Shown here: piece after piece, positions 1 to 49,843 of the stretch
Numbering within the stretch: position 1 is the first letter of the stretch
Layout of the letters: every line of letters starts with the position of its first letter
From: a virus
Direction: 5' to 3' (one strand)
Virus record (IMG/VR): IMGVR_UViG_3300005663_000065
Span: 1-49,843 of that record
Length of the DNA: 49,843 nucleotides
Notes under the pieces: generated by a model
Told to the model about the DNA's origin: nothing
Seen by the model: the letters and a program-made list of their open reading frames with translations, nothing else
The model's database searches: none
Made by a program: the position numbers and the translations under genes

Positions 1-431
1 TTATTCGCACCGGCCATTGTCTCACCACTGAGACCCGCCGACAATCGCCCCAGCCTGACCATCCCGACCGTCTCATCGTCCGTGAGCAATTGTACACACG
101 GCAGCAAGTCCAGAGGCTCATTCAAAATCCAGTCGTCTTCGATATGCATCCAGAGATTAGCCCGTTCCAACACCGCCGCAATGCCAAGGTTCATGTTGTT
201 GCCAACACCCCCACGCTTTGAATCGCTGACAGTGATGGAATACGTATTACCAATGGCCTCCCGCAATGCACTGACATACTCAGGCCCGCTGCCGTCGTCA
301 GCGATGTGGAATCCGATATTTGGATAGATAAGATTGGCCTTGACTGAGTTAATTGTCTCTATGGCTAACCTGAGCCGCCTGTACGTGATTATCAAAATGA
401 TGACTGGGGGATACAGAGTTTCATCGACCAT
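1..431 (-). CDS. Family 2 glycosyltransferase, N-terminal part (gene wraps across the window ends)
   Basis: The first 143 codons start at an ATG at 431 and encode a GT-A type sugar transferase. An N-terminal PPVIILIITYRR strand is followed by an 'ADDGSG' loop and 'IEDDW', the expected nucleotide-sugar/metal-binding DxD position. The frame is open to base 1. Joined to base 49843 it continues without a stop into the reading frame at 49843-49528, giving one 248-residue protein. The start lies 1 base from the stop of the upstream kinase-methyltransferase gene, so the two are translationally linked. The acceptor and sugar are unknown. The glycosyltransferase assignment is secure from the fold motifs; the circular join is an inference from frame continuity and a sensible fused protein. 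Confidence 0.85.
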   Translation of the reverse strand, partial: MVDETLYPPVIILIITYRRLRLAIETINSVKANLIYPNIGFHIADDGSGPEYVSALREAIGNTYSITVSDSKRGGVGNNMNLGIAAVLERANLWMHIEDDWILNEPLDLLPCVQLLTDDETVGMVRLGRLSAGLSGETMAGAN

Positions 432-432
432 A

Positions 433-1527
433 TTATTTCCTGACTTCCCATACCGTTCTTGAAGCTGGACGCCCAGTGACCGGGAATGTGCCGATTGGGT
501 TAACAGTGGTCGCGCCTAATGAATCCAATAGGCTTGCAACATCATTGTCAGTTTTCAATTGTTCAGGCCCCGGCCCATCGCCGTACAATTGGGTTTCAAA
601 GAACAGGACTTCAGAATCACGTATCCATCTGGTGAGTGTAGAGCAAGCGAGTTCCCATCCAAAATCTCGAACAACATAAGGCCATGTTGAGAACATCATG
701 ACCACATCAAAAGGATATGGCCCATCAGGATTAATGCGAGGCTCTACAAGATTGTATTGGTGTAAATAAATCGATCCGAATGGAAATTTCGACCAGAGCT
801 TCCGACCTATTTCAATAGAGTTTTCATCAGATCGAAAGCCACCTTGATCAAAGCCATGAGCGTTCATCCCTTCAGCCGCTGCCAGTGCCACAAAGTCACC
901 CTGGAAGCAACCCAGATCAAGAAACGACTTCCCTTTCAACGGGAGTGTTAAATTCAACGATGCGCCCAGAGCGCCCAATACAGCGAGCCATCGCCGTGCC
1001 ACTCTGGGAGTATCGAGCTGTCCATCTGGGCCATAAGTACCGGCTATGTGGCGCATGAGTAGGGCTGAATCGCTCCACGGCGACTTCTGAGGCGCTGTCT
1101 CAGTGAGTAAGTGCCCCTCTTGCCAGTCGATTGCATAGGGGTTGTTCCCGCGTGTGATGATGTTCGAGCCTTTTAGGTCACCATGACGAAGCCCACGTGC
1201 GCGAATCTCTGCCAGCATGAAGACACAGTTTCGCCGCCACGCCTCCATGTCGACTGGCGTCTCTGTGTCGCCCATGTCCTCTTGTTCAATGCCGTCAGTA
1301 CCTTCCAGCAATAGCCGTGGCGTGTACCCACTATCTGCCATTGCCCGAAGGCACTGGCCTTCATTCATCAGAGCTTCGACGTTATGCCCATGCACATCAA
1401 GCCCAGCCCATTCGCCGGTCACACCAACCTCATGTTTGGCTTGCTTGATAATGATGGAGTCACCTGATCCCCCCACACTGCGAATCACGTCCATTCCGAC
1501 ATGGCCGCCTATTCTTGTTTCATTCAT
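433..1527 (-). CDS. Kinase-methyltransferase fusion protein
   Basis: This 364-residue protein has two domains. Residues about 20-165 look like a small-molecule or RIO/lipopolysaccharide-type kinase: Lys28 in IIIKQ, catalytic loop HGDLKGSN (115-122) with Asp117 and Asn122, and metal-binding Asp134 in AIDWQ. Residues about 195-364 are a class I SAM methyltransferase with motif I FLDLGCFQGD (202-211) and the acidic strand end GFDQ. Kinase plus methyltransferase in one chain recalls WbdD-type O-antigen chain terminators, which methylate and phosphorylate the glycan end, but here the domain order is reversed. The gene overlaps the DNA glycosylase gene upstream by 4 bases and lies among sugar genes. 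Domain calls are confident; the glycan-capping role is inference. Confidence 0.8.
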   Translation of the reverse strand: MNETRIGGHVGMDVIRSVGGSGDSIIIKQAKHEVGVTGEWAGLDVHGHNVEALMNEGQCLRAMADSGYTPRLLLEGTDGIEQEDMGDTETPVDMEAWRRNCVFMLAEIRARGLRHGDLKGSNIITRGNNPYAIDWQEGHLLTETAPQKSPWSDSALLMRHIAGTYGPDGQLDTPRVARRWLAVLGALGASLNLTLPLKGKSFLDLGCFQGDFVALAAAEGMNAHGFDQGGFRSDENSIEIGRKLWSKFPFGSIYLHQYNLVEPRINPDGPYPFDVVMMFSTWPYVVRDFGWELACSTLTRWIRDSEVLFFETQLYGDGPGPEQLKTDNDVASLLDSLGATTVNPIGTFPVTGRPASRTVWEVRK

Positions 1528-2066
1528 TGATTACCTCTTGCGTACCGCTCCCAGATTTCGTAATCCAATTCTCGCGGCGTTTTGCCACGCTGTTTGGCTT
1601 CGCGCAAAAATGCTTGCTCTAATTCTTCGTATCGAGCGCCCGCCTGTGGCGTTGACTTTGGGGCATCGTATCCAAGTGACCTGAGCCACTTCAAAACATG
1701 CGTGTCCAATGCGGCGCACATTGCATCTGGTCGAGTCCACAGGATAAAGAAACGGGCGGTCTTTGGCCCTATGCCATGAACGGCTTCAAGCTCTTGTATC
1801 GTGCAAGTCCGTGGGTCCAGCTTGATAAGGTCGGGGAAACATTTCATCAATCGACCATATGAGCCGGTGCGTTCACTACGAAGCCAATCATCAAGATCAT
1901 CGCATTGAATGTGAGCATTGACGATATCAAATGGCATCTCATCAATCCTATTGCCCACAAGGGCAAGAACTTTCATCTCTGCAAAGTTCGCACTCTTCCC
2001 GGCGACCAGCACTGCATAGATAAGACGAGCTTGAAGCTCCCATAAAGACAATTCATTGGTAGTCAT
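1524..2066 (-). CDS. HhH-GPD family DNA glycosylase
   Basis: This 180-residue protein has the helix-hairpin-helix plus Gly/Pro-Asp signature of base-excision glycosylases such as endonuclease III and MutY. The hairpin is LEAVHGIGPKTAR (93-105) with Lys102 at the position used by bifunctional enzymes, and the catalytic aspartate is Asp121 in ALDTHV. There is no C-terminal four-cysteine iron-sulfur loop, so it belongs to the cluster-less subgroup. It would excise damaged or modified bases from DNA. Its stop overlaps the next gene by 4 bases and its start touches the upstream gene. It is an odd DNA enzyme inside a sugar-gene cluster. The base specificity cannot be read from sequence. Confidence 0.8.
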   Translation of the reverse strand: MTTNELSLWELQARLIYAVLVAGKSANFAEMKVLALVGNRIDEMPFDIVNAHIQCDDLDDWLRSERTGSYGRLMKCFPDLIKLDPRTCTIQELEAVHGIGPKTARFFILWTRPDAMCAALDTHVLKWLRSLGYDAPKSTPQAGARYEELEQAFLREAKQRGKTPRELDYEIWERYARGNQ

Positions 2067-2656
2067 CAGCGATTGAGGCTATCCGTGAAGGCTTTGGAGA
2101 ATCGGGCGTTGAACACCCCTGACCAGCCGCGTCTATACTTTGGCCGTTTGCCCAAGACCTCATCGCACGCCTGCTTAACACCTGGATACGATTCTGGCGC
2201 TGTGGTGCCATCGTAGTCATGAACGAAGATCAGTCCTTTCTTTTTCATGTTCGGCATCCAGGCTATAAGATCATTCTTAACCCCTGGATAACTGTGATCA
2301 GCATCGACAATGAGCAAATCAACATTGACTGCACGGTAGTTCTCGCCAGCTCGCTTTGACGGTGTATGAAGTTGAGCATGTTCAAGAATGGTAGGATCGC
2401 CCGTTGAATTGGCGAGCGCCTTAGCTTCCCAGTTGAGGTTTTCTTGATCATGATCTACCGTGAGCATGAAGCATTGCGGGCGTACTGCATAGACAGCGAG
2501 GCTCATGGTGCCTGATCCAGCGCCCAACATCACGACAGTGGGAACATCTGGCAGCGTGTCCATGACGGTCGCGAGCAACGCTATATCATCGGCGCAGGCC
2601 ATTTGGCGAGAGGCCGCGAGCTTATAGGCTTCGGCCAACATTGTTTCAGTGGTCAT
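2066..2656 (-). CDS. Class I SAM-dependent methyltransferase (Methyltransf_24-like)
   Basis: The 196-residue protein has a Rossmann-like SAM fold: VVMLGAGSGT (motif I), TVDHDQEN (acidic end of strand 2), and VDLLIVDADHSYPGVKNDL followed by GLIFVHDY. The last two are typical of the Methyltransf_24 / cephalosporin-hydroxylase-like group often found in polysaccharide clusters. It probably methylates a small molecule or sugar hydroxyl. It is coupled to neighbours by 1- and 4-base overlaps. The substrate is not deducible. Confidence 0.75.
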   Translation of the reverse strand: MTTETMLAEAYKLAASRQMACADDIALLATVMDTLPDVPTVVMLGAGSGTMSLAVYAVRPQCFMLTVDHDQENLNWEAKALANSTGDPTILEHAQLHTPSKRAGENYRAVNVDLLIVDADHSYPGVKNDLIAWMPNMKKKGLIFVHDYDGTTAPESYPGVKQACDEVLGKRPKYRRGWSGVFNARFSKAFTDSLNR

Positions 2657-3069
2657 TGCTTTCCATACCTTTCATGGAATGCTAAATCTAATTCATCCAC
2701 CGGAACGCCACATAATAAACCACGTAAGCCATGATATATAGGCGAATTCTTTTCAGCCATCTCCATTTCTTTTACTGTCTGATAGTATTGACGCCGAAAC
2801 AACCAATACTCATTATCGACCTTCATTAAGTCAAGGCTATAGACCTGAGCAACATAATTTATTCTAGCTGCAAATTCTCCTTCTTGATCTGTTGGTCTAA
2901 ACATGGCTGCTGGACAAGCACCTAGCCATATTTTCTCAGCAGAGGCACAAAGATGACCCCAAGAAAATATGGCTAGGTTATTACTTGATTGTCTTGTGGC
3001 TTCCTCAAAAACCTGTTGGAATAGTGGCCCACAAGTTGTATCTCGTATATTGTCTTTTTTAGTGGTCAT
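2653..3069 (-). CDS. Hypothetical protein
   Basis: A 138-residue protein of unknown family. It has no membrane segment or recognisable catalytic motif. The first residues (MTTKKDN) resemble those of several neighbours, and three scattered cysteines do not form a metal site. It sits in the leftward operon with a 4-base overlap to the methyltransferase gene downstream and an 11-base overlap with the gene upstream. The DNA is visibly more AT-rich than its neighbours, which may mark a more recent arrival. Confidence 0.6.
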   Translation of the reverse strand: MTTKKDNIRDTTCGPLFQQVFEEATRQSSNNLAIFSWGHLCASAEKIWLGACPAAMFRPTDQEGEFAARINYVAQVYSLDLMKVDNEYWLFRRQYYQTVKEMEMAEKNSPIYHGLRGLLCGVPVDELDLAFHERYGKQ

Positions 3070-3328
3070 GATTGTCCTTCCCTAGTTGCTTCAAAAGGAT
3101 TCCCTCTTTGTCTGTTTGTGGCTGTATGGCCCGGTCAAACCAGTTTTTAACAACCCAGTATTTTATAGACTCTGGCTCGCCTTCGTATGAATTAGGAGCC
3201 TCACCGCTTGTCAAACCAAGATGAATGCCATCGGCCCACGTGCGCCACGCGGCACATGAAGCGATCAGCGCCTCATACTCAGCAACAGGTATTTCCATCA
3301 TGGGTTGGTCATTCGGGTTGGTAGTCAT
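3059..3328 (-). CDS. Hypothetical protein
   Basis: An 89-residue acidic protein starting MTTNPND. The ATG at 3328 is chosen because AGAGGG lies just upstream; an upstream in-frame ATG (3403) would lie deep inside the preceding gene. No family is recognised. The gene overlaps its upstream neighbour by 20 bases and is part of the same leftward unit. Confidence 0.6.
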   Translation of the reverse strand: MTTNPNDQPMMEIPVAEYEALIASCAAWRTWADGIHLGLTSGEAPNSYEGEPESIKYWVVKNWFDRAIQPQTDKEGILLKQLGKDNHDH

Positions 3329-3917
3329 TGCTTCCCTCTTCGTCCATAGCTTCGATTCCTGCAAGGACGGCTCGTAGCAGGGCTTCGTAAGGGTCACAAG
3401 CATTTGACCCTGCTATTCCTTTACGGGTTGTTGCCTCAGATATTTGACATACAATCATCACGTCATCGACAGGACTAAATGTAACAGCCCACACCTTGCT
3501 GGATGTCCAAACCACCACCTTCATACCATCCAGCGCTGGAATCCAGTTGCGGCCTGTGCAGACACACCCTCTTCGTTCTTTGTGTGGCATAGCACCTGAC
3601 CCGAAAGTATTAAATGGCCTCTCTGCTGATGCACAGAATGGGCAGATGCCTTGCAATTTATAGAAAGGCGCACTTTTGCACGGACAATCCCGCCTGCTCC
3701 CCGCCACCAGAGGCACGATGCCTGAGCCGAGGCATGTCAAGCAATCTGTAGAATGCAACCCTAGAAGCTGTACTGGAATTGCGCCTTCTGGCATGTAATT
3801 ATTTTCAGGAAGACACGACTCGCAATAACTATCAGGGCCGCACGGACACGGCTTCTCTTTCGAGGCTAGCTCCAATTCCAACTTCTCGATTACAGCTTGT
3901 TGTTCTTTAGTGACCAC
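3309..3917 (-). CDS. Cysteine-rich hypothetical protein (probable zinc-binding)
   Basis: About 202 residues with many paired cysteines in the first half (CPCG, CESC, CLTC, CPC, CPFC, CVC), like zinc-knuckle or DnaJ-type cysteine repeats; the second half lacks them. I place the start at a GTG (3917) because GGAGGG lies just upstream; a TTG at 3929 is an in-frame alternative. It overlaps the upstream gene by 11 bases. No function can be assigned. Confidence 0.55.
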   Translation of the reverse strand: MVTKEQQAVIEKLELELASKEKPCPCGPDSYCESCLPENNYMPEGAIPVQLLGLHSTDCLTCLGSGIVPLVAGSRRDCPCKSAPFYKLQGICPFCASAERPFNTFGSGAMPHKERRGCVCTGRNWIPALDGMKVVVWTSSKVWAVTFSPVDDVMIVCQISEATTRKGIAGSNACDPYEALLRAVLAGIEAMDEEGSNDYQPE

Positions 3918-4359
3918 GATTCCCTCCAATGTCCATGCGATCTTGCGTGGGCCTCAATGCTTCACTTCGCCGTATGTCCTTTTCTTCGGGCAATGGCTCG
4001 ATGTTCCCCGCCTGGTATATGTCCCAATACTCTGGATGTTTTTTCACTCCCATAGGGAGAGCGCCATCTGTGGCCGGATGGCGCGTCCAGTAATCATGCC
4101 AAACGGCCATGCGATATCGAGCGAGCATGTTAATCTCGGATGTGAATAGCTTGTACCACTTGCCGCCCGACTCATAAGATTCAACGGCCAGCATTGGAAC
4201 ATCACGCCGATCCGTCACCACCGCTTGGTCAGGATCGCAGAGCACCTGCTGATACGCATCGGTCAGGATGACCAGGATTGTCCGTTCCCCTTCGCGTTTG
4301 ATATCGAGAACCAGCCCAGCGATGAGGCCCGATAGCTCAACCCTGTCATAGACGTTCAT
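3907..4359 (-). CDS. Hypothetical protein
   Basis: A 150-residue protein of unknown family. Two in-frame ATGs lie upstream, but the start at 4359 (MNVYDRVEL) forms an ATGA overlap with the glycosyltransferase stop, the usual coupling in this genome. The central part (DRRDVPMLAVESYESGGKWY) looks like a small beta-rich fold. It lies between glycosyltransferase and zinc-rich genes in the sugar island. Confidence 0.6.
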   Translation of the reverse strand: MNVYDRVELSGLIAGLVLDIKREGERTILVILTDAYQQVLCDPDQAVVTDRRDVPMLAVESYESGGKWYKLFTSEINMLARYRMAVWHDYWTRHPATDGALPMGVKKHPEYWDIYQAGNIEPLPEEKDIRRSEALRPTQDRMDIGGNRGH

Positions 4360-5063
4360 GCCGTCTCTTTCAGCTTGGGCCATGTGGGTTGCTTCCAATT
4401 CGCCGTCAACTTATTACGAAGAGTCATCATCTCCGAATGGTATTGATTGCCACGGCTGAGGGTGTCGGACTGGTCATGCCGCCGGTATAGGTAAGGTGGT
4501 TCCTTCGACTCCACGCGCCGAAGATTCCCGGCCTTCCCTTTCGCGCCCAACATAATCGATACCAACATGGTGTCAGGCGCTCCTAGAGCTGATTCGACTG
4601 GAAAGCCACCATTCAAGCACCAGAGTTTCTTCGTGACCATTGCGGCATGGCACGCAAGGCTCTGAGTCTCGCCAGTGTCACTGTATTGAATATCCACATA
4701 GTAATATCCGACAGGATCATTGAATCGATTGAAGGCGTCAGAACAATCTTGCAAGCACCAGGGCCTGAGAATATCGTCACTGCCGAGCATGAATACCAAC
4801 TCGTTCTGGGCCAACGCTACGCCGAAGTTGAAGGCATGAGCCACGCCAGAAAGCCAAGGCGTTTCGTAGTAATTGACACTGATGCCCTTCGGAGTCAAAG
4901 TCCATTCGATGGCCGTTCGTTCTTCAGGGGTCAAGTGAGCCTGGTCATCAACGATCATGACTTCAGACGGCTTGAATGTCTGGGCTGCAATGCTGTCAAG
5001 GCAGTCAAAGAGATAATCTCTATAGACCGGATTCGGGCCGATCGGCACCACGACACTGATCAT
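4356..5063 (-). CDS. Family 2 glycosyltransferase
   Basis: A 235-residue GT-A glycosyltransferase. The N-terminus (ISVVVPIG) enters the nucleotide-binding strand, MIVDDQ (36-41) is the first acidic site and LGSDD (93-97) is the DxD-like metal site. GG at 'NGGFPVESALGAPDT' matches the acceptor-loop region of GT2 enzymes. It would transfer one sugar from a nucleotide donor in the cytoplasm. No transmembrane segments are seen, so the acceptor is probably soluble: a phage protein, DNA or a lipid-linked glycan at the membrane face. It is one of at least three separate glycosyltransferase genes in this genome. Confidence 0.85.
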   Translation of the reverse strand: MISVVVPIGPNPVYRDYLFDCLDSIAAQTFKPSEVMIVDDQAHLTPEERTAIEWTLTPKGISVNYYETPWLSGVAHAFNFGVALAQNELVFMLGSDDILRPWCLQDCSDAFNRFNDPVGYYYVDIQYSDTGETQSLACHAAMVTKKLWCLNGGFPVESALGAPDTMLVSIMLGAKGKAGNLRRVESKEPPYLYRRHDQSDTLSRGNQYHSEMMTLRNKLTANWKQPTWPKLKETA

Positions 5064-5065
5064 GA

Positions 5066-5314
5066 TTATTCGACCTTTTCGTAAGTAGCGTCGAAGATGT
5101 CAGGCTTGCAAGGGTATTTCTCACCCTTGATGCCTGTGATTATCCAATCCATAAGAGACACATGCAATGGCCCCTCAAGAGTATGAATGTGTGGTGAATC
5201 AGGGCACGAGTTTGCACAGCCGACACTACCCCTAGGTATCACGCCATCCACATTGTCGTCGGGATGAACGTACTGTTCTGCCTCTACGACAATAGGTTTC
5301 TTTCTGTATTTCAT
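5066..5314 (-). CDS. Conserved small phage protein (MKYRKKPIVVEA family)
   Basis: An 82-residue protein that opens MKYRKKPIVVEAEQ and closes with a segment IHTLEGPLHVSLMDW, then ITGIKGEKYPCKPDIF. This is a widespread phage/prophage protein (PGDYG-like) of unknown function; the family recognition is from memory of its signature. The start at 5314 has AAGGAG five bases upstream. It sits between a glycosyltransferase and the RmlD-like gene without obvious relation to either. Confidence 0.75.
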   Translation of the reverse strand: MKYRKKPIVVEAEQYVHPDDNVDGVIPRGSVGCANSCPDSPHIHTLEGPLHVSLMDWIITGIKGEKYPCKPDIFDATYEKVE

Positions 5315-5325
5315 GATTCTCCTTG

Positions 5326-6180
5326 TCATATTCCAATCCCTGGTGCCCCTTCAGGATCGCCGCCACTTGCCAACATTTGATTAGCCTTTTCAACTTCATA
5401 GTCGGTTTTCAACTCTTCGATCACGTCGATCCATCCAAAGTTCCATATAGTCCAATCATAGCGTTCAGACTTCAATATCATGTTCTTATCTAAGATGTTG
5501 GGGTAGATGGCAGCACTTACAGTTATGTCAGGCCGAATTGCTTTGGCTATCATTTCCAACAATTCATACTTGGATATGACCGGCCCTTCGATATGGAGTA
5601 TTCCAGTTATCGGATCGTCCAAGAGACGCACCAGTTGGCGCGCGACTGTGTCGACATACAGGCCATTCCAGAGCCACCGGCGAAAGCCCGGAACCGTCGC
5701 GCCTTGCGGCTGATCCAGCAACCATCTGAGCAACCCACGTTGCCCGAATCCGATGAATGAAGTCCTGACCGTGAGATGAGGCGCATAATCTATTTCGCCC
5801 ATCAACTTCGAGTAACCATAGTGATCACTAGGTGTTGGCTCATCTGATTCGACATATGGCCCTTTGGTGCCGTCAAACACGCAATCTGTTGAGACTTGAA
5901 TCAACCTTCTAGCAACGGCAGCTATCCTGTATGGAGCCAAGGCGTTTACTTCACCCATCCTCTTGGCACTGACATCATCACGCCCGCGCACGATGCCTGC
6001 GCAATTGATGACATTGGCCCCAGTCAAATTCATAATATCAGTAGTATCGCTGATATCCATCGCATATGATGGATATGGTAGCACCCTATAATAATCACTG
6101 GCATCGAGCGCCTTGACCACAGCCCGGCCCAGCATCCCTCTTGCCCCAGTCACGACAACATCAGTGTCTTGGTAAATCAT
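5326..6180 (-). CDS. RmlD-like NAD(P)-dependent sugar-nucleotide reductase
   Basis: A 284-residue extended short-chain dehydrogenase. The dinucleotide loop is TGARGMLG (11-18), STDCVFDG (97-104) holds the catalytic serine/threonine region, and Y121-x3-K125 (YGYSK) is the catalytic pair. The pattern is that of dTDP-4-dehydrorhamnose reductase (RmlD), which reduces a 4-keto sugar nucleotide. Rhamnose partners RmlA/B/C are absent. With the adjacent 4,6-dehydratase (4-base overlap), a reductase acting like CapF/WbjC in a UDP-deoxy-amino-sugar route is an equally good reading, although the C-terminal cupin domain of CapF is missing. Family confident, substrate uncertain. Confidence 0.85.
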   Translation of the reverse strand: MIYQDTDVVVTGARGMLGRAVVKALDASDYYRVLPYPSYAMDISDTTDIMNLTGANVINCAGIVRGRDDVSAKRMGEVNALAPYRIAAVARRLIQVSTDCVFDGTKGPYVESDEPTPSDHYGYSKLMGEIDYAPHLTVRTSFIGFGQRGLLRWLLDQPQGATVPGFRRWLWNGLYVDTVARQLVRLLDDPITGILHIEGPVISKYELLEMIAKAIRPDITVSAAIYPNILDKNMILKSERYDWTIWNFGWIDVIEELKTDYEVEKANQMLASGGDPEGAPGIGI

Positions 6181-7172
6181 TCGTTTGCCTCTTCGATCAT
6201 TCCCTTCAACTCTTCGCTTTCAATCCAGTGGTCGGGCGTGTTGCTTGTATAGATATGAGCATCATCCCATGTTGTCGTTGGTGTGCGGCCTGGTGGATAC
6301 AGCAACATTGTTTTGTCGATGCGTTCGGTCTGCCGGGCTTCGGTTGGCGAAAGCAAGTCCTCATGCACTTTCTCACCGCCCCGACCACCTACGATCGTTA
6401 CAGTGAAATCTTTACTGCCTTCAAGGTCGGCCCTGGTCATGCCTGTTTCGAGTTCGGCGGCTGCATACGCCACCGTGAGCAAGTCAGTGGCTGCCAATCG
6501 GTTAATCATGATCGTGGCCCTATACTCTGCCGGGAATGACATCACGTTCGCGATCATGAGCACCGCGTCCGTGGCAGTTAGCCAAAACCTGGTCATGAGT
6601 GGATTCGTGACAATGAGATTACCTTGCCGGGCTTGCTCTCGGAAGATAGGGATCACTGATCCGGTGGAAGCGATGACATTGCCATACCGGACCAGATTGA
6701 AATACGTGTCTGACCAGCCATCAGCCTCTTGGAAAAGCCGTTCCATGATCCGCTTTGTCTGGCCATAGACGTTTTCAGGACTGCACGCTTTATCAGTGGA
6801 AATGCCAATGACCCGGCTCACATGGTTCTTAATGGCACTGATCGCGACGTTACGACTGCCATCAATGTTGGTTGCAATAGCTTCGCTGGGGAAATCTTCA
6901 CATTGAGGAACGTACTTCAGGGCAGCGGCATGGATAACTACCTGGTGGCCCGCCATCGCGAGTTCAACGCGATCTGAATCACGCACGTCGCCCAAGATGT
7001 ATGTGTGCTGTGGGAATTCGTGCCGCGCTACGGCGTGCTTGCCTTCGTCGCGACTGAAAACAGTGAACCTGACGTTTGGATGATTGGCCGCGAACCATCG
7101 CATTAAATGCTTGCCAAGGAACCCGGCCCCGCCAGTCATGAAGATTGACTGAATATCCCGTGTCTCATTCAT
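6177..7172 (-). CDS. UDP-GlcNAc 4,6-dehydratase-like enzyme (CapE/PseB/FlaA1 family)
   Basis: A 331-residue extended SDR enzyme. It has TGGAGFLG (13-20) for NAD(P), HAAALKYVP (81-89), the family motif STDKACSPENVYGQTK (125-140) with Asp127, Lys128, Tyr136 and Lys140, and VRYGNVIASTGS after it. These are hallmarks of UDP-N-acetylglucosamine 4,6-dehydratases, which make a 4-keto-6-deoxy intermediate (with or without C5 epimerisation) for capsule, O-antigen or flagellin sugars. The length matches the soluble family members. It is translationally coupled to the RmlD-like reductase, which could take its product. This is metabolic capacity to build a new nucleotide sugar, unusual for a phage of this size. 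Confidence 0.88.
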   Translation of the reverse strand: MNETRDIQSIFMTGGAGFLGKHLMRWFAANHPNVRFTVFSRDEGKHAVARHEFPQHTYILGDVRDSDRVELAMAGHQVVIHAAALKYVPQCEDFPSEAIATNIDGSRNVAISAIKNHVSRVIGISTDKACSPENVYGQTKRIMERLFQEADGWSDTYFNLVRYGNVIASTGSVIPIFREQARQGNLIVTNPLMTRFWLTATDAVLMIANVMSFPAEYRATIMINRLAATDLLTVAYAAAELETGMTRADLEGSKDFTVTIVGGRGGEKVHEDLLSPTEARQTERIDKTMLLYPPGRTPTTTWDDAHIYTSNTPDHWIESEELKGMIEEANE

Positions 7173-7426
7173 AGCGATCTTCGCCTGAATCTAATCGCTA
7201 TGTCGATTGGAGACTGATTATTATGACGAGCGTCATAAAGGATATTAGGAATTATGCTAAATGCATAGTCAAAAGGAACAGGTTTTACGTGCTGATCCAG
7301 AGTAGTGAGGGCGCGGAAGGTTTCTTCAACTTCCGTCTCTGAAAAATAAAACATGACCGACCAGTTGTACAACTGTGTGCGTAGGTCAAGCTGTGTGCGT
7401 AGCTTTGTCTCAAATGATGATGTCAT
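7169..7426 (-). CDS. Hypothetical protein, first gene of the leftward glycan/tail unit
   Basis: An 85-residue basic protein with no recognised domain. A very strong ribosome binding site (GGGAGGT) precedes the ATG at 7426, and its stop overlaps the dehydratase start by 4 bases. No leftward gene lies between it and the capsid-operon terminator, so its promoter should be in 7427-7590. I see no clear sigma70 pair there. Confidence 0.6.
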   Translation of the reverse strand: MTSSFETKLRTQLDLRTQLYNWSVMFYFSETEVEETFRALTTLDQHVKPVPFDYAFSIIPNILYDARHNNQSPIDIAIRFRRRSL

Positions 7427-7472
7427 ATCGTTACCTCCCTTCGTAACTCCCTTTGTTGTGGTGGTCGGGCAG

Positions 7473-7489
7473 GCGGTAGGGAATACCGC
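7473..7489. other. Small inverted repeat in the divergent intergenic region
   Basis: GCGGTA and TACCGC flank a 5-base loop; on the plus strand it is followed by TTTT, resembling a weak terminator although no plus-strand gene ends here. In the leftward transcript it would be a short leader hairpin upstream of the gene starting at 7426. Confidence 0.3.
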
Positions 7490-7559
7490 TTTTCGCGTTG
7501 CAGGCGCTAGCCCAACTTCAAAAGGTTATCTCAAATATCTTGACCTTGCAACCACAACC

Positions 7560-7572
7560 TTATCACAGATAA
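7560..7572. promoter_or_regulatory. TTATC-ACA-GATAA palindrome, possible operator
   Basis: A perfect 5-bp inverted repeat with a 3-bp spacer, just upstream of the plus-strand control element. The same half-sites (GATAA/TTATC) recur at 30214-30230 and 31797-31811 near other plus-strand genes. Its right half (GATAAT) could also act as a -10 with TTGCAA 16 bp upstream. The protein that binds is unknown. Confidence 0.4.
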
Positions 7573-7588
7573 TGATTGATGGCAAACC

Positions 7589-7652
7589 CACACCCGACGC
7601 ACACCTGCGCCACACCTACCAGGCCCCAGATCGTGAGATGATGGATACATCA
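7589..7652 (+). promoter_or_regulatory. Plus-strand control element, copy A (CACACC triad plus extended -10)
   Basis: Three perfect CACACC boxes start at 7589, 7600 and 7611, exactly 11 bp apart. They are followed 23 bp after the last box start by TGAGATGAT (extended -10-like, 7634-7642) and GATACATCA (7644-7652). The same arrangement, ungapped, is found at 28796-28860 and 31749-31813, each upstream of a plus-strand gene with a strong ribosome site. The -35 region is not sigma70-like, so an activator binding the boxes on one DNA face is the likely model. Confidence 0.65.
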
Positions 7653-7671
7653 AGCAAGTGAGGGAATTCAA

Positions 7672-7854
7672 ATGATGAAGATGCTAGACACCACAAGCCA
7701 CCTTTACAGCCCCGACGAAGCTATCCGCATCGCTGCCGACATGCAAACCGACGATGAAGATTGGGATTACCAAGTCGTCCACGACCCAACCGGAAAAGGG
7801 TATAGCTTCATTGAAATCTATGACAAAGATGGTGAATTCGTCGCCAAGGTTTAA
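7672..7854 (+). CDS. Small acidic hypothetical protein
   Basis: A 60-residue protein with a compact alpha/beta look (SPDEAIRIAADMQ, then WDYQVVHDPTGKGYSFIEIYD). GAGGG precedes the ATG at 7672. It is the first gene behind control element A and is likely co-transcribed with the next gene. No family or function is recognised. Confidence 0.65.
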   Translation: MMKMLDTTSHLYSPDEAIRIAADMQTDDEDWDYQVVHDPTGKGYSFIEIYDKDGEFVAKV

Positions 7855-7880
7855 TCAACACAAAGAAAAGGAATGCACAA

Positions 7881-8102
7881 ATGACGACTCGCACTGTCTA
7901 TATGCCAGCAATTGAGCGCACAGTAACGTTGAAAGCCTATCTTAAAGCAATCAAGATCGCTAAGGCCAACCCGGACACTGAGTTCAAGCAAGGGTTGACT
8001 ACATGGTGGCCCACGACTGGAAAAGAAATAATGCAGCAATTTCGACGCGGAATGAATGACCGTATTAATCAGGGCATCCCATACAACAATCGTGGAGTCT
8101 AA
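7881..8102 (+). CDS. Conserved phage hypothetical protein
   Basis: A 73-residue basic protein (TRTVYMPAIERTVTLKAY, later FKQGLTTWWPTTG and DRINQGIP). I recognise this pattern as a small protein found in many unrelated phages, with no assigned role. AAAGGAATG lies upstream of the start. It ends 10 bases before the bidirectional terminator and forms a two-gene plus-strand cassette between the capsid operon and the sugar island. Confidence 0.7.
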   Translation: MTTRTVYMPAIERTVTLKAYLKAIKIAKANPDTEFKQGLTTWWPTTGKEIMQQFRRGMNDRINQGIPYNNRGV

Positions 8103-8112
8103 TCCTAAACAA

Positions 8113-8142
8113 AAGAGGGGCAGCCCAACAGCTGCCCCTCTT
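8113..8142. terminator. Bidirectional Rho-independent terminator
   Basis: A 12-bp perfect stem (AAGAGGGGCAGC / GCTGCCCCTCTT) with a 6-base loop. It is T-rich on both sides (CTTTT on the plus strand, TTTTGTTT on the minus). It lies between the convergent ends of the plus-strand pair (ending 8102) and the capsid gene (ending 8168), so it should stop both transcripts. Confidence 0.9.
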
Positions 8143-8167
8143 CTTTTACTCCATCATGATCCTGACT

Positions 8168-9646
8168 CTAGGCAGGCAAGTTCCAATCGCTGAACAGGCT
8201 CGGTCCAGTCCTCGAAGTCTCGCCACCATCAACGAAGTATGGCGAATCAGGGAATGGCTCGCGGGTGTGCTGCAATGGCGCGTAACGCACGTTCTGAAGT
8301 CGCCCGGCCAACTGTGGCGTGAGTAAGATCACTCTCGGCTCGATCTTCGACACCCATTGGTTACACCAGTTCAACGGCGGTTTCTTGTGCCACAGGAACC
8401 GGCCACCGTCCGTCCAGAAATCGTCACCCAGGCGTCCATCAGCCACCGCTACCATTGCGCCCTGGTTATAGTCCAGGTACTGCATGAATGTCGATGCCTG
8501 ACCGCCCCTGATAGTCAAGGGGATGAAATAGATGTCGGACGCGAACTGACCGGCCAGAATGTTAACGTTGTCAGCGTCCGTCTCTTCCTCGATTCCATCA
8601 TCCTGGATGACCGGAACCTGAATTCCGTCGATCAAGAGATAACTACCGCCTCTCATCGTGTCTCTGAGGTTGATCTGATCGGCTGCATCCACAACCACAC
8701 GCTCTTGACCGTTGGCGTCTCGGAACGCGCATCGGTATGTCAAGTATGAACAAGGCCAGACTGCCGTGATCTCAAAGAAGAGTTCAGGCCGCATCGTGAT
8801 TGCCCACGTGGTTGGGTCAAAGTTCATCCTGGTGGCATTGTGCCGGAGGAACCGATTCATGTAGGTCAAGACCTCCACAATGTCAGTCCCGTTGGCTACC
8901 TCATCCACCAGACCATAGTTGAAATCTTTGATATCGCTATCGAGCGAAGGGCAGTTCGTGCCCGTGATGGCATCCACTTTGTTCGTGCCGATCAAGATAT
9001 CAAGGCCCGGAAATTCGGCATATCCGCCACCGGCAGTGTTGTTGGCCGGATTGCCAGTGTACAACTGCCGTATGAGCTTATTCTGGAAGCTGACCCCGAC
9101 CTCAACAAATGCCATCAGGACTTCGCGCCTGAGATCGGGAGTACCGGCGATGTTTTGCTGAAGCAAGCCGCCTTCCGGCTGAAGCAACGGATCGTTCAGC
9201 ACTCGCAAATCAAGAAACTCGCCCCTGTCGGTCTGTTGACCAACGCGGTTAATCTCAATCTCTTTCGTCATGAAGCTGTACCGCCCGAACTGGGCCGTCT
9301 GGATACATGACTTGGTAGGCCCGGCGATCATGGGATCGTCGCAAACCCCGTCAGGATCACTGCCTGTGTTGTCCTGAAAGCCTGTCAGGTATCCGAAGAG
9401 AGGATTCATACGCATCGAGCCTTGCGCGGGAAGCATCCCGGCCAAGCCTTGCGGCTGAATCCGTGTGCTAATGATGTCACGTTCCAGGCCGCTAACGCCA
9501 AAGATGCCGCCCGGCCCATGCATATAGTTGGTCGTGGGGGTTCCGGTTGGCGTGGTGTGTTTCCAACCAGTGGTTGACTTGGCCCTCATTCGTGCTTCGA
9601 TTTCTTCAACGAAGGCGTCAAGCACGCCGCTTTGTTTGGTGGTCAT
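8168..9646 (-). CDS. Major capsid protein
   Basis: A 492-residue protein with the features of a large HK97-like shell protein. An early Gly/Pro-rich stretch is followed by CDDPMIAGPTKSC (103-115), a segment I know from environmental phage capsid proteins, then QFGRYSFMTKEIEINRVGQ and a mixed alpha/beta remainder. Position directly after the protease gene and the best ribosome site of the window (GGAGGT) support very high expression. It is longer than the usual 300-400 residues, suggesting an inserted domain. Last gene of the head operon, followed by the terminator at 8113-8142. Assigned by position, size and partial family memory. Confidence 0.8.
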   Translation of the reverse strand: MTTKQSGVLDAFVEEIEARMRAKSTTGWKHTTPTGTPTTNYMHGPGGIFGVSGLERDIISTRIQPQGLAGMLPAQGSMRMNPLFGYLTGFQDNTGSDPDGVCDDPMIAGPTKSCIQTAQFGRYSFMTKEIEINRVGQQTDRGEFLDLRVLNDPLLQPEGGLLQQNIAGTPDLRREVLMAFVEVGVSFQNKLIRQLYTGNPANNTAGGGYAEFPGLDILIGTNKVDAITGTNCPSLDSDIKDFNYGLVDEVANGTDIVEVLTYMNRFLRHNATRMNFDPTTWAITMRPELFFEITAVWPCSYLTYRCAFRDANGQERVVVDAADQINLRDTMRGGSYLLIDGIQVPVIQDDGIEEETDADNVNILAGQFASDIYFIPLTIRGGQASTFMQYLDYNQGAMVAVADGRLGDDFWTDGGRFLWHKKPPLNWCNQWVSKIEPRVILLTPQLAGRLQNVRYAPLQHTREPFPDSPYFVDGGETSRTGPSLFSDWNLPA

Positions 9647-9702
9647 GAATTACCTCCGACAGTAATTAAGAAAACCTGTTTGGATGGATATTAACTGACT
9701 GT

Positions 9703-11166
9703 TTACGTGCCGGTCGCGGGGCCGGCCACCTGCTCAACAACTTCATTGAAAAAGTCATACGCCGGTCCTTCTTTGGCCGCGTCACCATCTTTGTCAACAA
9801 TGTTGTCGCCAGACGATGACGCTTTGTATCCACCGTTGGTGCTGCCCACCTTGACTTGCGGAGCCATCTTCGCGGCTATCTTTTCGTCATCGGTCTTTTC
9901 AAGAAGGTCAAGGCGAGCTTTCACACCCGTGACCTCTTCCTTGATTGAATCCACGCCTTCGGTCAAAGCTGTAAACGCTGGCAATGCTGCCAGCGCCTTG
10001 GCTGCCTCTTCGCCCAACTGCTTGTAATCGATAGCTCCGGTCGGGGTGTCGGCTCCGTCTTCTTTTCCGTCGAAGAGATCAAGTCCTTTGTACTCGACTC
10101 CCAGGCGATCGAGTTCAGCCACCAAGTCTTTGGAATTCCCCTCGAACTTGGCAACGATATCTTCACCTATCATGCCGACAAGTGTTTCACGTTTGTCTTT
10201 ATTGAAACCCATTTCGCCTAGCTCCTTTTTCAGCATTGCTATCCCGGTCCAGACATTCGCGGCTGCCCGCATAGGCAATGGACTTAATTCAAAGTCTCGA
10301 TACCATCCGATGATACCGTTTTTCTCGTCAGAGTGCAAATAGTGATACCCGTGAGAGACGCCCCAATCCTTCTGGTCAGAGATGGCTTTCGCCGCATCTT
10401 CAAAGCCTGGATCGATAGTGCCACTATGCATCAGAAGGCCATCAGAGTAATCAACCCAGTCAGCTTGACCCCAACGTGTGCCGGGTTGATGCCACAGCCA
10501 TAGCTCAGGGAATTTGCCGCCTTCGTCCAGATATTCCACATAATCCTTGTGAGCGCTATCCTCGAAGATTTCAGGTGGGTTGTCTCGATCCCTGAACTTA
10601 TTGGAGGTCCAGGCAAACCATCGCCACTGATCATTCATGTCCTTGAACGTGACGAACGATTGACCAGGCTCGATCGTTAAATCGCTGCCAGTGGTCGCGG
10701 GGGTTGTTCCTCGCACGGTCGCGAGCACGGTCGCGAGCTTCGATAGCAACGTAGCTTTCAGGCTTCGAGGCACCGTGATCGTGATTGTTGTTTCCTCCAC
10801 CGGTTTCGGTTTTGGCTCTACGTTTGAGGGTAATGGGCCGCCCTCTGACGGTTTGTCGCTGATGTCGCTTTGACCCTCTGGCATATCGACCACCACGACC
10901 GGAATCGGGATCATGGACGTGGGCCGCACTCGTTCTTTCCATTGATTTGACAAGCCGTTGGGAACAATGGGTTCAGGTGAGCTTTGAACCACGACACACC
11001 CGGAAGGCGCGATGTACCACTGACAATTCGCACAGGCTTTCTCTGCCGTGCCGCCCAGTGTGTTGTAGTTTGCAAACTCTTGGGTAATCTGACGATCATA
11101 GACATCCCAGAGTTCCATACGGTCATCGGTATAGACTTTGGAATCGGACTGTTTGTCTTCAGCCAC
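9703..11166 (-). CDS. Prohead maturation protease with scaffold-like C-terminus
   Basis: 487 residues from a GTG start (AAAGGAA upstream). The N-terminal 160 residues are Pro/Thr-rich. A conserved core (about 165-310) contains LWLWHQPGTRWGQADW, SHGYHYL (271-277) and a segment FELSPLPMRAAAN near 292. These fit XkdF/S78-like phage proteases that cut scaffold and capsid in the prohead, with the histidine in SHGY and a serine in ELSP as candidate catalytic residues. The C-terminal 150 residues (coiled Ala/Leu/Glu-rich) look like a scaffold. An upstream in-frame segment beyond a TGA (11218-11358) looks like the missing N-terminus. Protease assignment moderately sure. Confidence 0.7.
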   Translation of the reverse strand: MAEDKQSDSKVYTDDRMELWDVYDRQITQEFANYNTLGGTAEKACANCQWYIAPSGCVVVQSSPEPIVPNGLSNQWKERVRPTSMIPIPVVVVDMPEGQSDISDKPSEGGPLPSNVEPKPKPVEETTITITVPRSLKATLLSKLATVLATVRGTTPATTGSDLTIEPGQSFVTFKDMNDQWRWFAWTSNKFRDRDNPPEIFEDSAHKDYVEYLDEGGKFPELWLWHQPGTRWGQADWVDYSDGLLMHSGTIDPGFEDAAKAISDQKDWGVSHGYHYLHSDEKNGIIGWYRDFELSPLPMRAAANVWTGIAMLKKELGEMGFNKDKRETLVGMIGEDIVAKFEGNSKDLVAELDRLGVEYKGLDLFDGKEDGADTPTGAIDYKQLGEEAAKALAALPAFTALTEGVDSIKEEVTGVKARLDLLEKTDDEKIAAKMAPQVKVGSTNGGYKASSSGDNIVDKDGDAAKEGPAYDFFNEVVEQVAGPATGT

Positions 11167-11217
11167 AATATCACGTTCCTTTATAGCACTGTTCGCAACT
11201 GCGAAGGCGCTTGACTC

Positions 11218-11358
11218 TCATGTCGCGACGTCGCCGCCATCACGACGGCAATCGGCAAACCGACTATTCCAAACACTGACCCACGTTTCCCTGACTTCGA
11301 GGGATCGATCAATCACGTTAGTCGGGAGTTCAGGATCGCCAGGGCCGCTGAATGGCAT
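11218..11358 (-). CDS. 46-codon ORF in frame with the protease, ended by a TGA; probable protease N-terminus
   Basis: Starts at ATG 11358 behind GAGGT and encodes MPFSGPGDPELPTNV followed by VSVWNSRFADCRRDGGD, then TGA at 11220-11218. The same frame continues after the stop as ESSAFAVANSAIKERD straight into the protease start at 11166. The two halves together match the N-terminal 'NSAY..C...GG..CE.SAF..AN' module common on phage proteases, so the TGA falls near an expected cysteine. It could be a genuine short gene, a mutated N-terminus, a sequencing error or a recoded stop. Confidence 0.6.
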   Translation of the reverse strand: MPFSGPGDPELPTNVIDRSLEVRETWVSVWNSRFADCRRDGGDVAT

Positions 11359-11361
11359 TCA

Positions 11362-11775
11362 TTACCTCACGAACGCTTCCATGATGGAAAATACTCTTTT
11401 GTTAAGTTCATTTTCAAGCACTCGATCCAAATCGTCAACCCCTTTCCATCCAGCCTGTGGGAACATCTTGACAACTTCCTTGGGAGTTCCCTGAACAAAC
11501 CTGTTATATGGCGCGATATTCGAGTTGCTCCCAACGATCCCGACCATGCGGCTACCGCTTACCTGGACAGTGCTTGACCACGAGCGCTTCAGCGTTCCGG
11601 TTCTTCGGTAATTGGATTTTGTCAGGCGTTGGGCTGGATACCTCGCGATGAACCTCTGGCCATTGGCTGTGGTCGCGATCATCGCGGCTTTCAGGTCTCG
11701 TGTTAATTTTAGCCGATCAAGACGCCCACGACCCCGTGTGTCAATTGGGATGACCCTGATTTGTGTCTGTGCCAT
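11362..11775 (-). CDS. HK97 gp10-like head-tail joining / neck protein
   Basis: 137 residues from ATG 11775. A long basic helix region (RLDRLKLTRDLKAAM) leads to a domain with YRRTGTLKRSWSS, a strand-turn-strand RMVGIVGSNSNIAPYN, and RFVQGTP. This is the layout of HK97 gp10/SPP1 gp16-type neck proteins ('tgtLrrSw..v.gn.vy.Y..fvq'). It would sit at the portal-tail interface. It lies between two structural genes and overlaps neither. Family call by pattern only. Confidence 0.6.
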   Translation of the reverse strand: MAQTQIRVIPIDTRGRGRLDRLKLTRDLKAAMIATTANGQRFIARYPAQRLTKSNYRRTGTLKRSWSSTVQVSGSRMVGIVGSNSNIAPYNRFVQGTPKEVVKMFPQAGWKGVDDLDRVLENELNKRVFSIMEAFVR

Positions 11776-11779
11776 TGTC

Positions 11780-13090
11780 TTAGAAGGTCTCTCTCCATGA
11801 CAGTGAGCCTTCGACATCAACGGCTGAAACACCGCCAATCGGACGTGCTGCTAAAACAATCTCGTCGGGAGTGCCGATTATACTCGCACCCAATAGCAAT
11901 GCATTCTCCAGAGCTACTTGTTCAGAGCCACCACCTTGGTTTCCGCCCCCTGTTTCGAGGTATCCGCCTGCGATGACACTGCCATTCGTCACCACATTAG
12001 CAGTAGCTCCCAACGCGAATTCTATGGCGCTATTTGCCAGACCATTATAAGTGAATGCTCCCGCTATATCAGGGTTCCACACCAGAACCCACTCAATAAA
12101 TTCTGCCGCTGTTTGAATTTGCAAAGCATTATTTATCATCCGGACTGTGGCCCCAAAGTGTGTGGATTTAAGTCGAAGGCCTACCAATGCATAAAGAGTG
12201 TTTTCAACGGCTGTCACGACTGCCGCGCCTCCCGTAGAGACGTGCCGGACTGTTCCAACATCGTCTGTGCCACCTTCTGAGATCACGGCTGAACAGATCG
12301 CACGCATAGAACAAATGCCAGAATCGGCAGTCGTGATCATCTGATATCTGAGAGGAAGATTAGGAGTAGATGCCCAGGGAGTCGTGAGAACGTTTCCCAC
12401 CTCGAAATTATGAACGTATCGGATCATGTTGCCAAATTTGATCCCGAATCTAACACGTCCTTGCGAAAACCATTCAAAATCAAAAACAAATATCAGGCCT
12501 TTTGTGAAATCAACAGTCAGACCTGATACGCCGTTCCCGTCCATCGCGTCAACATTCCAATTGGCTTGCGTGAAAGTTGTGTCAATGGGGGTTCCAGTAT
12601 CGTTTGAGCGCACAGTCACGCCAATGACACCCGCGTCGGATTCGAAGAATATGCCGTTGTCGTCATCAAAGTAGCCGATCCGCCGTTCGCAACCTGTCAG
12701 TACCGCGCTAGCAAGTTCTAGCACGCCAGTGATTTCAATATAGTGAGACTTACCAGGTTGATAATTGAATCGGCGGAACGTCTGACGGGTGAATACTCCC
12801 GCCGTGGCGTCAGAGCTAACTATATCGAGGTATGGCTTTGCTGGGGTCGGAGTGCTTGAAGCAATGCCAGCGCCTGATTCAAGGGCTTCATCCCAGAATA
12901 ATGGCTGCTTGTCGGACCCAAGTAATTTGGAATCGAATACTGTTTTAGGTTCGGACGTGCGCCACCGCCCCGAAGCATCTGCGGAAGCGGTATCGCCCAT
13001 CTGGATTTCAAGAGGGGCAGCAGACTTTACGAATACATCCCCAGCGATCCTGACAATGGTTTGCGCAAACTTAGGCAATCCACTAACCAT
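11780..13090 (-). CDS. Virion structural protein with DxKLL-type beta-rich domain
   Basis: A 436-residue beta-rich protein. The segment FDSKLLGSDKQPLFWDEAL followed by RQTFRRFNYQPGKS, RRIGYFDDDNGIFFE and TPNLPLRYQM is a conserved motif series I know from structural proteins of many environmental phages. Its exact role (decoration, neck or receptor contact) is not established. The first residues MVSGLPKFAQTIVRI share a short N-terminal signature with the products at 13856-14914 and 14914-15009. SD AGGGAAGGA lies upstream. It belongs to the head operon between portal and protease. Confidence 0.65.
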   Translation of the reverse strand: MVSGLPKFAQTIVRIAGDVFVKSAAPLEIQMGDTASADASGRWRTSEPKTVFDSKLLGSDKQPLFWDEALESGAGIASSTPTPAKPYLDIVSSDATAGVFTRQTFRRFNYQPGKSHYIEITGVLELASAVLTGCERRIGYFDDDNGIFFESDAGVIGVTVRSNDTGTPIDTTFTQANWNVDAMDGNGVSGLTVDFTKGLIFVFDFEWFSQGRVRFGIKFGNMIRYVHNFEVGNVLTTPWASTPNLPLRYQMITTADSGICSMRAICSAVISEGGTDDVGTVRHVSTGGAAVVTAVENTLYALVGLRLKSTHFGATVRMINNALQIQTAAEFIEWVLVWNPDIAGAFTYNGLANSAIEFALGATANVVTNGSVIAGGYLETGGGNQGGGSEQVALENALLLGASIIGTPDEIVLAARPIGGVSAVDVEGSLSWRETF

Positions 13091-13123
13091 TATTCATCCT
13101 TCCCTCTGTCATCCGTTCAGGCA

Positions 13124-13573
13124 TTAGTTGGCGGCTTCCGCCGTGGGTTGCGGGATGTCAGCGAAACAAGACACATCAACGCGCTCGCGCAAATACTTCG
13201 GGAAAGCCCTCTTGACATCCTCGCGCAAAGGGTGATCGCATTCGGCGGCCAGCATCATGATCTTGCCTTCGACGGTCGTGAGCTTCAGATGCACTGGCGC
13301 TGCCACTTTCAGGAGTTGCTTGATTTCATTCTCAACAACGCTCCTGACGGCACTGATCTTGGTTCCGGTTTCGGGATGCGCCATTGCTTCCAGGGTATCG
13401 AGTTGTTCCGTGAGCAATGTCCAATCGGCAGTCACGATCATGTGCTGATTGATCGTTGCGGCCAAACGGTCAATGGATTTGATCGGAATCTGCGCACGTG
13501 ATCCTGACCGGAGTAGATCATGGATCAAGTCCTCGTTTTCCTGGTCAATGGTTTCCTGGTCAGGGTCGGTCAT
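13124..13573 (-). CDS. Hypothetical helical protein of the head operon
   Basis: 149 residues from ATG 13573 (GAAAGGA eight bases upstream). Predominantly helical, acidic at the N-terminus (DPDQETIDQENEDLI). No family recognised. It overlaps the upstream gene by 4 bases. A head-assembly role is plausible from position alone. Confidence 0.6.
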   Translation of the reverse strand: MTDPDQETIDQENEDLIHDLLRSGSRAQIPIKSIDRLAATINQHMIVTADWTLLTEQLDTLEAMAHPETGTKISAVRSVVENEIKQLLKVAAPVHLKLTTVEGKIMMLAAECDHPLREDVKRAFPKYLRERVDVSCFADIPQPTAEAAN

Positions 13574-13845
13574 CGTGTGTGTCCTTTCTGTGGTCGAGTG
13601 GGAGTGCTTGTTATACCCGAACGGCCCCAACGGGTGATTGGGGCCTCTCGTTGTGACTTTGCATCAATTCGTTCTCCAACCATCTGACGAAACCACTCTA
13701 CTGCTTCGTCAGGGGTCGCGGCCCTACCGAAAGACCTTGATTCTCCAACAGTGTCCAGGATCGCGTCTACCTCATCGATATTCATTGCCTCATGTTCGCC
13801 TGTGCTATCGAAGAAGTTCTGGATCGTCTTTTTGTTTGCTGCCAT
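13570..13845 (-). CDS. Hypothetical protein of the head operon
   Basis: 91 residues from ATG 13845 with AGGAG upstream; an in-frame ATG further up (13878) lies inside the preceding gene. Starts MAANKKTIQNFFD and has a basic, Arg/Thr/Pro-rich tail. No recognised domain. Confidence 0.6.
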   Translation of the reverse strand: MAANKKTIQNFFDSTGEHEAMNIDEVDAILDTVGESRSFGRAATPDEAVEWFRQMVGERIDAKSQREAPITRWGRSGITSTPTRPQKGHTR

Positions 13846-13855
13846 GATATTGCTC

Positions 13856-14914
13856 CTATACGACTGTGCCGATAGCAATACTTCGGATCACGCCGCCATC
13901 GTTTACAAAGACCGTCACAACGTCGTCTGCCGGTGTCCACCGAAAGGTTAGGAAATTGGCATCCAAGGCGGCAGCTACAGGAAGGGTGATATCGGCTCGC
14001 TGCGCCCAGAACGGCGTTGTTTCCGTGGCTGTGGGTTCGGCGTACGCGACAGTCAGGCGTGTATTCCCTACAGTATCCAAACTTCTTATAATTACTCTCT
14101 GCGCAACGGGATCAGTTGCCGAGGCATTTGCTAAGAGCAACAACGATCCTCCTGCCATGCCGACGATAGCAGAAACAGTGGTTAAGTTGTTGGAGTCAAT
14201 ATCGACTGACCCTGCAGGCGAAAGCGTCAAATCCCCCGCCGTCGTACTAATCATAGTGGCTTCTTGGAACGCAAGGGCTCCGGCAGTCCAAAGTGCTCTA
14301 AACACCCCACCAATACGAAAAGCCATTCTATCGTCGGCGTGACTGTAGAAAATCCCTGCTGCTATATTTGAGTCCTCATCAGCAAATATGAAACCCTGTT
14401 GGGTTTCAGTATTTGGCCCAAGAATCGTCACCGTTCGACCTAGACCTTGAAATAGATGTTCAAGAATAAGACCGGAATCAGCTCGAGCCGCCACAACACC
14501 GGCAGTTCCAAACCATAGGTGTAGTCCATTATCCGCAGGAGGTGCACCGGCTCCAAACGCTACCATAAGTCCGTTGGAACTCCCTGCAAATTGAATCGCG
14601 GGTGCGTCATCATCTATGAAGCCCAACATAACCGCTGAATCAAAATCACGATCTACCACGGCATATTGAGCATCCACAATGCCATCAAACAGGCCCAGGT
14701 TCTGACCAACGATCCCGATCCCGATAGCCACTACCGGGACATTCACGGCCCCGCCGACTGGCAAGCCGCCCATCAGCAAGTTGGCGTCAGGATCGGACGT
14801 GTCCCACACCCAGCAGAATTCGTCACCATCGCCAAAGCAGATGGGAATATCACTGCCGGGATTCGGCGGCGGTTGTTGAACTATGTTTTGACCAAAGCGT
14901 GGCAGCATTGTCAT
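13856..14914 (-). CDS. Virion structural protein, beta-rich
   Basis: A 352-residue beta-structured protein. The middle part STTAGDLTLSPAGSVDIDS is a repeat-like strand motif typical of virion and tail-spike proteins in environmental phages. The N-terminus MTMLPRFGQNIVQQ matches the signature of two neighbouring products. Start at 14914 overlaps the stop of a 31-codon gene (TAATG). Placed between portal and protease, so a capsid decoration or neck-fibre role is possible. No enzymatic motif seen. Confidence 0.6.
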   Translation of the reverse strand: MTMLPRFGQNIVQQPPPNPGSDIPICFGDGDEFCWVWDTSDPDANLLMGGLPVGGAVNVPVVAIGIGIVGQNLGLFDGIVDAQYAVVDRDFDSAVMLGFIDDDAPAIQFAGSSNGLMVAFGAGAPPADNGLHLWFGTAGVVAARADSGLILEHLFQGLGRTVTILGPNTETQQGFIFADEDSNIAAGIFYSHADDRMAFRIGGVFRALWTAGALAFQEATMISTTAGDLTLSPAGSVDIDSNNLTTVSAIVGMAGGSLLLLANASATDPVAQRVIIRSLDTVGNTRLTVAYAEPTATETTPFWAQRADITLPVAAALDANFLTFRWTPADDVVTVFVNDGGVIRSIAIGTVV

Positions 14915-15009
14915 TAGTCGCTCCGTTTCTGGATCGTCTGGGCCTTCTGAACGATTCGAGGCCGAAAAACAACCCGTTGAATCTCTTGTCCGTACTTCGG
15001 AAGTGCCAT
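14914..15009 (-). CDS. 31-residue basic peptide with LPKYGQ signature
   Basis: A short gene starting MALPKYGQEIQRVV and ending in a basic RPRIVQKAQTIQKR tail. AAAGGAA precedes the ATG at 15009, and its TAA overlaps the next start (TAATG), so translation context is good despite the size. The opening residues repeat the N-termini of the structural proteins at 14914 and 13090. It may be a virion-targeting peptide or a remnant of a duplicated gene. Confidence 0.5.
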   Translation of the reverse strand: MALPKYGQEIQRVVFRPRIVQKAQTIQKRSD

Positions 15010-15022
15010 CAATGATTCCTTT

Positions 15023-17137
15023 CTATCTACCGCCAATCGCGTTGTCATCAGTGCCGACAGGCAACCGAGCGCAGCGGCAACCGATGTGCGTTCCTGTTAC
15101 TGGCCGTGGGCCTGAATCGATGGGGAATTGTTGACCGTCGAGGGGTCGGCAAATATCGTCAACACGCGCGTCCCTGACAGTCTGCCACTCTTCAGTCGTG
15201 ATCCCGGCTGACTTGTGAGCTAACAAGTTGCCCTGATCAAATATGAGTGTCGATTCATTGGCCGCAATGAGCTGTGCCCGACTCTTGCTAAACATCGGTT
15301 CGATCGCGTCTACCAGGCTTGGCAATCCTCGACGCCCAAGACCTGACTCTTGCCAGCTCACGACCGCCTTATTGAGATTGCTTCGAGTGGTCTGTGAAAG
15401 CTGTTGCCACCATTCGTTCGAGTACCGGCGCGAGAAATCAAGAACAGCTTCATTGACCAAATCCATATCGACAGCTAGCCCAAGATCGAGATTGAATTGA
15501 GCCGCCGCCAGCGCCCCAGTCCGGGCATTTTTCATACCTACCAGGACCATACGTGTACGGAAGGTTTCCCAGAATTCAGGATTGGTCAACAGGTCATTGG
15601 GATTCTTTGAACCGAACGGGATCAATGCTTTTCGCCCGATCAGTTTCTTGGCGTCAGTGAAGGTCAATGCAAGGGCTTGCTCTAACTCTTGGGCAAAAAC
15701 CTCTTCGGCCTCTAACCGTTCCTCTTCCGCAAAGTCAGATGGTGTCTCAATGGCTTTGGCAGTGTAACCAGGCTCGCCCTTCTTGGGCTTCTTCTTTCGT
15801 CGGCGTCTCGTGTTGCGTCGTTTCTCCGCCCGTTCGTCGTCTGGGGCCACAATGTCAGGGGTTATATCACTGCCATCTTGAAGCGAATCAAAGACCTCTT
15901 GGCTCATGAGGCCAAGATCAAGCATTATCTGACGCGCTGCGTCAGGTGTCAGGATTTCGCTAGCCACATGCTCATCCAGGGTTTCGCCCCAGACGGCTGC
16001 CATTTCGGCCTCTTCGGTTTTCCCTTCGTTGTCCTGTTCGTCATAACTGAAAGTGACATTGCTCGGTATCAAGCCCTGGAAGTTGAAGGAATATTCCAGC
16101 ATTTTCATGAAGAACGCCGGGCCTTTGCCGCGTGATTTCTGATGCAGGATTCTCGATTGCGAACTACTCCCCAAATTACCCCCAGGCAGCGGCGCGAAGT
16201 CTTGATAGTCAGCACCAAAGCCCAGAGCCAGTTGATTGATGTACCACTTCATGGCCTCTTCAATATCAAAGCCGTCTGGCAATGTCTTCAAGTCGATCTG
16301 CGCGGTCGTGACGGTCGCGGTCGGATCGAGAGACGCGAGCACAAGTGGAACGATCCATCGAGTCATGCCTTTTTGGGCTTGATTCAGCTTGTGCTGTTCC
16401 ATCGCGTCCGTGATGGCTGACGTAGATATACCACTTACCAGATGAATGGCAGTAGGATTGTTGCCGCTGACCTTTTCATTCTGGTAAACGCTGACATCTC
16501 TCAAGTATTGAGCCGCTCTGAGAACCCGTGAGACAGCACAGAGCTGCATACCGTTCATGCTTTCGATCGGCGAAGGAAATTCAGTCAGTGGCGCGACTTG
16601 ATACCAGGCCATCTTGTGAATCACGCCCTTGCGATCCCAATAGTTGACCGGGAATTCAGGGTCGCCGGTCCTGCGACACTTGCCAGCGTCCAGATGGCCT
16701 AACCCCAGGATGGCTGATGTTGGCGAATCGCTTTCTCGAATGATCTCAATGAAAGCGCCATTGTCCTGAGAGAACAGGTCTGTCGCGATCTTGACAATGA
16801 AGGACTGCCAGCCAGCGCCCAAATCCGCTGTGTGAAGCAAGTGTTGAACAGCCTCTACTGTAGATGGTGGCCCTTCGAGCGTCCAGGAGAAAGCGGCATT
16901 GCGGATAGCGATTGAATAGAGCGCGGACGCCAGAATGGGTTCAGTCGGCCAGAACGAACGCAATTCGCGATCTCTTCTGGCGGGATTACTGCCCCAGGGC
17001 GTGAAGCTGTCCGCGACTGTCGCGAGTTCAATCACGAGGCTGCCAGCCGCGCCGGACGAAGGGAACGTACCGTTCAGCCCAGGTTGTTGGACTGATTTAT
17101 CTATAACTCTTTTTTCGAGTACCATTGGCTTTGCCAT
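15023..17137 (-). CDS. Portal protein fused to a MuF (SPP1 gp7-like) head morphogenesis domain
   Basis: 704 residues. The N-terminal about 470 residues are portal-like (RELRSFWPTEPILASALYSI, KWYINQLALGFGADYQDFAP). A very basic linker RRNTRRRRKKKPKK follows, then a C-terminal domain ending WQTVRDARVDDICRPLDGQ and HIGCRCARLPV, the cysteine-bearing MuF signature. Portal-MuF fusions are known in some siphoviruses; the dodecameric portal is the DNA gate, while MuF is a minor head protein that can be carried inside. Start 17137 (GAGG upstream) is chosen because it lies just after the promoter at 17162-17190; upstream codons would read through a terminator. Confidence 0.85.
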   Translation of the reverse strand: MAKPMVLEKRVIDKSVQQPGLNGTFPSSGAAGSLVIELATVADSFTPWGSNPARRDRELRSFWPTEPILASALYSIAIRNAAFSWTLEGPPSTVEAVQHLLHTADLGAGWQSFIVKIATDLFSQDNGAFIEIIRESDSPTSAILGLGHLDAGKCRRTGDPEFPVNYWDRKGVIHKMAWYQVAPLTEFPSPIESMNGMQLCAVSRVLRAAQYLRDVSVYQNEKVSGNNPTAIHLVSGISTSAITDAMEQHKLNQAQKGMTRWIVPLVLASLDPTATVTTAQIDLKTLPDGFDIEEAMKWYINQLALGFGADYQDFAPLPGGNLGSSSQSRILHQKSRGKGPAFFMKMLEYSFNFQGLIPSNVTFSYDEQDNEGKTEEAEMAAVWGETLDEHVASEILTPDAARQIMLDLGLMSQEVFDSLQDGSDITPDIVAPDDERAEKRRNTRRRRKKKPKKGEPGYTAKAIETPSDFAEEERLEAEEVFAQELEQALALTFTDAKKLIGRKALIPFGSKNPNDLLTNPEFWETFRTRMVLVGMKNARTGALAAAQFNLDLGLAVDMDLVNEAVLDFSRRYSNEWWQQLSQTTRSNLNKAVVSWQESGLGRRGLPSLVDAIEPMFSKSRAQLIAANESTLIFDQGNLLAHKSAGITTEEWQTVRDARVDDICRPLDGQQFPIDSGPRPVTGTHIGCRCARLPVGTDDNAIGGR

Positions 17138-17161
17138 CTGCCTCAGTATTTGCTCAATTTC

Positions 17162-17190
17162 AGGATAACTTTTCCGTGAAATAGTGTCAA
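17162..17190 (-). promoter_or_regulatory. Sigma70-like promoter of the head operon
   Basis: On the minus strand: TTGACA (17190-17185), 17-bp spacer, TATCCT (17167-17162). The -35 is perfect and the -10 matches 4 of 6. It begins 14 bases after the terminator at 17205-17239 and ends 24 bases before the portal start, so it should drive portal to capsid. Confidence 0.8.
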
Positions 17191-17204
17191 GCAACGCAAC
17201 AGAA

Positions 17205-17239
17205 AAGCCCCTCATTGTTAGCGAGACAATGAGGGGCTT
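17205..17239 (-). terminator. Rho-independent terminator before the head operon
   Basis: A 14-bp perfect stem (AAGCCCCTCATTGT and its complement) with a 7-base loop, followed on the minus strand by TTTTCTGTT. It closes the upstream transcript (terminase, methyltransferase, small genes) immediately before the head promoter. The plus-strand flank lacks a T run, so it works mainly leftward. Confidence 0.88.
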
Positions 17240-17302
17240 CCTGGAAAGGATCACCATTGACAATCCGCCAGCATCAAACGGAAGTCCAGGTGCGTGGCTA
17301 TT

Positions 17303-17509
17303 TTATCGCTTTCGGTGGGGTTTAGTCAACAGGCCGAACCACGTCGACGCCCACACCACGAACCAGAAGAGTGCCGATTCTCGGGGCAAAGTTTCATGCA
17401 AATTATGGACTGCAACGACTAACATTCTATTTTGCCCTCCAAGAGTGTTGGCCCAAACGTCATGGCACTTTTGAATCTGTGGCGGCATCGGTGTCTTTGG
17501 TTCATTCAT
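17303..17509 (-). CDS. Small single-pass membrane protein
   Basis: 68 residues from ATG 17509 (AAGGAAG upstream). The C-terminal part SALFWFVVWASTWFGLL is one hydrophobic segment flanked by Glu/Arg and a basic end KPHRKR. The N-terminal half is soluble and Pro/Gln-rich. Last gene before the terminator at 17205-17239. It could be a lysis or exclusion protein; nothing in the sequence decides this. Confidence 0.6.
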   Translation of the reverse strand: MNEPKTPMPPQIQKCHDVWANTLGGQNRMLVVAVHNLHETLPRESALFWFVVWASTWFGLLTKPHRKR

Positions 17510-17520
17510 ATCGCTTCCTT

Positions 17521-17664
17521 TTAGCAAATGAATCCAAACCAACAAGAAATCCATCCGTTACAATGAGGACATTTTGTCGATTCATATGGGTATCTTCTTG
17601 GTTCCTTGAAAACAATTACACCAGTCTTTGAACAATCAAAACAGACGTAATACCAAGATTCCAT
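17521..17664 (-). CDS. 47-residue zinc-ribbon protein
   Basis: ATG at 17664 has AAAGGTG upstream. The peptide has CFDC near the N-terminus and CPHC in the second half, the classic four-cysteine zinc ribbon. It lies between the DNA methyltransferase and the membrane protein in the same leftward unit. It is one of about ten small zinc-ribbon genes in this genome. Confidence 0.65.
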   Translation of the reverse strand: MESWYYVCFDCSKTGVIVFKEPRRYPYESTKCPHCNGWISCWFGFIC

Positions 17665-17701
17665 AACATCACCTTTCCATTTAGTCAAATGGCTATTTAT
17701 C

Positions 17702-17716
17702 TATAAACCTATATCA
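17702..17716. repeat. 15-bp direct repeat, copy downstream of the methyltransferase gene
   Basis: Identical 15 bp (TATAAACCTATATCA on the plus strand) at 18786-18800. The two copies bracket the cytosine methyltransferase gene almost exactly, which suggests insertion or excision of that gene as a unit. Confidence 0.7.
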
Positions 17717-17737
17717 TCAGTTTGAAACCTTTCACCC

Positions 17738-18763
17738 TCAAAGCTGCATCGGGAGTGTCACGCGCTGCGTGAGACTTACGAACGCATGCGCTGCTTCCAG
17801 AGGGACAACGGCGTTTCCAAGGGCGCGTAGCCTGTCCACCCTGTTGGGAGTCCCATCAGCCATTCGACAAACAGCGGGTTCAAGCGACGGCATTTCGGCG
17901 AGCACTCGTGCCCATCCTTCGAGGTCGTTTGGATGGGGAGGGAAAGCGAGGCTGCAATCAAGAGCGGCATTCCGACTCCGTTCCCGTTGTGATGCTTCTC
18001 TTTCAAATCCCAGCGCCTCGCCATCCATGTCTCCGGCGACTCCCCGTCTTGAGACACCCTCGCATTCGGTGTCGGCCACTGGCTCGCCGTTGTTCCTAGA
18101 AGTATGCCCCTCTTGCCGTCTGGGGTTTGCTTCCCTCGAACCCCGTCGCCCGTATTCGGTGTCGGCCACATCACCACCTGATCTTCTAGCCTCGATCGGT
18201 GATTCTCCCTGACATTCCCGTTGAATCCATTGTTCGCTACTCGCGGTGTTCCCCAGTATAAAAACCCGTTCCCGCCTGTGGCTGGCCCCGACTTCCGCCG
18301 CAGTGAAGCAACCCCATTCCGCATCGAACCCTGCTTCGGCCAGCTCTCCGAGAACGCCACCGAGTCCAGCGTGAACAAGAAGGCCTGGAACGTTTTCCAA
18401 GAAGACGACTCCGGGTCGTACCTCGCGTATGATTCGGATGATGTCGCTCCATATCCATCGCTCGTCTTCAGTTCCTTTTCGCTTGCCTGCTGTGGACCAG
18501 GGCTGACACGGGAATCCCGCAGCGACAATATCCACTGTTCCACGCCACGCTGCGCCGTCAAAGGTCGTGAGGTCGTCCCAGATAGGAGCGTCGTCCATGC
18601 TCTTGTCTTCCATCCGCGCCACGAGAAGGGCCGCAACGCTGGCTTCCCGCTCAACGTGACATACAACCCTGAATCCGGGGACGACGAGGCTGAGTCCGAG
18701 TTCAAGGCCCCCGATTCCTGAACAGAGGCTAAGGCAGTTGACGGTACGTGTAGCCACATTCAT
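17738..18763 (-). CDS. DNA (cytosine-5-)-methyltransferase
   Basis: 341 residues from ATG 18763. All key C5-methylase motifs are present: I LSLCSGIGGLELGL (11-24), IV GFPCQPWS with catalytic Cys86, VI FLENVPG (122-128), VIII SHRRERVFI (161-169) and X RALGNAVVP near the C-terminus. The target-recognition region is the low-complexity stretch rich in VADTE-like repeats. It methylates cytosines in DNA, probably to hide phage DNA from host restriction; the target sequence is unknown. Start could also be ATG 18781 or GTG 18757. The gene lies between 15-bp direct repeats and contains a long second ORF in the +1 frame. Confidence 0.92.
   Translation of the reverse strand: MNVATRTVNCLSLCSGIGGLELGLSLVVPGFRVVCHVEREASVAALLVARMEDKSMDDAPIWDDLTTFDGAAWRGTVDIVAAGFPCQPWSTAGKRKGTEDERWIWSDIIRIIREVRPGVVFLENVPGLLVHAGLGGVLGELAEAGFDAEWGCFTAAEVGASHRRERVFILGNTASSEQWIQRECQGESPIEARRSGGDVADTEYGRRGSREANPRRQEGHTSRNNGEPVADTECEGVSRRGVAGDMDGEALGFEREASQRERSRNAALDCSLAFPPHPNDLEGWARVLAEMPSLEPAVCRMADGTPNRVDRLRALGNAVVPLEAAHAFVSLTQRVTLPMQL
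17776..18759 (-). CDS. Overlapping +1-frame ORF inside the methyltransferase gene (possible dual coding)
   Basis: A 327-codon ORF wholly inside the methyltransferase gene, starting at ATG 18759 with AAGGA seven bases upstream, better spaced than for the methyltransferase ATG itself. The product contains LSGKPALRPFSW, SWPKQGSMRNG, repeated WPTPN and FVEWLMGLPTGW, features I recall from standalone database proteins annotated beside or over cytosine methylase genes. The WPTPN repeats are the +1 reading of the VADTE repeats. It may be a real overprinted gene or only a shadow of a conserved methylase; expression is untested. Confidence 0.35.
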   Translation of the reverse strand: MWLHVPSTALASVQESGALNSDSASSSPDSGLYVTLSGKPALRPFSWRGWKTRAWTTLLSGTTSRPLTAQRGVEQWILSLRDSRVSPGPQQASEKELKTSDGYGATSSESYARYDPESSSWKTFQAFLFTLDSVAFSESWPKQGSMRNGVASLRRKSGPATGGNGFLYWGTPRVANNGFNGNVRENHRSRLEDQVVMWPTPNTGDGVRGKQTPDGKRGILLGTTASQWPTPNARVSQDGESPETWMARRWDLKEKHHNGNGVGMPLLIAASLSLPIQTTSKDGHECSPKCRRLNPLFVEWLMGLPTGWTGYAPLETPLSLWKQRMRS

Positions 18764-18785
18764 TTGTCCTTCATTATCCATTTCA

Positions 18786-18800
18786 TATAAACCTATATCA
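18786..18800. repeat. 15-bp direct repeat, copy upstream of the methyltransferase gene
   Basis: Second copy of the repeat at 17702-17716, overlapping the last codons of the large terminase gene: the terminase stop codon TAG is inside the repeat. Confidence 0.7.
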
Positions 18801-20382
18801 GCAATCTCAAACATTCGTAGCTCGCCATCGACAGACAAACCGCGAGATCGATCTTGCGGCGTTCTGATTTCTTCACCAGACGCATTTTGGTATCCTCTGA
18901 CTTGCCAACTTTGGCATTGGCGTTAGTTAGATGTTCACGAAGATCAGGATTGCCGTCATGTCTTATCCGACCATGAACAATCATTGTATAAAGGTCACTA
19001 TCTGAGATCAATCGATTCTGGACTTGGCCGAAAACGCGCGTCCACGCAACGCCTTCTTGCATCAACCGAGTACACATATCGTGAAGTTGAAATTGATCAT
19101 ACGCGACTTCGACTACATTGAAGTTGGCACACAATTCCCTGACAGCAGCTTCAGGGCCTCTATAATCTATCTGACCACCTGGTGGCGGGTCCCACTTCCT
19201 GACAGCTCTCACAGCTATTCCAGGTTCTTGATCTGATGTGCGGTCAGGATCGCGGCTAACCATGACCAAGCCAAAACAATCTTTGGTGACCGCAGCATCC
19301 AGAGCAATCACCATCGGAGTCCGATCGCCGGGCACCAGGGGCAATGGATTGATCAGACCATCCCACCACTCAATGGGAATGAATGCCGATTCAGCACTCA
19401 CCCATTCATCCGAATGTAACCGGGCCATCTGGCTTGGCGTCTGGGTAGCGGCCTCTGAAGCGTAATAAACTGCCCCTCGTTCCCCTTTCTGCCAAGGCAT
19501 ACGCCGGGCCACGACCCCATGATCCCAGTACGCGAACATGCCAGCGGCCTCATTCACGTAGCACGGCACGAGGCTATCAGGATTGGGCGCTTCCTCGAAC
19601 GCTGACAGATCGCCCAGCTCGCCAGCCGTGAGTTGACGTCCGTTCAACACGACCGACTCATAAAGGCCATAGAGTAGTTCTGATTCCCCTTCATATCCCG
19701 CATAGGTTTCGATCAGCCGGATGGAGTCAGGCCTCGTCGGACTTGGGGCCATTTCTGCCCAGAATCTGAGATCACCCGTGTGGATGAAACCCCACAGCTC
19801 TGTGAAGATCGTGAGTATCGGATTGCCGCCCGCTTCGCCCGTGTAGTCCGTCGCGATCGCCTTGACCTGCGTTCCGGTGTTGAGGCATGTCAGCTTTTTC
19901 ATGCCCGTTTGCCATCGACCAGGCAACAGTTTCTTGTTGAGTTGAAACCCCGGTTCCATCTCGATACTGTCCTTCATGGCTTTGAAGCCGCGTCCTTGAG
20001 CCTGGTCAGCATCATTGCCGACGCAAAGGACTTCACCGAAGCGTTGCCATGTTTCGGCAGCCCATCGACCAATACCTCCCGCGATCGTGGTTTTGCCCGA
20101 CTTTTTGACACTGCTATACATCACGGTCGTGAAGGGCAGCCGTCCTTTCGAGTTCCGAGTGAAGGCATAATTCAGCACGGCTTTCTGGTGAGGCATGAGT
20201 TTGATCGGCTGCCCCGTGTCCTCAATCCTGAAGTTCTCTTCGAGCCATTCCACCAGTGGAGGATAGTAGCCTTCGTTTAGCTTGGCCTTGAGTTGTTTTT
20301 GAAGGCGTTCAAGCGTTGCCTGTGGCAATGTCGTTAGCTTCGATAATTGCACCGACGATTTCGTTAAGTCGTTTAAGTTCAT
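18793..20382 (-). CDS. Terminase large subunit
   Basis: 529 residues with the two terminase domains. The ATPase has Walker A SSVKKSGKTT (90-99) and Walker B strand ILTIFTELWG (189-198), where the usual aspartate before the catalytic glutamate is a threonine. The C-terminal RNase H-like nuclease has its first acidic residue in VIALDAAVTKD (Asp362) and a later acidic cluster near SERRKIDLAVCLSMA. It cuts and pumps DNA into proheads through the portal. It overlaps the upstream small-subunit gene by 74 bases, so a later internal start is possible. Confidence 0.9.
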   Translation of the reverse strand: MNLNDLTKSSVQLSKLTTLPQATLERLQKQLKAKLNEGYYPPLVEWLEENFRIEDTGQPIKLMPHQKAVLNYAFTRNSKGRLPFTTVMYSSVKKSGKTTIAGGIGRWAAETWQRFGEVLCVGNDADQAQGRGFKAMKDSIEMEPGFQLNKKLLPGRWQTGMKKLTCLNTGTQVKAIATDYTGEAGGNPILTIFTELWGFIHTGDLRFWAEMAPSPTRPDSIRLIETYAGYEGESELLYGLYESVVLNGRQLTAGELGDLSAFEEAPNPDSLVPCYVNEAAGMFAYWDHGVVARRMPWQKGERGAVYYASEAATQTPSQMARLHSDEWVSAESAFIPIEWWDGLINPLPLVPGDRTPMVIALDAAVTKDCFGLVMVSRDPDRTSDQEPGIAVRAVRKWDPPPGGQIDYRGPEAAVRELCANFNVVEVAYDQFQLHDMCTRLMQEGVAWTRVFGQVQNRLISDSDLYTMIVHGRIRHDGNPDLREHLTNANAKVGKSEDTKMRLVKKSERRKIDLAVCLSMASYECLRLLI

Positions 20383-20860
20383 CAGGACTCATCTCTGACA
20401 AATCTATGTCATATTCTTCAGGTTGTGGAAGGTTCAGCGTCAATGGGTTCTCTGCCGTTCCGACAGCATTATCAAGGCCGTACAGTTCACGGATGCCTTT
20501 GACGGCACGAAGGATGAGTTCAGCCGATCTGGGATCAGGATCAGTCGCCGGTGGCAGCTCATCAGGATCATCAGGTTTGCTCAATTTCCAACCAGTGCCC
20601 TTGGCCCAGTGTGCATGGATGATCGATTCCAATCGAGCGTGCTGAAGCTCTTTCATGCCATCTATTTCGTGGGTTCGTGTGACCGCCCAGTCGTCCAGGA
20701 CTTTATGCCAATCTCTATTCACCTGGACGTGTGAAATCTTGATGCCCTGAGCATTCAGATGGGCCATTATCTCCCGGTCTGTCATGCCGATTTTCTTCAG
20801 CGCCACCACTTGATGGCGTCGTTCCTCAATGTTGATTTGTTGGATAGGTGTCACTGTCAT
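20309..20860 (-). CDS. Terminase small subunit-like DNA-binding protein
   Basis: 183 residues. A helix-turn-helix lies near the N-terminus (HQVVALKKIGMTDREIMAHL, then GIKISHVQVNRDW), followed by helical oligomerisation-like sequence and an acidic C-terminus. It stands directly upstream of, and overlaps, the large terminase gene, the usual place of the small subunit that recognises pac/cos DNA. Assignment rests on position plus the HTH. GGGAGGT is the ribosome site. Confidence 0.7.
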   Translation of the reverse strand: MTVTPIQQINIEERRHQVVALKKIGMTDREIMAHLNAQGIKISHVQVNRDWHKVLDDWAVTRTHEIDGMKELQHARLESIIHAHWAKGTGWKLSKPDDPDELPPATDPDPRSAELILRAVKGIRELYGLDNAVGTAENPLTLNLPQPEEYDIDLSEMSPDELKRLNEIVGAIIEANDIATGNA

Positions 20861-20877
20861 GCGTTACCTCCCTTGTG

Positions 20878-21411
20878 TTACCCATTTGGACTATAGCTCC
20901 GTCTATTCCTGGTTTCTTCCCTCAGTGAAAGAGTTGCCCTCGTGATCACAGCTTTCAAATATTTGATCTCTGATTCAGTCACTCCCAATTTCTCAACAAT
21001 GGCATTGGCGATAGCATCCCGTAACTGCTTTGTCAATGGAACGCTGTTCCTGATGGAATACTTTCGCATTGCTTCGACCAAATCTGAGGGCCACGGAAAC
21101 CCGTTGGCCGCAAAGACAGTGACGAGCTGATATTTATAGCCATTGTTTCGCATGCCCCAAGTTGCCAGTTCGACTGCAAATTCAAAATCTATGGCCTGTG
21201 GGCAGACTTGGGACATCCAGAGTAACGGAAGGCAATAGATAGTTGCTCTGTAACGTTCGGGGACAGCTGCGTCGCGCCTTCCGTTACTTTCCAGTCCCTG
21301 AGTTCGGACGCCACGCCCTTTCTTGAAACCACAGACCTGACATTCCCGTTGGAAGGGTAGTGACCCTTGGGCCATCTCTCCGCCGCATTCTGGGCACAAT
21401 TCGGTATTCAT
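20878..21411 (-). CDS. Hypothetical protein with N-terminal zinc ribbon
   Basis: 177 residues from the ATG at 21411 (TAATG overlap with the ASCH gene). CPECGG near residue 6 and CQVCGF near residue 27 form one four-cysteine zinc ribbon; the remaining 140 residues are helical without known motifs. An upstream in-frame ATG at 21474 is less likely because the overlap start is standard here. Next to terminase, so a packaging or transcription role is possible but unproven. Confidence 0.55.
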   Translation of the reverse strand: MNTELCPECGGEMAQGSLPFQRECQVCGFKKGRGVRTQGLESNGRRDAAVPERYRATIYCLPLLWMSQVCPQAIDFEFAVELATWGMRNNGYKYQLVTVFAANGFPWPSDLVEAMRKYSIRNSVPLTKQLRDAIANAIVEKLGVTESEIKYLKAVITRATLSLREETRNRRSYSPNG

Positions 21412-22007
21412 TATCTTGACCGAAAAGGTTCTGGGATTGTCGAAGCGACATGGAACAGTTTGAATGCTAGACAAGGCTGCATCCCATGGGCCATATTATC
21501 AGGCATGATGCAACGGCCAGTTTCTGGATCGTGATCGCGGAAGTAATCACCACATTCACCCACATTGAAATCAATTAGTTTGTATCGGGGTTCCATGATA
21601 TCTGCCGGTGGTTTCCAGAATCCCAGTTGACCTTTGCAAGCGATAGGCGTTTCATAGGCCATTGGATACATCAGGTTGAAGGCCCAATGACCATCCTGAT
21701 TGGCCCAATCACTATCACTGTCTTGGGTATCGTCCATGATCGTTACTTCGCCAATGATCGCGCCGAAGGCCAAGTCAGCTTTGGATGGAATAACAATGTC
21801 GCTATCCGCAACAAGAATTCCACTATCCTGAAAGTTCGAGCTGTCATATCGGAGCGACGCATGAACATAAATGCGTTGAGGGACAACGAATGACCTTGGC
21901 AATCGCCATACACGATTCTCAACGTCTTTGAGGGGATAGTTGGGCCGCTCCGGGTCGGGCGTCACGATGAGCCACGCCCAAGGTTGCAAAAGACTGAGAG
22001 CTTTCAT
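21411..22007 (-). CDS. ASCH-domain protein
   Basis: 198 residues from ATG 22007 (AAAGGAAG upstream, ATGA overlap). It opens MKALSLLQPWAWLIV and continues KDVENRVWRLP, YVHASL, GAIIGEVTI, then PIACKGQLGFWKPP, the ordered motifs of ASCH (PUA-like) domains. ASCH proteins bind RNA or modified nucleosides, and some act as nucleoside amidohydrolases. An extra C-terminal segment (DYFRDHDPETGRCIMP) is not part of the usual domain. Substrate unknown. Confidence 0.8.
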   Translation of the reverse strand: MKALSLLQPWAWLIVTPDPERPNYPLKDVENRVWRLPRSFVVPQRIYVHASLRYDSSNFQDSGILVADSDIVIPSKADLAFGAIIGEVTIMDDTQDSDSDWANQDGHWAFNLMYPMAYETPIACKGQLGFWKPPADIMEPRYKLIDFNVGECGDYFRDHDPETGRCIMPDNMAHGMQPCLAFKLFHVASTIPEPFRSR

Positions 22008-22222
22008 GGCTTCCTTTCTTTTGGCTCTATGGGCCAAACGTCCCAAACCTCTTCGATGATAGCGGCCATGGCAACCCAACCCATATCTTCGAGGATGATA
22101 TGAACGCTGTGGTCAATCGATGCTGCTACGTGCATTCGGCCTGTATCATCCAACACAACTTCACCACCGGTTACCAGTGTGCGAAAGTCATCAGCAGTTA
22201 ACTTGATTCTGATTTGTGTCAT
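22004..22222 (-). CDS. Hypothetical protein
   Basis: 72 residues, acidic, beta-hairpin start (TQIRIKLTADDFRTLVTGGEVVLDD) then a helix. ATGA overlaps at both ends place it firmly in the operon. No family recognised. Confidence 0.6.
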   Translation of the reverse strand: MTQIRIKLTADDFRTLVTGGEVVLDDTGRMHVAASIDHSVHIILEDMGWVAMAAIIEEVWDVWPIEPKERKP

Positions 22223-22686
22223 CTGGAATCCTGATGGCCGCTCGGCAATGCTGGCTGAAAGGGGTCGATCTCTGTGGCCCCGGCCATGAGTTGTGGCAGC
22301 ACTGCCTCAGCCACTGTTTGATGGCCTTGTTCGCCACTTATTAACTGATACGGCAGCATCTCAGTCTCAAAGTCAGCAATGCCAAAGCTGATGATTTCTA
22401 GTTTCCATTTCATCCACCAATAGAGCATTCTTGATGCTTGACGTTCGCCCTGGTCATCTATTGTTAGGGCCTGAACTTCGATCTGATAAACGTTCAGATG
22501 GCCCACGAAGTCAGGGCGAGCGAATGTCAACGACAGTTTCCCTTTCGCTCTTACAGTGTTCTGAACATCGCGAACATCGTATTTTCTCAATAGACGCCTA
22601 ACATCAGCCTGTGATTTATCCATCGTGACCTTCGTGTTTCGATAGGGAGTTTGCTTCAGTGGGATGTCGGCGTTATAGTTTGTCAT
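22219..22686 (-). CDS. Hypothetical protein
   Basis: 155 residues from ATG 22686, which overlaps the stop of the LexA-like gene (ATGA). Contains MLYWWMKWKLEIISFGIADF. No known motif. Coupled to the putative regulator gene upstream. Confidence 0.55.
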   Translation of the reverse strand: MTNYNADIPLKQTPYRNTKVTMDKSQADVRRLLRKYDVRDVQNTVRAKGKLSLTFARPDFVGHLNVYQIEVQALTIDDQGERQASRMLYWWMKWKLEIISFGIADFETEMLPYQLISGEQGHQTVAEAVLPQLMAGATEIDPFQPALPSGHQDSR

Positions 22687-23051
22687 ATTCGCCATCCGAC
22701 CGCTTTCCGAGCGTCCGAGCTGACGGCATCCACCACATACTCCCTGAGAGTCTGGATTATTGCCGCCTCTGGGTCGCTCCCGAACTCGTCGCGTATGAAC
22801 TCTACATCATCGCCGGTGAATGTCAGGGTCAGTGACCCACAAAGCTCGATGCTTCTCACACGTTCCGGGGTGTAGCTAATCAACCCGTGCTTCACTAACT
22901 TGTCACGGTGGTACACCACCACAGAAACGGAAGACAATGGAATACCTTTCTTGATGTCTCGCGTTGATGGTGAATAGCCGTTTTGCTTGATGAAGTCGCA
23001 GATGAATGCGTAGGTTTTCTTCATGCTTGGATTGAGGTCGTTTAGTGCCAT
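22683..23051 (-). CDS. LexA-like winged-helix DNA-binding protein without peptidase
   Basis: 122 residues. Residues 9-70 (KKTYAFICDFIKQNGYSPS, TRDIKKGIPLSSVSVVVYH, LVKHGLISYT) match the LexA N-terminal winged helix, including the 'NGYsPStRdI' signature. The C-terminal half lacks the Ser/Lys peptidase of LexA/CI. It would bind an operator but could not self-cleave. It is a candidate regulator of the plus-strand genes. AAAGGA precedes the start. Confidence 0.75.
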   Translation of the reverse strand: MALNDLNPSMKKTYAFICDFIKQNGYSPSTRDIKKGIPLSSVSVVVYHRDKLVKHGLISYTPERVRSIELCGSLTLTFTGDDVEFIRDEFGSDPEAAIIQTLREYVVDAVSSDARKAVGWRI

Positions 23052-23075
23052 TGATGCTGTCCTTTCGTGAATGGT

Positions 23076-23960
23076 TTATTCCGGGGATTGCCTGATTCTT
23101 AAATCTTCGGGCCAATGCTGCATGTTACCGCCTTTGGGGTCGTTCTTGATGCCGTTCTCTTTCGCCCAGACAGAACCCATCTGTTTGACGAACACAGCGA
23201 CACCAGCCACCTTGCACTGCGCGACGGTGGAGCGCGCCCACTCGATGTCGAAAGGCCGTGCTCTCGGCCCGGACTCGCCGCCAATGATGATGTGGTCAAG
23301 AGAGGGTTGCGGTATCCAGCCTTGAGGTCCGCCCGATTCATACCCCGCGTCAAGATAATCAGAAAGCTCAACCCTCTTCAGCGCAGGCTCGTAGCTCACA
23401 CCGCGCACGGCGGCTGGCGTCTGCATTAGAAACGGCAAGCGCTTGTCTGCCCAGTATTGGTTCTCGACAGAGACATACAGGTGGACGTTGGAGAAGGGCC
23501 AGATACTCGTAGGATCGTAGGCTTCGTGGTCAAGCCCATACCAGTCAGCTAATGCCTCGCTAACTCTATCTGCTCTCGTTCTAAAGGCTTGACTATAGGC
23601 AAACCATTGGACCATCCGCTCAGGCCGCTTGGTGAGTATCTGAAACGTGTGCTGAGGGGCCAGAGCCATCACCGCGAACACCTGGTCGATGAACTCGTCC
23701 GGCACGTCCTCATGGAACAAGTCGCTCAAGCTGTTCACGAAAATGCGCTGAGGCTTACGCCATTTCAACGGATGTTCTAGGCGTTCGGGATGCAGGATCA
23801 CTCCGGTCGTCATCTCGGTGCCCACGCGCTCGAACTTGCGGCGGTTATAGTAAAACGGCGGTGTTCGGACGATGAAACAGTTCGCGCATCCTGGTCCGAC
23901 TTTCGTGCAGCCGGTCGTTGGGTTCCACGTCTTGTCAGTCCATTCAATCTTGGTTGGCAT
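23076..23960 (-). CDS. Phage Gp37/Gp68 family protein (DUF5131)
   Basis: 294 residues with the family hallmarks: IEWTDKTWNPTTGCTKVGPG, cysteines 18, 25 and 28 (CX6CX2C), a later RIFVNSLSDLFHEDVP, FQILTKRPERM and HIIIGGESGPRARPF. The fold is radical-SAM-like and the three cysteines may hold an iron-sulfur cluster, but the biochemical role is unknown. Common in phages and mobile elements. It lies 10 bases downstream of ruvC. Confidence 0.85.
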   Translation of the reverse strand: MPTKIEWTDKTWNPTTGCTKVGPGCANCFIVRTPPFYYNRRKFERVGTEMTTGVILHPERLEHPLKWRKPQRIFVNSLSDLFHEDVPDEFIDQVFAVMALAPQHTFQILTKRPERMVQWFAYSQAFRTRADRVSEALADWYGLDHEAYDPTSIWPFSNVHLYVSVENQYWADKRLPFLMQTPAAVRGVSYEPALKRVELSDYLDAGYESGGPQGWIPQPSLDHIIIGGESGPRARPFDIEWARSTVAQCKVAGVAVFVKQMGSVWAKENGIKNDPKGGNMQHWPEDLRIRQSPE

Positions 23961-23970
23961 GATTAATCCT

Positions 23971-24486
23971 CTATGTTCCAGTTGGCAACGCCGCTGCGAT
24001 CAATGCTGTTTCGTCCATTCGGTTCCAATGGCAGAAAGCCACAGCCAAGGCGTCAGCTTCGTCACTGGGAAGCCTGGTGCTTGCTTTCAGGATCATGGTC
24101 ATGGCATCCCTGACTTGATCCTTTCCGGCACCGCCATATGACGTGGCCGCCTGCTTTGCTTGCTGTGGCGTGTACTGGAAGAATGGTTTTTCCATTGAGC
24201 GAGCCGCAATCATACAGGCAGCTCTCACATAACCCAGCTTCAATGATGTTTGGCCGTGGTCGCCTCGTACAAAGCCTGACTCCATAGCCACAACATGAAC
24301 ATCACGATTAACAATGGCCTGTTTCACCTGGAGAAAGATCGCCGTCACGCGATCTTCTATTGTGGCCTTGGTGCTGGTTGGAAATGACCATGATTGCCAC
24401 GACTCGATCTGACCGTCCGTGACTTCCAGCAATCCAAAGCCGGACTTCACCAGGCTGGGATCAATGCCAAAGATTCGTGTAGTCAT
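23971..24486 (-). CDS. ruvC: Holliday junction resolvase RuvC
   Basis: 171 residues, the normal RuvC length. The four catalytic acids are in place: Asp9 (GIDPSL), Glu69 (AMES), Asp142 and Asp145 (PSDEADALA). It resolves branched DNA made by recombination or replication before packaging. It lies in the replication block between the macro-domain and DUF5131 genes; AAAGGA precedes the start. Confidence 0.9.
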   Translation of the reverse strand: MTTRIFGIDPSLVKSGFGLLEVTDGQIESWQSWSFPTSTKATIEDRVTAIFLQVKQAIVNRDVHVVAMESGFVRGDHGQTSLKLGYVRAACMIAARSMEKPFFQYTPQQAKQAATSYGGAGKDQVRDAMTMILKASTRLPSDEADALAVAFCHWNRMDETALIAAALPTGT

Positions 24487-24535
24487 GGTTGTCCTTTCAT
24501 TGCCTTATCATCGCCAGATAGCCACCGCCCACCTC

Positions 24536-24970
24536 TCAAATGTGGATGTACACTTGCGTCTCTAGTGGTTCAAGATAACGTTCCATCAGTGGCTGAACGT
24601 CAGCCCAGTCCAGGCCGCCTAAACCGCAACCAAGCTTGGGGAAGGCGATGTCCTTATAAAAAAGCCAGCGAAATTTGGAGAAATACTCTAATCCACTTTC
24701 GATCAATCCCAAGCTAGACGGTTCTCGCCAATTATCTTTCGTCGGGAACAATAGAATCTCAGGCGTTTGATTCCATACGTACCATAGCCATACCCTTCCA
24801 GGTGCAAGATTGCCGTTATCACAGACCTCAACATATTTCTCAAACATCTCAGGCCAGCGTTTCTTGAATTCCTCTGCTAGCCCTGTGCCCATGACGCCCA
24901 CGCAGTTGACCGGATTGACCAGCACCTGTGCCTTGCTGTCGACAATAGAACCCGTCACGTACTCAATCAT
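24536..24970 (-). CDS. DarG/TARG1-like macro-domain protein
   Basis: 144 residues, a single macro domain. VLVNPVNCVGVMGTGLAEEF (17-36) is the ADP-ribose loop, FPTK (75-78) carries a lysine at the position of the catalytic lysine in DarG/TARG1-type enzymes, and KLGCGLGGLDWADV (112-125) gives the second loop with Asp121. DarG removes ADP-ribose that the DarT toxin attaches to thymidines in single-stranded DNA. No darT-like gene is present here, so an orphan de-ADP-ribosylase protecting phage DNA from host DarT is a good hypothesis. Family confident, role inferred. Confidence 0.85.
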   Translation of the reverse strand: MIEYVTGSIVDSKAQVLVNPVNCVGVMGTGLAEEFKKRWPEMFEKYVEVCDNGNLAPGRVWLWYVWNQTPEILLFPTKDNWREPSSLGLIESGLEYFSKFRWLFYKDIAFPKLGCGLGGLDWADVQPLMERYLEPLETQVYIHI

Positions 24971-25265
24971 CGCTCACCTCTCGTTTCTTTAGTCCGCCTT
25001 TCAACAATGCTCTCAATCCATCCCTCAATTCCTTTTTCATTGCTTCATCTAGCCGATCTCCAAGGTGGTCAGCCAATGGCGCGTGGTTGGCTTCCCAGTC
25101 AATGACTGTCCAGCCAGCAAACCAGATCAAGACACATTCCAGGCAGAGCTTGATCATGATCTTCGAGCGTTCGAAATAGTCGATGGGCTGCCCGATCTCG
25201 CAATGACTACACCCTCTGCCCTTCGGCGCGTCAGTTAAGCGTTCAGTGCTTTTGTTCTTTGCCAT
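24963..25265 (-). CDS. Hypothetical protein with a CxxC pair
   Basis: 100 residues with CSHC near residue 19 and CLEC near residue 41, possibly one zinc site, then a helical C-terminus rich in charged residues. It overlaps the HNH gene by 31 bases and the macro-domain gene by 8. The start lacks a strong ribosome site, so it may be translated by coupling. Confidence 0.5.
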   Translation of the reverse strand: MAKNKSTERLTDAPKGRGCSHCEIGQPIDYFERSKIMIKLCLECVLIWFAGWTVIDWEANHAPLADHLGDRLDEAMKKELRDGLRALLKGGLKKREVSDD

Positions 25266-25600
25266 TCCCGCGTTACTTTCTTATGGCATCGATGACAAAG
25301 TGTCCTGACATTATCAGGTTCAAACTCATCACCGCCATCGCTGATAGGTATGATGTGATCAGCATCATTATGCCGGTTGCCATAGCGCCGGGTACCGCAT
25401 AGCTGACAAGTCCAATCATCACGTTCATGAACATAGCGTTTGAGCATTGTCCAGTTGCGGCGCACCCAGAATTCACGATTACATTCCGGCTTACAGAACC
25501 GAGTCTTGCGTCCAGTGAGTGGACCGCCGCACCACCGACATGATTTATCATTGTTGTCATAGTAAGTGGCTGGTGGCTTGCCTTTGCTCCGTTGCCTCAT
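25235..25600 (-). CDS. HNH endonuclease
   Basis: 121 residues. Two N-terminal CxxC/CxxxC pairs (CRWC, CKPEC) precede a standard HNH: CQLCG, DADHIIPISDGG with the catalytic histidine 82, DNVRTLCHRCHKK with Asn97 and metal ligands. It would nick or cut DNA. It sits immediately after the initiator gene (4-base overlap), so it may be an operon nuclease of replication or packaging, or a homing enzyme settled in the replication module. Confidence 0.85.
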   Translation of the reverse strand: MRQRSKGKPPATYYDNNDKSCRWCGGPLTGRKTRFCKPECNREFWVRRNWTMLKRYVHERDDWTCQLCGTRRYGNRHNDADHIIPISDGGDEFEPDNVRTLCHRCHKKVTREWQRTKALNA

Positions 25601-26391
25601 GAAGATTCCGTGGGCTGGGCCACTTCAAATAAGATTTCTTTGATATCCGGGCTGATCTGCCGGGCCGCCTGATCGATCATTGAATACATTTGATCGCGGA
25701 GTCTATCACGAACGAAGGTGTTGGCAACTTCGATCACGACAATATCATGGCTCACGCTGATGCACCGTGTATCTTTCAGCCACGTTGCAAAGGTGGGCCT
25801 CGTGACTACCAACTGAAGCTCTCCCAAGACTGCGTCCCAGAACTTGTATTCCGGTGGTTCTCTTTTGTCTTTCTCTCCCTCTTGCTTACTTAATGGATCA
25901 TGTAATGGATCAATAACGGTTACTAACGGATGGGGTGACGTGGGTGTCACCCTTTCATGTCGCATATGTCGCCCTTTAGTGTCGAGGGTGTCACCCTTTA
26001 CCTGCGCCGCATGACACCCTTTCTCGTCGAGGATGTCACCCTTTGAATTTGATAAGGGTGACGTTGTGTCGCCCTTCTGCCGATGTCTAACTCTCACTAT
26101 TTCCCACGGTATTTTCCGTTCCACATGATCTAACTTAATGAGGTATTCGGTGGCATTGCCTCGGCCCCCCGTATCATGAGCCACCACCAAAAGTATTTCC
26201 CGCTCTCTCAATTCTTGAATAGTTCTCTGAATTTGGCGAGAGGAATACCCACATTTCCATGCAAGATGAGCGATGCTCGGATAACATCGGCTGCCGTCGT
26301 CATCGGCAATATCTGCCATTGATAACAATACATGGCTTAGGTTCGGTGGCAAATCACACTTCCAAACCTCAGAGATTAATGTGATGCTCAT
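25597..26391 (-). CDS. Replication initiator: winged helix plus DnaA-N-like domain, with internal origin
   Basis: 264 residues. Residues 1-95 form a winged-helix DNA-binding domain (HVLLSMADIADDDGSRCYPS, CGYSSRQIQRTIQELRERE), like phage O/DnaD-type initiators. Residues 183-255 (FWDAVLGELQLVVTRPTFAT, VIEVANTFVRDRLRDQM) match the DnaA N-terminal helicase-loading domain. The linker (100-180) is low complexity because its DNA holds six or more direct iterons. This is the lambda-O plan: the protein binds iterons inside its own gene and recruits host replication proteins. No helicase or polymerase gene was found, so it must rely on the host. Confidence 0.8.
   Translation of the reverse strand: MSITLISEVWKCDLPPNLSHVLLSMADIADDDGSRCYPSIAHLAWKCGYSSRQIQRTIQELREREILLVVAHDTGGRGNATEYLIKLDHVERKIPWEIVRVRHRQKGDTTSPLSNSKGDILDEKGCHAAQVKGDTLDTKGRHMRHERVTPTSPHPLVTVIDPLHDPLSKQEGEKDKREPPEYKFWDAVLGELQLVVTRPTFATWLKDTRCISVSHDIVVIEVANTFVRDRLRDQMYSMIDQAARQISPDIKEILFEVAQPTESS
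25840..25931. other. Purine-biased, AT-rich stretch next to the iterons (candidate unwinding region)
   Basis: Directly downstream of the iterons in gene direction. The coding strand is purine-rich (GAGGGAGAAAGACAAAAGAG), followed by two TGGATCA copies (25890 region) and AT-rich sequence. In lambda an AT-rich, purine-skewed block sits on the same side of the O iterons and melts first. Assignment is by analogy only. Confidence 0.4.
25933..26077. repeat. Iteron array, putative replication origin inside the initiator gene
   Basis: Plus-strand copies of TGTCACCCTTT or close variants start at 25945, 25967, 25989, 26012, 26034 and 26067, with spacings 22, 22, 23, 22 and 33. Inverted copies (GGGTGAC) lie at 25933-25939 and AAGGGTGAC at 26054-26062. 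The 22-bp period is about two helical turns, so an initiator would bind one face. The repeats are at DNA level: encoded residues are only loosely repeated. Confidence 0.8.
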
Positions 26392-26401
26392 GGCCCGTTC
26401 C

Positions 26402-27205
26402 CTAGTTTTCGGCTTCTTCCTGGGCTGACGGCCCTTCCCAGATGCTCTGAAGCGTCAGCCACGCTGTTTCGACCGTCGTGTTGACTAAGAGTTCTTCTTT
26501 TGTCTTGACATCCAGAGCGTCAAATATGTCAGGCGGTGTTTTGTTATACCGAGCTTTCACAGCCGTGAAGAGATCGCCAACCGTTTCCATCTTGTACGAG
26601 TCTGAGCTTGGCTTGCCATTGGAGGATGAAGCCGGGGAGCTAGACGCCGCCCCGTTGGTCCCGGCTGTGGGTTGTGCTCCAGACGGCGATTGAGGGATAG
26701 CAAGCGCGCCTTGGCGTGCCAAGTGTTCTTCCAACGGCACAGCGGCCTTGATTACATAGGCCACCACATCATCTAGGTCGCCCGCGCCGCAACCGGCCTT
26801 GAATAGCTCCACCACCAGTTTGAGACTGGTCTGACGCTCGATGGAACGCCGTTCAATCGCCTTGCCCTGATCATAGGTTCCGTTGGTCGATCCTGATGTT
26901 TCAGCCGTTTGACCGGGCCGATGTGCTAGCACGTCGAAGGTATTAATCTCTGACACTTCACGCTTGCCAAGAACGCTTTGGACATTGCGATACGGATACT
27001 GTTGCCCATCTCGCCACTTCAGCGCGGGAACGATTTCAATAACATCGCCCACTTCATAACCGTCGAAGGTGGCGGCATGGAAGGTTGACCACTCATAGCT
27101 TTGGCCGTTCGCTTCCTTCAGTTTGACAATCTGAACCTTTGTGTCCTTTGCTCCTTTTATCGCGCTGCTAAGGCTCTCAATCTTGGCGATCAAAGTATCT
27201 GCCAT
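26402..27205 (-). CDS. Putative OB-fold / single-stranded DNA-binding-like protein
   Basis: 267 residues. Residues 20-80 (VQIVKLKEANGQSYEWSTFH, GDVIEIVPALKW, YPYRNVQSVLGK) have the strand pattern of an OB fold. A helix AIERRSIERQTSLKLVVELF follows, then a Ser/Gly/Pro-rich linker (SSSPASSSNGKPSSD) and a small C-terminal domain. Position in front of the initiator suggests a replication helper such as a single-strand binding protein. The inference is moderate; no exact family was recognised. Confidence 0.5.
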   Translation of the reverse strand: MADTLIAKIESLSSAIKGAKDTKVQIVKLKEANGQSYEWSTFHAATFDGYEVGDVIEIVPALKWRDGQQYPYRNVQSVLGKREVSEINTFDVLAHRPGQTAETSGSTNGTYDQGKAIERRSIERQTSLKLVVELFKAGCGAGDLDDVVAYVIKAAVPLEEHLARQGALAIPQSPSGAQPTAGTNGAASSSPASSSNGKPSSDSYKMETVGDLFTAVKARYNKTPPDIFDALDVKTKEELLVNTTVETAWLTLQSIWEGPSAQEEAEN

Positions 27206-27243
27206 TGTCGTTATACTCCCTTCTGTTGTGATCCTTTCGTTAC

Positions 27244-27555
27244 TTACCCGCCGTGATCACTGGTCAAACTGATCTGAGGCTTACCCACACGAGTGAACCC
27301 GATGTCTTTCGGCTCTGCTGCCGGTCTGACATTGATCACGTATGGCCCGACTCTATACCTATGAACCTTTCCGTCCAGGGTGAGCGCATCCATAACCGCT
27401 TGCTTGGCGTCTTTCCTTGCCTTGTCCTTTTTAGAGACTTCAGCGGCCTGATACGCCTGATTCGCATTATCCCAGCCTATCAACAGGTTAATAATGCGAT
27501 CACCGTGATCTTCAAGGACTTCCTCTTCAAAGCTGGTCTGACCATCCTGTGTCAT
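27244..27555 (-). CDS. Hypothetical protein of the replication operon
   Basis: 103 residues from ATG 27555, overlapping the zinc-ribbon stop (ATGA), with AGAAGGGA upstream. Long charged helix (QAAEVSKKDKARKDAKQA) followed by a strand KVHRYRVGPYVINVRP, resembling small phage proteins that accompany single-strand binding or recombination genes. No specific function. Confidence 0.55.
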   Translation of the reverse strand: MTQDGQTSFEEEVLEDHGDRIINLLIGWDNANQAYQAAEVSKKDKARKDAKQAVMDALTLDGKVHRYRVGPYVINVRPAAEPKDIGFTRVGKPQISLTSDHGG

Positions 27556-27713
27556 TGTTTCACATCCCTTCTGGGTATATCCCAATATGCCGATCTGCAT
27601 TTAGAACATCTGCGCGGTCGTTCCTCTCCGCTTTTATATTTGCCTGTTGGAACCCATTCATGCCCACACCGTAGACATTTGTATCCTTGGACTGTTATAG
27701 GTTCGAGCATCAT
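27552..27713 (-). CDS. Zinc-ribbon protein, first gene of the replication operon
   Basis: 53 residues from ATG 27713 (AGGAGG four bases upstream). YKCLRCGHEWVP and RRCSKCRSAYWD give two CxxC knuckles of a zinc ribbon, a common phage type. The promoter -10 ends only 16 bases before the start, giving a very short leader. Confidence 0.7.
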   Translation of the reverse strand: MMLEPITVQGYKCLRCGHEWVPTGKYKSGEERPRRCSKCRSAYWDIPRRDVKQ

Positions 27714-27729
27714 GTACCTCCTATTGGCT

Positions 27730-27758
27730 ATCATATACGTTCAATTGGCATCCGTCAA
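27730..27758 (-). promoter_or_regulatory. Sigma70-like promoter of the leftward replication operon
   Basis: On the minus strand TTGACG (27758-27753), 17-bp spacer, TATGAT (27735-27730): five of six matches in each box and ideal spacing. It faces the divergent thyX promoter, so this 110-bp region is the early control centre. Confidence 0.8.
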
Positions 27759-27769
27759 TATGGTTTCCA

Positions 27770-27814
27770 TTATACAACATTTTGTGATACATTATAAACC
27801 AAGTAATTTATCAG
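27770..27814 (+). promoter_or_regulatory. Putative thyX promoter with ATTTATCAG motif
   Basis: TATAAA (27793-27798) is a good -10 with a weak TTATAC 17 bp upstream. ATTTATCAG at 27806-27814 is also found after the -10 of control elements B and C, hinting at a shared operator just past the transcription start. The CACACC boxes are absent here. Confidence 0.4.
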
Positions 27815-27823
27815 GAGCGTGCA

Positions 27824-28615
27824 ATGAGAATAATCACGGAGCCAAAAGTCTATCTGGTAACACGTCCAGCTATCGATTGGTATATGGTCAATGGCTTCAT
27901 GGACGATGAAGGTTTGCCTATCGCGGATGAGGGCAGTCTAGTCGCGAAGGAACCGAGTGAAGCCATTGTGGAGATCAGCGCGAGACTGTGTTACATGAGT
28001 TTCGCCAAGGGCCGAAAAGACATTCAGGAGTTCATTGACAACCTGTTAGCATCTCGTGATGGCAGTGTGTTGGAACACGTCAACTATGGCTTTGTATTCA
28101 CTGGCATCTCTCGGAGCCTTAGCCATGAGCTGGTCAGACATCGCGCCGGGTTCGCGTACAGCCAACGATCCCAGAGGTATGTTGACGAATCAGAGGCCGG
28201 GTTTGTCATGCCGCCTTCAGTGCTCGCGATGGGCGAAGGGTCAATGCCATATGTCGCGATGGTCGAGGGATTTGAGCAAGCCGTGAAATCCTATAACCAA
28301 TTAGTCGAAAATCTGACCGCTCAATTGCCCCAGGCTGAGAAAGGCACGGATCAGCGCAAGAAGATCAGGCAAGCAGCCAGAGCCGTGCTTCCCAACGCGA
28401 CAGAGACAAAGATGTTCGTGACAGCGAACGTGAGGGCTTGGCGTCACTTCATCGAACAGCGGGCCTCACGGTTCGCCGATCTCGAAATTCGAAGGCTCGC
28501 GATCATGGTGCTGGAAGCCTTGCAAGAGGAAGCGCCGTTGCTGTTCCAAGATTTCACGATAATTACAAATGACGATGGCACGAGGATCGCGACCCCGACC
28601 TATAGCAAGGTCTAG
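27824..28615 (+). CDS. thyX: Flavin-dependent thymidylate synthase ThyX
   Basis: 263 residues, typical ThyX length. The signature is ELVRHRAGFAYSQRSQRYV (residues 102-120), the RHR...S-Q-R variant motif that binds dUMP/FAD; SRDGSVLEHVNYGF upstream and FVTANVRAWRHFIEQRAS downstream are also family features. It makes dTMP from dUMP with FAD, NADPH and methylene-tetrahydrofolate, feeding phage DNA synthesis. First gene of the large plus-strand block. CAGGAG lies upstream of the ATG. Confidence 0.93.
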   Translation: MRIITEPKVYLVTRPAIDWYMVNGFMDDEGLPIADEGSLVAKEPSEAIVEISARLCYMSFAKGRKDIQEFIDNLLASRDGSVLEHVNYGFVFTGISRSLSHELVRHRAGFAYSQRSQRYVDESEAGFVMPPSVLAMGEGSMPYVAMVEGFEQAVKSYNQLVENLTAQLPQAEKGTDQRKKIRQAARAVLPNATETKMFVTANVRAWRHFIEQRASRFADLEIRRLAIMVLEALQEEAPLLFQDFTIITNDDGTRIATPTYSKV

Positions 28616-28618
28616 GAA

Positions 28619-28792
28619 ATGCTTTTCAAGGCTTGCCCGCGATGTAAGGGCGATATGGTGAGACTCCGTGATCGATACGGTTCCTCACTGAGTTGTTTGC
28701 AGTGTGGATACATGCTCGATCAAGACGAATCGCCAAAGGTCTTTGAATGCCTATTGCGGGAATTCAAACAGCCACCTAAAACGAATGTCTAA
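28619..28792 (+). CDS. 57-residue zinc-ribbon protein
   Basis: ATG three bases after the thyX stop. CPRC near the N-terminus and CLQC about 20 residues later form a zinc ribbon. It is probably co-translated with thyX. Its stop codon abuts the start of control element B. Confidence 0.65.
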   Translation: MLFKACPRCKGDMVRLRDRYGSSLSCLQCGYMLDQDESPKVFECLLREFKQPPKTNV

Positions 28793-28795
28793 ACC

Positions 28796-28860
28796 CACAC
28801 CGAACGCACACCGGAATCAAACCTACCAAGCCAGAATGCCTGAGACAATGGATTTATCAG
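28796..28860 (+). promoter_or_regulatory. Plus-strand control element, copy B
   Basis: CACACC boxes at 28796 and 28807 and CAAACC at 28818, each 11 bp apart, then TGAGACAAT (28841-28849) and ATTTATCAG (28852-28860). It aligns without gaps to copy A from AAACCCACACC through TGAGA. It precedes the gene at 28881, which has AAAGGAA as ribosome site. Confidence 0.65.
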
Positions 28861-28880
28861 ATTAACGGAAAGGAATCACG

Positions 28881-29102
28881 ATGGCACAGAATCAAGCACA
28901 CATAGGCGATACCGTTGGCGTAGTTGTTGGCGAATTGAAAGGTCAGCAAGGAACTATCGTGGCCTTCAGAATCAATGACAACCGATGCATGGTCAGGATC
29001 GCGGCTGACCATGATCCAAATGACTACTTTGATTATCAATATCATGGCACTGAATTGAAGTTACTGGATTGTCACCACATGGGAGTCATTACCAGTGAGT
29101 AA
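28881..29102 (+). CDS. Small KOW-like protein
   Basis: 73 residues. HIGDTVGVVVGELKGQQGTI followed by VAFRINDNRCMVRI resembles a KOW motif (a beta-strand RNA- or protein-binding element known in ribosomal proteins and NusG). Otherwise unknown. AAAGGAA lies upstream, behind control element B. Confidence 0.55.
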   Translation: MAQNQAHIGDTVGVVVGELKGQQGTIVAFRINDNRCMVRIAADHDPNDYFDYQYHGTELKLLDCHHMGVITSE

Positions 29103-29124
29103 GAGCGCACCGAATAAGGAAGCA

Positions 29125-29328
29125 ATGTGCGGCTCACGACGGCACGCCAGCGCCTTCCCTTTCAGGACCATTGTCTTTACCTACCTTGACCCGACCAGGC
29201 GCATTGAGATCACGATCGAACGCTTGGAATGTGGGCATGAAATACAACGGCCACAGAACAGAAACATGGAAGAAGTGCCATCAAAGACAGGGCGTCGGCG
29301 CTGCCGCGAGTGTTACCAAAAAGAATGA
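29125..29328 (+). CDS. Small protein with CGH/CREC metal site
   Basis: 67 residues from ATG 29125 (AAGGAAG upstream); a GTG at 29095 is in frame but overlaps the preceding gene. Basic, with LECGHEI and RRRCRECY forming a probable zinc site. Confidence 0.55.
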   Translation: MCGSRRHASAFPFRTIVFTYLDPTRRIEITIERLECGHEIQRPQNRNMEEVPSKTGRRRCRECYQKE

Positions 29329-29349
29329 AGGGAAGGAAGGTATTACATT

Positions 29350-29514
29350 ATGCACTGGGAAATCAAAGGTCAAATCATCCGAATTAATCTAAATGGGCGC
29401 TTTACTATCGAGTGGACTGAAGATGTCATCGACTATGGCGATATATTAGCATCGCTCAGTGAACGGGTTGACAAAGCATATGAAGAGGCTCGGAAGCTAA
29501 TCCCAACAATCTAG
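29350..29514 (+). CDS. 54-residue hypothetical protein
   Basis: A strand-turn-strand opening (MHWEIKGQIIRINLNGRFTI) and a helical end. GAAGGAAGG lies upstream of the ATG at 29350. It fills the gap between two clear small genes. No family. Confidence 0.55.
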   Translation: MHWEIKGQIIRINLNGRFTIEWTEDVIDYGDILASLSERVDKAYEEARKLIPTI

Positions 29515-29548
29515 CATCACGACAGTTTGAAGAAAGGAAGGAACCACA

Positions 29549-29740
29549 ATGGATCGAGAATTCTTGGCAAGACAGATCGCTGTGTTCATCGAACACGAAC
29601 CTCTCTTTTCTGACGCCACCGAAGAATATCGCGCCAAGACCGTGCGAAACCTCGTTGCACATCTCGCCGGGAATTGGGAAATGGTAGTTCAGGGGCTAGA
29701 ACAACTGGCAGCTTTGAAGGCTGCCAGAGGAAAGAGATGA
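29549..29740 (+). CDS. Small helical hypothetical protein
   Basis: 63 residues, all-helical, GAAAGGAAGGA upstream, stop overlapping the next start (ATGA). No recognised family. Confidence 0.6.
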   Translation: MDREFLARQIAVFIEHEPLFSDATEEYRAKTVRNLVAHLAGNWEMVVQGLEQLAALKAARGKR

Positions 29741-30033
29741 ACATAGATTGGGATTTGATCGCCAGACAAGCCGAAATGGATCAAAGGCACGAACAACCCA
29801 GAGGGTTTGTGATTACACAACGTTTTTTGCCTCCCGTGAAATTGACCCCTGAAGAAGTTGAGGAAGCAAAGCAAGCATGGAATGAAAAGCTTGCAGCCTG
29901 GCATGATGAAATGGGATATGCGGAAAAGGCGAAGGAATATGCGGAGAGGGCGAAGGGATACACGGAAGAGGCAAAACCAAGCAAGACAACCATCATTGGG
30001 TTTTGCCTCTCGAAACTAGGCATCAAGAAATAG
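29737..30033 (+). CDS. Hypothetical protein with heptad tandem repeat
   Basis: 98 residues from ATG 29737 (GAGGAAAGAG upstream). The second half contains three 7-residue repeats of the form YAEKAKE, predicted to form one continuous charged helix, ahead of a short hydrophobic end. Function unknown. Confidence 0.55.
   Translation: MNIDWDLIARQAEMDQRHEQPRGFVITQRFLPPVKLTPEEVEEAKQAWNEKLAAWHDEMGYAEKAKEYAERAKGYTEEAKPSKTTIIGFCLSKLGIKK
29917..29979 (+). repeat. Three 21-bp in-frame tandem repeats
   Basis: Encodes YAEKAKE, YAERAKG and YTEEAKP. Copies differ at several positions, so the repeat is not recent. Confidence 0.6.
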
Positions 30034-30053
30034 AAAAGAGAAAGGGAAGTCTA

Positions 30054-30218
30054 ATGCCAACTGCAAGACAAACCCGCCGATGCCCTAATTGCAACCAGGA
30101 CATCTATTTCAACATTCATGATCAAGGATATATCTGTGTTCGAGATCGGGTGAAGTGGATTATTGGCAATACCTGGACGGTTGTTCATGGAGCGCTCAAA
30201 AGCGAAAGATCGCGATAA
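30054..30218 (+). CDS. Small CxxC protein
   Basis: 54 residues from ATG 30054 (GAAAGGGAAG upstream). RRCPNCNQDIYFNIHDQGYI has one CxxC and a later cysteine, a partial zinc-ribbon pattern. The stop lies inside a perfect 8-bp hairpin. Confidence 0.5.
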   Translation: MPTARQTRRCPNCNQDIYFNIHDQGYICVRDRVKWIIGNTWTVVHGALKSERSR

Positions 30219-30369
30219 TAGTTTGTTATCGCGCCAGAGGGTTGATAAGTATCGATCCTCTGGCGGGGCAACAAACCCCTATTTTAAGACTGAGCCGCCA
30301 ATCAGGGAAAGGACTGTGGCCACTCCTACCATACCGACAACAGCTAAACAATTCAAACATACTAGGTGA
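30187..30369 (+). CDS. Uncertain small basic ORF
   Basis: 60 codons, overlapping the preceding gene by 32 bases with a poor ribosome site. The product is basic and Thr/Pro-rich. It is kept because it is the longest frame in 30219-30470; otherwise that stretch holds two hairpins and no other supported gene. Confidence 0.25.
   Translation: MERSKAKDRDNSLLSRQRVDKYRSSGGATNPYFKTEPPIRERTVATPTIPTTAKQFKHTR
30211..30265. other. Two consecutive hairpins
   Basis: CGCGATAA / TTATCGCG (30211-30233, 7-base loop), then CGCCAGAGG / CCTCTGGCG (30232-30265, 16-base loop containing GATA-AG-TATC). The first spans the stop codon of the gene ending at 30218 and contains GATAA/TTATC half-sites. No T run follows, so these are not simple terminators; an operator or mRNA-processing structure is possible. 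Confidence 0.45.
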
Positions 30370-30471
30370 TAACGATGGGCATTGTGGCGGCAATGCCCTG
30401 AACCAATCAAAGAAGGAAACGCGCTGTTTCGCCCCTCTGGTGAAGCCTGAGAGGATTTTAGAAAGGAAACA

Positions 30472-30717
30472 ATGATGGCTGACAAAACGAAAAAGATGAT
30501 CAGTGTTGAACAACACTTCGAAGAGGGTCTGGAAACATTGTTGCCAAAGATGATAACGGCTCGCGGCCTAACAGCGACGGCTGATCAATTAGGAGTCAGC
30601 AAAGCCACATTGGGGTATTGGCTCTTGAAACTGCGAATTGATGTCAAACGTGTTGCCCTAGCCCCAGGCGATACGTTGACAGTTCAACGATATGGGAAAC
30701 CGAAAGAGAGCATCTAA
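30472..30717 (+). CDS. Small helix-turn-helix protein
   Basis: 81 residues. TARGLTATADQLGVSKATLG then YWLLKLRID is a clear helix-turn-helix of the kind found alone in many phage early regions. AAAGGAAAC lies upstream; start could be the second ATG (30475). Likely a transcription regulator; target unknown. Confidence 0.7.
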   Translation: MMADKTKKMISVEQHFEEGLETLLPKMITARGLTATADQLGVSKATLGYWLLKLRIDVKRVALAPGDTLTVQRYGKPKESI

Positions 30718-31052
30718 TGACGATCACAGACTCCCTCTTGCAAGAGCACGACTTCCAAAAGGGTGACTCGGTGATGTTTCGAATGGGCGAGAGGATGCCT
30801 GTAGTTTGCCCTGGTTGCGGGTACAAAAACATGATCGACAACGAAATCTTAAAACATAGCGGGCAAGTATTTCAGATTACCTCAATCACCTCTCCACCAG
30901 GTGGCAGGTGCATTGGGTGTGAAACCCAGAATGAGGTGGGAGAAGCATTCCGGTTTACCATAAATGCAAAGGGTCTACATCCCAAGATAGGGTACTACGA
31001 CGGCATCGTTGCCTGCGCCCGTGAACTAACGCTAATGGAGGCAGCATCATGA
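30717..31052 (+). CDS. Hypothetical zinc-binding protein
   Basis: 111 residues; CPGC and CIGC about 35 residues apart suggest one zinc site inside a small beta domain (FQKGDSVMFRMGERMPVV). TAATG overlap with the HTH gene and ATGA overlap with the next gene. Confidence 0.6.
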   Translation: MTITDSLLQEHDFQKGDSVMFRMGERMPVVCPGCGYKNMIDNEILKHSGQVFQITSITSPPGGRCIGCETQNEVGEAFRFTINAKGLHPKIGYYDGIVACARELTLMEAAS

Positions 31053-31240
31053 CTACCACAGCCCCGAAACTATTCTGTCACGATTGTGGCACAAAATGCG
31101 AGCACACAGGAACCAATGTGTTCGAGAATCAATGGTGTTACACCTGCCCTGGTTGTTCTTCCCACTGGTTGCGGTCCTACCGGCATGTTGAATATGTCCT
31201 TGTCGCTGAATGCGAAATAGCCCACGAAGAGAGGCCATAA
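31049..31240 (+). CDS. Zinc-ribbon protein
   Basis: 63 residues with CHDCGTKC and CYTCPGCS, a well-formed zinc ribbon. Coupled to both neighbours by overlapping stop/start codons (ATGA and TAATG). Confidence 0.65.
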   Translation: MTTTAPKLFCHDCGTKCEHTGTNVFENQWCYTCPGCSSHWLRSYRHVEYVLVAECEIAHEERP

Positions 31241-31734
31241 TGACCACTGAAATACTTGTCAATAAATTCATGCAATTGGATCGGATCATTGAATAATTGC
31301 AAAAGCGTCAGAATGAAATTCAGATGATCTTATATGATCAAATGGTTCGCGATGACGCGACCATGATCCCGCATCCCACCTACACGGTTGAATTGAAAAA
31401 GACATTGGCCTATGATCCCTCGAAGCTCAATGCCTTGCGTGAGCTAGTTGACCCGGCAGAGTTGGAGTCATCGGGCGCGTTTATCCCGGCGCACCAAGAC
31501 ACTGTTGACGTGCCTGACAAGTGGAACATGACGAAGGTGAAGCCTTTTAGCAAGTACGGCGGGGATGTGAAGGCAACGATCGAGGACAGTGCCTATGTGT
31601 CAGCTACAAGACTGTCGATCAAAAAGAAGCCCATGAAAGGGCCGTCATGCCCTCTCTGCGATAAGCCTTCGGCGACCGGCGCTGTTCACCAGGAATGTGC
31701 CGACCGGGAACAAGCGGCGGCGGATCGGGAATAA
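31240..31734 (+). pseudogene. Gene interrupted by an in-frame TAA
   Basis: ATG at 31240 (TAATG overlap with the preceding gene) opens MTTEILVNKFMQLDRIIE, then TAA at 31294-31296, then the same frame continues LQKRQNEIQMILYDQ for a further 145 codons. The helix reads naturally across the stop (IIE-x-LQKRQ), so GAA to TAA is the simplest change. Translation might restart at ATG 31324. The C-terminus has CPLC and a later cysteine. Either a recent nonsense mutation, a sequence error or a restart gene; function unknown. Confidence 0.55.
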
Positions 31735-31748
31735 CGGCACTCGATTCA

Positions 31749-31813
31749 CCAACGATCCCCACACCTGCAGCAAACGCGCCAGCGTCGAAACCCTGAGATA
31801 ATAGATTTATCAG
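31749..31813 (+). promoter_or_regulatory. Plus-strand control element, copy C
   Basis: A degenerate first box (CCAACG, 31749), CACACC at 31760 and CAAACG at 31771, again 11 bp apart, then TGAGATAAT (31794-31802, the best extended -10 of the three) and ATTTATCAG (31805-31813). GATAA-TAGAT-TTATC forms a perfect inverted repeat over the -10. It precedes the gene at 31837 (GAAAGGAA). Confidence 0.62.
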
Positions 31814-31836
31814 GTATTTGAGAAAGGAATTCGACG

Positions 31837-32034
31837 ATGGAAGAACAACGCGGCAGCAGCATCAAGCCTTACGGAACAATCGAGATTGAACTAAGGCCCA
31901 AGATTGAAGACATGAGCGAAAAGGAAGCCGATAGGCTGTTCTGGGTCTACCTGGATATAGAAGGTCAGGTCAAAAGTTTCATGGATACTCTAGTGGAAGG
32001 CACAGACGATTTCACCTTCAGCGTAAAGGAATAG
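31837..32034 (+). CDS. Small acidic hypothetical protein
   Basis: 65 residues, strongly acidic, GAAAGGAA upstream, behind control element C. Ends SFMDTLVEGTDDFTFSVKE. No family recognised. Confidence 0.6.
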   Translation: MEEQRGSSIKPYGTIEIELRPKIEDMSEKEADRLFWVYLDIEGQVKSFMDTLVEGTDDFTFSVKE

Positions 32035-32039
32035 GAATC

Positions 32040-32300
32040 ATGACAATCACCGACAAAATCAATCTTTCAGCCCAAGCAGTCGGGAAGGCTTATCAGCATT
32101 ACCAGTACAGCGCGGAACAACGCGGCGTCGTGGGAGATCCCCTAGATAAAGTCACGGCTTCCCGACTCTGGCAAGAAATAGCTTTTACATACAAACTGGT
32201 CTATCAAGGGCCTGCCGGAAAGGTTGCCGGGGCATTCTACTCAGAGGCCACTGAACGTCAGGCAGTACGAGTAATCAACAAAGCATTGAAGGGAGTATGA
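32040..32300 (+). CDS. Hypothetical protein
   Basis: 86 residues, helical, aromatic-rich middle (AYQHYQYSAEQRG). Five bases after the preceding stop; weak AAAGGAA ribosome site. No family. Confidence 0.55.
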   Translation: MTITDKINLSAQAVGKAYQHYQYSAEQRGVVGDPLDKVTASRLWQEIAFTYKLVYQGPAGKVAGAFYSEATERQAVRVINKALKGV

Positions 32301-32304
32301 AAGC

Positions 32305-32712
32305 GTGAAAGTTGAATACCGAACAGTCATGAAAGCCTCTGCCTATGCAGATAATGAAGTGTTTGAATACCTCTTAGCCGATGAGCCTGTGTTCTGCTGT
32401 GACGAAATGCAGTATGCGTGGGGAACAACGCTGATTCGTTTCGGATATAACTCTTCTATTTACTACAGAAGCAGCCATCCCGATGGTACATTCTGCCAAG
32501 GTGGGCGATACCTTAACCAGGCCAATGGAGTTTACTTCGACCCACCTAAACAGCATGACAGTGCATTGCTCATCGAATATTGCCCGTTCTGTACAGAGAA
32601 GATAGAAACTCACGAAGGCAGTCGTAGCGAGATAACTTGGGAGAAACAGACGAAAGAAGTTACAGCGCAGGTTATCCGCGAGATTTCGTTTAGCCAGCCT
32701 GACGAGTCCTGA
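32305..32712 (+). CDS. Hypothetical protein, last plus-strand gene
   Basis: 135 residues from a GTG start with GAAGGGAG upstream. Cysteines in FCCDE and CPFC may bind metal; the middle is Tyr/Ser-rich. It converges on the tail operon with only 8 bases between stop codons and no hairpin seen there. Confidence 0.55.
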   Translation: MKVEYRTVMKASAYADNEVFEYLLADEPVFCCDEMQYAWGTTLIRFGYNSSIYYRSSHPDGTFCQGGRYLNQANGVYFDPPKQHDSALLIEYCPFCTEKIETHEGSRSEITWEKQTKEVTAQVIREISFSQPDES

Positions 32713-32720
32713 ATGGAACC

Positions 32721-33017
32721 TCATCCCCCAAGCCCTAACCAATCCCTCACGAACGTCAGGAGCGCACCAAGCCCAAGCCCGGCACCGGCTGCCGGGCCGT
32801 GCTTTTTGGCAAATTCCTTCTTCGTCCCGTTGCCGTTTGCTTCAGTGATCTTCTCAGCCATCTCTTGATTGCTCTGGTTGATCTGACGAAGGCCATAGCT
32901 CCACAGTGCCATGTGCAATGTCCGAGCATCAAGCTTATGCTGATTACCACTCACGGCAGACTCAATCAGCTTTTCTTCGGCCTCTCGTAACACCCGGCCC
33001 ATAGGGTCGTCCATCAT
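32721..33017 (-). CDS. Hypothetical protein with C-terminal hydrophobic segment, last gene of the tail unit
   Basis: 98 residues: soluble helical N-terminus (REAEEKLIESAVSG) and a C-terminal Gly/Ala/Leu-rich stretch AAGAGLGLGALLTFVRDWLG that could span or attach to a membrane. Position after the tail genes is where holins are often found, but it has only one weak segment. Function open. Confidence 0.5.
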   Translation of the reverse strand: MMDDPMGRVLREAEEKLIESAVSGNQHKLDARTLHMALWSYGLRQINQSNQEMAEKITEANGNGTKKEFAKKHGPAAGAGLGLGALLTFVRDWLGLGG

Positions 33018-33020
33018 GAT

Positions 33021-33278
33021 CTACACCGCCACTGTTGTGTCATCGCCTGTACGCCTGAAGGCTACGCCATCATCATATGCGGGTGTGCCGGTTCCAGCTC
33101 CCCCGCCTTCGCCAATCTTTAGTCCATCTGTGACAAAGAACAATCGTCCAGGCTGCCCAGGCGCTGGCAGATTGGCAAACGTGATTGCCTCAATCGAACC
33201 ACTTACCTCTGACCGCCCATTGGCTTCGATCAACCTGATTCGGGTCATTATCTCATCAATGAGCCGTTCGTCCATCAC
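33021..33278 (-). CDS. Small tail-associated protein
   Basis: 85 residues. The core FANLPAPGQPGRLFFVTDGL then GEGGGAGTG and WRR-like FRRTGDDTTV resembles small domains at tips of phage tail fibres and baseplate proteins ('G.lFfvtDg...GeG'). ATGA overlap with the Gp37-like gene. Probably a virion component. Confidence 0.55.
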   Translation of the reverse strand: MMDERLIDEIMTRIRLIEANGRSEVSGSIEAITFANLPAPGQPGRLFFVTDGLKIGEGGGAGTGTPAYDDGVAFRRTGDDTTVAV

Positions 33279-34408
33279 GTGACATCACCGACTTCAATCG
33301 TGATTGTCTCTGTGCCTTCGGTGACATTGACATTGACGCCAATGATCTGTTTCTGGCGCTCGATCGTCTTGTATCGTGCTGTCACGAGGTCACCCAGGAA
33401 GTAATCGCGACCATACAACAATCCCGGAATTTGCATTACTTGGAAGTCAAAGCTCTCACGTGCCTGAAGTTTCTCAAGCAACGTATCACCCACGGAGTTT
33501 AGGCCAGCAGTAGCTGCCTCTTCATTAGCATTGCGAACGCTTTCGACTCGATTCAATGGGGAATCGGTTATGTCTGCGCTCGTGCGCTGAATGACTTCCC
33601 TCGATCCTTCAACGCCTTGGCCCAATACAATGGCCGCCGTGACTTCAGGATTTCGGATCAAGGAATAACTAGGGGATTGCATGTTCCCGAATTCAAGGGA
33701 AAAGACCACTGGGGCATTGCCAGAAGCATTCAGCCCGGTTGCCGGATCAATCCCAACGTTCGTTCTGTCAACTCCAATAGGCCGTGCCTGAGCCTGGAAT
33801 TCAAACAACGCCGCGCCAGTGCCAATGACTTGAAAATCAACAGTCGTGGCGTCCGCGATCTCTGTCAGTGTCGAGAGTAATGGACGAAAAGACTTTGCCC
33901 CTTCCCAAGCTGTGCCAGCTCCACCGTCAGCCTGGATGGTCAAGCCTGGTGTAACTGCCGGAAAGAGCCTTGGCGCAATCGCGCCGGGACCGGCGTTCTC
34001 ATTGACATAGGCTTTCATGACTGTCTCGCCAGCGCCCGACTTGTCAGCGCCCGCTGTGCTGGCCCTGTAGAGTACATGACGACGCGCCAGCAAGTCATTG
34101 TAGCCACGTCCAATACTCAGGAAGGTACTGAGGCCATTTTGAGCCGTAGACCTCTGTGTGGTTCGGTGGAGGGCCTCGAAGTCCAGCGTCCAGCCAAAGG
34201 AAGGACTGGCAGCGATGTCACGGCGCAATATCTCGATCTGTCCATCCAGAACAAAGCTATCAACGACATCGAGATCACCATCGAGGGTCAATGTATAATT
34301 GCCAACCCGGTTGACTCGTTTGGTATATTCCAACGAACGCCATTCAGTGAGCAACGCCACCTGAGCGCCCGATTGATCCAACACCCTCACCTGATAGCGG
34401 GTTGCCAT
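33275..34408 (-). CDS. Siphovirus ReqiPepy6 Gp37-like tail protein
   Basis: 377 residues. RVLDQSGAQVALLTEWRSLE, then NRVGNYTLTLDGD, later GRGYNDLLARRHVLYRA and a C-terminal strand series (YFLGDLVTARY, NVTEGTETITIEVGD) are typical of this minor tail / baseplate family, the counterpart of tail-associated hub proteins. It acts at the tail tip after Dit. It abuts the fibre-like gene by one base. Family recognition is good; mechanism unknown. Confidence 0.8.
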   Translation of the reverse strand: MATRYQVRVLDQSGAQVALLTEWRSLEYTKRVNRVGNYTLTLDGDLDVVDSFVLDGQIEILRRDIAASPSFGWTLDFEALHRTTQRSTAQNGLSTFLSIGRGYNDLLARRHVLYRASTAGADKSGAGETVMKAYVNENAGPGAIAPRLFPAVTPGLTIQADGGAGTAWEGAKSFRPLLSTLTEIADATTVDFQVIGTGAALFEFQAQARPIGVDRTNVGIDPATGLNASGNAPVVFSLEFGNMQSPSYSLIRNPEVTAAIVLGQGVEGSREVIQRTSADITDSPLNRVESVRNANEEAATAGLNSVGDTLLEKLQARESFDFQVMQIPGLLYGRDYFLGDLVTARYKTIERQKQIIGVNVNVTEGTETITIEVGDVT

Positions 34409-35550
34409 TATGGACGATCACCTCTGAGCGTTAGATAATCAGCCTGTAGATAAACAAGATTAGCAGGGACTGCCCCGTTATCAAATATATTAATGACCAA
34501 ATCGAGATCAAGATCACTAGGTATATTGACGCGATTAGTCGCGACAACGACATCATCAATTAGATATTGAACAACATCAGTGGCTGTTTGACGTATTTCA
34601 AATTTGCGCCAGACATCATCAAGTGCTTGCCCTGTATCAATTGCGCTGCCAGCTTCAACGCCACCCGTGCGAGCGATCGCAAACCAATTGCCAGCACCAT
34701 CAGCCCGAAAGTAGACGCCTTCAGCCGGTGTTAAAGTACCGCCATTGCCAACAAATCCCATTACTCGATCCAAGTTACCGTCAGTGTTGGGATTCTTTGC
34801 ACGAATTACCAATCGGGCATTAATGAGATCAGGTTTATATTGCACGCTCTCGATCAGTGCGGAATCACCACCAGCGCCGCCCCCGGTATGAACAAACCCA
34901 AGAGCGCCTGAACCAAAGCCTGCAAGCCCGCTTTCCCCTCTGACGGCAACATTTCCGCTTGATGCAGTCACTCGAAATTCATTCAGGAAACTACCGTCAG
35001 GTAGAGTCAACTGAGGCGTGAAGAAATCATTCTCAATATAGACCTTGGTGGCACTAATCCCCAGAGGATGATATTGCCCGATGAATTCGCGGTCATCGGC
35101 AAAGACAGTAATGACAGCCCCAACGGTGATATGGACTTGCCACAGAGGTAAATCCCATGTAACGCCGTCATTTTGAGTGATGGCCGGTGGCGTAGGGGCC
35201 GCCGCTTCAGCTCCCGCGATCCTCGTGATCCTGATGGTCTGGAGCGCCCAATCCTTGCGAAGGACTATCCTATCAACTCGCGGGTTGCCTGCCGGTGTCG
35301 GGATCGCAACAGCGACACTCGCGGAGCTTTCATACCAACTACCATCAACCAATGCTCTGCCTGATTCAATAGTCACGGGGCTTGCTGGTAGTCCTGACAG
35401 ACTGAGATTATCCAACTGATCTATAAACACGCCTTCAGTCGCGATGGTGGGCGCAATGAGGCCCAACCATATATCAGTCCATTGATCATCACTATATGGG
35501 CCGGAATCCCCAAGAACTATTCCCGACCACGGGCGACTCGTTTCAGCCAT
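34408..35550 (-). CDS. Tail-tip / fibre protein with lectin-like C-terminus
   Basis: 380 residues. The N-terminal 170 residues (PWSGIVLGDSGPYSDDQWTD, IESGRALVDGSWYES, VDRIVLRKDW) match the N-terminal module of siphovirus baseplate/fibre proteins. Residues about 210-380 (SALIESVQYKPDLINARLVI, VYFRADGAGNWFAIAR, WRKFEIRQTATDVVQYLID) look like a concanavalin/laminin-G type beta sandwich, a carbohydrate-binding fold. A receptor-binding role is likely. Follows the Dit-like gene. Confidence 0.7.
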   Translation of the reverse strand: MAETSRPWSGIVLGDSGPYSDDQWTDIWLGLIAPTIATEGVFIDQLDNLSLSGLPASPVTIESGRALVDGSWYESSASVAVAIPTPAGNPRVDRIVLRKDWALQTIRITRIAGAEAAAPTPPAITQNDGVTWDLPLWQVHITVGAVITVFADDREFIGQYHPLGISATKVYIENDFFTPQLTLPDGSFLNEFRVTASSGNVAVRGESGLAGFGSGALGFVHTGGGAGGDSALIESVQYKPDLINARLVIRAKNPNTDGNLDRVMGFVGNGGTLTPAEGVYFRADGAGNWFAIARTGGVEAGSAIDTGQALDDVWRKFEIRQTATDVVQYLIDDVVVATNRVNIPSDLDLDLVINIFDNGAVPANLVYLQADYLTLRGDRP

Positions 35551-35564
35551 ATCGTTTTACCCCT

Positions 35565-37673
35565 TTATATTCCAAAGAACCGTGTGAAGTATCTAACCTC
35601 AACTGATGTTGCGCCACTGGGATGCTTCCCCTGTAGCCTCATGGCATTGACACCCAACGGCGCTTCCGGGTCCGGCGCTATGTGGAAGGTAGCTAGATCG
35701 CTGTCACTTGTCAATCCGCCAATAAGATTGTTTCCTAGATCGTCTGTCACTGTCTTGAAACCCTCTGTGGTATTTATCGTCACGACACGGCCAGCCGGTA
35801 CATTAATAGACAACTCCAACTTCTCCCCGGTCGTGATGTTGTCTATGCGAAAGTCCTCGATTGGCCCTGTGACCACGATGATAGGCAACGACGACCACGT
35901 GCCAGTGTAATTGATATTGGGCGTCAGGTCGATCTCACCCGCGCCGAATGTAATGGGGAAAGTGATTGGGAACACCAGGTCAGCATCAAGCACAATCGTG
36001 AAAGCGAAATCCACTCGCGTCGGATCAAACAGGATCGGATCGTGAGCCACAAACCGCAAGTTTTCCTGGAATGACCATTCGTCCCACTGACCCGATTGTC
36101 GTGGCTCAAACCGTGGGCCTTCCTGGATAAAGACATTGAGATCACGCACACTGCCATCCGTCTTGACCATGCGGAGCACACCAGGCACAACTGCCGTCGC
36201 GGTCGCCTGACGGTTCGGCCTGATTTCGTCCAGGATCGCGGCTCTACCGTCCCACCAGGCGTCACGATCCTTGAAGTTCTGACGCAACACCATCTGGACA
36301 ACACGCGGCCGGAGAAAGAAGTCCTTGACTGTCTCGCCATCTTGGAACGGCCCGCGCTGCGTGATGTACTCGATCGGTGGTGTTCCAAAGCCTGAGAACG
36401 ACATGACCCAGCGCCCTGGATCGTGAGGCGTGATCAGCTCATAGACACGGCTTTCTGGCGCTGGCGTGATGTACAAGATAGTGCCTGCCTGTTGATTAGG
36501 ACTGCCCACGATGATCGGTGCTGGCGATGGCGGGGTCGTTGGTATGCCCGTGAACTCAAGCGAGTTATCCAGGTTGGTCAACCAGCTATTCGTGTCTTCA
36601 TCATGCCACGTGGGTTGAAAACGCCCACCGCTGGGGCCAATTGAAATACCGGCCTGTGCGCCAGATTGATCGCCATTTGCTACCGAGAACACGACTTCAG
36701 GCTCCCACGTGACCATGCCATCTGCGGATTTCCGATACCTTATCGAACGTGGAGTGATTGCCGGATCAATGCCTCGTGGGTAAATGACGAAGATGTCATT
36801 ATTGTTTTGGTTGACCATGATCTCAATCCCGACAGTGATTGCGCCACCGGCACCAGTCACGGGTTGAGCTTGTTCAACAACATCACCCACGTTGTTGATG
36901 TCAAATACTCGGATATCAAACCCAGCATCCTTGAGGGCTGCCATCATATGGCCGTCAGAATGCCTTACGGTTAATTGAAATTGATTCTCTTGGATTGTGC
37001 CAGTAAACAACGCGACGCTTGACCATGTATCGGAGTTATTATCATATTCAGCATAGAAATGGCTTGAGGAAGCGGTACGGACCGTGATCGCGCCTATATT
37101 GTCGTCCGCAGTGTTGGCAGGGACTATCTTTGTCCTACCGTCCAGCCGCTGCATCTGTGCCCCGACCACGCTACGACCAACCCAATTCAGGCCGCCGTCA
37201 ATCGAACGCCAGAGATTGACGTCCATTCCAGCATTATTGCCGCCGTTTTGAGTGATGAACAACGTACCATCAGGAGTCTTCGCGATGCTGTGGCTAACAC
37301 TTGTTCCGAACGCACCGCTATCAACCACTACTGGCGCGCTAAGCACATCGGTGGCAGTGTTGAGGCTGATGTATTCCATCCTGAACGTACTGAATCGAGC
37401 CATGACAATGTGAATCAGTGTTCCTTCATCGTCTCGTGTCCACGGCTCATACCAGATGTTTACAGTATTATCTATCGTATTTGCGTCATCAAGAATGACT
37501 TCGGGGCCTGATGTCAGCCATTTATCCGTCGTTTTACGATAGACAACCCTTCGTGTGGGAGTAGTTCGGAGATAGAAAGTATATCCAATAGACGGAGTGA
37601 GCCACACGGTTTGACGAGGGGATAGGTCTTGCGAGAGAGTCACGTTCGCCGAAGATATGACAATATCGACCAT
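35565..37673 (-). CDS. Beta-propeller fused to a distal tail (Dit)-like domain
   Basis: 702 residues. Residues about 20-390 are a sialidase/BNR-like beta-propeller with Asp-boxes SIDGGLNW (157-164) and SADGMVTW (316-323). From about 410 the protein matches siphovirus Dit-type tail proteins (SRVYELITPHDPGRWVMSFS, VLRQNFKDRDAWWDGRAAIL, GQWDEWSFQENLRFVAHDPI), with a C-terminal galectin-like part. Dit forms the tail-tip hub; the extra propeller would sit at the tip and may bind or cleave glycans. No clear sialidase catalytic set is visible. It follows the tape measure gene, overlapping by one base. Confidence 0.72.
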   Translation of the reverse strand: MVDIVISSANVTLSQDLSPRQTVWLTPSIGYTFYLRTTPTRRVVYRKTTDKWLTSGPEVILDDANTIDNTVNIWYEPWTRDDEGTLIHIVMARFSTFRMEYISLNTATDVLSAPVVVDSGAFGTSVSHSIAKTPDGTLFITQNGGNNAGMDVNLWRSIDGGLNWVGRSVVGAQMQRLDGRTKIVPANTADDNIGAITVRTASSSHFYAEYDNNSDTWSSVALFTGTIQENQFQLTVRHSDGHMMAALKDAGFDIRVFDINNVGDVVEQAQPVTGAGGAITVGIEIMVNQNNNDIFVIYPRGIDPAITPRSIRYRKSADGMVTWEPEVVFSVANGDQSGAQAGISIGPSGGRFQPTWHDEDTNSWLTNLDNSLEFTGIPTTPPSPAPIIVGSPNQQAGTILYITPAPESRVYELITPHDPGRWVMSFSGFGTPPIEYITQRGPFQDGETVKDFFLRPRVVQMVLRQNFKDRDAWWDGRAAILDEIRPNRQATATAVVPGVLRMVKTDGSVRDLNVFIQEGPRFEPRQSGQWDEWSFQENLRFVAHDPILFDPTRVDFAFTIVLDADLVFPITFPITFGAGEIDLTPNINYTGTWSSLPIIVVTGPIEDFRIDNITTGEKLELSINVPAGRVVTINTTEGFKTVTDDLGNNLIGGLTSDSDLATFHIAPDPEAPLGVNAMRLQGKHPSGATSVEVRYFTRFFGI

Positions 37674-39388
37674 CAGGCACCCGCCCTCATGATCATGGAT
37701 TCGAGATCGAGCTTAATGCTTCCCTCCGCTTGCCTATCGGCGTAATTGGCAGTGACATTGAACGTGTTGTTCCGGGAGATCGGCGTGACCTGCGCGCCAG
37801 CCGGTAGCCTCACGACTTCGGGGCCACGTTCGCCAACGATGGCCGCGCCCGTGCGCCCCATTGTGCCACCTTGGGCGAACTGGGGGATATCTGGTATTGA
37901 GATACCTACCAGGCTCAGGACTCCCAAAAGCGGATTCACAATAGTCAATACGTCGATCAGTCGGTTGATAATCGTGATAATGTTGTTGATCCTGTCCTTA
38001 ATGAAGTCAATGATCGTGGCCCAGTTCTTCCAAACCAGGATACCGACACCGACCGCCGCCGCGATCCCCAGGACGATCAACGTGATTGGCCCCATCGCGA
38101 TACTGAGACCAAAGAAACCGCCTGTCAGGAATCCTACAGCGATTGTAAGAAGGCCAAATCCTGAGACAAGACCGGGAACAATGAAGCCGACAGCCAGCAA
38201 ACCAATCCCAAGAGCCGCAATGACCGCGACACCCGCAACAAGTACAGTCGTGAGTTTGGGATGTTTGCCTAACCATTCAGTGATCGCGACCACAACCGGG
38301 ATGATGTCAGTCGCGAGTGACCGAATAGCTGGGGCCAAGGCACTGCCAAGACTGATCTGTAAGCCCTCTGTGGCGCTTGTCAGGAGTGTCAGCGATCCTT
38401 GAAGGGTGTCCAGTTGACGTTCGGCAATGGCTTCAGCAGTTCCACCTGAGTTTTCCATCGCCGTGACCAGCTCACGCAATGATCCTGATCCTTGTTCCAC
38501 AAGGGCCAACATCGCGGGTCCAGCCCTAAGACCAAACACTGTCATGGCGTCAGCCGCGCTGATGCCAGCCGTTTCGAGTTGTTCAATGATATCCGTGAAT
38601 GGACGAAGATTACCGGATGAATCCAGGGCATTGATGCCAAGGCGTTCAAGGACTGCCGCTGCCTCGTTCGAGGGCGTCAACAATCGCGAGATCGCGCCCC
38701 TGAGAGACGTGCCAGCTAGTGAAGCCTGAATACCGGCGTTTCCCATCTGGGCCAAGGCCGCCGCTGTTTCCTCGAACGATATGCCAGCGGCTTTCGCAAC
38801 CGGGCCTGCGAACTTGAAGGCTTGCCCCAATTGCGTGAGGTCTGTATTAGCACTGGTGAAGCCAGTAACGAGTACATCATTGGCACGAGCTAGATCATTG
38901 ACTTCAAGCCCAAATCCGGCCATAACGTTAGTCACGATGTTGGCAGCGTTGGCAAGATCGAGCTGCCCGGCAGCCGCTAGCTGAAGGACTTGAGGAAGAG
39001 CGCCGATCTGTTCCTCGACTTCCAAGCCAGCAAGAGCCATGAAGCTGAGGGCACTGGCTGACTGTCTGGCAGAGAAAACCGTGGTTTGGCCCATTTCCTT
39101 AGCAACGGCTTCTAACGAGGCTAATTCTTCCTCTGTCGCTTGGCTGACAGCGCCCACACGCGCCATTGATCGCTCGAACTGAGCAAAGGAACGAACGCTG
39201 AGGGCCGCGATGCCAAGCAATGGCGCGGTCAAGGCAGTGATAGCCGTTCCTGTGGCGCGTGCGCGTTCGGCAAACTTGCGGGTTTTGGATTCCATCTTGT
39301 CGATACTGCGGTTGTATCGATCAACACCCTGGACGAAGCCGCCCAGGTTTTCAAGTACCAGCCGTGCGCCAATGTCTTTTAGAGCCAT
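37673..39388 (-). CDS. Tail tape measure protein
   Basis: 571 residues, TP901-type. The N-terminal core SVRSFAQFERSMARVGAVSQ, EMGQTTVFSARQSASALSFM and FGLRAGPAMLALVEQG are family features; residues about 380-470 are several hydrophobic segments, and the end holds GERGPEVVRLPAG. It sets tail length and is ejected with DNA. At about 1.5 angstrom per residue it predicts a short tail of about 85 nm. Confidence 0.9.
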   Translation of the reverse strand: MALKDIGARLVLENLGGFVQGVDRYNRSIDKMESKTRKFAERARATGTAITALTAPLLGIAALSVRSFAQFERSMARVGAVSQATEEELASLEAVAKEMGQTTVFSARQSASALSFMALAGLEVEEQIGALPQVLQLAAAGQLDLANAANIVTNVMAGFGLEVNDLARANDVLVTGFTSANTDLTQLGQAFKFAGPVAKAAGISFEETAAALAQMGNAGIQASLAGTSLRGAISRLLTPSNEAAAVLERLGINALDSSGNLRPFTDIIEQLETAGISAADAMTVFGLRAGPAMLALVEQGSGSLRELVTAMENSGGTAEAIAERQLDTLQGSLTLLTSATEGLQISLGSALAPAIRSLATDIIPVVVAITEWLGKHPKLTTVLVAGVAVIAALGIGLLAVGFIVPGLVSGFGLLTIAVGFLTGGFFGLSIAMGPITLIVLGIAAAVGVGILVWKNWATIIDFIKDRINNIITIINRLIDVLTIVNPLLGVLSLVGISIPDIPQFAQGGTMGRTGAAIVGERGPEVVRLPAGAQVTPISRNNTFNVTANYADRQAEGSIKLDLESMIMRAGA

Positions 39389-39393
39389 TTACA

Positions 39394-39645
39394 TTACCCT
39401 TGTGATGCTCTTGCTTGACGTTCTCTTCTTTCCTGTTCCGTGATCACTGCGTCATTGTGATGAAGCTCGATCAGGTGGAACATTCGATAATGAGCAACAC
39501 CAACAACACGGTCGAGGTAAGGTAAGGAAAGCCAATCACGCCATGTATAATGACCGAATCTAGCGGCTTCACGTTCTTCGTATTCAGGCACTAACCCTGG
39601 AATCAGGCTCTGATACTCGATCCCGGTCCTGACCGTTGACCGCAC
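39394..39645 (-). CDS. Tail assembly chaperone, downstream ORF
   Basis: 83 residues from a GTG at 39645 (AGGA eight bases upstream). YTWRDWLSLPYLDRVVGVAH then HLIELHHNDAVITEQ fits the second product of the G/GT-type chaperone pair that precedes the tape measure gene. Its frame is +1 (equivalently -2) relative to the upstream ORF, which it overlaps by 62 bases; the frame stays open above the GTG to a TAG near 39709. Independent start or frameshift are both possible. Confidence 0.65.
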   Translation of the reverse strand: MRSTVRTGIEYQSLIPGLVPEYEEREAARFGHYTWRDWLSLPYLDRVVGVAHYRMFHLIELHHNDAVITEQERRERQARASQG

Positions 39646-40165
39646 GCCGTGATTCCTGATCGGTGTCTGATTCCGTGAGATCGCGAAATGTGGCCTCAGC
39701 TTCCGCTATGTCGTCCTCCGATAAACCGGTTAGGCGCAAGAGCTGGATGTTAAGCAGTTTGGTATCGTCTTTCAAGATCGCGACCATCTGGACCCATTGA
39801 ACATACCGCCCCGTAGGTGTGCGACGCGGAACGATCCCGGCCATCTCCATCATTTCAAGGAAATCATCACTTTCCGGCGTCATCATTCCATCAGGGATGT
39901 CCTTGACTGTACTGGATGTAGCGAGCAACAGGGTGAAGATTTTCATGCTCCAATTGCTGTCTCGTTCAGCCATCGCTTTCTTATAGTCAGGATCGTTTGG
40001 ATTCGGTTCGTTCCGTTCCTTGTCCTCTGACCATACATCCGGTGGCTTTGGTGGCGGATCAGATTGATTCATTTCGTTCATGACATTATTCAGAGCCAAC
40101 GGCGCTCCGGGTGTTAATGTCAGAATTACGCCTGACGAAAGCTCAATCTCTTCGCTTACTGTCAT
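39584..40165 (-). CDS. Tail assembly chaperone, upstream ORF
   Basis: 193 residues. Position between tail tube and tape measure, acidic character and a Pro/Asp-rich linker (SDPPPKPPDVWSEDKERNEP) suit the G-type chaperone that coats the tape measure during assembly. GGAAA precedes the ATG at 40165. Confidence 0.65.
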   Translation of the reverse strand: MTVSEEIELSSGVILTLTPGAPLALNNVMNEMNQSDPPPKPPDVWSEDKERNEPNPNDPDYKKAMAERDSNWSMKIFTLLLATSSTVKDIPDGMMTPESDDFLEMMEMAGIVPRRTPTGRYVQWVQMVAILKDDTKLLNIQLLRLTGLSEDDIAEAEATFRDLTESDTDQESRRAVNGQDRDRVSEPDSRVSA

Positions 40166-40215
40166 TGCATGATTTCCTTTCTATGTTACGATGTCCCATT
40201 TCCTCAATGCTGTAT

Positions 40216-40356
40216 CTACTTGCGGTATCCATGCCAGCCGCAGTTAACGCAGATGATGGAAACCTTTCCTTCGTATTGCTCTCGGTCTACATTACCCCTA
40301 CCTTTGCATTCAGGACACTCAAACCAGAGAGGCCCATCAGGGTTTGTTGCCATCAT
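40216..40356 (-). CDS. 46-residue zinc-ribbon protein within the tail module
   Basis: From ATG 40356 (AAAGGA upstream): FECPECKGRGNVD then IICVNCGWHG, a zinc ribbon. Unusual place, between the tail tube and chaperone genes. Confidence 0.6.
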   Translation of the reverse strand: MMATNPDGPLWFECPECKGRGNVDREQYEGKVSIICVNCGWHGYRK

Positions 40357-40398
40357 GTTAAATCCTTTTAACCTGCGCAAAAACGCAAACTGACCCAT

Positions 40399-41922
40399 TT
40401 ACGCGCTAGGCCCAGCGCCTTTCACAACAATCCCGTCACTGGCATCATCTGCCAGTCCACCGCCGTAAACAAGGCTCACGTCCTCAGCACAAACTGCGAT
40501 CGCGTTGATCTGATCATTGGCGGGAATTGTTGTATTGCCTTCCGGCGTCACGTACCACTCATGGCCACCGTCGATCGAACGCAGAATACGCCCGGCTGGG
40601 GCTGTTGTATCGTGAGCCATGAAGCCCACACCAGGCTTTGAAAACTTGATCTCACGAATCACACCCGACCCACTACCTGGAAACGTTTTTTCAATCCAGT
40701 TCACGCCACCATCCAGAGTGTACCAGAGCTGACCGCCCGCATCGCCTATGAACCATTCATCTGGACCACGCATCCAGACAGTGTTGAGAGCAACACCGAC
40801 ATTTGGCCCCAGTATTGCTGTCCAGGTGGTGCCGCCATTTCTCGTGATCACGACAGCATTTGATTCGCCCACGGCCACAACGTTTTCAATGTCGAAGGCA
40901 TGGACTGCGTTCAAGTCTTGGCTGGTAGCAACACCGGCATCCTGAACACTGACACTGGCCGTGGGGTCTTGGGTGAAATAGATATACCCACCTTCAGCCA
41001 CGATCCAGGTGTGTCGAGATGATTCAGAATGGATCGCGAGCGGACCGAACGTCGCGACAAACCCGTTGGTCATTTCGGTCCAGACTTCAGTGCCATTCAG
41101 AATGTCAGCGATCGGCGCGTAGTGAAGGCTATCGCTGTCCTCACTGATGACAATCACGTTGGTCGAGACGCACGCCATAGCGTTGGGGTCTTCATTGGCC
41201 GCCAACGTCGTGATGTTCGTCTGGCCCCAGGTCAGGGCCGCATCTTCGCTGAAGATCAATTCAGCCGGTAGGCCCGGCGACCCCCCGGCAGAGAGAGTTA
41301 TGGCAAATATCTTGTCACACCCGTTGCTGGGAATGCCGCAAGCTCCGCAAGAAACGGCATCGCATATTTCAATGTCAACAATCTCTTGAACGATCTCGGT
41401 AGTTGCTTCCTCAGCAAAGATCATCCTGTAAATGTGATAGAGATCACTGCCACTGAAAGGCACTTGCTCATTGATCGCGGCTCGGTCTGCCGGGGTCAAT
41501 GCCCCTAACGGGCCGTCAGTCGTCCAGTCGGTCGCGACTGCCCCAGCCATTACTAGGATTTTTTCCCAGCCCATATTGAAGTCCATCGGGTCTTGGCATT
41601 CGCCCATGTGAACCTGAATATCATGCTCGCATAGACTTTTGACAAAGCGATCATGAACCGACTTCCGATCCAGTAGATAACGCCACGCGATCTGAAGCGT
41701 AGGCGCTCCACGATCCCCCCGAATCCGGCCCGCAACCAGGAAGCGGCCATAGTTGTTGGGGTCAGGCACATGTACGTTTGTGACATCGCCCACAGGATCG
41801 GACGGTGTGTCGGCCATTGCGTGGCCTTCATAGGACGGTACATTCGCGGGTCCGGCCTGGAAAGGGATTACCCAAACCCGGCTCAGGTCGTTCTGCTGCG
41901 TACTGAGATTGGAAACCATCAT
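40399..41922 (-). CDS. Tail tube protein fused to a C-terminal Asp-box beta-propeller
   Basis: 507 residues. Residues 1-190 look like a major tail tube protein (RVWVIPFQAGPANVPSYEGH, GRFLVAGRIRGDRGAPTLQI, a segment GECQDPMDFNMGWEKILVMA). A cysteine-rich hinge (DAVSCGACGIPSNGC) leads to residues 203-507 with four Asp-box motifs: S225-W232, T360-W367, T402-W409 and S449-W456, as in BNR/Ycf48-like propellers. A tube protein is present in many copies, so every ring of the tail would display propellers. The cassette lies directly upstream of the chaperones, as expected for the tube gene. Confidence 0.75.
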   Translation of the reverse strand: MMVSNLSTQQNDLSRVWVIPFQAGPANVPSYEGHAMADTPSDPVGDVTNVHVPDPNNYGRFLVAGRIRGDRGAPTLQIAWRYLLDRKSVHDRFVKSLCEHDIQVHMGECQDPMDFNMGWEKILVMAGAVATDWTTDGPLGALTPADRAAINEQVPFSGSDLYHIYRMIFAEEATTEIVQEIVDIEICDAVSCGACGIPSNGCDKIFAITLSAGGSPGLPAELIFSEDAALTWGQTNITTLAANEDPNAMACVSTNVIVISEDSDSLHYAPIADILNGTEVWTEMTNGFVATFGPLAIHSESSRHTWIVAEGGYIYFTQDPTASVSVQDAGVATSQDLNAVHAFDIENVVAVGESNAVVITRNGGTTWTAILGPNVGVALNTVWMRGPDEWFIGDAGGQLWYTLDGGVNWIEKTFPGSGSGVIREIKFSKPGVGFMAHDTTAPAGRILRSIDGGHEWYVTPEGNTTIPANDQINAIAVCAEDVSLVYGGGLADDASDGIVVKGAGPSA

Positions 41923-41955
41923 TTACCCCCAATCGTGATCTCTGTCAATGATACA

Positions 41956-42285
41956 TTAGTTGAATAATTCTGTCACTTTCGCCACATCCACTTTGAACGC
42001 GGCCTGGACTGCCGCAAACACTTCTTTGTGTCTGCCCTTTATATCCCGCTTGGTAAACATGCCTCTGGCATGGAGTTGATTATGAAGCCGCACGGCAGTT
42101 TCTTCAGGCAAGTGAAGCCCACTACTGTCAGGCGGCCCGATCGGAATACCCATCGATGGAGGGAAGTCGCTATCAGATGGCATCGCGACGGCCCACATTC
42201 GGCCTGATTCATCCTCATAGTCCTGACGGACTAAAGGGCCACTGCCTGACCTATCTTCCGGTTTCCGCTCTGAGCTAGTTGCCAT
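41956..42285 (-). CDS. Hypothetical protein of the connector-tail region
   Basis: 109 residues from ATG 42285. Middle part SDFPPSMGIPIGPPDSSG is Pro/Gly-rich; the C-terminus is helical (HKEVFAAVQAAFKVDVAKVT). It overlaps the upstream gene by 55 bases. Position suggests a tail completion or virion protein. Confidence 0.5.
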   Translation of the reverse strand: MATSSERKPEDRSGSGPLVRQDYEDESGRMWAVAMPSDSDFPPSMGIPIGPPDSSGLHLPEETAVRLHNQLHARGMFTKRDIKGRHKEVFAAVQAAFKVDVAKVTELFN

Positions 42286-43502
42286 GCTAACAATGCCCCT
42301 CTTTTGGTTCCCCAAGGATTCAACAACGCTCGATCACTGAGCTGGAAGCTCTCAGACCCTGCCGATGTGGAAATGTTCAGAGCCAAATCCTGATTCATTT
42401 GCTTGAATAATTCCTGGATGTTGTTACACCCACAGACCGGACGCCGCATCAATGTCAACGATAAATACGCGATTGTCCGTTCAAGCTGCCGTTCCATTTC
42501 AAGGTTGGGCGCGTCATTGCTCATGTCTCGGAAGCCCGCATAGTACCACAATCGAGCGTTGTCAGGATTTCGCCCGACCGCAAAGGACGCTGCGTCGAAC
42601 TCTTCGGTGGTAGCGTTCCACGTCGCTGGGCGAAAGTGAAAGCTGCCAATCCGGTGATCATTGATAATCAGGCATCCAGTCTGAGTAGAGTGGGCGCACG
42701 TGGGGCATGAGCCGCTTGCACATCCACAAAGGTTCGGACGTGGCGACCACATCAGAGTCACGGCTTGCTGTGGATCATTGAAGTGTTGAAAGATGTCTAC
42801 CGTGCTGAGGAAGTTGGCATCGACATTGCCGTCTACCGCTTCCGGGGCCAAGGCATTCCAGAGGTCGGGATCGACCAGTAATTCACGCGCAACAATGATC
42901 GTGGCTACACCGCCCGCGATGGTAATGGCCCGGCGACGTGTGAGAGGGTCGTTTAGTGGTTTGATCTCCCATTCATCGCGGCCATTTTCACCAGGGAAAT
43001 AGACCGCGATTTGCTCAGGGTCAATGACGGTGGTCGCGACAATGATTGTCGCCGTCTCTGGATAGCTGTCGCCGTCAGTGTCGGTATAAGTGACGCCAAC
43101 GCCCGCTTGAATCAATGTCTTGGCTTCAATGCCACCTGAAACCAGATGCCCGAATAGGGTCTGGATCGCGTGAGGGAAGCCGCGAGCGTCCAGTGAGTTC
43201 ATGCTGAGGACATCAGGAAAGCCCGCTTTGGTCAGGTGTGCGCGTTCATCGACTTGCCAGTCGGGGAGGAGCTTGTATTTGACTTCAGACTCAAACATCT
43301 CTTCGGCTTGCGCGATGGCTTGCGCCACATCCTCGCGGCCAATCTGATCGTTCTCTTGCCAAGCATATTGCTTCCAGACTTGGGAACAGAGATTGGGAGG
43401 TTTTGCTGAGGTCGTGACCTGGTTGAAATGCCGGGGATCGATGCCTAGGATTTCGGCCCACCTATCCAGGGATAGCTTTGTCTTCGTTCTCGCTCGTGCC
43501 AT
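42231..43502 (-). CDS. Conserved virion protein (head-tail connector-like)
   Basis: 423 residues from ATG 43502 (AAGGAAG upstream). The opening KLSLDRWAEILGIDPRHFNQ is a conserved signature of a structural protein found before the tail tube gene in many environmental phages; cysteine clusters CGCASGSCPTC and CGCNN occur later, and the C-terminus ends in a helical SDRALLNPWGTKRGALLAWQ. Role at the head-tail interface is inferred from position. Confidence 0.65.
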   Translation of the reverse strand: MARARTKTKLSLDRWAEILGIDPRHFNQVTTSAKPPNLCSQVWKQYAWQENDQIGREDVAQAIAQAEEMFESEVKYKLLPDWQVDERAHLTKAGFPDVLSMNSLDARGFPHAIQTLFGHLVSGGIEAKTLIQAGVGVTYTDTDGDSYPETATIIVATTVIDPEQIAVYFPGENGRDEWEIKPLNDPLTRRRAITIAGGVATIIVARELLVDPDLWNALAPEAVDGNVDANFLSTVDIFQHFNDPQQAVTLMWSPRPNLCGCASGSCPTCAHSTQTGCLIINDHRIGSFHFRPATWNATTEEFDAASFAVGRNPDNARLWYYAGFRDMSNDAPNLEMERQLERTIAYLSLTLMRRPVCGCNNIQELFKQMNQDLALNISTSAGSESFQLSDRALLNPWGTKRGALLAWQLAQSGNRKIGQAVAL

Positions 43503-43520
43503 TACAGCTTCCTTCAAGTA

Positions 43521-43964
43521 TTATGATAATTCGAGAATATGAAGCCCACCTTTTGATTGGCCTTTGTGCTTCCATCCAGCAACTTTGAAACAATAACCTG
43601 GATTAGGACTATCAATTTTATAAGGATTTACATATGTCCAAAGCCGTTGAGAAGGCCAATACTCTTGCGCTATTGCAACAGCATCATTAATTAAAACTGA
43701 GCTTAATATATTAGATTCGTTCCTAAAAACATAGCATTGAATACCCTCTTGATGGTCATGGCGTATTTGTTGTTCTAACCATCCCCACAGAGCTTTTGAA
43801 TCGGATGTCAACATCGTGACATCATGCCCATTGGCGCTTATCCCGTGAGCAAGCCAATCTTTGATACTTTTGCCATTCTTCTTGCTACTATAATGACGAG
43901 CATATAAATGGACAACACGAGGATCACGGTTACTGACTTCAAACCAAGAATAGCCTTCAAACAT
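43521..43964 (-). CDS. GNAT-like acyltransferase fold protein
   Basis: 147 residues. RHYSSKKNGKS, GHDVTMLTSDSKALWGWLEQ, GIQCYVFRNESNILSS, then WTYVNPYKIDSPNPGYCFKV and AGWKHKGQSKGGLHILE mark a widespread phage family with a GNAT-like fold. Substrate unknown; acetylation of a protein or sugar is possible. The DNA is more AT-rich than its neighbours. TAATG overlap with the membrane-protein gene. Confidence 0.7.
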   Translation of the reverse strand: MFEGYSWFEVSNRDPRVVHLYARHYSSKKNGKSIKDWLAHGISANGHDVTMLTSDSKALWGWLEQQIRHDHQEGIQCYVFRNESNILSSVLINDAVAIAQEYWPSQRLWTYVNPYKIDSPNPGYCFKVAGWKHKGQSKGGLHILELS

Positions 43965-44344
43965 TATCTGCTCTGATCAGGATCATCCCTGAACGACTGG
44001 GCGATCATGTACGTGATCATTGTTTCTATCACTGCCACAATTCCCCAAAGCGCCAAGGCCGTGACTATCAGATCAGCCCAGACAGCCACCACATACATTA
44101 TTATAGCCGTCCAGAACGACATGCACCAGATACAGCCGAACAATGAGCCGGGCATCCCGCCGAAATAGGGTAATGGTCGCCCCTGAACGTCGTGGTCAAT
44201 GCCAGACCATATGCGGATGCGTTCGACAATGCGCCACGGCCCTGATTCACGCACCAGGAACACGGCCACACGCCACGCGGCCATCGCTATTAGGAATAGC
44301 TCCATCTTGGAAGGAATGCCGTTGAACTGATCCCAGAGGCTCAT
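43964..44344 (-). CDS. DUF1360-like membrane protein
   Basis: 126 residues. Hydrophobic segments near 14-31, about 75-100 and 100-118, with the family motif SLFGCIWCMSFWTAI and an upstream RESGPWRIVERIRIW. DUF1360 proteins are small phage and Bacillus membrane proteins of unknown role. Candidate for lysis or superinfection control; no charge pattern proves a holin. Confidence 0.7.
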   Translation of the reverse strand: MSLWDQFNGIPSKMELFLIAMAAWRVAVFLVRESGPWRIVERIRIWSGIDHDVQGRPLPYFGGMPGSLFGCIWCMSFWTAIIMYVVAVWADLIVTALALWGIVAVIETMITYMIAQSFRDDPDQSR

Positions 44345-44946
44345 AGTCCACCCTCACGTAAGCTGGGCGCTCCCAATAGGCTCATTTGGTTTGCGAAGAA
44401 ATCAGCGATCCGCTGAGGAAACGAGTCACATATTTGTGGCCCTTCCGAATTCATCAGTACCGCAGAAAAGAAATACTGGCGGTAATTATCACTCTGATGG
44501 AAGATTGCGAAATGAGCAACTCTTGTCTGTGCATCATGACTTGATGCTGGGAACCAAATGGCAACCCCAAAGCCAGTTTCACCCAGCGGGTAAATTGGAA
44601 ATCCAGATATGTTAAATGCTATAGGTGTATTAGGACCACTCATTAGAGTGGCGTCCCTTCCCCATCTTGACGCTCCTAACGGCCATGATTCGTTTGCGAA
44701 ATGTTCAGTGATGCGATCCCAAAACACATTGCATGTACGTGGCCCGTTCAAATTCATCTCTGCCGAAAATAGACTCTGCCGAAAATCATCGGTCTCATGG
44801 AAGATTGAAAAGTAAGGACACTTTATTCCATTTGGATCAGGCCAAAATGTGTGGAAAGTAACACTTACTCCAAAGCCGGTTTCCCCTAGAGGGTGAATGG
44901 GATGACCGTACATATCCCTTGGCGCACTATCTTCTGAACCACTCAT
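44341..44946 (-). CDS. Tandem-duplicated domain protein of unknown family
   Basis: 201 residues made of two about 90-residue repeats: GHPIHPLGETGFGVSVTF...FSIFHETDDFRQSLFSAEM...DRITEHFANESWPLGAS and GFPIYPLGETGFGVAIWF...FAIFHQSDNYRQYFFSAVL...QRIADFFANQMSLLGAP. Each repeat is beta-rich with a final helix. No known family comes to mind. Overlaps both neighbours by 4 bases, between the triple glycosyltransferase and DUF1360 genes. Confidence 0.65.
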   Translation of the reverse strand: MSGSEDSAPRDMYGHPIHPLGETGFGVSVTFHTFWPDPNGIKCPYFSIFHETDDFRQSLFSAEMNLNGPRTCNVFWDRITEHFANESWPLGASRWGRDATLMSGPNTPIAFNISGFPIYPLGETGFGVAIWFPASSHDAQTRVAHFAIFHQSDNYRQYFFSAVLMNSEGPQICDSFPQRIADFFANQMSLLGAPSLREGGL

Positions 44947-47900
44947 AGTGGCGTCTTCTCCCTCAAAGCTGTTTCCAGAATCGCGATGGCCGTGCTCCTG
45001 TTGGGGCCACTCTTCTCACGAGCTATTTGCAAAGCTAACTCTTCGGTTGACATCCCGGCGAGTTGTTTCCGTAACTCAGCTAACGTGGGCATTTTCTGAT
45101 CCGTGAGATCGACCTGTGGCGCTGGCTTTGTGAGATCATTCACCTGCACCTGTTCGGGCAACCTTGCCAACCGTTCTCCGTCCTTGCGATCTTGTGGGGC
45201 ACGATCCAAATTAGGGGGGGCCTCAGCCACTTCAACAGAGGTCACAGGTGCCACAGGTTCTTCATGGTCATGGCGGTCAGGTGCGCCAACTGCCACGAGG
45301 GTTGGCGCGGCATTGACTGAAGGCATTGGCTGCCCATTAGGGACACTTGGGTCATGAACGACGAACATTGGTCGCGCTCCGTCGCGCAATGAAAGAAGAT
45401 GTTCGACATCAACTTTCAGGACATATTTGATCCCGTGACCTTTGTTGTTGCCGAACCGATATTGGGTGTTGCTTGGCCCTTTGTAAACACGGGTTCCCGT
45501 ATGCTCCGCGACATACTTCATAATGACGTAACCTTCCCGCGCCTTCATTGCCAACGATGAACTACTTGCCATGACTGGTGGAGGGCTGTATCGGCCTCCA
45601 CCGCCACCGCCACATCCTGCGCAAGCCATTGTTAGTGTCTCCCTTCGTTCCCATAAGTGTGACCACTTCGTTAAGATCGCGTCTTTGCCATCATTAAAGG
45701 CAGCCATATGCTCTTCACGCCGGAAGCCTGTGTGCTTCCTATATGTAAATAATGGCATAGGTAGCTTGGTTCCGCAAATCCCTTTCGACGCCAGAGCTAA
45801 CTGGAAATCCCAATCTTCCCAATGGCTCATTGATTCATCAAAGCCACCGACCAACTCCCACGCACTCTTTTCATAGAGCGCTGTCACTGCATGAATCGCG
45901 CCATTTGCAGTCAAAAAGGCTGGATCAAAGTCAGGTGGATCATACAGACTCAGGTCATTGTTGTTTTGATCCCACCACTGGCTGTACACGACCCCTTTGA
46001 ACTGCGTCCAGGCGTCGTATAGAGTTGATAAAGCGTCAGGCTGTAGGAAATCATCAGCGTCCAGGGGAAGGAACAATGGCGCGGTTGACTGAGAGATCGC
46101 GAGATTACGCGCCCGTGCTGGACCCATTCGTTCGTGCCAATCCTCACTTTCGCCACAAATGCAAAAAATCTTATGATCCTTTGCTTGCTCCCAGTAACCA
46201 TCAAAAGGATGATAAGGCGTATCCATACCGCCATCGATCACCTTTGCCCACGTGTGCGGCACCTTCAGATCATGGCCCGTGTCATTGACCACCAGGCATT
46301 CCCAATCACGGAACACCTGAGCTTCAACTGAATCGAGGGCGTCAATCAATAACTCTTCGTGTCCAGGGCCAACCGGAATAATGACACTGATTCTCACAGG
46401 CTCATATGATGCTACGTTCCAGGCAATTCCCCCGTTGACCTGTTTGCTGGGAGATTCCTCGACGCCGAATGGCACGAGGCTCATGTGTCTTGACCAGGGA
46501 TACCAGGCCGCCCAGTTTTGCTGTGTCTCATTTCGGCTCATGGAGTCGGCCCGCTGCCGATAGATCAGTGTCGGCTTGTTCGTGACTTTTTGAGGCACAA
46601 ACCCCAGGCTCACGGCCCGCGTCCAGAAATCCGCATCCTCAGCCGTCCTGTAGCGTGTTCTGTAGCCACCTGAGCGTTCCCAGACCTTCCGCCTGTACAT
46701 AGCAGTTGATGGGATTTGATTCTTTTGAAGCATCTGCGCCCGAAAGCTGAAAGCGGCCGGCCATCCACTGATGCCATCCGGCGCGATCGTTGTATCAGGA
46801 TATTGACCATTTTTCTGAACGAATTGCACAGCACCATATGCTATGTCAATCTCTCGATCACGATCGAGCGCATTCACCAACAATTCAAGAGTTCCAGGTG
46901 CGGCCATATTATCCGCATCAAGAGGAATAATGTAACGCCCACGAGATACGCTAATCCCAGCATTAAGAGCGCCCGCGAGATATTGGTTTGTTTCATTAGT
47001 AATGACCTTAATTCGCGCATCCTGGTCCGCGAGCGCGCCCGCGACTTCAGCCGTATTGTCTGGACTGGCATCATTCACGATGATTGCTTCCCAGTGCTTG
47101 AAGGTCTGATTCAACAGGCTTTTGATCGTGGCTGGAAGAAATTGTGCGAGATTGTAACACGGAATCACGACACTCACGACCGGCCCTGCGAACGATTCAA
47201 CGGACGAAGCATAGACCTCTTCATAGAGCTTGGCATATCGAGCCATCGCGATATCCCAGGTGAAGCGTTCAGCCACGGCATCTCTTGCCGCCTTGCCGAT
47301 CCTGGATCGGTTTTTCAACGCCCACCTAATGCCTTCTTCAAGCCCTTCGATGTCGCCCGGCGTGGCAAGCCAACCTGTTTCACCATGTTCAATAATGTCT
47401 CTCTGACCGCCCCAGGCCCAGCCAACGACCGGAACCTCTGCCGCCATTGCTTCGAGAGTGCCGACGCCAAAAGTCTCTCTGGTAGTGCAAAGATAAATAC
47501 CCGCGTGTTTGATGATCTCTTTCGCTCCCTCGAATCCCATGCGCCCAGTCACTGTGACATTATGGGCGCGTTCCCCGAATGTCGTCACGTATGTCAAATC
47601 GGGTGTCAACTTTGCCAATTCGTTTAAGGGACTTGGATCGCAGATCGGGTCAGGCCGCGTTTTGTTCCAAAGGATGTAGCCACCATTGGGGCCTTTGGTC
47701 CAATCTTCGAGATCAATCGCGTGAGTCAAGACAGTGGGGTTGAGCCACATGCCGCGCCGGAAGGACTGCGCAACCCACTCAGATGGCGTAGTGACATGAT
47801 CAGCTCGCCTCATGGCAGTTATGACCTGGTTGTTCAGATCATGGCACCATCGCGGCCATTCATATTCTTGCCAGTACAGACCATGTGTATGAACTACCCA

Positions 47901-48086
47901 CGGCTTGTGAATCGGGACATTGCCCAGTATCCCGGCATGAGTAGTGACAAGATCAGCATTGTCCATCTTGTCAACAATCTCGAAACCGTACTTGGGAAGG
48001 TGTTTGATCTGAGCTTCGACAATGCGCCGGATGCCGCCGTCGCCTTTGTCAGCGCCTCTGAAGTTGGGTTCAATGAAGATTTTCAT
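44943..48086 (-). CDS. Multi-domain glycosyltransferase: GT4-GT2-GT2 with Cys/Gly-rich C-terminal extension
   Basis: 1047 residues. Residues 1-295 are a GT-B family 4 transferase (HTHGLYWQEYEWP, E-x7-E loop ETFGVGTLEAM at 204-214, then VPVVGW). Residues 303-540 are a first GT2 (VSVVIPCYNLAQFLPATIKS, IVNDAS, LDAD at 389-392), and 566-815 a second GT2 (ISVIIPVGPG, VVNDTG, LDADD at 675-679, W-x-DWDFQL). After it come ACAGCGGGGGGRY and a small domain seen alone in other phages (EGYVIMKYVAEHTGTRVYKG), then a helical tail. It could build a three-step glycan by itself. No membrane segments seen. Confidence 0.88.
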   Translation of the reverse strand: MKIFIEPNFRGADKGDGGIRRIVEAQIKHLPKYGFEIVDKMDNADLVTTHAGILGNVPIHKPWVVHTHGLYWQEYEWPRWCHDLNNQVITAMRRADHVTTPSEWVAQSFRRGMWLNPTVLTHAIDLEDWTKGPNGGYILWNKTRPDPICDPSPLNELAKLTPDLTYVTTFGERAHNVTVTGRMGFEGAKEIIKHAGIYLCTTRETFGVGTLEAMAAEVPVVGWAWGGQRDIIEHGETGWLATPGDIEGLEEGIRWALKNRSRIGKAARDAVAERFTWDIAMARYAKLYEEVYASSVESFAGPVVSVVIPCYNLAQFLPATIKSLLNQTFKHWEAIIVNDASPDNTAEVAGALADQDARIKVITNETNQYLAGALNAGISVSRGRYIIPLDADNMAAPGTLELLVNALDRDREIDIAYGAVQFVQKNGQYPDTTIAPDGISGWPAAFSFRAQMLQKNQIPSTAMYRRKVWERSGGYRTRYRTAEDADFWTRAVSLGFVPQKVTNKPTLIYRQRADSMSRNETQQNWAAWYPWSRHMSLVPFGVEESPSKQVNGGIAWNVASYEPVRISVIIPVGPGHEELLIDALDSVEAQVFRDWECLVVNDTGHDLKVPHTWAKVIDGGMDTPYHPFDGYWEQAKDHKIFCICGESEDWHERMGPARARNLAISQSTAPLFLPLDADDFLQPDALSTLYDAWTQFKGVVYSQWWDQNNNDLSLYDPPDFDPAFLTANGAIHAVTALYEKSAWELVGGFDESMSHWEDWDFQLALASKGICGTKLPMPLFTYRKHTGFRREEHMAAFNDGKDAILTKWSHLWERRETLTMACAGCGGGGGGRYSPPPVMASSSSLAMKAREGYVIMKYVAEHTGTRVYKGPSNTQYRFGNNKGHGIKYVLKVDVEHLLSLRDGARPMFVVHDPSVPNGQPMPSVNAAPTLVAVGAPDRHDHEEPVAPVTSVEVAEAPPNLDRAPQDRKDGERLARLPEQVQVNDLTKPAPQVDLTDQKMPTLAELRKQLAGMSTEELALQIAREKSGPNRSTAIAILETALREKTPL

Positions 48087-48274
48087 TCCAACTCTGACCG
48101 CTCTTTCTTCAAAGTCTCTATCGCACTCATGAGAATAGGGTTTTCTGGCGCGTCAATGTATTGAGCGCATCCACACAATCGGCAAGAAGTCACGATGGCA
48201 TTACCACCTTCCTTAGTTACATTGTGATCCCTTAAATAGTGCCTGCAATTAGCACAGATACTTCCATCACTCAT
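48083..48274 (-). CDS. Small zinc-binding protein
   Basis: 63 residues; CANCRHYLRDH and CRLCGCAQYI form a Cys4 site. Coupled by 4- and 8-base overlaps to the glycosyltransferase gene downstream and the gene upstream. No family beyond zinc ribbon. Confidence 0.6.
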   Translation of the reverse strand: MSDGSICANCRHYLRDHNVTKEGGNAIVTSCRLCGCAQYIDAPENPILMSAIETLKKERSELE

Positions 48275-48479
48275 TTGCTGTCTCTATGCTTTCCTCTTCG
48301 GGATAGTATGGCTTTTTCTCTATTAATGGCGCGCACAGTTTCAGCCATCCTTTGCGTGCAAGGCCAAAAACTTGAAAATCTGACGACGCTGAACACCATT
48401 GTAAGGCATCAAGAAACTGATCACGTTCCCTTTTGACCGCTTCCAATTCAGCATCTAATGAATATGGCTGATCCATCAT
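48267..48479 (-). CDS. Small hypothetical protein
   Basis: 70 residues with a charged helix (LDAELEAVKRERDQFLDALQ) and acidic end. 4-base overlap with the DUF1643 gene. Function unknown. Confidence 0.55.
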   Translation of the reverse strand: MMDQPYSLDAELEAVKRERDQFLDALQWCSASSDFQVFGLARKGWLKLCAPLIEKKPYYPEEESIETANE

Positions 48480-48961
48480 GAATACCTCACCAACTCCGTA
48501 TTATTCGCCAGTCTCGATGGGTGCCTTGGGAACCCGCCATTTGTCAAGCCGAAGCAAAAGGCATTCTTGCGCTCTTGCCCAATCAACCTAAACACTTCCA
48601 AATCACGTCCCATGAAAGCCCCGTGAATACCCCAAGCCACAACGATCACATCACACCGCCGAATGGCCTCGAGCAAGTATCGATCATTGTCAGGGCCAAC
48701 AGGATCACTGGCCGCCCTCATGATCTTGGGGTCAGTGGCTCGGAATGCGTTAAGGTTAGCCATTTCCAGCACGCCATAGCCTTCGCGTCGGGCGAAGTTG
48801 CAACACCGAGTCACGGTGTTATCGCTTCGGTCTTCGTCGGCCTTCGATGGATTGACGCCGATGCACAACATGCGCCCTGGTTGATTCGACACCCGACGCG
48901 CCCAGTTATAGCGGTACACTCGATCCTCTGAGAATATGCAAGCCGCGATTGGTTCAGTCAT
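48476..48961 (-). CDS. DUF1643 family protein
   Basis: 161 residues. YRYNWARRVSNQPGRMLCIG, NPSKADEDRSDNTVTRCCNF, GYGVLEMANLNAFRATDPK and a C-terminal NNTELVRY-type ending give the DUF1643 pattern. The family is common in phages and bacteria near DNA-modification or sugar genes, with no assigned activity. Confidence 0.8.
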   Translation of the reverse strand: MTEPIAACIFSEDRVYRYNWARRVSNQPGRMLCIGVNPSKADEDRSDNTVTRCCNFARREGYGVLEMANLNAFRATDPKIMRAASDPVGPDNDRYLLEAIRRCDVIVVAWGIHGAFMGRDLEVFRLIGQERKNAFCFGLTNGGFPRHPSRLANNTELVRYS

Positions 48962-48964
48962 GAT

Positions 48965-49138
48965 TCAATCTTGCACCCATTTGCCATGAAGGTAATCACT
49001 CAACCTATTCGCCCATCTTGGATGCGGGCCAACAGCCCAAAGCATTGGCCTTTCAGACCAACCATAAGCCCAGCCAAAGTAGGCTGCCTTCCAAAATCGT
49101 CGTCTCAGTCGCTCTATGATCTCAGTGCTCATGGACAT
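48965..49138 (-). CDS. Small basic hypothetical protein
   Basis: 57 residues from ATG 49138 (AAAAGGGG upstream), rich in Arg and Trp (RLRRRFWKAAYFGWAYGWSE). It overlaps the preceding gene by 17 bases. Unknown function; the length and amphipathic character would also suit a membrane-active peptide. Confidence 0.5.
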   Translation of the reverse strand: MSMSTEIIERLRRRFWKAAYFGWAYGWSERPMLWAVGPHPRWANRLSDYLHGKWVQD

Positions 49139-49352
49139 CTTGACCCCTTTTCTCGACGGTCGCGAGTGCAACCCGAAGCATCATGGCGATTTCATCGTTG
49201 CTCATTTCAGCCACTGAGATCACAGATATCTTACCTTTCTCCTGGTCGTGGCCAATGCCCACCACCAGCACTGGCGTGTGATGTTTGTGGATCAGGTTCG
49301 TGGTCCATTGCCTCATCAAACCTTTGGTAATGGCCCTGACTCCCGTTGCCAT
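49122..49352 (-). CDS. Small hypothetical protein
   Basis: 76 residues, alpha/beta (TPVLVVGIGHDQEKGKISVI), AAAGGAATTT upstream. It overlaps the next upstream gene by 37 bases. No recognised family. Confidence 0.55.
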   Translation of the reverse strand: MATGVRAITKGLMRQWTTNLIHKHHTPVLVVGIGHDQEKGKISVISVAEMSNDEIAMMLRVALATVEKRGQDVHEH

Positions 49353-49531
49353 AAATTCCTTTCTTCATCCTTGATGAAATCTCGCAATCTATATAGATCA
49401 TCCTCGTCAGCTTTCCGAAATGAAACCCATTGATTTTCAGCACCTTTGATGAACAACCAAGGAACGCCATGCCATTCACGAAGTAGCATATCGCCCTGGT
49501 GTAGATCGTAGAATTCAACATCATCCATCAC
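49316..49531 (-). CDS. Small hypothetical protein
   Basis: 71 residues, acidic. DLHQGDMLLREWHGVPWLFI then a highly charged helix DEDDLYRLRDFIKDEER. ATGA overlap with the glycosyltransferase stop at 49528. Confidence 0.6.
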   Translation of the reverse strand: MMDDVEFYDLHQGDMLLREWHGVPWLFIKGAENQWVSFRKADEDDLYRLRDFIKDEERNLWQRESGPLPKV

Positions 49532-49843
49532 GTCCGTTCCTTTTCCATCTCATCGAAGAGGTCAGCCGCTTGTTCACCCGTCAGGCCACCCGTCTCCATC
49601 TGCCACTTGAACGAGTGGCTATCCCCAAGATGCGAAAACGTTTGCTCCGTGTTCAACCAGGCGGGCCACACGATATCCGGCCCCGGCGTGCTGTTGAACT
49701 TGTTGCAATAGGCCAACTCTGTTTGACCAGGCATCAGGCCCTTTTTATATTGGCCATAATGAGAATGAAAGCGCCGATGCCGTAAGGCCGCGTTGCCGCT
49801 GAACACGTAGGTGTTTGAATCCTTTTCGAGACGCCACCAGAGC
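49528..49843 (-). CDS. Family 2 glycosyltransferase, C-terminal part (continues from position 1)
   Basis: The frame is open to the window edge and encodes LWWRLEKDSNTYVFSGNAAL, RHRRFHSHYGQYKKG and a tail AADLFDEMEKERT. Read as a continuation of the minus-strand frame ending at base 1, it completes a 248-residue GT2 enzyme. The histidine/arginine-rich acceptor region and GQTELAYCNKF are what follows the DxD half in such enzymes. Treated alone it would be a truncated gene with an internal GTG start, which is less likely. Confidence 0.75.
   Translation of the reverse strand, partial: LWWRLEKDSNTYVFSGNAALRHRRFHSHYGQYKKGLMPGQTELAYCNKFNSTPGPDIVWPAWLNTEQTFSHLGDSHSFKWQMETGGLTGEQAADLFDEMEKERT

Follow-up and report, generated by a model that had tools for sequence, protein, structure and literature searches.

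Results

Layout and borders of the locus

The window, by which we mean the whole stretch of 49,843 nucleotides that was analysed, is a circular-mapping siphovirus genome whose capsid gene has a predicted HK97 fold. Its minus strand encodes, up to putative neck/tail genes, a FlaA1/PseB-like dehydratase, an RmlD-like reductase, two GT2 glycosyltransferases, a GT4-GT2-GT2 protein, a SAM methyltransferase and a WbdD-like kinase-methyltransferase. All the enzymes that the initial annotation had named on this strand were found. They were recognised well above the Pfam cut-offs, except the kinase-methyltransferase, which was recognised through a profile of 11 relatives. The borders of the locus are formed by the following features:

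8168..9646, minus strand: predicted major capsid protein, 492 aa, left border of the slot (AF2 model and Foldseek)
8113..8142, both strands: bidirectional intrinsic terminator between the capsid gene and the island (12-bp perfect stem, T-rich tail on each strand)
7672..8102, plus strand: two small ORFs (60 and 73 aa) between the capsid gene and the island (ORF list)
43964..44344, minus strand: DUF1360-like small membrane protein after GT3 (PF07098 0.0016, sub-threshold; present in most loci)
42231..43517, minus strand: g428, putative neck/connector protein, right border of the locus (conserved position)

A PHROG search with the capsid gene gave no match. The AF2 model of its product has a pLDDT of 83.5, and its best Foldseek matches are without exception phage capsids of the HK97 fold (E down to 2e-10, prob 1.00); on this model we class the product as an HK97-fold major capsid protein. 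The connector label of g428 is one of position only: this protein has no Pfam match and a single weak PHROG match, to an uninformative family. The island appears to belong to the leftward tail transcript and not to the capsid transcript, because a strong bidirectional terminator and two rightward ORFs lie between them. This terminator counts against the explanation that we favour below, as does the DUF1360 small membrane protein, which usually follows GT3 and could point to a membrane step.

Enzymes of the island

The island contains the following genes, GT3 being described in the next section:

7169..7426, minus strand: 85-aa ORF opening the island, with a strong Shine-Dalgarno (ORF list)
6177..7172, minus strand: Deh, predicted UDP-GlcNAc 4,6-dehydratase, FlaA1/PseB-CapE family (PF02719 3e-68)
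5326..6180, minus strand: RmlD-like 4-keto reductase (PF04321 2e-21; PDB RmlD matches)
5066..5329, minus strand: g87, 87-aa small phage protein, not a sugar gene (nucleotide match)
4356..5063, minus strand: GT2b glycosyltransferase (PF00535 4e-11)
2653..4398, minus strand: four small ORFs, not recognisable as sugar genes (ORF list only)
2066..2656, minus strand: MT24, SAM methyltransferase (PF13578 5e-12)
1524..2066, minus strand: HhH/DNA-glycosylase-like protein, unrelated insertion (PHROG 11575 1e-40, weak HhH)
433..1527, minus strand: KinMT, WbdD-like kinase-methyltransferase with reversed domain order (A9 profile)
1..431, minus strand: GT2j glycosyltransferase, N-terminal part, continuing over the join at 49843 (PF00535 5e-8)
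49528..49843, minus strand: GT2j, C-terminal part (in-frame continuation)
48476..48961, minus strand: DUF1643 protein between GT2j and GT3 (PF07799 4e-40)

Deh scores 230 bits against PF02719 (cut-off 20.2) and matches PDB 2gn4 at 2.6e-46. Its catalytic D-K and Y-x3-K are kept in 31/31 relatives, and the T in 30/31. Profile and catalytic residues place it in the FlaA1/PseB-CapE family, and UDP-GlcNAc is its predicted substrate. The RmlD-like protein reaches 77 bits against PF04321 (cut-off 27); its motif is YGYSK in the window and Y-x-x-[ST]-K in 15 of 17 relatives. When viral contigs were searched by the dehydratase alone, nothing was recovered, because the query peptides are not conserved.

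Pfam recognises five glycosyltransferase domains in the window, and the catalytic motifs are conserved in GT2j (EDD in 36/36) and in all three GT3 domains, where most of the catalytic acidic residues are found in 76/76. GT2j also shows that the island spans the record join, as had been proposed: frame 3-431 runs on in frame into 49528-49842, giving a single protein of 248 aa.

KinMT alone scores under the Pfam cut-offs. However, the A9 profile, built from 11 KinMT relatives, matches WbdD (E 1.8e-12), with each domain matched separately. The kinase motifs HxD....N and D(F/W) and the SAM-binding motif DxGxxxG are present, and H115, D117, N122, D134, D204, G206 and G210 are invariant in the 11 relatives. 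In KinMT, the kinase comes first and the protein ends with the methyltransferase, unlike the methyltransferase-kinase-coiled coil order of WbdD. We call it WbdD-like, and not WbdD, because the domain order differs and the coiled coil is absent. In some relatives, kinase and methyltransferase are adjoining separate genes. A capping role for KinMT is supported by the homology of both its domains to WbdD. Among the other activities assigned earlier, polymerisation finds no support.

The description of the region as a carbohydrate-synthesis island needs some qualification. The sugar enzymes are present, but so are the HhH/glycosylase-like gene, the small ORFs at 2653-4398, g87 and the DUF1643 gene. 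The match of g87 to Bacillus and Microcystis phages (79-80% nucleotide identity over about 80 nt) was the only direct nucleotide relationship found among phage isolates.

A probable nested protein within GT3

44943..48086, minus strand: GT3, GT4-GT2-GT2 protein with a C-terminal Cys-pair/beta domain, 1047 aa (PF00534, PF00535 x2)
45638..45646, minus strand: Shine-Dalgarno (GAAGGGAGA) of the GT3 internal start (sequence match)
44943..45629, minus strand: predicted nested protein MACAGCGGGGGG..., 228 aa, from an internal in-frame ATG (in-frame start and Cys pair)

An in-frame start codon lies directly 5' of the Cys-pair motif in 77/77 complete fused GT4-GT2-GT2 homologs. Inspection by hand located the correct site in every complete homolog. 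In 53 of the 66 measured, the start is preceded by a Shine-Dalgarno match of 5 nt or more, against a background of 7%, and in all codon phases. Our first automatic scan gave a Fisher p of 4e-42, which is not our main figure, as it takes loci as independent and includes some wrong Cys sites. Similarly, the count of 60/60 nested proteins with two Cys is circular, the proteins having been picked by that motif. In locus L079, the C-terminal domain is a separate gene. The conserved in-frame start and Shine-Dalgarno indicate that the C-terminal domain of GT3 is probably produced on its own as well, as a small phage protein.

The predicted nested protein has two Cys near its N-terminus, a flexible linker rich in Ser/Thr/Pro/Gly, and a beta domain. 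A few relatives of the C-terminal domain match head/connector-like PHROGs, these matches being few and weak. The predicted fold of this domain matched nothing in the PDB, and the viral models that it matched were all small uncharacterised proteins of tailed phages.

A variable slot in a viral lineage

About 100 IMG/VR loci were found by independent searches with the capsid protein and with the GT4-GT2-GT2 protein. In almost all of them, the order is capsid gene, sugar slot, GT4-GT2-GT2, DUF1360, and putative connector and tail genes. The slot ranges from 55 to 9360 bp, with 37 ordered gene contents among 60 loci. Relatives may carry alternative chemistry, including an aminotransferase, a formyltransferase plus deacetylase, a GHMP kinase, a radical SAM protein or a GT10-like enzyme. 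Slot genes also show preferred partners: GT2b travels with RmlD (p 1.7e-7), the formyltransferase occurs with the deacetylase in 3/3 cases, and DegT avoids Deh.

No sufficiently long record lacks GT3, and the capsid-found records without a GT3 match are fragments of 8-21 kb. The distance correlation of the major capsid protein with GT3 (0.76) equals that with g428 (0.76), and is 0.68 with Deh; the triple transferase is thus passed on together with the capsid gene. Multi-pass membrane proteins account for 2 of 304 slot ORFs in 60 slots, and the glycosyltransferases of the window have no TM segment. Contamination by host genes, raised earlier as a refuting circumstance, is excluded by the recurrence of the gene order across about 100 viral loci and by its co-variation with the capsid gene. 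Mis-assembly was likewise rejected: a reading frame crosses the join, and the relatives share the order.

The exact combination had been considered new, and a search of 50,697 phage records did not recover it: capsid and kinase-methyltransferase had no match there, and the GT protein had partial matches only. No capsid relatives were found in 84,980 genomes. GT3 matches in genomes were confined to nearly identical phage contigs, binned in a proteobacterial MAG and in a gemmatimonad MAG, and one 3.9-kb Saccharibacteria fragment. No publication on this enzyme combination was found in the literature searched, which was mainly open-access.

Discussion

Our results suggest that a large uncultured group of tailed phages probably builds and attaches its own variable sugar decoration. 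We consider it reasonably likely that the island is the window's version of a lineage-wide virion-glycosylation locus, which would deliver a capped oligosaccharide made in the cytoplasm to the virion and which would include the nested GT3 product. In such a pathway, Deh and RmlD would convert host UDP-GlcNAc into a 6-deoxy-HexNAc donor in the cytoplasm, and GT2b would add this sugar. A short oligosaccharide would be built by GT2j and the three GT3 domains, decorated by the methyltransferases and capped by KinMT with a methyl phosphate at its end, as by WbdD. During virion assembly, the glycan would then be joined to one of the virion proteins. By means of its C-terminal domain, the long GT3 isoform may reach the assembling neck or head, while the short isoform would be an ordinary structural or morphogenesis protein. 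Swaps of slot genes would give each phage a different coat glycan. Altogether, the earlier interpretation is partly supported; it had overlooked the hypervariable lineage-wide slot, the start of translation inside GT3, and the terminator that sets the island apart from the capsid gene.

A more specific version, which we advance tentatively and regard as rather doubtful, is that the short product is itself the glycan-bearing virion protein, possibly S-linked at the Cys pair. The shared C-terminal domain would bring the transferase to its acceptor, and the slot genes would choose the glycan. If true, GT3 would couple enzyme and acceptor in one gene, and phages would have an equivalent of an O-antigen locus that includes its own acceptor.

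The initial annotation left both the virion and the infected cell surface as targets. In the second case, the enzymes would remodel the LPS, capsule or teichoic acid of the infected cell late in infection, using the host lipid carrier and host export, and thereby exclude superinfection or prevent re-adsorption of the progeny. WbdD, CapE and O-antigen enzymes are indeed the nearest characterised relatives, phage GT2s are often of the GtrB type, and the DUF1360 membrane protein adjoins GT3. However, flippase-, polymerase- and transporter-like ORFs are almost absent from the 60 slots, the window's glycosyltransferases lack TM segments, and the module lies inside the structural genes and co-varies with them. 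As multi-pass membrane proteins are almost never found in the cassettes, we favour the virion over the cell surface and judge surface remodelling unlikely.

Accessory cargo, that is, host sugar genes inserted one after another at a permissive site without a common function, would fit the widely varying contents and the HhH, DUF1643, DNA methylase and HNH-type genes that also land there. Yet the presence of GT3 in all long records, its invariant catalytic residues, its co-variation with the capsid gene and the biochemically sensible pairs described above make this explanation very unlikely. The least probable reading by our estimate is DNA hypermodification, in which the transferases would glycosylate modified DNA bases as in T4-like and other phages: the genome has a C5-cytosine methylase (17738-18838) and hypermodifying phage glycosyltransferases are known (cited in PMC12619734), but GT4-GT2-GT2 with dehydratase, reductase and capping kinase forms no known DNA-modifying set, and the island lies among late structural genes. 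A TET/JBP search (PF12851) gave no match, but its control was silent too, so that it carries no weight either way.

If the virion-glycosylation reading is true, phage coats would have an antigen-like glycan diversity, encoded as bacteria encode O-antigens, and this would bear on adsorption, protist grazing, immune recognition and the stability of particles in the environment. Moreover, the locus offers small soluble sugar enzymes for biochemistry, including a permuted WbdD, and GT3 would be a concrete case, open to testing, of a phage gene nested in frame within that of an enzyme. In phage lambda, the C/Nu3 pair yields a short head-morphogenesis product started in frame inside a longer gene; the longer product is a protease in lambda and a glycosyltransferase here.

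The other parts of the locus also resemble known systems. Deh and RmlD share fold family and catalytic residues with FlaA1/PseB, CapE and RmlD-type enzymes, although, unlike in the PseB and CapE pathways, neither a PseC-type aminotransferase nor a CapG-type epimerase was recognised in the window. In common with the island, the GtrABC genes for serotype conversion in temperate phages are phage-borne and include GT2 enzymes, but the island has no GtrA-like flippase and no membrane glycosyltransferase, and it is located in the structural region. WbdD of E. coli O9a is a kinase-methyltransferase that caps the O-antigen (PMC3482155). Both domains of KinMT are homologous to it and would be expected to perform the same two reactions, in a phage-borne protein of reversed domain order and without the C-terminal coiled coil.

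Finally, virion glycosylation has been described in the mycobacteriophages Che8, Corndog and Myrna, whose capsid and tail-tube proteins carry the glycans (Freeman et al. 2023, cited in PMC12363180 and PMC12619734). Those phages and the window phage both encode glycosyltransferases. What the citing papers say of the mycobacteriophage cases concerns their own glycosyltransferases, with a dehydratase, a reductase, a kinase-methyltransferase and a fusion of a glycosyltransferase with a nested protein going unmentioned there. GT3 showed no relationship to the mycobacteriophage enzymes among the tblastn matches listed, and the window phage has a whole sugar-building slot. A few mycobacteriophages with glycosyltransferases are the known cases of phage virion glycosylation; here, a large uncultured siphovirus group apparently encodes a whole pathway of nucleotide-sugar synthesis, assembly and capping, in a swappable slot linked to the capsid and neck genes.

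Results

The sugar-synthesis genes that the initial annotation placed between the head and tail modules are a feature of a whole phage lineage. In the 49,843-base IMG/VR virus record, they run leftward from the capsid gene in the following order:

8168-9646 (-), capsid gene
85-aa ORF
6177-7172 (-), Deh, FlaA1/PseB- and CapE-type dehydratase
5326-6180 (-), RmlD, RmlD-type reductase
5066-5329 (-), g87, 87-aa gene
4356-5063 (-), GT2b, GT2 enzyme
Four small ORFs
2066-2656 (-), MT24, SAM methyltransferase
HhH protein
433-1527 (-), KinMT, WbdD-like kinase-methyltransferase
3-431 and 49528-49842 (-), GT2j, GT2 enzyme across the record join
Small ORFs with a DUF1643 gene
44943-48086 (-), GT3, GT4-GT2-GT2 protein
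g201
43964-44344 (-), g126, DUF1360-like small membrane protein
g147
42231-43517 (-), g428, putative neck/connector

Tail genes follow g428 and include those for a Dit-like and a tape-measure protein. The tail module is of siphovirus type, and the window proteins scanned included no recognisable sheath. The join across the record ends is real: the GT2 frame 3-431 continues in frame into 49528-49842 to give one 248-aa protein, and this unbroken reading frame means that the record is circular or circularly permuted.

Pfam and PHROG contain no relative of the protein encoded at 8168-9646, nor of 45 homologs. An AlphaFold2 model built from 46 sequences (pLDDT 83.5, pTM 0.80) matches the HK97-fold capsids of the phages SPO1, SU10, Mic1 and HK97 (probability 1.00, lowest E 2e-10), which identifies the product as a divergent major capsid protein. 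Its gene is immediately followed by a perfect 12-bp hairpin (8113-8142) with T-rich tails on both strands, and then by two small rightward ORFs. These elements, standing between the capsid gene and the island, indicate that a new leftward unit begins at the island. The co-transcription with tail genes proposed initially is retained, in that the predicted unit continues into them, with the refinement that the island would lie outside the capsid transcript. Within the island, 4-base overlaps between genes are common, an arrangement like that of a single operon. Sitting between sugar genes, g87 is a mobile small gene: a stretch of about 80 nt is 79-80% identical at the nucleotide level to sequences in Bacillus phage BSP38-like phages and in a Microcystis phage.

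Elsewhere in the window, a 31-nt direct repeat (GATGTGCGGTCAGGATCGCGGCTAACCATGA, 87% identical), possibly a recognition site, occurs at 19235-19265 inside the terminase gene and at 28984-29014 in the rightward region. A 25-nt inverted repeat (88%) has arms 1.65 kb apart in a rightward ORF and a minor tail gene (32323-32347 and 34000-34024). This siphovirus also encodes a DUF5131 protein (23076-23960, 3e-74), neighboured by a RuvC-like gene (23971-24486) and a DnaA N-terminal-domain protein (25597-26391), and a C5-cytosine methylase (17738-18838) whose gene overlaps the end of the large terminase gene.

Deh matches H. pylori FlaA1/PseB best (2gn4, 2.6e-46) and CapE next, and keeps the catalytic D, K, Y and K in 31/31 sequences. 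Together, a 4,6-dehydratase and an RmlD-like reductase would be expected to convert UDP-GlcNAc to some UDP-6-deoxy-HexNAc. GT2j retains its DD in 36/36, and GT3 the GT4 glutamate, two DxD motifs and the ED of its first GT2 domain in 76/76. Since the closest PDB match of that domain is chondroitin synthase, a two-GT2 polymerase, GT3 could possibly polymerise. By itself KinMT scores weakly in Pfam, but a profile built from 11 relatives matches WbdD at 1.8e-12 over two separate stretches, methyltransferase and kinase, which are two adjacent genes in several more distant loci.

Querying 2.9 million viral contigs with a capsid alignment yielded 21 loci; those with enough downstream sequence carry the capsid gene, then a Deh homolog, then GT2j and GT3. 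GT3 is present in 11 of 14 full records of capsid relatives, the remaining three being 16-21 kb fragments, and in two of three further records, the third being an 8-kb fragment. An independent GT3-based search found 124 relatives. Among the 80 covered by profile annotation, the order g487-capsid-[slot]-GT3-g126-g428-g507-g193 is nearly exceptionless, the slot being the variable stretch between the capsid gene and GT3. The synteny thus recurs in relatives found by either route. None of 50,697 phage genomes contains the capsid, KinMT, or GT3 beyond about a third of its length. In genomes, GT3 was matched over nearly its whole length only by phage contigs that had been assigned to two unrelated MAGs and by a small fragment from a third MAG. 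Public genomes thus contain a binning error, with two nearly identical phage contigs of the lineage (L130, L131) placed in a proteobacterial and a gemmatimonad MAG.

The slot itself ranges from 55 to 9,360 bases, with 37 different ordered contents among 60 loci as counted with a limited profile set. The sugar chemistry encoded by relatives differs from that of the window and includes a DegT aminotransferase, a GHMP kinase, formyltransferase together with PIG-L deacetylase, radical SAM/SPASM enzymes, methyltransferases of the FkbM and other types, and a GT10-like enzyme; in close relatives of the window (capsid identity 73-74%) a radical SAM gene takes the position of RmlD. These combinations are not random: with loci treated as independent, RmlD co-occurs with GT2b (p 1.7e-7) and DegT and Deh avoid each other (p 4e-4), while formyltransferase and deacetylase occur together in 3/3. 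In contrast to the changing slot content, GT3 evolves together with the capsid. Distance correlations with the capsid, all at the permutation limit, are 0.76 for GT3 and g428, 0.73 for g487, 0.68 for Deh and 0.55 for GT2j. The slot also draws selfish genes, as seen from a 941-aa DNA methylase with an intein-like LAGLIDADG insert in the slot of one relative (L018:17011-19836) and from Endonuclease VII and cyclic-phosphate receiver-like genes in other slots.

At the C-terminus of GT3, a Cys-pair motif is followed by a flexible Ser/Thr/Pro/Ala/Gly-rich linker and then by a small beta domain, which spans residues 33-80 of the C-terminal piece with pLDDT above 90. All complete fused homologs, present in 77 of 80 loci, have a start codon in frame 1-6 residues upstream of the cysteines. 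Of the other three, L084 is truncated and L087 is split into two ORFs; in L079 the domain is encoded by an independent gene that has a ribosome site of its own and immediately precedes g126. A Shine-Dalgarno match of 5-8 nt precedes 53 of the 66 internal starts measured (80%), compared with 6.9% for the remaining codon positions in these genes; in the window it reads GAAGGGAGA-n8-ATG (45646-45627). The matches are spread over the three codon phases (28, 25, 12), and are thus conserved as RNA, not as protein. Very probably, then, the domain is produced twice, as the GT3 tail and as a free protein. Despite wide divergence, the reading frame through the fusion is kept intact, which suggests that the long form is used too. 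The beta domain has no match in the PDB and resembles small uncharacterised tailed-phage proteins; a few relatives of the C-terminal domain weakly match PHROGs annotated as head-tail connector, PmgS-like head morphogenesis or head protein. Helix-hairpin-helix-like ends on the nested protein in some relatives (L079:13177-13683; GT3 C-termini of L101, L109, L117) suggest DNA contact.

Discussion

We propose that a short, capped, phage-specific oligosaccharide would be made in the cytoplasm and transferred to a virion protein, with GT3 recruited to the assembling particle through its own C-terminal domain. Delivery to the cell surface is possible, as host flippases could serve and a DUF1360 membrane protein is present. 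However, only 2 of 304 slot ORFs encode multi-pass membrane proteins, and because export genes are missing and the module is bound to structural genes, we prefer the virion as the target. DNA is an unlikely acceptor.

A literature search of incomplete coverage returned no account of a structural operon with a swappable sugar-building slot, of a WbdD-like cap in phages, or of a glycosyltransferase containing a nested phage protein. Mycobacteriophages are a reported case of virion glycosylation by phage glycosyltransferases (cited in PMC12363180 and PMC12619734). WbdD modifies the end of the O9a O-antigen chain in E. coli by phosphorylation followed by methylation (PMC3482155); KinMT matches both of its domains, although in the opposite order.
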